Shown here piece after piece: positions 1-20,197 of a stretch of 20,197 bases of DNA (position 1 is the first letter of the stretch; each line of letters opens with the position of its first letter). The notes beneath the pieces are model-generated. The model was not told the origin of the DNA. It made no database searches and saw only the letters and a list, made by a program, of their open reading frames with translations. A program made the translations under genes and the position numbers. The stretch is from a virus: IMG/VR virus record IMGVR_UViG_3300025889_001217, positions 1 through 20,197 of that record; one strand, given 5' to 3'.

Positions 1-337
1 ACGCTTCCTCTTCTGGGCTGGCGCGGCGAATGACAGTTTCTTCGCCAACAGGCGCAACAATTTCTGGCGCACCCTTTTCGGTGACGCGAGCCTCTGCTGC
101 GCGTGTCGCTTTTTGAAGCGCCTTTGCACCACCAACAAACACATCTTTAAGACCGGCGACTTGTACTGGCTCGCCAACGGCAATAACGTCAGACGGCCCA
201 ACAGGCTCAGAAGGAATAACCTCTGGCAAAACCGGCTCTTCTGGCGGCTGCTCAAATTTCACCTGTTGCAGATCGCGCTCTGCGTTTTCTTTGTTAATAA
301 GCGCGTCTAGGTCTTTAGGTGCTACTGGCATCTTCAT
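1..337 (-). CDS. N-terminal part of a virion-associated protein of unknown function (runs off left edge)
   Basis: An open frame starts at ATG 337 and continues without a stop to base 1, giving 112 codons of an incomplete gene. It overlaps the 3' end of the upstream ART-domain gene by 23 bp. An AGGA-type ribosome site (AGGAAG) lies a few bases upstream of ATG 337 and suits it better than the in-frame ATG at 331. The visible part is hydrophilic and rich in Pro, Glu and Val, with no transmembrane segment and no motif I recognise. It contains a VGGAKALQK stretch resembling VGAQKALQK in the neighbouring ART-domain protein. By position after the gp14-like and large internal proteins it could begin a very large gp16-like ejection protein. 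That is inference from order only. Confidence 0.7.
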   Translation of the reverse strand, partial: MKMPVAPKDLDALINKENAERDLQQVKFEQPPEEPVLPEVIPSEPVGPSDVIAVGEPVQVAGLKDVFVGGAKALQKATRAAEARVTEKGAPEIVAPVGEETVIRRASPEEEA

Positions 338-2180
338 CGCCTTCCTGTTTTGCTGCGCCTAATGCTGTGATAGCCACAGGCCCAACAATACCATATTTCT
401 CTAATATCTTGATCGCTTTATCGTCAAAAATGACATAGTTTCGTTTTGCGGCGGCATCGCTGACATCTGAAGATCTTGAACCTGCCGCCCTATATTTAAT
501 CCCCGGAATGCCAGCATCAGAAAGACGTTTAGAAGCTATCTGACTTGCGTGACTTTTTTTGCCGCCAAGTTCTAAATGTGCGCCCTCTTTTGCTATGTTT
601 GACATAATAGCATCTAAAATCATCCCACCAGAGCCAGAGGTATTGGGGTCAACATCATACCCAGCCTTTACCAAATTTTCTTGCACACTTTTTGTTTGTT
701 CAGAAAATGGTGCGTCATAATCAAGCAAATCATCTGGCTTTGGCGTTAATCCAACTTTATACATTTTGCCTTTTGGGTGACCAGCAAGCGTCACATAATC
801 GACTTTGTTAAAGTCAATATTTGGCTCAATAAATTTTTTATAAATAGTCTGATATCTAGTAGACCTTCCTAGACTATCAACAGCGGCCTGCATATCTTGC
901 ATATCGTGAAGCCCTTGACTTAAATTTGCAAGAATTGTGTTTATATCATCTTCTAATGTGTCAACATCATCTCTAATGCCAAATTTCCTTGCCTCATTTG
1001 CAATGCGCTTAATATCAACGCCAAACCTATCTTCAACATCCCTAGTATAAACACTGTCTAATGGCTTGCCATTAAAGGTAGCCACATCGTCTGTTTCCAT
1101 AGTCAATTCACTGCCATCAGAGAATTGCCAAGTCTTAGAATTGTTTGTTAGATCAGTTACTTTATCAACAGCATAATCGTCCAACTGTTGGATGTAATAA
1201 TCATAATCAGGATCAGCGGAACTTAATGTGCGCTGACCCCCAATTAAGTCAAAGCCAAGTTCCTCTGTCCACCCGCCAGCCATTGTGTCAAAATCTGGCT
1301 CTGCATATCTATCTATTGCAGAAACACTGTTTCTATAAAACTTAGCTATGGCCTCACTGTCGGTAAAATACAGCCCGTGTCCATATGCCTGCGCGCCCTC
1401 GCCAGTGCCAATCTTTTCTAGCTTAAATTCATCAAAGTCTGCGCCAGAACCGTGAAACGCAATGATGCCCGGCTCAGTCTCAGTTGGCGGCACAGCAGTA
1501 ATTGGGTTTTCTTTTGTTGGCTTTTGCAACGCTTTCTGAGCGCCGACAATAGCATCATCAATAGGTGCCATAGGATCAACGCCCATACCAAGCGTCACGC
1601 CCTTGCCGCGTTCCGCTATACGCGCTGGCGCACCTTCTGCAATAGCCTCACCGGCCGCAACGACGCCCTTACCAGTAGCCGCAGCGCCTTGACCAAAGCC
1701 AAACAGGCTGCCCATTTCTGCGCCTTGCATGAAGCCTTGCTTTACATCATCAGGTATGCCCGACTGCGTAGCCCAATCATCCAAAAAACCTAAAGTTGCG
1801 CCAGAACCAAATTTGTTTGAAACCTCTTCGACTTGCGTAATAAACGCATCGAGGCGGCCTTGATCATCATCTGGGAATGCAGCTTTATATAAACCTGTCG
1901 CCAAAGCGGCTATGTCGCCCGGCGCACCAACAAGGCCAGCCACCTTACCCGGCACAAAGCCAGCCATAGTGCCGCCAACCTCTGCCTCGGTTACTGGCGC
2001 ACCAGCCGTCTCAGATAACGCGTAAATGTCGCGATACCCACCAGCGCCCATAGCCTGCATTTCTTCAAGCATTTGAAGGCGTGACCGGCGAATACCTTGC
2101 TCGTCAGTTTCAACAGAGATAGGTGCGCCTGACTGGTGCAAGTCCATAGTGATGCCAAGTTCTTTGCTTATGTCAGTCAT
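315..2180 (-). CDS. Internal/virion protein with C-terminal ADP-ribosyltransferase-like domain (ART-PolyVal type)
   Basis: 621 aa. Residues about 68-200 are Gly/Ala-rich and hydrophobic in patches, then a Pro/Thr linker follows. From about 238 there is a domain matching the phage ADP-ribosyltransferase-like fold: FHGS at 242-245, an IGTGEGAQAYGHGLYF segment at 257-272, a MYKVGL strand near 473-478 followed by LLDYD, an AGIPGIKY segment at 556-563 and NYVIFDD at 581-587. H243 and Y271 fit the first two positions of the H-Y-x class of ART active sites; I cannot assign the third residue. Known members sit in phage polyvalent or virion proteins and are thought to modify host proteins on entry. 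The gene starts with a TAATG overlap on the upstream internal protein and has a GGGG ribosome site. The ART call is fairly firm; enzymatic activity and target are unknown. Confidence 0.8.
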   Translation of the reverse strand: MTDISKELGITMDLHQSGAPISVETDEQGIRRSRLQMLEEMQAMGAGGYRDIYALSETAGAPVTEAEVGGTMAGFVPGKVAGLVGAPGDIAALATGLYKAAFPDDDQGRLDAFITQVEEVSNKFGSGATLGFLDDWATQSGIPDDVKQGFMQGAEMGSLFGFGQGAAATGKGVVAAGEAIAEGAPARIAERGKGVTLGMGVDPMAPIDDAIVGAQKALQKPTKENPITAVPPTETEPGIIAFHGSGADFDEFKLEKIGTGEGAQAYGHGLYFTDSEAIAKFYRNSVSAIDRYAEPDFDTMAGGWTEELGFDLIGGQRTLSSADPDYDYYIQQLDDYAVDKVTDLTNNSKTWQFSDGSELTMETDDVATFNGKPLDSVYTRDVEDRFGVDIKRIANEARKFGIRDDVDTLEDDINTILANLSQGLHDMQDMQAAVDSLGRSTRYQTIYKKFIEPNIDFNKVDYVTLAGHPKGKMYKVGLTPKPDDLLDYDAPFSEQTKSVQENLVKAGYDVDPNTSGSGGMILDAIMSNIAKEGAHLELGGKKSHASQIASKRLSDAGIPGIKYRAAGSRSSDVSDAAAKRNYVIFDDKAIKILEKYGIVGPVAITALGAAKQEGDEDASST

Positions 2181-3892
2181 TACTCGCCCCGCAATTCTTT
2201 TAATTCACGCGCATCTTTTAACAATTCAGCCAATGCACTCATGTCTGTGCCACTTGAAAAAAAGCCCGGTTTAACAGGGTTTGATTGCAACGCCTGCGCT
2301 GCCGCAATCAATTCGTCTAAATCAGTAATCGTTTTGCCAAATAAAGATTTTGATGCTTTATTTACGTTGTTTTGTATAGCTTTAATCGCGGCCTGCTTAT
2401 CTGGATTAACTGTTGGGTCGGTTTTTTCTTTTTCAATAATTTGTTGTGCGTAAGCAATAGGATCAAACGCGGGGTCGGCGTCTATCTTCAAAATCATGTC
2501 ACTGCGGTGCTTTGCAAATTGTCTTAAATTTTCTGGCGCTTTTCCCTGCTTGCCGCGAGCCAAAAGCTCTGGTTTACCATAGAAATCACTTAGCACCTCA
2601 ACGGCGCGATTAAAGCGTTTGTCGCGTTGCGTTGTTAAGTCGCCAAACAAACGATCCATTGTGGCGCGTGTGATTTCGCGGTCAGTATACGCGTCAAGAA
2701 TATCGTCCTCTGTAAGCTCGCGCCGCATCGCCATTCTGTCTAATTCTGAAATCCGATCAGCACTGTCAACGCCGCCGTCAGTTTCCATAACCTTGTAAAA
2801 TTTGTCGGCTTTTTCTGGGGCAAGACGCTCAAGTATTTTGACCAAAGGCTCTGCCGCCTCAAAATTTCTATCGCGAATTGCTTGCGTAATTTCTGGCGTC
2901 AACATTTCAATCTTGTCATTGCGAATGCGCTCGTCTTGACGGTCTTGCGCCTCATAAAGCGATAAGGTTTCTTTTTCTTGGTCGATATAAGCCTTGCGCA
3001 ACGCAACCTTTTCATCATCGTTTAAGACGGCGTAAAGCGCAGAATATCTTTCTCCAAAGTCACCAGCTAATGCGGCGCGGGCATTGCTGGGCTTTTTCAT
3101 GTGATCTAACAAAACGCCAATCTTTGCCTTTGAAACCATTTTTTCAATTTCGGCAGATTGTTTCTCACCATAGGTTTTGCTGCCAGTGTTGATTGCAATG
3201 TCTTTAGCTTCAAAAGCAGCAACGGCTAATTGACCTAATATTGATTCAATGTCAGCGTCTTTTTGTTGCAAAATGGCCTTAAACTCTGCTGGCTTTTGAG
3301 CAAGCACTGCATCCGCTGTTGCAATCTTTTGCGTCTGATAAATCGTTAATTTGTTTTCAAGGGCAGACTTATAAAGCGTTGACGCGCTAGAATTAACTGT
3401 TGCTGAATATTTCAATCCTTGCGATGGGTCAATGCCAGCAATCAATTCGCTGTGACCAGAAATCATATCAGTTAAGTCATTGCGCATTTTAGAAATGTCA
3501 ATGTCTTGACCGGCTTTGATCATTGCAGAATAGCTAGATATTTTTTTGTTAGCTTCAATTTGCAGCTCAGTCGTAAGCTGCTGGGCGGCAGTCGCAGTCG
3601 TCACCGCGCCAAATATCGTATCTGGATCGCCGACAATTTCTTCAATGTCACGACCCTGAGAAATTGCGTCTTGGATTTGCTCTGCCGTTACCGGGTTTTC
3701 AAATGCGTACTTTGCCGCCTCACGCTTGGTTGATGCTACTTTTTTGTCGTAAGCATACTTAACCATTTTGTCTAGGCTCTTGCCAATGCTGCGGTAAACC
3801 TCACCCTGCGCACGACCAGCCGACACAAAATCAACATCAGGGATAGATGGTATCGAAACCCCTAATGGGCGATATTTAGGTAACTCTGCCAT
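2180..3892 (-). CDS. Large charged internal virion protein (T7 gp15-like position)
   Basis: 570 aa, strongly hydrophilic and predicted mostly helical, with long Lys/Glu/Asp-rich stretches and no transmembrane segment. Many segments have coiled-coil character, for example around residues 300-370 and 500-565. It lies between a gp14-like protein and an ART-domain protein, which is where T7-like phages keep the internal core or ejection proteins (gp15, gp16). It is shorter than T7 gp15, so it is probably a functional counterpart rather than a clear homologue. The start codon overlaps the upstream stop (TAATG) and a GGGGG ribosome site precedes it; the downstream gene is joined the same way. No enzymatic motif is visible. 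The role is inferred from position and composition. Confidence 0.7.
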   Translation of the reverse strand: MAELPKYRPLGVSIPSIPDVDFVSAGRAQGEVYRSIGKSLDKMVKYAYDKKVASTKREAAKYAFENPVTAEQIQDAISQGRDIEEIVGDPDTIFGAVTTATAAQQLTTELQIEANKKISSYSAMIKAGQDIDISKMRNDLTDMISGHSELIAGIDPSQGLKYSATVNSSASTLYKSALENKLTIYQTQKIATADAVLAQKPAEFKAILQQKDADIESILGQLAVAAFEAKDIAINTGSKTYGEKQSAEIEKMVSKAKIGVLLDHMKKPSNARAALAGDFGERYSALYAVLNDDEKVALRKAYIDQEKETLSLYEAQDRQDERIRNDKIEMLTPEITQAIRDRNFEAAEPLVKILERLAPEKADKFYKVMETDGGVDSADRISELDRMAMRRELTEDDILDAYTDREITRATMDRLFGDLTTQRDKRFNRAVEVLSDFYGKPELLARGKQGKAPENLRQFAKHRSDMILKIDADPAFDPIAYAQQIIEKEKTDPTVNPDKQAAIKAIQNNVNKASKSLFGKTITDLDELIAAAQALQSNPVKPGFFSSGTDMSALAELLKDARELKELRGE

Positions 3893-4380
3893 TACAAGCC
3901 CCCGCCAGCGCCCAGAACATCATCGGCGTTTGTTAAATAAGACCCGCCTGTTGTAGCTGTTGATTTTGGCGCACCGCCAAATCCAGCCGCCATAGTAGCA
4001 ATATCAAATATTGCACCAACTGTCTCAGCTTGTGCGCGTTTTAGCACGGCCTTCGCCTGCATTTGATACTGCATTGCCCGCGCTTCACCAGCACCAAAGG
4101 CAATAATTTCACCATCCCGACTATTATAAATTTCTGTTGCGCCTTTTTTCTGGGCATATAAAGCAAGCGCCCTTGCGCTGCCGCTAAATGGATCAATGCC
4201 GCCAGCGCCAGCGCGGGCGTTGATAGTTGCCTGCGTTGCCAAAATATTATCCATAACGGCAATGCCCTGCTGTTTATATTTGAGAACCTCTGACCGCGCC
4301 TGCACTTTTGCGTAAGCGCCTTGGGTAACTAGCGCCTTTGCCTCGGTCTTGGCTATGTTGCCTGCAAATAATCCGCTCAT
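3892..4380 (-). CDS. Internal virion protein, T7 gp14-like
   Basis: 162 aa. An Ala-rich helical protein beginning MSGLFAGNIAKTEA, with a central GIDPFSGSARALALYAQKKG segment and a Gly-rich C terminus. The size, the short hydrophobic and Ala-rich helices (about residues 118-135) and the place directly after the tail nozzle gene are those of gp14-type internal virion proteins. In T7-like phages these are ejected first and help form a channel across the outer membrane. An AGGG ribosome site stands 7 bases before the ATG, and one base separates this gene from the upstream stop. The family call rests on similarity of pattern and order, not on a motif diagnostic of function. Confidence 0.75.
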   Translation of the reverse strand: MSGLFAGNIAKTEAKALVTQGAYAKVQARSEVLKYKQQGIAVMDNILATQATINARAGAGGIDPFSGSARALALYAQKKGATEIYNSRDGEIIAFGAGEARAMQYQMQAKAVLKRAQAETVGAIFDIATMAAGFGGAPKSTATTGGSYLTNADDVLGAGGGL

Positions 4381-4381
4381 C

Positions 4382-6589
4382 TTATTGCCCTATACTAATT
4401 TTGTAATCAATACCAAGCAGGGTCATCTTTAGTGGAACCTCTTGCCCGATTGTTATTTGCCCATCGTAAGTATACCCTAAAATGCCGTGCAATGTCTTGA
4501 TGCCAGTATATTCAGGCACGGCACTGCCAAATACGCCTGTGCCAAACTGCCGGAACGGTATCAGCTTGCCATCAATCGTCAGCGATTGCGTCTCAAACAA
4601 TTCAGCGTTTACCTCAAAGATACGCTTCTTAAAGCCCTTTAGGGAGCCGCTGGGCAGGTTTGGCTCAACCGGCAGTGTCTTTACCTCTGGCGTAAAGTTA
4701 AGGCCAACCTGATAGCTTGTAGAGGCCGCTGTGGCAAATGTCACTGTGAATGGTGTGCCGGGTACAGTCTGATCAGGCTCAATGATGCCGTCGCGGATAA
4801 TCTTAACTGTTTTGCCTTCGAGATGCGTCATGTTTACTGACGCCGCTGCGCCGCCAACAATTGAGCAATCAAGCAGCGCATCAGGGTCAAATATCTCAAC
4901 GTAATAAACATCGGCGCTATTTACGTTACGTTTTACCACAACATAAATATCATCAACGTCAACGCCGATATTTATAAACTCGCCATCGGTTGTCCACTCT
5001 GACGGCGCAATGACGTTCTGGCTGCGTAGCAATGTGTAACAGGCAATGCTGCCGTCGTCGCCATTTACCAGCATCAGGCGGTCGCCCTCATCGGTTGACG
5101 TTGCGACGCGCACCGCCATTTCTTCTGGTGTCTTTAACAGATGCGATGACAGCAAGGATATCTTTGATGACGTGTAAGCCTGCACCGCGTCACTAAAGAT
5201 AAACTCTTGGATTGCCTTACCCTGACGCTGAATAAACAGCGTTGAGCCGTCCACGTTCTGCAACCGCAGCCCGGCCTTTGCGCCAAATGCAGTCTGTTGT
5301 TTGACGATCAGATTTGTTGGCGTGATCGGCGTGTCTAGTGTTTGCGGCACATAAAACTCAGCGCCGGTTGTAAATATCTGCAAGTGACGGCCAGAGTAAA
5401 TATCAACAATGGCGTTAAAGGTGCCGGTGTCTAGCGTCGCCTCAACAGCCGCATCATCGAGGCTCTCGCCCTTATCAAAGTTGAAAAAGTCAGAAACCCG
5501 CGAGCCCCAGATAGTTGATGGGCGCTGCTTGCTGCCGCCAAAATATAAACGGCCTTCGTGGAATGTGACGCTGCGCGGCCAGCCGCGTGTCGATGACCAC
5601 ACATCCTCATAGCCGTGTTCTGTCTCAAAGTCTCCGGCATTGATTGTGCTAGTGTCAAAGAATGGTATTTCGACGTATGCCTTAACCTCAGTGTCGCTAA
5701 CAAACTGGGTGATCCGCGCACGGCCAAAACCATTTAAAGCGACGACAAATTCATCAACCATAGCCGTGCCAAACGCCTTGACGCTGTACTGGCTGGTCGC
5801 ATCAGGCTGGGTTGTCCAAGCCGGGAACACTGTCAGCACTTTAGTTGACGCGACGTAATCCTCAACGTGCCGCACCTGACCAGCACCAGTACCGCCGGTA
5901 ATCCGAATAAACATACCATTAGGCGCATCGTCTGTTGTGTAGCTACTAGCGGCCTTTAGCGTTATTGTATCAGCGCCGCCAGCCTGCGCTGTGCCGGTGT
6001 CAGTCGTGACGGCAGACGCGGTTAGCGTTATGTTTCCTGATGTTGCGCTCGGCGTAATATTGTAAGCCGGGATGTGCGTATCGATATCAAAGGCATATTT
6101 AGGCACAAAGCTAAACGTGATTGTGCTGGCCGTCCAATCGCTGTCTGTTGCGCCGCGCAAAATCCTGACTGGCTCTAAATCCTCATGCACGACAATCACA
6201 GTGTCAGCGGATTGCACCCAGTTCATTTGTGGCAAGATTGCGCTAGTCAGGCTGGCAATCGTCAAATAGTCATTGCCGCTTCCATTGATGTTTGTAATTT
6301 GTGCGCCGTTTTTAAACACATACATTTTGCCGGGCGTAAATACCAGCATATAGCTGTCGGAGACGCTAAACTCAAACGACACCATCCGCACTGCATCAGC
6401 CGCGCCGCTGTCTAGCTCGGCAACGAACTTTGTGCCGTCACGACGCTTTGCGCCGCCTTGCGGCTGGATGCTGACATTTCTAGCTGTCGATAGGCCAGAT
6501 TTATATTGGCTAATATCAGTACGCGCCCGCAGCTTTGGATCAAGCTCACCAGCCGTAAAATCATTCTGTATCTGAATGATGCGGCTCAT
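4382..6589 (-). CDS. Tail tubular protein B (nozzle, T7 gp12-like)
   Basis: 735 aa, close to the usual length of podovirus nozzle proteins. The N terminus has the family signature: a short beta strand, then NDFTAGELDPKLRARTD at about 9-25, and RNVSIQPQGGAKRRDGT near 38-54. The rest is beta-rich, with a GWPRSVTFHEGRLYFGGSKQ segment typical of the propeller-like region. In T7-like phages six copies form the tail nozzle below the gp11 ring and above the DNA exit. Here the gene follows tail tubular A with a one-base gap and an AAGG ribosome site, and precedes the gp14-like gene. The call is strong from both sequence pattern and neighbours. Confidence 0.93.
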   Translation of the reverse strand: MSRIIQIQNDFTAGELDPKLRARTDISQYKSGLSTARNVSIQPQGGAKRRDGTKFVAELDSGAADAVRMVSFEFSVSDSYMLVFTPGKMYVFKNGAQITNINGSGNDYLTIASLTSAILPQMNWVQSADTVIVVHEDLEPVRILRGATDSDWTASTITFSFVPKYAFDIDTHIPAYNITPSATSGNITLTASAVTTDTGTAQAGGADTITLKAASSYTTDDAPNGMFIRITGGTGAGQVRHVEDYVASTKVLTVFPAWTTQPDATSQYSVKAFGTAMVDEFVVALNGFGRARITQFVSDTEVKAYVEIPFFDTSTINAGDFETEHGYEDVWSSTRGWPRSVTFHEGRLYFGGSKQRPSTIWGSRVSDFFNFDKGESLDDAAVEATLDTGTFNAIVDIYSGRHLQIFTTGAEFYVPQTLDTPITPTNLIVKQQTAFGAKAGLRLQNVDGSTLFIQRQGKAIQEFIFSDAVQAYTSSKISLLSSHLLKTPEEMAVRVATSTDEGDRLMLVNGDDGSIACYTLLRSQNVIAPSEWTTDGEFINIGVDVDDIYVVVKRNVNSADVYYVEIFDPDALLDCSIVGGAAASVNMTHLEGKTVKIIRDGIIEPDQTVPGTPFTVTFATAASTSYQVGLNFTPEVKTLPVEPNLPSGSLKGFKKRIFEVNAELFETQSLTIDGKLIPFRQFGTGVFGSAVPEYTGIKTLHGILGYTYDGQITIGQEVPLKMTLLGIDYKISIGQ

Positions 6590-6590
6590 G

Positions 6591-7205
6591 TTAGTACCTT
6601 ATATCTGAAATCGGGAACTCTTGTATTTGCTGTGCTGGCCGGTCAGCGCCGTCAATGTTAATGGCAACGCGCACCAGACCGCCGCGCATATTTTCTGCTG
6701 GCGCACCATATGCCTTTGCGTGGTAATAATCAGCCTTGGTAATCTGATCAGTGATAGGCTCGGCAAATTCTGCCGCGAGCGCCATCTTTAACAACCGCAC
6801 AAAATATGGCGGGAAAGCGGCAGGCTCTGGGCGAAATTGGTAATCAATCCAGACATCTTCATAATTTGTATAAAGGCCGAGGCTGTAAACCTCAAAGTCA
6901 CGCACCGGCAGCGCACCAATTGCGCCTGTGTTAAATACAGCCTTTGGGTTTCCAAGGATGTCGCCGGGCAAAGCGTAAGTATATTTCCACTCGTTGATCG
7001 GCGTACCGGCAAGCTGCGCAAGCCTGACCTTTTTGACTGACCAAGAATAAGCATATTGCATTAAGAGGGTATCGCGCACGTCGTCATAGAGACGGTCAGC
7101 GATTTGTGCTTCATCGGTGCCAGTCGCAAACGATGAAAGCGGGGCAGCGCCCAGCATGATCAGAGCCTCGGAACATATAGAAAGTTTGGTATCGCCCTGC
7201 GCCAT
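6591..7205 (-). CDS. Tail tubular protein A (adaptor, T7 gp11-like)
   Basis: 204 aa, the usual length for gp11-type adaptors. The pattern is typical: an N-terminal ICSEALIMLGAAPLSSF segment, then DEAQIADRLYDDVRDTLL, a basic loop, YALPGDILG in the middle, and a FPPYFVRLLKMALAAEFAEP helix near residues 130-150. In T7-like virions a 12-mer of this protein connects the portal to the nozzle. The start is ATG 7205 with a GGAG ribosome site 7 bases upstream. A stable hairpin precedes it, separating it from the coat-adjacent gene, while the downstream nozzle gene follows after one base. Confidence 0.92.
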   Translation of the reverse strand: MAQGDTKLSICSEALIMLGAAPLSSFATGTDEAQIADRLYDDVRDTLLMQYAYSWSVKKVRLAQLAGTPINEWKYTYALPGDILGNPKAVFNTGAIGALPVRDFEVYSLGLYTNYEDVWIDYQFRPEPAAFPPYFVRLLKMALAAEFAEPITDQITKADYYHAKAYGAPAENMRGGLVRVAINIDGADRPAQQIQEFPISDIRY

Positions 7206-7220
7206 TACGCCACTCCAAAA

Positions 7221-7252
7221 TGGGGAAATGGGGCGGCTTGCGCCGCCCCACT
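7221..7252 (-). terminator. GC-rich hairpin between coat-adjacent gene and tail tubular A; possible weak terminator
   Basis: Read on the minus strand, TGGGGCGGC, loop GCAA, GCCGCCCCA form a perfect 9-bp stem at 7229-7250. It can be extended by a G-T and an A-T pair and is capped by a GNRA-type tetraloop. The following bases are TTTCCCC then ATTTT, so the U-tract is broken and termination would be partial. It begins a few bases after the stop of the small gene at 7257. It would lower expression of tail genes relative to the coat gene, or protect the 3' end of the coat transcript. Confidence 0.6.
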
Positions 7253-7256
7253 ATTA

Positions 7257-7529
7257 TTAGTCTGTGTCGGTCATTGCGATGGCTGTGCCATCGGTCACGT
7301 CGACCACACCAGAAGCGTTTGACGCCACCATCACAATTGACAGTGTTGGTGTCGCGCTGTCGTGAACAAAGATCACGTCGCCGACTGCCAGAGTGTCTGA
7401 CAGATCATTGAAATAACCCGCTGTGTTCACAGTCGCAATCGCGTCTGCTGATGTGTAAGTGTACATTGATGGTGCGTTGCCTTTTTTAGCTGCACCGATC
7501 ACGTTCCAACCTGCTGAAGAGAAAGCCAT
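7257..7529 (-). CDS. Small coat-adjacent protein, possible head decoration protein
   Basis: 90 aa, beta-rich, acidic overall, with no Cys. It contains a Thr/Ala-rich first half with NTAGYFNDLSDTLAVGDVI at about 45-63, followed by strands rich in Val, Ser and Thr. Proteins of this style, with a GYF(N/D)...L.VGD.I core, commonly sit just after the coat gene in marine phages. I suspect a capsid decoration or head-fibre role but no function is proven. It has one of the best ribosome sites in the window (AAAGGAG, 8 bases before ATG). It lies 15 bp after the coat gene and is followed by a hairpin, so it shares the coat transcript and is probably made in large amounts. Confidence 0.8.
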   Translation of the reverse strand: MAFSSAGWNVIGAAKKGNAPSMYTYTSADAIATVNTAGYFNDLSDTLAVGDVIFVHDSATPTLSIVMVASNASGVVDVTDGTAIAMTDTD

Positions 7530-7537
7530 TGTCTAAA

Positions 7538-7544
7538 CTCCTTT
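7538..7544 (-). promoter_or_regulatory. Strong ribosome binding site of the coat-adjacent gene
   Basis: AAAGGAG on the minus strand, 8 bases before the ATG at 7529, is nearly full anti-Shine-Dalgarno complementarity. It is stronger than most sites in this window and supports high expression of the 90-aa protein. Confidence 0.7.
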
Positions 7545-8378
7545 CTATTCAGTTGCGCTGATGGCAACGATACCTTCGGCGTCAATGGCTACTGCACCAG
7601 CAGAGAACATTGAAGCTACAAGGAACGATGTCTTTTCAGCAACGTAGTTGATTTCAGTCTTTTGGTTCATGCCAATGCCCATACCGACTGCATCTTTATG
7701 GAATGCAAAGCAGGTGCGGGTTGATGGCTTTGGCAGGCCGCCTTCGTCACGGTCGCCAATGGTGATGAACTTAAAACCAAGGAAGGTATCAAGCTGGCCT
7801 TGAACAAGAGCTTTAACGGCAGCGTAATCGCTAGATGCGATCTTGGTGTCGTCAAGCAATGCAGCCAGACCTGATGCGTGGATCAGCATACAGCGATCCT
7901 GTGCTGGTACGTTGCCAGTGTCGAGAAGCTCTTTAGCCTCAAGCAACTTAGCAAGGTTCATGTTTGTACCCGCGCCACCAACTGTTGTAGCAACAGTCAA
8001 TGCTGTACCAGAGCCAGACAGCGCATCGATCACTAGCTGATCCATACGACGCCCGATTGCACCTGACACTACCTGCACCAATTCACGACGCTCATCAAAG
8101 TTGATTTTCTGCTGTGAAAAGATGTCTGAGTATTCAGCAGCAATGTAGTCTGACATTGTTGCGGTTACTTGTGAGTACGACACATTCAGAGGTGTTACGT
8201 CTGTCTGTGGTACGCGAATGGTCGCGGTTCCCTTACCGATTTTTGGGAACTTGACCTGTGAGCCTTCGACATTTGTCCGCTCACGCACTACGCCAGCAAG
8301 GGCGCGTTGAGCGGCATAGGCTTGTTTGACCTCTGCATCGAAGAGCTGCACAAACGCATTTGAAACGCCTACAGCCAT
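7545..8378 (-). CDS. Major capsid (coat) protein, HK97-like fold
   Basis: 277 aa. The protein starts with a helix-rich N arm (MAVGVSNAFVQLFDAEVKQA) followed by VKFPKIGKGTATIR. It has the QKINFDERRELVQVVSGAIG helix around residues 89-108, an RCMLIHASGLAALL segment at about 162-175, and a C-terminal VASMFSAGAVAIDAEGIVAI strand. This pattern is that of compact HK97-fold coat proteins of podoviruses. It follows the scaffold gene, from which it is separated by a terminator, a near-consensus promoter and a leader of about 130 bases. An AAAAGGA ribosome site lies 8 bases upstream. The separate promoter fits the need for hundreds of coat copies per virion. Confidence 0.92.
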   Translation of the reverse strand: MAVGVSNAFVQLFDAEVKQAYAAQRALAGVVRERTNVEGSQVKFPKIGKGTATIRVPQTDVTPLNVSYSQVTATMSDYIAAEYSDIFSQQKINFDERRELVQVVSGAIGRRMDQLVIDALSGSGTALTVATTVGGAGTNMNLAKLLEAKELLDTGNVPAQDRCMLIHASGLAALLDDTKIASSDYAAVKALVQGQLDTFLGFKFITIGDRDEGGLPKPSTRTCFAFHKDAVGMGIGMNQKTEINYVAEKTSFLVASMFSAGAVAIDAEGIVAISATE

Positions 8379-8513
8379 TTCTCTATTCCTTTTGTAAAAG
8401 TTAAAGCACGATTTAACGCCAAACAGGTATCCTAAAAGGGCTGCGGCTTGGGCATATACGCTACGCCCCCAAGCGGGTCAAACAGGCCGCAAAGCGGGTA
8501 TCTGTCAATAGGG
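8379..8513 (-). promoter_or_regulatory. Leader of the coat gene with hairpin, direct repeats and a second possible promoter
   Basis: No gene is supported in this gap. It carries an inverted repeat of 7 bp (GCTTGGG and CCCAAGC at 8446-8452 and 8468-8474). It also has two direct copies of AAGCGGGT on the plus strand (8471-8478 and 8492-8499). A second sigma-70-like pair lies here, TTGACC at 8476-8481 and TATATG at 8453-8458, with a 17-base spacer. Any transcript from the stronger promoter at 8514 would carry most of this stretch as 5' untranslated RNA. Confidence 0.45.
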
Positions 8514-8542
8514 ATTGTATAAGAAAAAGCGAGGGCTGTAAA
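8514..8542 (-). promoter_or_regulatory. Near-consensus sigma-70 promoter for the coat gene
   Basis: On the minus strand TTTACA (8542 to 8537), a 17-base spacer and TACAAT (8519 to 8514) each match five of six consensus bases. Transcription would begin near 8507 and reach the coat start at 8378. The -35 box lies in the loop side of the upstream terminator hairpin, so terminator and promoter are interlocked. Confidence 0.6.
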
Positions 8543-8552
8543 CAACCCTCGC
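8524..8552 (-). terminator. Intrinsic terminator after the scaffold gene
   Basis: On the minus strand GCGAGGGTTG, loop TTTA, CAGCCCTCGC forms a 10-bp stem (one T-G pair) at 8552-8529, directly followed by five T. It starts 7 bases after the scaffold stop. This is a textbook intrinsic terminator ending the packaging and portal transcript before the coat gene. Confidence 0.85.
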
Positions 8553-8558
8553 AATTGG

Positions 8559-9329
8559 TTAGATTGTTGAATATTCATCGTTACCGTAGGCTTGCTCAAA
8601 GAGCTTTTCAACTTTGGCACGATACGCCGGGTCGGTCTGATATTCTGGCTTTCCGACCATTGACATCAATTCATCTTTTGACGGCGCACCAGCGGCAGGC
8701 CCAACATCAACAGGGATGGTTTTGTCGCCGTAGTAATTGCGAACCTTTTGCAAGGCTTTCATGCCTTGCGCCGTGCCACCCATAATGCGGAACTCTTCAA
8801 AGTCATCCGCTGACCAGACGCCCTTGCGAACCAGCCCCGACGCCCAGTCGGTCATTGACTTAATAACAACGTCGGCGTTCTTGCCGAGCTTTTCGTATTC
8901 TTCCTTATACGAAATTTCTGCGGCCTCTGCCTCATTACCAGCCATTGAGATGAACTTGCTGGCAAGCTCTTCAAATGCTGACTGGCTTACGCCGTTCTCT
9001 TTAGCCCAGTCCTTGTATGTAGCGTAAAGCTCGTCATCCTCTGGGATGCCCGCATCTTTAAATACGCTATCATCATATTCCTCTGGGGCTTTGTGCTTGC
9101 CTTGGCTAAATTTCTTTTGCAATTCAGCATAGGCATTTGCCAAATCTTCCGGCTGGTTAAATTTTTCCGGCAACCACTCTGGCCGGGCATCAGCCTCTTC
9201 AGATGCAACTGCATCACTTGCAACCGTCTCATTATCAGGTTTGATGTGTGAGATTGTTTCTTCTGCTTGCTGCTGGTTATCGTCGCTCTCAATTTGAGCA
9301 TCGGCCAGCAGGCCATCAGTTTCGTTCAT
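8559..9329 (-). CDS. Capsid assembly scaffold protein (T7 gp9-like)
   Basis: 256 aa, very acidic and mostly helical. The N-terminal third is low in complexity and rich in Glu, Asp and Gln. It is followed by the common phage motif PEWLPEKFNQPEDLANAYAE at residues 53-72. The C-terminal quarter contains GAPSKDELMSMVGKPEYQTD, also typical of phage scaffolds. Scaffold proteins line the inside of the procapsid and leave before DNA is packaged. The ATG overlaps the upstream stop (ATGA). An intrinsic terminator follows the stop codon, so scaffold is on the same transcript as portal but not as coat. The order portal, scaffold, coat supports the call. Confidence 0.88.
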   Translation of the reverse strand: MNETDGLLADAQIESDDNQQQAEETISHIKPDNETVASDAVASEEADARPEWLPEKFNQPEDLANAYAELQKKFSQGKHKAPEEYDDSVFKDAGIPEDDELYATYKDWAKENGVSQSAFEELASKFISMAGNEAEAAEISYKEEYEKLGKNADVVIKSMTDWASGLVRKGVWSADDFEEFRIMGGTAQGMKALQKVRNYYGDKTIPVDVGPAAGAPSKDELMSMVGKPEYQTDPAYRAKVEKLFEQAYGNDEYSTI

Positions 9330-9595
9330 AGTGATCTCGCTCTTTTCATGCGCCGCTCAATTTCTCTGACCAGACTATTCTGGCCTTCTCTAGCATAACC
9401 GTGTGAAGCATCCTCGCCGGGATACCACGTTGGCTGCTCTATCGTCAGTGACCTTAGATGAGTGAGCAGCTTTGCCCCATCGTCACTGGCGAACACGCGC
9501 AAATAGAGACGATCAACATCGTCTTTATCTACCTGCTGTTTTTCTGCAATTGTCGGGTCTACGTTTTGTAGACCTTCCCACCCTGTCGCGTTCAT
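9326..9595 (-). CDS. Bbp19-like small phage protein between portal and scaffold
   Basis: 89 aa from ATG 9595. An upstream in-frame start at 9622 would overlap the portal gene and lacks a good ribosome site, whereas AAGGGG precedes ATG 9595 by a suitable distance. The core DRLYLRVFASDDGAKLLTHL (about 28-47), then Pro/Trp, an AREGQNSLVREIERRM segment and a basic tail match the pattern of Bbp19-type proteins. Those are common next to portal genes and have no known function. It follows the portal stop after one base and overlaps the scaffold start by 4 bp (ATGA), so it belongs to the head operon. Confidence 0.7.
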   Translation of the reverse strand: MNATGWEGLQNVDPTIAEKQQVDKDDVDRLYLRVFASDDGAKLLTHLRSLTIEQPTWYPGEDASHGYAREGQNSLVREIERRMKRARSL

Positions 9596-9596
9596 A

Positions 9597-11168
9597 CTAC
9601 ACCCCTTCTGGCGGTGCCTCACCTTGCGGCATTTCGCCCGCCTCTGCTTGCGCCGCCATCTGGGCGGCTTCCATTGCCTGCTGCATCATCTCGGCGCGTT
9701 CCTCTGGCGTAGTGCGTAGGCTCGCCGGAATGCCGAGCTTGTCAGCAACATAGTCTGCAATGCTGCCAGTCTTGACAGCCATCTGACCCTCTGGGCCAAG
9801 GGCTGACGACATTTGCACCCACTGCATAATTTTCTCAATGTCGCCCATATTCTGAGCCTGCGCAATTGGGCTGACCGGCGTTACCTTTACCTCTAGCCCA
9901 TTGACGCGCAGTGGCATCTCAATCATGCCGCGCTCATCCATCACATATAGGATGCGGCTAATAAGCGGCACCATAGTCTCAGTGATCAGACGGCCAAAGG
10001 CAGACCCAAGGTTCTGCGCCAACTCTTTCATGCGCTCGGCAATCTCTGTGGCTGACCGGGCTGACATATTATCTGGCGGCAGTGTGTCGTCGAGCAAAAT
10101 CTTTTTCACGTTCATGCGCAAATCATTGATGATGATCTGCGACACGTTGAAATCACCAGAGCGCGGCAACATCCGCAGGCTCTCGCCTGACGGCCCGCCG
10201 TTACGCGCAACAGGGATAATTGCACCCGGCGCAATGCGAATTGCCTGCGGGTTTAGGACGCCGTCGTCAGCCGCCGTGTAAACACCGGCAATAGACAAGC
10301 TGGCATTTTTCAGCAACAACTCTAGCGTTTTGTTTAGCGTCTTGATGTCAGGAATAGCCGTTACCAAAGGCCCGCGACCATAAACCTCACCGGCGACCTT
10401 CATGTAACGCGCCACAATCCAAGGCGACGATTTCATGCGGCGCATTAGCAAGCCTTCTTTGCCTTCAGCCCAGATGACGTGATAGCAATAGTCGCCTTCC
10501 TCTGGGTCATACAAGGTCGCCTCGACAAGCTCGATTTCTTCTGTTGGCTTGTCGTCAATCATGCGCTGCAAGCGTGGCGGGATTTCAGCGTCAGCCCAAT
10601 GCTGGTTGATGGCCTCGCCTTTCATGCGCATACGCCGGTAAACGTTATCGACCTTGCCGTGCGCACCTTCCTCGATGCTGACAAGGTATTGCGGCACGGC
10701 AGTAAAGCGGATTGGCGTCAAATCATCACCGGGCTGCACCAGCATACAAGCGGTGCCAACAGCCAAGTCCAGCAAGAACTCGCCCATAGCCAAATCAAAG
10801 TTAGACTGGCGCAATACGCTAAACATTGTGTCGGCATACATATCCAGCGCAATCTGCGCCTCAATGCGGCGATCCTCTGGGATTTCTGGCCCCGGCTCTA
10901 GGCGGCACCAAGGCGCGTAAGGTGGAAACAGGCCAGACTGGATACGGTTCGCAAAGCGCTGCGTCGCATTGATGGCGGTACTGTCGAACACGCGCACCAT
11001 TTTATTTTGCCCCGGAGAGCCGCCGCCCTCGTAATAGCCATCGTAAAGATTGCGCTGCGGTAAGCCGAACTCGTAGCAATCTTCGTAAATCTGACGCCAG
11101 TTATCTTTGCGACGCTGCGCCACGTCGTGACGCTTTAGGATATCTTCAACACTATGCACTGGCTTCAT
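9597..11168 (-). CDS. Portal protein (head-tail connector, T7 gp8-like)
   Basis: 523 aa from ATG 11168, normal for podovirus portals. It carries the head-tail connector signatures: DSTAINATQRFANRIQSG at about 62-79, directly followed by LFPPYAPWCRLEPG, and a central TAIPDIKTLNKTLELLLKNA helix. The C-terminal end is rich in Gln, Ala, Met and Glu, as in portal barrel regions. Twelve copies normally form the DNA channel at one vertex. The start is not fully settled. An AAAAGGA site touches ATG 11168 directly, which is too close, while GTG 11159 nine bases on would have ideal spacing. A longer frame from 11264 would overlap the previous gene by over 100 bp and is unlikely. Confidence 0.93.
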   Translation of the reverse strand: MKPVHSVEDILKRHDVAQRRKDNWRQIYEDCYEFGLPQRNLYDGYYEGGGSPGQNKMVRVFDSTAINATQRFANRIQSGLFPPYAPWCRLEPGPEIPEDRRIEAQIALDMYADTMFSVLRQSNFDLAMGEFLLDLAVGTACMLVQPGDDLTPIRFTAVPQYLVSIEEGAHGKVDNVYRRMRMKGEAINQHWADAEIPPRLQRMIDDKPTEEIELVEATLYDPEEGDYCYHVIWAEGKEGLLMRRMKSSPWIVARYMKVAGEVYGRGPLVTAIPDIKTLNKTLELLLKNASLSIAGVYTAADDGVLNPQAIRIAPGAIIPVARNGGPSGESLRMLPRSGDFNVSQIIINDLRMNVKKILLDDTLPPDNMSARSATEIAERMKELAQNLGSAFGRLITETMVPLISRILYVMDERGMIEMPLRVNGLEVKVTPVSPIAQAQNMGDIEKIMQWVQMSSALGPEGQMAVKTGSIADYVADKLGIPASLRTTPEERAEMMQQAMEAAQMAAQAEAGEMPQGEAPPEGV

Positions 11169-11451
11169 TCCTTTTGCTAATAGCTGCGGCCTTCTTTTTC
11201 GCGTCTGCCTTGGAGCTTGCGCCCCAAGCGCGAAGCGACAAGAGCAGGCGCGTTGGTTCGCCATTCTTATATTCCGGCCCCGGCATCCCGCCCATACGAG
11301 CCAAGAATGATGCGCGGCGCGGATTGTCGCCAGACTTGACTGGCGCTTTTAGGTTCATGCCCTCGGCTTTAGCTGAAGCCCTGCCTTTGGCATTCAAGCC
11401 GCCGGATGGGTTCTTGCCCTCAGACCGTTGCCAAGCTGGTGTTTTAGCCAC
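11152..11451 (-). CDS. Small conserved basic phage protein (DUF6321-like)
   Basis: 99 aa, GTG start at 11451 with an AGGG site 6 bases upstream. The sequence is highly patterned: KTPAWQRSEGKNPSGGLNAK near the N terminus, NPRRASFLARMGGMPGPE in the middle and LLLSLRAWGASSKADAKKKA toward the end. I recognise it as the small basic protein often labelled DUF6321 in marine phages (family number from memory). Function is unknown; the Arg/Lys content and the position just before portal suggest a virion or DNA-associated role. It overlaps the portal start by 17 bp and the preceding small gene by 8 bp. Confidence 0.8.
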   Translation of the reverse strand: MAKTPAWQRSEGKNPSGGLNAKGRASAKAEGMNLKAPVKSGDNPRRASFLARMGGMPGPEYKNGEPTRLLLSLRAWGASSKADAKKKAAAISKRNEASA

Positions 11452-11605
11452 GCGCTGCCCTCATGTTATCAACGAGATTTGGGTATGGACGCCCAGCCTT
11501 TGCTGCCGCCCGCATAGCCTTGCGCTTCTGTGCCGGGCTTAAACCTTTCGGCTTGCCCAAGCCCTTTGGCCGGTCTTTATCCCAAACCTCTTTTTTCTTT
11601 TCCAT
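11444..11605 (-). CDS. Small basic protein, 53 aa
   Basis: A short gene from ATG 11605 to TAA 11444. The product is Lys/Arg-rich, with WDKDRPKGLGKPKGLSP at 8-24 and AGRPYPNLVDNMRAARG at the C terminus. The C-terminal AGRPYPNLVDN pattern recurs in small phage proteins near terminase and portal genes, which supports it being real despite the length. The start codon overlaps the stop of an 11-codon ORF (TAATG) and the end overlaps the next start by 8 bp. No function is known. The strong positive charge would suit DNA or nucleocapsid contact, but that is speculation. Confidence 0.65.
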   Translation of the reverse strand: MEKKKEVWDKDRPKGLGKPKGLSPAQKRKAMRAAAKAGRPYPNLVDNMRAARG

Positions 11606-11640
11606 TACTTGCCGTAACCCTTGCCTTTTTTCTTACCCAT
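11605..11640 (-). CDS. Possible 11-aa micro-ORF (MGKKKGKGYGK)
   Basis: ATG 11640 to TAA 11605 encodes a Lys/Gly-rich 11-residue peptide. A purine-rich ribosome site (GGGGAAGG) lies upstream, inside the end of the preceding gene. Its ATG overlaps that gene's stop by 8 bp and its TAA overlaps the next ATG by one base. It may be a real micro-protein or simply a coupling device that hands ribosomes from one small gene to the next. Length alone gives no homology evidence. Confidence 0.35.
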   Translation of the reverse strand: MGKKKGKGYGK

Positions 11641-11767
11641 TCTTTTTCACCTTCCCCGCCTCTTGCATTGCAATGGCGATAGCTTGCTTTAATGGCCTGC
11701 CTTCGCGCCGCAGCATAGATATATTTTTGCTTACGGCTTTCTTGGATTTGCCTTTAGCCAGTGGCAC
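11633..11767 (-). CDS. Small conserved protein MPLAKGKSKK family (DUF6496-like)
   Basis: 44 aa with a GTG start at 11767 overlapping the previous stop (TAGTG). The sequence pattern PLAKGKSKKAVSKNISML at 2-19, a charged turn, then GRPLKQAIAIAMQEAGK at 23-39 is that of a widespread short phage protein family sometimes labelled DUF6496-like (label uncertain). I recognise the pattern and not a function. Two short helices separated by a basic turn are likely. No separate ribosome site is obvious, so translation probably depends on coupling to the upstream gene. Confidence 0.7.
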   Translation of the reverse strand: MPLAKGKSKKAVSKNISMLRREGRPLKQAIAIAMQEAGKVKKNG

Positions 11768-12054
11768 TAGGCTGACCCAAGCGTGTCTTGAGTATCACCG
11801 CGACCGCCGCCACGTCCACCCAAACGGCTGGCGTAAAGCAAACCGCGCTGGCCTACTCTGCCGCCGCGTTTCTTTCTTGCTGCGGCTGCGCCAGCTTGTG
11901 CTGCAGTTTGTACTGGCGTTGCTGGTGCAGCAATCTGATCAGCTAATTGCTTTACAGTTGTGCCGGTGGCAAGTTCTGCCATAGCAACAGTATCGGCTTT
12001 TTTCTTTGGGCCAATTCCAATTGCGCCGCCAACTTTTTTAACTACATTGCTCAT
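11767..12054 (-). CDS. Paralogous small protein C of three (gp7.3-like?)
   Basis: 95 aa. The N terminus is MSNVVKKVGGAIGIGPKKK, the middle is Ala/Thr/Gln-rich and the C terminus is RKKRGGRVGQRGLLYASRLG followed by a Gly/Arg run and DTLGSA. The C-terminal plan (basic run, G-x-R-x-LL-x3-R, ending TLG) is shared with the two genes immediately upstream, so the three are a tandem family. Size, basic Gly-rich C terminus and position upstream of the portal recall T7 gp7.3, a small virion/tail assembly protein; this comparison is from memory and tentative. It ends in TAGTG, coupling to the next gene. Confidence 0.7.
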   Translation of the reverse strand: MSNVVKKVGGAIGIGPKKKADTVAMAELATGTTVKQLADQIAAPATPVQTAAQAGAAAARKKRGGRVGQRGLLYASRLGGRGGGRGDTQDTLGSA

Positions 12055-12058
12055 ATTG

Positions 12059-12301
12059 CTATCCTAATGTTGATTGCCTAGTTTCATCTTCTGGCGCACC
12101 AGTCAACCTTGTTGCATAAAGCAAACTGCGCTGGCCGCCCATACGGCGATCTCGGCGCTTTCTTGCTGCGGCTGCATTTTTTTGCGCCTCAGTTTGTTCC
12201 GTGGTAATAGGCGCAGGCTTTGGCGCTGTTCCTTCTTTTATCTTTTCAACAAAGGTTTTACCGCCAACCTTCATGCCCATAACTTTTTTAAACGCGCCCA
12301 T
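12059..12301 (-). CDS. Paralogous small protein B of three (gp7.3-like?)
   Basis: 80 aa. A basic N terminus (MGAFKKVMGMKVGGKTFVEK), a Pro/Thr/Glu-rich middle and a C terminus AARKRRDRRMGGQRSLLYAT followed by RLTG and QSTLG. It aligns at its C-terminal third with the genes on both sides. It shares 16 identical bases with gene A at the stop region and a near-identical block encoding the LLYA segment with gene C. This indicates duplication rather than convergence. Gaps to its neighbours are 2 and 4 bases. The N termini of the three differ, so each may contact a different partner while the C-terminal tag is common. Confidence 0.7.
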   Translation of the reverse strand: MGAFKKVMGMKVGGKTFVEKIKEGTAPKPAPITTEQTEAQKNAAAARKRRDRRMGGQRSLLYATRLTGAPEDETRQSTLG

Positions 12302-12324
12302 AATTACGATCCTAATGTTGATTG
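12061..12324 (-). repeat. Pair of identical 16-bp direct repeats at the 3' ends of paralogs B and A
   Basis: The plus-strand sequence atcctaatgttgattg occurs at 12061-12076 and again at 12309-12324, 248 bp apart. In both it encodes the terminal QSTLG of the small protein. Identity at the codon level suggests recent duplication or gene conversion among the tandem paralogs. Confidence 0.8.
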
Positions 12325-12534
12325 ATCTTCGGCTGTACCGCCGCGAATGCTTGACAGCAGCATACGACTGCCGCCCATACGACGTGCGCGTTGACGCGCC
12401 GCAAGCTGCTTTGCCTGCAATTGCTCTTGCGCCTCAAGGCGTTCCTCTTGCCGTTTTTGTGCGGCAGTCACCTCTGGCGCGACTTGCTCCGGCGTAGGCA
12501 TCGCTGGCATTTTAGGTTTGAAAAGATTGCTCAT
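12304..12534 (-). CDS. Paralogous small protein A of three (gp7.3-like?)
   Basis: 76 aa. The N terminus MSNLFKPKMPAMPTPEQVAP is Pro-rich, the middle is a Glu/Gln/Arg helix (about 24-50) and the C terminus is RRMGGSRMLLSSIRGG then QSTLGS. Short phage proteins with an Ala/Arg-rich helix, a G-x-R-x-LL element and a terminal TLG or TLLG are common near portal or terminase genes and usually have no assigned role. It overlaps the gp13-like gene by 4 bp (ATGA) and leads the tandem set of three. Confidence 0.7.
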   Translation of the reverse strand: MSNLFKPKMPAMPTPEQVAPEVTAAQKRQEERLEAQEQLQAKQLAARQRARRMGGSRMLLSSIRGGTAEDQSTLGS

Positions 12535-13007
12535 TCGTAAATCCTTGCGAACATCATGTGATCTATACCGCCCGCACCATATTTGCGCATGACGCCTTCT
12601 GGCGTGAATTTTAACATCTTTGCCCAGCGCATCGCAAGCTCGTTTTCCACGTCGACAGTGATTTGCAATCTTTTTAATTTATGTTCTATAGCAATCTTAT
12701 TGAAATATCTAATAGCAGCCCTAGTTACTGTCACAGATATATTGGGAAACTCTATAGATGTTATCATCCAAGCCTCAGAGACGCCCGGCCACATATTATT
12801 GCAACCCAAGCAGGCGATGATCTTGCCGCGCCACAGCGCCGTAATTGCGCCGCCCTCGGCTTGAAACGCCTTTAGCATATCCTGATAATTCGGAATATTG
12901 TCAAACGCCCGCTTGTCAAACTCGCGCAAATCCATCGCGTAGGGGTGCGCCCAGTGAAACGGCACAATCTGAACCTGACGATTGTTCGTTATTTCGCGCT
13001 GCCACAT
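12531..13007 (-). CDS. T7 gp13-like protein, acyl-CoA N-acyltransferase fold
   Basis: 158 aa. The pattern is GNAT-like: strands around ITALWRGKIIACLGCNNM (54-71), WMITSIEFPNISVTV (79-93), a helix TRAAIRYFNKIAIEHKLKRL (94-113), then LQITVDVENELAMRWAKMLK (113-132), F-x-x-EGVMRKYG and a closing MMFARIYE strand. The acetyl-CoA loop (Q/R-x-x-G-x-G/A) is not evident, as in phage gp13-type proteins, which may have lost catalysis. In T7 gp13 is needed for virion assembly and lies among internal-protein genes; here it sits between terminase and portal. Its ATG overlaps the terminase stop (TGATG) with no clear ribosome site, so it is probably translated by coupling. Confidence 0.75.
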   Translation of the reverse strand: MWQREITNNRQVQIVPFHWAHPYAMDLREFDKRAFDNIPNYQDMLKAFQAEGGAITALWRGKIIACLGCNNMWPGVSEAWMITSIEFPNISVTVTRAAIRYFNKIAIEHKLKRLQITVDVENELAMRWAKMLKFTPEGVMRKYGAGGIDHMMFARIYE

Positions 13008-14560
13008 CAGAATACACTAAAATCCATATTGGCTGTGGCCTGCTTGAACTGCTTGCTAAACTGGCTGTTGCGCGTGATGTTCCGCACCTCGCCAGCGCCA
13101 AGCATCAAATAGCCAAACGCATCGCCGACGTGCGAGTGTTGGTTTTTATTCGGCACATCGCGGAACCGTTCTTGTCCAGACCCGACGGCCATACGCTTGA
13201 AATGATACCCGCCAGCCAGCGACTTGCGCACCTTGGCGCAAGAACGATTAACCAAAAGCCCCGGCTTGCCGTCGATCAGCCTGTTCATCGGCATAGCCCC
13301 AGCCTCGCGTCGCACCATAAAATCGTTGGTGCTGGTCGGTCTAGCGTGAAGCCCCATTGTGCGCAAATGCTCAAACGCCGTGACCTCAAATATTTCGTCG
13401 CGCTTGACGCCCGCCGGATCGCCCCAGATCAGCACGTCCGACTTTGGAAAGTGCTGCTGTATGTCAGCCAGCAAGTGATGGCAAAACCTTTCCAAGCCCA
13501 TATCAAACGCGACTAACTCATGCACGACGTGCCACCGCCCATTCTGCATCTTCTGCCCAAAGACAGCCGCAGGGGTCAAACCAAAGTCAAGCCCGATATG
13601 CACCGGCCAGCCTTCCTCGATGCGCACGTCAGCCGACATCATGCTGTCAGAAAACTCATGCCAGACAGGCTTGCCGTCCTGCACAAACACATATTGCGCC
13701 CCAGCGTAGCATTGTATCCAGTCAATGCTCTTACCGGCTAACTGCTGCTCGTAATAGCCGGGCGGCAGATTATTCGTATTCTCGGCCTTTGGGTTATTGA
13801 TCCAGTATTTATCAGCCGCAAATATTGCGTTCTCATGTTCTTTCGTACCCTCAACCACACCACCCGGCTGCTTGTAAAACTTCCAAGGATATTTTCCGCG
13901 AATGGGGTTCTTCTCAGCTAACTGGTGCCACCAGTGGTCGCTATCCATTGGGTTGGTACTCATCCACACGCCGCGCCAAGTGCAGCCCGCATTCGCCCGC
14001 GTCGGGTAACGACCGACACGCGACGTCAATCCATCAACCACCGCCTTTGGCAACTCACGCGCCTCGTCAATAAAGCCGCCGGTCAATTCAAGCGACAACA
14101 GCTTTCGCACGTCACGCGGCTGATCCAGCGCCAAAAAGATCACCTCACAATCAAGCCCAGCCGCGCCATCGCGCGGCGGCAGCTTGATGTGATGGGTGAT
14201 CGGCGGCGACCAGCGCATTGGCCCCCAAACATTCTCAGGGAATAACTCTTGCCACGTCTTAATCGTGGTCGTGCGTAACTCCGGGTAGCTGTTCCTGATA
14301 ACTGCAAACCGAGTATATCTGATCCCATCTATCGGCGACGGTTCCTGTTTCACCGCCCTCAACATCACTTCCGCTAAGGAACCGAATGTCTTGCCAGAGC
14401 CGACTGGCCCCATCAGACCACGCACAAAGCTGTCGTCGTTTAAAAAATCCCATACCGTCGGGCTTTCAGAAAAATCCAAATTCAGACCCGCAAGCGCGTC
14501 AGTGGTAGGCTCTTTCCTACGCCGGGGTGATCTGTCAGTTGCTCTTGATGATCGCGCCAT
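13007..14560 (-). CDS. terL: Terminase large subunit
   Basis: 517 aa from ATG 14560, which follows the upstream TAG after one base and has an AGAGG site. An alternative TTG at 14578 only adds six residues. The ATPase half shows Walker A GPVGSGKT at 51-58 and Walker B GGFIDEARE at 161-169. The nuclease half shows GLDFG at 323-327, WGDPAG at 379-384 and HVGDAFGY at 477-484, which supply the acidic metal ligands of the RNase H-like fold. The protein pumps DNA into the procapsid through the portal and cuts concatemers. All expected motifs are present, so it should be functional. The likely small subunit lies two genes upstream. Confidence 0.95.
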   Translation of the reverse strand: MARSSRATDRSPRRRKEPTTDALAGLNLDFSESPTVWDFLNDDSFVRGLMGPVGSGKTFGSLAEVMLRAVKQEPSPIDGIRYTRFAVIRNSYPELRTTTIKTWQELFPENVWGPMRWSPPITHHIKLPPRDGAAGLDCEVIFLALDQPRDVRKLLSLELTGGFIDEARELPKAVVDGLTSRVGRYPTRANAGCTWRGVWMSTNPMDSDHWWHQLAEKNPIRGKYPWKFYKQPGGVVEGTKEHENAIFAADKYWINNPKAENTNNLPPGYYEQQLAGKSIDWIQCYAGAQYVFVQDGKPVWHEFSDSMMSADVRIEEGWPVHIGLDFGLTPAAVFGQKMQNGRWHVVHELVAFDMGLERFCHHLLADIQQHFPKSDVLIWGDPAGVKRDEIFEVTAFEHLRTMGLHARPTSTNDFMVRREAGAMPMNRLIDGKPGLLVNRSCAKVRKSLAGGYHFKRMAVGSGQERFRDVPNKNQHSHVGDAFGYLMLGAGEVRNITRNSQFSKQFKQATANMDFSVF

Positions 14561-14561
14561 T

Positions 14562-14771
14562 CTACGCCTCTGGGTCAAAAATAATAGTCATATTATCATT
14601 AAAATCGTCGCTCTCTAATTCAAGCATAGGCCCGCCGCACTCAGTGCAAACAATAGCCTCGCCGCCATCATACACCCGCCCCCTAGTCAGCCGGGAGCAA
14701 TAGCCGCACAATATATCCCGCTTAAAAAATCTAACGCTAAAATATTCCTTCAAGTCGATCACGTCAGCCAT
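14562..14771 (-). CDS. Small zinc-ribbon protein between terminase subunits
   Basis: 69 aa from ATG 14771. A longer frame from TTG 14822 would overlap the previous gene by 59 bp and is disfavoured. Two CxxC pairs, CGYC (22-25) and CTEC (42-45), are spaced like a zinc ribbon. The C terminus is acidic (ESDDFNDN). The start overlaps the small-terminase stop by 8 bp, with GGAG about 10 bases upstream, and the large terminase follows after one base. Location between terminase genes suggests a role in packaging or late regulation, but no family function is known to me. Confidence 0.75.
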   Translation of the reverse strand: MADVIDLKEYFSVRFFKRDILCGYCSRLTRGRVYDGGEAIVCTECGGPMLELESDDFNDNMTIIFDPEA

Positions 14772-15156
14772 CGCCGTCAATCTCCACAATCTTTGTCGTT
14801 GGCCCGGTAATGTTGATGCCAATCATACTAGGTTTCTGGCTGTCACTGTTAGGCTCTAACAACCCGCGATGCTTCGCCAATAGCCTCAACGCAGACAATT
14901 TGTCGTGCATCTCAACCTCAATCGTATTGCCAAACTGATTGGGCGTGACCTTGACCTTCTTAATCGAGCGCTTCGCCCGCTCCGACAACTGATCGCTGGG
15001 CGTCAGCGTCACCCGCCCCATATCATCCCACTGGATAACGTCAGTCGCCTCACCGGCACCAATCGCCTCTAACTCTTGCACGACAGCCTCGCGGCGACCC
15101 TCATCGTCAGCCGCGAGCGCCGCCCGCTGCTGCCTAATCGTTAGCTTGTCTGACAC
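14764..15156 (-). CDS. terS: Probable terminase small subunit
   Basis: 130 aa, GTG start at 15156 with CGGAG 7 bases upstream. A charged N-terminal half precedes RAKRSIKKVKVTPNQFG (60-76) and VEMHDKLSALRLLAKHRGLL (81-100), then a short tail. The pattern of basic helix, a strand, and HDK..AL.LL..H.GLL matches the C-terminal part of many phage small terminases, where it follows an HTH DNA-binding region. A clear HTH is not obvious here. Position just before the large terminase supports the call. It overlaps the previous gene by 23 bp. Confidence 0.72.
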   Translation of the reverse strand: MSDKLTIRQQRAALAADDEGRREAVVQELEAIGAGEATDVIQWDDMGRVTLTPSDQLSERAKRSIKKVKVTPNQFGNTIEVEMHDKLSALRLLAKHRGLLEPNSDSQKPSMIGINITGPTTKIVEIDGDG

Positions 15157-15409
15157 TCAAACACTCCGATCCTGTTGCGGCATAACCGGCTATATCAACC
15201 CAGCTATCCTGATGTTCTGGCGTCGCAGCCAGCCTAGCCAGCTTCACGCCAACCATCATCATAGCGACCTGCTCCGGCTCAATCTGTATGCCAAGCAAAG
15301 CCGTCCATATAACGGCGATACGCTCGTGATTTTCCCATATGCTGCCGTAATCCTCACCACGGTCAGCGACAGTGGCCTTGGCGGCGTCGAGTAATTCGTA
15401 TCTGTTCAT
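15134..15409 (-). CDS. DUF6378-like phage protein
   Basis: 91 aa. The string DRGEDYGSIWENHERIAVIW at about 16-35, then VAMMMVGVKLARLAATPEHQ and DSWVDIAGYAATG matches a compact, highly conserved helical phage protein family usually labelled DUF6378 (label from memory). The conserved Asp, Glu and His residues (D21, E26, H28, H66, D68, D72) could form a metal site similar to all-alpha nucleotide pyrophosphohydrolases; that is speculation. The start ATG 15409 has only a distant AGGA, about 11 bases away, so translation may be weak or coupled. Confidence 0.75.
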   Translation of the reverse strand: MNRYELLDAAKATVADRGEDYGSIWENHERIAVIWTALLGIQIEPEQVAMMMVGVKLARLAATPEHQDSWVDIAGYAATGSECLSVRQAND

Positions 15410-15413
15410 TTTT

Positions 15414-15665
15414 TTATAAATCCTGTGATGATATGATGCTTTGAATTTCTGCTTTTGCCATAGCTATTTTTTGCACAAGCATACCCTGTTCTGCACAAAA
15501 GCTGGGGCCAGCCCTGTCATTTATCACAGCATGACAAGTGTTCTTAAAATCTTTTTTAATAGATGCGTATAAAAGATCCAATTCGTGCCTGTTTAATTCC
15601 AAACTCAGCGTTACATTGTCTGCGTCAACATCAACCAATTTTACTTTTCCAAATTTGTAGCTCAT
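15414..15665 (-). CDS. Hypothetical protein, 83 aa
   Basis: I do not recognise this protein. It has an N-terminal beta-like part (YKFGKVKLVDVDADNVTLSL) and helical segments after residue 27, with two Cys (44 and 57) too far apart for a simple zinc ribbon. The start overlaps the previous stop (ATGA) and a GGGAG site lies about 7 bases upstream, so it is likely to be expressed. Surrounding genes are small accessory genes between replication and packaging modules. Confidence 0.65.
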   Translation of the reverse strand: MSYKFGKVKLVDVDADNVTLSLELNRHELDLLYASIKKDFKNTCHAVINDRAGPSFCAEQGMLVQKIAMAKAEIQSIISSQDL

Positions 15666-15826
15666 TCGCTTTCTCCCTTTACATCAATAATCTTTAAGTT
15701 GCAGCCAGTGCATTTATATTCGCGCTTATGCTTATCATCGCGCCGTAACTCGATCAAGCTGCGACAGCGCGGACATTGGCTGTTCGCCAGCTTACGCTCA
15801 AATGAGCCATCGCCCTCATCAATCAT
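15662..15826 (-). CDS. Small zinc-ribbon protein, 54 aa
   Basis: Starts at ATG 15826, which overlaps the previous stop by 8 bp and has GGGAGAGG upstream. An open frame further upstream exists but lies inside the previous gene and lacks support. CPRC (18-21) and CTGC (36-39) around a basic segment RRDDKHKREYK form a zinc ribbon. The size and layout recall Com-type zinc-binding regulators of phages, although I cannot show homology. It is coupled to the next gene by ATGA. Confidence 0.65.
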   Translation of the reverse strand: MIDEGDGSFERKLANSQCPRCRSLIELRRDDKHKREYKCTGCNLKIIDVKGESE

Positions 15827-16067
15827 CGGCCTCTCCCGTTCCCCCACAAGAATAGCACGATGTCCACTGGACGCAACCATAGCCGTCCGGCTCGCGGATG
15901 AAGCCGTTGTCGCAGTCGGTGCAGCGTTTTGGGCAAAAATTTTGTGTGACACCCCCTATCGATAGATGGGAGGGGCGGGGGGCAAGGGGTCGATTTTCCT
16001 GTGTGGTGGGTGTGTCGCCGCCCGCGCCGTACACCGACAAACCAACGTCTAGCTGCTTGTACGTCAT
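15819..16067 (-). CDS. Small cysteine-rich (DnaJ-type zinc finger-like) protein
   Basis: 82 aa. The first half is a Pro/Gly-rich linker. The second half carries CPKRCTDCDNGF (45-56) and CYSCGGTG (71-78), with an extra Cys (65). The last matches the CxxCxGxG unit of DnaJ zinc-binding domains. Its ATG overlaps the upstream stop by 4 bp. The coding DNA for the linker contains a palindrome and a run of four G-tracts on the opposite strand. Function unknown; such mini-fingers usually bind nucleic acid or protein. Confidence 0.65.
   Translation of the reverse strand: MTYKQLDVGLSVYGAGGDTPTTQENRPLAPRPSHLSIGGVTQNFCPKRCTDCDNGFIREPDGYGCVQWTSCYSCGGTGEADD
15952..15989 (+). other. Palindrome plus potential G-quadruplex motif
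   Basis: Plus strand: CCCC at 15952-15955, perfect palindrome CTATCGATAG at 15956-15965, then GGG-A-GGGG-C-GGGGGG-CAA-GGGG at 15968-15989. The last part fits the standard four-tract G-quadruplex rule with loops of one to three bases. It lies on the template strand of the 82-aa gene. It is a compositional outlier relative to its neighbours. Confidence 0.55.
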
Positions 16068-16726
16068 AGCCCCATCCCCACTGCCACATCATAAAGCGAT
16101 GGCACACCAGCCCGGCGCTCGATGGCTCTGTCACAGGTGTTGAGCGTTGCAGCCTCGACATCATCAGCGTTGAAGCCAGCATTCGCCAGCCGCCTCGCGT
16201 GTGCTATCTCATTATCGTACAGCCTGACCTGACCTGTTGCCCGCATGACGGCGCGGATGTAAGCGTTTGCCAGCGGTCTGGCGGCGCTGTCGTCGTGCGT
16301 GTGAGAGTGTGATTGTAAATCCCCCAGACCCCCTATTTCTTTTACGTCGTCGTCGCCCTGATCCTCGCGCAACTGTAACGGCTTGGCACTGTCTACCTCT
16401 TCATATGTTGGCAACGCTTCATCTCCATCCCATAACACTTGATACCTATTGCTCTTCCAGCCTGTCGCTGTCTCTTGATAGTCCTTCGGCTGCAACTGCC
16501 TGACGTACCGCTTGCGCTTCAATACCTTCATAGCATTGTGAATGCTCTGGCGCGATGCAAGCCCTGTCACAGCGCATAACGTCTCCATACTAGGCCAACA
16601 CACACCAGCCGCGTTAGTGTGGATGCACAGCGCCCCTAGCACCCGCAGCTCGCGTTCCTTTAGCTCACGATCATTGATGGCTCGCGATGGCATCACTGAC
16701 CATTTCCTAGAAAGGGATTTCATCAT
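16064..16726 (-). CDS. Winged-helix DNA-binding protein (replication or regulatory)
   Basis: 220 aa. The N-terminal half has a helix-turn-helix of the type found in phage replication initiators and regulators: ELRVLGALCIHTNAAGVCWP (26-45), SMETLCAVTGLASRQSIHNA (46-65), then MKVLKRKRYVRQL. The middle is acidic and His-rich (DLQSHSHTHDD). The C-terminal part (about 150-218) is helical and unassigned. ATG 16726 is preceded by AAAAGGA at good spacing and overlaps the previous gene by 20 bp. Located just after the primase-helicase and coiled-coil genes, it may load helicase or regulate early genes; the data do not choose. Confidence 0.75.
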   Translation of the reverse strand: MMKSLSRKWSVMPSRAINDRELKERELRVLGALCIHTNAAGVCWPSMETLCAVTGLASRQSIHNAMKVLKRKRYVRQLQPKDYQETATGWKSNRYQVLWDGDEALPTYEEVDSAKPLQLREDQGDDDVKEIGGLGDLQSHSHTHDDSAARPLANAYIRAVMRATGQVRLYDNEIAHARRLANAGFNADDVEAATLNTCDRAIERRAGVPSLYDVAVGMGL

Positions 16727-17261
16727 TCAATTCCTTTTCAAGTTTCGTTTTCACCTTTTCAACAGTAGCACCGGCGAACACAGCCTTGACAGCATCAACT
16801 GCCTTGCTCTCATCCCACGCTGCCAGCAACCTGCCGATCTCATCAACGCTGTAGACCAACATCTCGCGGTTGTCGCGCTTAACGCGGCTCACCTCGTAAT
16901 CATTTGGCACGATAGCCAACACACGGCCATCAGGCATCTTGCCCTCGATCCACTCGCCATTGAGCGGCTGCACACCAGCAGCGATTGCCGCCTGCTCAAG
17001 CGCTGCCACCCCGCGCAATGTCACGTCAACCTGATGCTCAACATCTTCCATCCTATCTATCGCAGCATTGAGCTTATCCATCTGAGCCTCAAAGCGATCT
17101 CTCAGATTACCACCCACTACCCAGATCAAACGATCCACCCCCCACTTGCGTTCAACCTCACTGACGCGATCATCGTAGCGATGCAGCGCATCCTGCATCC
17201 GACGCATCGCACCCTGATTAGGCGCATAGTGTTGCTTGCTTGGTTTTCTAACTCTTGCCAT
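16707..17261 (-). CDS. Coiled-coil protein with SSB-like C-terminal tip
   Basis: 184 aa, not a family I recognise. It has a basic N terminus (ARVRKPSKQH), helical coiled-coil segments (about 20-40 and 55-95), a beta-like central part (GEWIEGKMPDGRVLAIVPND, 102-121) and a C-terminal helix. It ends in NDEIPF, very close to the acidic DDDIPF tip of bacterial SSB that recruits repair and replication enzymes. GGGGAA upstream of ATG 17261 supports the start. It lies between the primase-helicase and a winged-helix protein, so a replication accessory role is plausible. Confidence 0.75.
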   Translation of the reverse strand: MARVRKPSKQHYAPNQGAMRRMQDALHRYDDRVSEVERKWGVDRLIWVVGGNLRDRFEAQMDKLNAAIDRMEDVEHQVDVTLRGVAALEQAAIAAGVQPLNGEWIEGKMPDGRVLAIVPNDYEVSRVKRDNREMLVYSVDEIGRLLAAWDESKAVDAVKAVFAGATVEKVKTKLEKELNDEIPF

Positions 17262-17264
17262 TAC

Positions 17265-17384
17265 CTATTCCCCTATGCCGAGGACTATGAGAAAGAGATC
17301 CCCTATAGTGGGGATCTCATCTCCGTCATATCCGGTCATCAGTCCGATCACTATGAGATTGCTATGAGATTTAACCTTTCTCAT
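17265..17384 (-). CDS. Possible 39-aa coupled small protein
   Basis: ATG 17384 overlaps the primase-helicase stop by ATGA, and a GGGGAG site lies 8 bases upstream inside that gene. The frame runs 39 codons to TAG 17265, three bases before the next start. The product has two short hydrophobic stretches (NLIVIGLMTG at 9-18 and LFLIVLGIG at 30-38) around an acidic turn. It fills the only gap between two genes and uses the same coupling style as the rest of the window. The same DNA also forms an inverted repeat, so it might instead be a regulatory region that happens to be open. Confidence 0.5.
   Translation of the reverse strand: MRKVKSHSNLIVIGLMTGYDGDEIPTIGDLFLIVLGIGE
17295..17318 (-). promoter_or_regulatory. 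Perfect inverted repeat with T7-type promoter-like core
   Basis: GAGATCCCC, ACTATA, GGGGATCTC on the minus strand form 9-bp perfect arms with a 6-base loop. Within it CACTATAGGG (17309 to 17300) equals the -7 to +3 part of T7 and K11 phage promoters; the upstream specificity part does not match T7. It could be a phage RNA polymerase promoter, an operator, or a weak hairpin terminator (only TTTCTC follows). Confidence 0.35.
17351..17370. repeat. Direct repeat CTATGAGAT, 11-bp period
   Basis: CTATGAGAT occurs at 17351-17359 and 17362-17370, one helical turn apart. The shorter form CTATGAGA also occurs at 17284-17291 on the other side of the inverted repeat. Spacing of one turn fits a protein-binding operator. 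Confidence 0.45.
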
Positions 17385-19192
17385 CTCACATTCTCCCCTA
17401 ACTCTTTGTTAATCCACACTTTCCCCCCATCAATAATCACAACGCCCTTTAATTGCAGTGCCGCGCGGTCATCTGAGCGCTTTCTGGACGTGAAATCGTC
17501 GCATTTTTGCTTGTGCAAATCCTTCCAACGATCCAGCGACATCTGCTGCACACCGGCATCAATGAGGCCATTCTGCAACGCTTGAAGCGCCAGCAATTGA
17601 CCCGGCGTCAGCTTTGCCCCGCGCTTCTTGTCGGCCATTTCGACTGGCAATAGCACTGCGCTGCTGTCGTCAATGAGAGCCACCGGCGTTAGCTCATACT
17701 GCTCATCAGCTATTGGCTCTGCATCTTTTTGTTTTTCCATCTTGAGCGTCACACGCCCCTCACTGCTCGACAGCGCCAACACAGTGTCTGACAGACCCAT
17801 CAGGCTGCTGCTGCCCCTCATGCCCCTCGCGGCGTCCTTGCCAGAGTGATGCACGGCCAGCACGGCGCAGTCAGCGTGGCGCTGTATAACACCGCACATC
17901 TCACCAAACTGCCCCATAGCCGTCGCGTCATTCTCATCTGAGCCGGTGCTGGCTAGTGTCCGAGCCACAGTGTCAATCACAATAAGGCTAAACTCTTGCT
18001 TGAAATTGTCGATGGTGCGTATCAGCTTGTCGAGTTCTTGCTGGTCAAGCAGCTTGACAGCCATTGGCAAGACGTAGAACGGCGCGTCGCCGTAACGGTC
18101 ATAGTGCGCCTGCCACGCTCGGACGCGCTTGCCAAGGCCGCCAACGCCTTCCGCCGCTAGGTACAGCACAGCGTTTTGCTTTGTTTGCCTGCCGTGCCAC
18201 TCTCTGCCATAGGCAATAGACAACGCCCAATCAATTGACATGAACGACTTACCAATGCCCGGCGCACCGTACAGCACAGCAAAGCCGTGGCGCGTTAGGA
18301 TGCCATCCAGCAACCACTCGACCGGCGGCATATTCTTGAGGTAATCGAGGTTGTACGTCTCAAACACGTCAGGCTTTGGCTCTGGCGCTACCTCAACCAC
18401 CGGCGTTTGCTTGGCTAAGGCCAGCAACGCCGCCTTGTCACCGCCAGCTTGCAGCCAATCGGCCACGTCACCCTTTGGCGGCAGGTTCGGCAGGTCGAGG
18501 CGCTTGATCTTGCCCACCGTGCCGTACAGCGCCGCTATCACTGTGTCTGCGTGTGCCTGACCAGCCTCGTCATTGTCTGGCAGCACTACGACATTGCGCC
18601 CCTCGAAATACTGCGCAAGCTCCGGCTTCCAATTCTTTGACCCGCCACTGTTGGTCGTGGCGATCAGGCCAAGCTCAATCAACGCATCGGCGCATTTTTC
18701 GCCCTCAACAATAAACACCGGCGCTTGTGGGTTAGTAATGATGGCCGGTAGATTATATGGCAGGGCTTCAATGTCCTTGATGCTGTTGATCCAGCCACCC
18801 CTGTCATCAGGCCGACGCTGCCGGAAGGTCTTTGGGTTATCGAACCGCAACACCTGATAGGCTAGTACGCCGTCAGCATTATAATAATCGTAAGAACGTG
18901 CGAGGCTCGGCACGACTGGCAGGCTCTTTTGCTGCTGTCTGCTGATGCCGAACTTACGCTCAAGCACGTCGGGGATGTTGCCATTGATGCTTGCTGGCTC
19001 GTTTGCCTTTACCAATGCCACAACGCCACCGCTTTCGCCTGTCTCAAAATCTGTCCAAACCCCTTTACGCAGGCAAACCGACTTGCTGCCATTGTTTCCA
19101 AAGCGCAACTCTGTGCCTTTCGACAGGCGCGGGTTCGGCTCACCCCAATAGTGCCTCGCCACCTGTTCAATATATGCTGCTATGTTCGTCAT
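17381..19192 (-). CDS. Primase-helicase (Toprim plus RecA-like ATPase)
   Basis: 603 aa from ATG 19192, which has GGGG 7 bases upstream; longer frames run into the structured leader and are unlikely. The N-terminal 100 residues resemble the primase-type zinc-domain remnant without Cys pairs (GVWTDFETGESGGVVALVK). The Toprim region shows VFIVEGEK at 159-166 and VVVLPDND at 201-208 with the catalytic Glu and Asp residues. The RecA-like/RepA-type helicase part has Walker A GAPGIGKS at 309-316, Walker B SLIVIDT at 402-408 and VLAVHHSG at 444-451. The C terminus (about 525-603) may be a winged helix. It should unwind and prime the phage fork. It follows an SSB-like gene across a structured gap and ends in ATGA with the next ORF. 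Confidence 0.9.
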   Translation of the reverse strand: MTNIAAYIEQVARHYWGEPNPRLSKGTELRFGNNGSKSVCLRKGVWTDFETGESGGVVALVKANEPASINGNIPDVLERKFGISRQQQKSLPVVPSLARSYDYYNADGVLAYQVLRFDNPKTFRQRRPDDRGGWINSIKDIEALPYNLPAIITNPQAPVFIVEGEKCADALIELGLIATTNSGGSKNWKPELAQYFEGRNVVVLPDNDEAGQAHADTVIAALYGTVGKIKRLDLPNLPPKGDVADWLQAGGDKAALLALAKQTPVVEVAPEPKPDVFETYNLDYLKNMPPVEWLLDGILTRHGFAVLYGAPGIGKSFMSIDWALSIAYGREWHGRQTKQNAVLYLAAEGVGGLGKRVRAWQAHYDRYGDAPFYVLPMAVKLLDQQELDKLIRTIDNFKQEFSLIVIDTVARTLASTGSDENDATAMGQFGEMCGVIQRHADCAVLAVHHSGKDAARGMRGSSSLMGLSDTVLALSSSEGRVTLKMEKQKDAEPIADEQYELTPVALIDDSSAVLLPVEMADKKRGAKLTPGQLLALQALQNGLIDAGVQQMSLDRWKDLHKQKCDDFTSRKRSDDRAALQLKGVVIIDGGKVWINKELGENVR

Positions 19193-19205
19193 ATCATTAC
19201 CCCAA

Positions 19206-19266
19206 TCCCTTGACCCCTTTAAAGCGTGACCGGCGACGGTCAAGGGAGGAACCCGCCGCCGGTCAC
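19206..19266 (-). promoter_or_regulatory. H-type pseudoknot-like leader of the primase-helicase gene
   Basis: On the minus-strand RNA, stem 1 pairs 19266-19255 with 19237-19226 (12 bp, one G-U; core GUGACCGGCG/CGCCGGUCAC). The loop of stem 1 holds UCCCUUGACC (19247-19238), which is perfectly complementary to GGUCAAGGGA downstream (19215-19206). The two helices interlock as a classical H-type pseudoknot, with loops of 7, 0 and 10 bases. It ends two bases before the GGGG ribosome site of the helicase gene. No U-tract follows, so it is not an ordinary terminator. Confidence 0.55.
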
Positions 19267-19274
19267 TACCGCCG

Positions 19275-19904
19275 CTAAAACAAATCAGCGCCCTCGACAA
19301 CTGAAGGGGTTGCAGCAATCGGGGCTGCTACAGCGGCGGGTTCTGGGGCAGCTTCTGCCTTATCTAAGCCAGCGGGGCGATCAACCCAGCCAGCAATCGA
19401 CCATTTAGGCGAGCGGAACGTCTGCGTTCCCTGCGCCTTAGTCTCGATCTGGATGCGATCAGAGCCGGTGATCTCAATGACCGGCACCTTGCCGGGGTTG
19501 TCGGCCTTACCAGCCAGATACGCATCGTGCAAATCATTCATCTGATTACGCACGATCTTGCTGCTGCTGCTCATCTCGCGCAGGCCGATCTCTTTGTTGT
19601 ACATCCTGATGCGGAAGCCTTCCTTGTGTTCATCAGAGGGCTTGACCGGCATCGGCTCGCCAACCTTGACAAAGCGAAAATCAGGGCCAGTCGTTGTAAA
19701 GGCGATAAACCCAACCTCGATTGCGTCCATATCCATAACCACTTTAAAAGGCAAATCCATTTCGGTTTCGCTCTTTTCCCAGTGGCCGTCTGCCCCTTGG
19801 TGCCGGTCTTGGCGCACGAATGAGCCATCCTTTGCACTGAATTTCATAATAGGTAGGAAATCCCCACCGCCTGATGATGTAGTCTCTTGAAAACCTAAAG
19901 CCAT
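19275..19904 (-). CDS. Putative ssDNA-binding protein
   Basis: 209 aa from ATG 19904, chosen because GGAG lies 6 bases upstream; ATG 19916 would add four residues and itself overlaps that site. The protein begins MALGFQETTSSGGGDFLPIM, then has beta-rich parts including IEVGFIAFTTTGPDFRFVKV, EGFRIRMYNKEIGLREMSSS and GKVPVIEITGS. It continues with WSIAGWVDRP, an Ala/Pro-rich flexible tail and GADLF at the end. I recognise the pattern from alphaproteobacterial phages, where it lies beside replication or recombination genes and is taken as an OB-fold ssDNA-binding protein. The flexible tail ending in an acidic-aromatic tip fits that role. The function is inferred. Confidence 0.65.
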   Translation of the reverse strand: MALGFQETTSSGGGDFLPIMKFSAKDGSFVRQDRHQGADGHWEKSETEMDLPFKVVMDMDAIEVGFIAFTTTGPDFRFVKVGEPMPVKPSDEHKEGFRIRMYNKEIGLREMSSSSKIVRNQMNDLHDAYLAGKADNPGKVPVIEITGSDRIQIETKAQGTQTFRSPKWSIAGWVDRPAGLDKAEAAPEPAAVAAPIAATPSVVEGADLF

Positions 19905-19928
19905 CTTTTTCTCCATTTAACTTTAGAA

Positions 19929-20197
19929 CTACCGCACGACCAGTGCGGCTTGGATCGGGAAATAGGCACAGATATCCGCGTCTTGGCTATCGCCTCTGTC
20001 GCTTCTGCCACCCTTCCCCAATGTGTAATCGCCCGCGAAATCGAACCGGGCGATATTATCCTTATAAACATTCAGCAGATACGCTGGCAAGCCTGTGTGC
20101 TGCGTCAGCGTCCTCGCTTGTATAACTTTTGACAGGCTAACCATCGCTGTGTCGTACTGCAACAGCCGCACATTACGATGCTTCACCTCAATAAATG
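19929..20197 (-). CDS. C-terminal part of a PD-(D/E)XK-type nuclease (cut by right edge)
   Basis: The frame stays open to the last base, so the gene begins beyond the window; a GTG at 20186 is not the true start. The first visible residues are FIEVKHRN, the hydrophobic-E-x-K strand of PD-(D/E)XK nucleases. Next come a helix (RLLQYDTAMVSLSKVIQART), a GLPAYLLNVYKDNIARFDF strand pair and an RSDRGDSQDADICAYFPI segment. The layout suits a Holliday-junction resolvase or similar structure-specific nuclease of the replication module. The upstream catalytic Asp is not visible here. The SSB-like gene starts 24 bases after its stop. Confidence 0.7.
   Translation of the reverse strand, partial: FIEVKHRNVRLLQYDTAMVSLSKVIQARTLTQHTGLPAYLLNVYKDNIARFDFAGDYTLGKGGRSDRGDSQDADICAYFPIQAALVVR

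Follow-up and report, generated by a model that had tools for sequence, protein, structure and literature searches.

The gap between an SSB-like gene and the gene that follows it, usually a DNA helicase, carries a well-supported H-type pseudoknot in a large and diverse group of environmental, mostly marine phages. The element stands directly before the SD of the next gene and probably controls that gene's translation. We describe it in one phage genome, referred to as the window (the whole stretch of DNA analysed, 20,197 nucleotides of IMG/VR record IMGVR_UViG_3300025889_001217), and then by comparison with its relatives.

The gene-like ORFs of the window are on the minus strand, and the element is read on the same strand. 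A first-pass annotation of this DNA had reported a 12-bp stem enclosing a loop of which 10 nt are perfectly complementary to a tract downstream, and both the coordinates and the topology were confirmed on the minus strand. In the order of the mRNA, the parts are as follows.

19275..19916, minus strand: SSB-like gene, an ORF of 213 aa, stop UAG at 19277-19275, C-terminus ...GADLF
19267..19274, minus strand: spacer of 8 nt from the SSB-like stop codon to stem 1
19255..19266, minus strand: 5′ strand of stem 1 (S1a), GUGACCGGCGGC, from pairing, MFE fold and covariation
19248..19254, minus strand: loop 1 (L1), 7 nt, GGGUUCC
19238..19247, minus strand: 5′ strand of stem 2 (S2a), UCCCUUGACC, containing the conserved CUCCC/UCCC loop core
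19226..19237, minus strand: 3′ strand of stem 1 (S1b), GUCGCCGGUCAC, from pairing and MFE fold
19216..19225, minus strand: loop 3 (L3), 10 nt, GCUUUAAAGG
19206..19215, minus strand: 3′ strand of stem 2 (S2b), GGUCAAGGGA, the pre-SD tract, with its 3′ end 13 nt before the helicase AUG
19200..19203, minus strand: SD-like GGGG of the helicase, outside the pseudoknot pairing
17381..19192, minus strand: primase-helicase gene, 603 aa, AAA_25, PHROG primase/helicase, AUG at 19192-19190

Stem 1 (S1) has 12 bp; assigning it the CC that it shares with S2 makes 14 bp. Stem 2 (S2) has 10 bp, Watson-Crick throughout. The strand order S1a-S2a-S1b-S2b, with 0 nt between S2a and S1b, is that of an H-type pseudoknot. 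In the plain hairpin, two G of loop 1 may pair with the CC common to S2a. The sequence 3′ of S2b reads UUGGGGUAAUGAU.

Chance matches were estimated by shuffling. When the downstream segment was shuffled 20,000 times, a 10-bp Watson-Crick match to the loop arose in 6 cases (380 with G-U allowed), and a stem as long as S1 arose in 7 of 2,000 shuffles of the gap. When both strands of the 20-kb window were scanned, S1 was its most stable simple stem, and the only one having a strong loop-to-downstream helix. MFE folding, which cannot represent pseudoknots, recovered S1 as a plain hairpin capable of 14 bp (z = −2.15). The decisive support for the pseudoknot is its conservation, together with compensatory change, as read from the sequences of relatives. 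Further strong hairpins were seen on the mRNA strand at 8529-8552 and 7227-7252 (minus strand) of the window, one in a 180-nt gap preceding the capsid gene, the other behind a 90-aa gene.

Relatives were collected by querying with the two proteins, helicase and SSB-like, and with alignments of each. This gave about 280 loci (some contigs being repeated): IMG/VR entries, two contigs of Opitutae MAGs, and a phage from Manatee Spring in GenBank that carries homologues of both genes. The gap, defined as the stretch from the SSB-like stop to the next start codon, was extracted in 96 distinct versions. S1 was present in all 96, with 11-17 bp and close behind the SSB-like stop; in 78 of them it began 6-9 nt past this stop. 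Its sequence varies freely so long as pairing is kept. RNAalifold predicted S1 from 31 closer sequences, 6 of its 11 pairs having the support of two-sided changes, and among 26 diverged representatives, with S1 aligned by its outer pair only, 156 two-sided against 12 one-sided changes were counted. G-U pairs made up 51 of 486 S1 pairs, and stems were shorter when the complementary strand was searched in the same way, which indicates a structure formed by RNA of mRNA sense. A scan of all collected loci, on both strands, found like structures at essentially this junction only. The two Opitutae MAG contigs (L282 and L283) were the sole contigs of bacterial genomes with the SSB-like gene, L282 having the helicase too; they may hint at the host of one branch, or be viral contigs binned alongside.

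S2 was called when the loop paired, at −10 kcal/mol or better, with a downstream tract whose end left 10 nt or more to the next AUG. Such a helix was present in 81 of the 96 distinct gaps, and its partner was the tract just 5′ of the SD, despite differing sequences. The pairing of loop and downstream tract in relatives had been put forward in the first-pass annotation as a test of the pseudoknot; it is kept in 81 of 96 gaps, with compensatory changes. Examples of S2a/S2b pairs are given below.

Window: UCCCUUGACC/GGUCAAGGGA
L007: UCCCUUGCCCC/GGGGCAAGGGA
L023: UUCCCUGU/ACAGGGAA
L042: UCUCCCG/CGGGAGA
L147: GUUCUCCC/GGGAGAAC
L187: UCUCCCGA/UCGGGAGA
L153: UCCCUUUG/CAAAGGGG

Covariation was counted on structure-anchored pairs, as a MAFFT alignment misplaces the loop register between subclades. 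For S2, with the 26 diverged representatives anchored on the C-run, 34 two-sided and 12 one-sided cells were found. Shuffles carried out sequence by sequence gave p values no better than 0.1-0.8 for many relatives, a consequence of the pyrimidine richness of the loop and the purine richness of the RBS. Since some pairing between loop and RBS is thus expected from composition, permutations with foreign partners were used. Loops paired better with their own pre-SD tract than with foreign tracts in 37 representatives less than 80% alike (z = −6.5, 0 of 20,000 permutations). The result was unchanged with Watson-Crick pairs only, and was still 0 of 20,000 with 18 stricter representatives. The SD region itself showed a weak excess or none (z = −2.7 when G-U was allowed, −1.2 for Watson-Crick pairs alone, and no excess in the stricter set). 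The loop is therefore specific not for the SD but for the pre-SD tract immediately upstream of it, which is the conserved partner. Judged by these comparisons, both helices are maintained by compensatory change.

Burial of the RBS by pairing of the loop with the SD itself had been considered, since the core of the loop resembles an anti-SD and two to three purine tracts matching the loop occur in many relatives. It was set aside on the specificity of the own-versus-foreign permutation for the pre-SD tract.

In 17 of the 81 gaps, the best S2 leaves a loop 3 of just 3-5 nt, which is tight across a stem of 11-14 bp. A second partner tract is often present further on in the gaps with a short loop 3. 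Tandem tracts complementary to the same loop, about 7-11 nt apart, were observed in L147, L151, L187, L192, L280, L051, L254 and L066; in L280, for instance, the loop GUCUCCC meets GGGAGAC twice. Tandem partner tracts may possibly form a two-state pseudoknot.

The position of the second helix relative to the next gene was then compared. In 48 of the 81 gaps, 12 or 13 nt separate the end of S2b from the next AUG; in a second group this distance is about 19-21 nt, and many relatives have a further, tandem partner tract there. As this distance is near-constant while the length of loop 3 ranges from 3 to 20 nt across gaps, S2b is fixed to the start codon and not to S1. The SD lies outside S2 in most lineages, and the segment from S2b to the AUG retains anti-SD complementarity (median −6.3 kcal/mol across relatives). 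The first-pass annotation had placed the structure next to the ribosome site of the helicase, and had read it as an H-type pseudoknot. Both points held up: the two stems covary in relatives and S2b keeps a near-fixed distance from the next start codon, so that a role at the ribosome site of the next gene is well supported.

The remaining 15 of the 96 gaps had no S2 of this kind, and most of these were shorter. In these hairpin-only lineages, 16-25 nt remain between the hairpin and the AUG, and an edge of structure near the initiating ribosome is thus still kept. Several of them (e.g. L160, L265, L184) have U5-U8 directly past the stem, as in a terminator. A hairpin between the SSB-like gene and the helicase, followed by 7-8 U, was seen at L160:1200-1262, L265:623-684 and L166:1936-1994. 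In L160 and L265, a loop helix covers the SD itself. On a helicase tree of 88 rows, presence or absence of the pseudoknot required 4 changes, against a mean of 13.2 after shuffling. A distant relative whose SSB-like protein is 44% identical, L284 (MW202711), has, in the stretch 3631-3714, a hairpin behind the stop, with no pseudoknot seen by eye; a second small hairpin there, CCGCGA...TCGCGG, carries the SD in its loop.

Six loci contained a whole gene between the pseudoknot and the helicase.

L008:340-873, inserted gene
L013:1225-2046, inserted gene
L048:2168-3004, inserted gene
L176:1168-2004, inserted gene
L193:1345-2004, inserted gene
L262:3206-4045, inserted gene

The inserted genes were of at least four kinds: a PAPS-reductase domain, a DNA modification gene of the Mom family, an acetyltransferase-like gene (by eye only) and one of no assigned kind. 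In the six loci, the pseudoknot stays 5′ of the inserted gene, whose RBS adjoins it, and the inserted gene overlaps the helicase by 4 nt (ATGA) in all six. Overlap of the next gene with the SSB-like gene was found in 0 of 96 gaps. Gene overlaps couple translation, and a gap of about 20 nt nearly abolishes coupling (PMC10666635). Within the main clade, similarity of the gap tracked that of the SSB-like gene (partial rank correlation 0.70), and that of the helicase at only 0.10. Because the six accessory-gene loci keep the pseudoknot and the gap co-varies with the SSB-like gene, not with the helicase, the comparison identifies it as a cassette at the SSB end, serving whichever gene follows, rather than a helicase-specific operator. 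Accessory genes have thus entered repeatedly at this junction, and the neighbouring helicase sequence appears to recombine.

The identity of the SSB-like gene itself is plausible, in view of a conserved DLF tail past acidic residues (A/S/D-D-L-F in relatives) and of its position beside a primase-helicase. Pfam, PHROG and PDB searches, by sequence and by fold, gave no significant match among solved structures. The AlphaFold model is beta-rich (pLDDT 79), and SSBs occur among its fold matches solely at a non-significant level. Seven viral models match it at E ≤ 0.001, all uncharacterised or unnamed. Elsewhere in the window, the capsid and connector proteins (4382-14578) are 65-68% identical to those of Methylophilales phage MEP301, and this phage is absent among the matches listed for the helicase or the SSB-like gene; the genome is probably a mosaic. 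A 621-aa protein at 315-2180 (minus strand) has a weak ADP-ribosyltransferase match (ART-PolyVal, E = 1e-5, under the curated cut-off).

What comparison establishes about the element is its fold, its strand, its edges, its partner tract and its independence from the identity of the next gene. As to function, we give a probability of about 50% to the following reading: a cis-acting H-type pseudoknot would isolate termination on the SSB-like gene from initiation at the next one, would present the SD or at least not bury it, and would set the level of the next gene. By general footprint sizes, the leading edge of a ribosome that holds the SSB stop in the A site would lie at approximately the foot of S1, and the upstream edge of one positioned on the next AUG at approximately the end of S2b, so that the structure should fit between both ribosomes unmelted. 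It would fill the space between them, stay folded during translation of the SSB-like gene, and make initiation at the next gene independent of that translation. With its loop paired to the sequence that immediately precedes the SD, the element would leave the SD presented, and the following gene, usually the helicase, would be set at a level relative to the SSB-like protein. No protein ligand would be required, and the working mode could be that of a repZ-like activator or of a rigid insulator. Several points count against this reading: translation would be uncoupled by a gap of 80 nt even if it were unstructured, so that uncoupling does not require the structure; loop 3 is tight in the 17 gaps named above; 15 gaps have no S2 of this kind; and the ancestry of the gap follows the SSB-like gene rather than the helicase, as would also suit an element that serves the SSB mRNA. 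More generally, and tentatively, the element may exemplify a structured "ribosome spacer", a notion that we would sooner bet against: its edges would be set by the footprints of terminating and initiating ribosomes (6-9 nt past the stop, 12-13 nt before the start), it would allow a highly translated gene and the next one to be translated independently on one message, and it would act as a cassette behind the SSB-like gene, feeding different genes.

Sequence alone is compatible with activation, insulation and repression, and S2b overlaps the upstream rim of the 30S footprint, so that repression is possible. The pseudoknot might then clash with the 30S subunit and lower initiation at the next gene until melted, keeping the helicase low relative to the SSB-like protein. 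S2b does extend to 12-13 nt before the AUG, which is inside most 30S footprints, the loop has its anti-SD-like CUCCC core, and the L160 and L265 helices over the SD would suit such a repressor. Across lineages, however, loops do not fit their own SD clearly better than foreign ones, the SD is outside S2 in most gaps, and the melting step has no candidate; we regard this reading as possible but doubtful. Alternatively, the element may serve the 3′ end of the SSB message, the stem slowing 3′-to-5′ decay or ending transcription so as to yield an excess of SSB-like protein, with S2 secondary. The position of the stem close behind the SSB stop in all 96 gaps, the co-inheritance of the gap with the SSB-like gene, with which it stays when genes are inserted behind, and the U5-U8 runs of several hairpin-only lineages argue for it. 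Nevertheless, the window stem is followed by GCUUUAAAGG, which has no U-run, so that this locus does not have the GC-rich stem and immediate U-run of an intrinsic terminator, and both the fixation of S2b to the next AUG and the covariation of S2 are left unexplained. This reading is unlikely; still, S1 is found more widely than S2, and for that reason protection from decay, or attenuation, by S1 has to be taken seriously as a competitor of the preferred role at the ribosome site of the next gene, or as a supplement to it.

The first-pass annotation had suggested, by analogy with T4 gene 32, that the SSB-like protein may control translation of the helicase, which it would do by binding the pseudoknot. 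The pseudoknot does adjoin the SSB-like gene, and gp32 is a precedent (PMC3014915), but it stands behind this gene and not in front of it, where the leader is 12 nt long. There is no A+U-rich tract over the RBS, which is G-rich, UUGGGGUAAUGAU following S2b; the S1 sequence is free to vary given pairing; accessory genes of unrelated function replace the helicase behind the pseudoknot in the six loci; and the SSB identity is itself putative. The suggestion is thus unsupported, and we hold it improbable. Recoding was rejected: a pseudoknot placed past a stop codon could stimulate frameshifting or readthrough to give an SSB-helicase fusion, and the window has the 8-nt spacing typical of recoding pseudoknots and a helicase frame open back into the SSB-like gene (ORF 17381-19318), but another gene follows in six loci, gap lengths modulo 3 are spread 37/31/28, and no more than 25 of the 96 gaps have an open downstream frame. 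We consider this very remote. Hardly more credible is a DNA-level feature (origin, recombination or insertion site) misread as RNA structure; the repeated gene entry and apparent recombination at the junction would fit it, whereas the many G-U pairs in the mRNA sense, the shorter stems of the complementary strand and the positioning of S2b relative to the start codon speak for RNA.

No match at gathering score was found in the window with the Rfam covariance models, including STAXI (best sub-threshold E = 1.3), and no description of the element was found in literature on phage SSB/helicase pseudoknots and "ssNA-helicase". To our knowledge, comparative support this strong for a pseudoknot helix is uncommon in bacterial or phage mRNA. 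The element is therefore an undescribed RNA structure, absent from Rfam, at one fixed place in a large and diverse group of environmental phages. The natural series that it offers (pseudoknot, hairpin only, hairpin with U-run, varied downstream genes) is a system for studying how folds at gene junctions set the output of a neighbouring gene, and whether ribosome footprints dictate where such folds start and end.

Among known structures, intercistronic hairpins and intrinsic terminators share the strong GC-rich stem directly past a stop, and the hairpin-only relatives resemble them; they differ in that 81 of the 96 gaps add a covarying helix from loop to pre-SD tract, and that most have no U-run. 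The rpsO pseudoknot is bound by the encoded S15 and overlaps the RBS. This E. coli operator is likewise a pseudoknot controlling translation initiation (mentioned in PMC3014915), but S2 of the phage element stops short of the SD. STAXI pseudoknots lie near ssb and other DNA-handling genes (PMC2864571); they form tandem arrays of two or three, often with UUCG loops, whereas the phage element is single, with a long stem. The gene 32 structures of T4, T2 and RB69 are also H-type pseudoknots of phages, neighbouring a gene for an ssDNA-binding protein (PMC3014915, PMC535899). In T4, the pseudoknot belongs to the leader of gene 32 itself and is located about 67 nt before the AUG, with gp32 spreading over an A+U-rich tract (PMC3014915), whereas the element described here follows the SSB-like gene and abuts the G-rich RBS of another gene. 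In repZ of plasmid ColIb-P9, a pseudoknot lies directly upstream of the RBS and translation depends on it (Asano and Mizobuchi 1998, as summarised in PMC8383071). In the phage element, too, the pairing partner of the loop directly precedes the SD of the next gene, but repZ is a plasmid replication gene under antisense Inc RNA, and its stems and sequence are unrelated. On the plus strand of the window (17200-20197), no sigma-70-like promoter for an antisense RNA was found, phage and other promoter types being outside this search. Pseudoknots that control translation, and pseudoknots near ssb genes such as T4 gene 32 and STAXI, were thus already known; the phage element is a new family, with an unusual placement.
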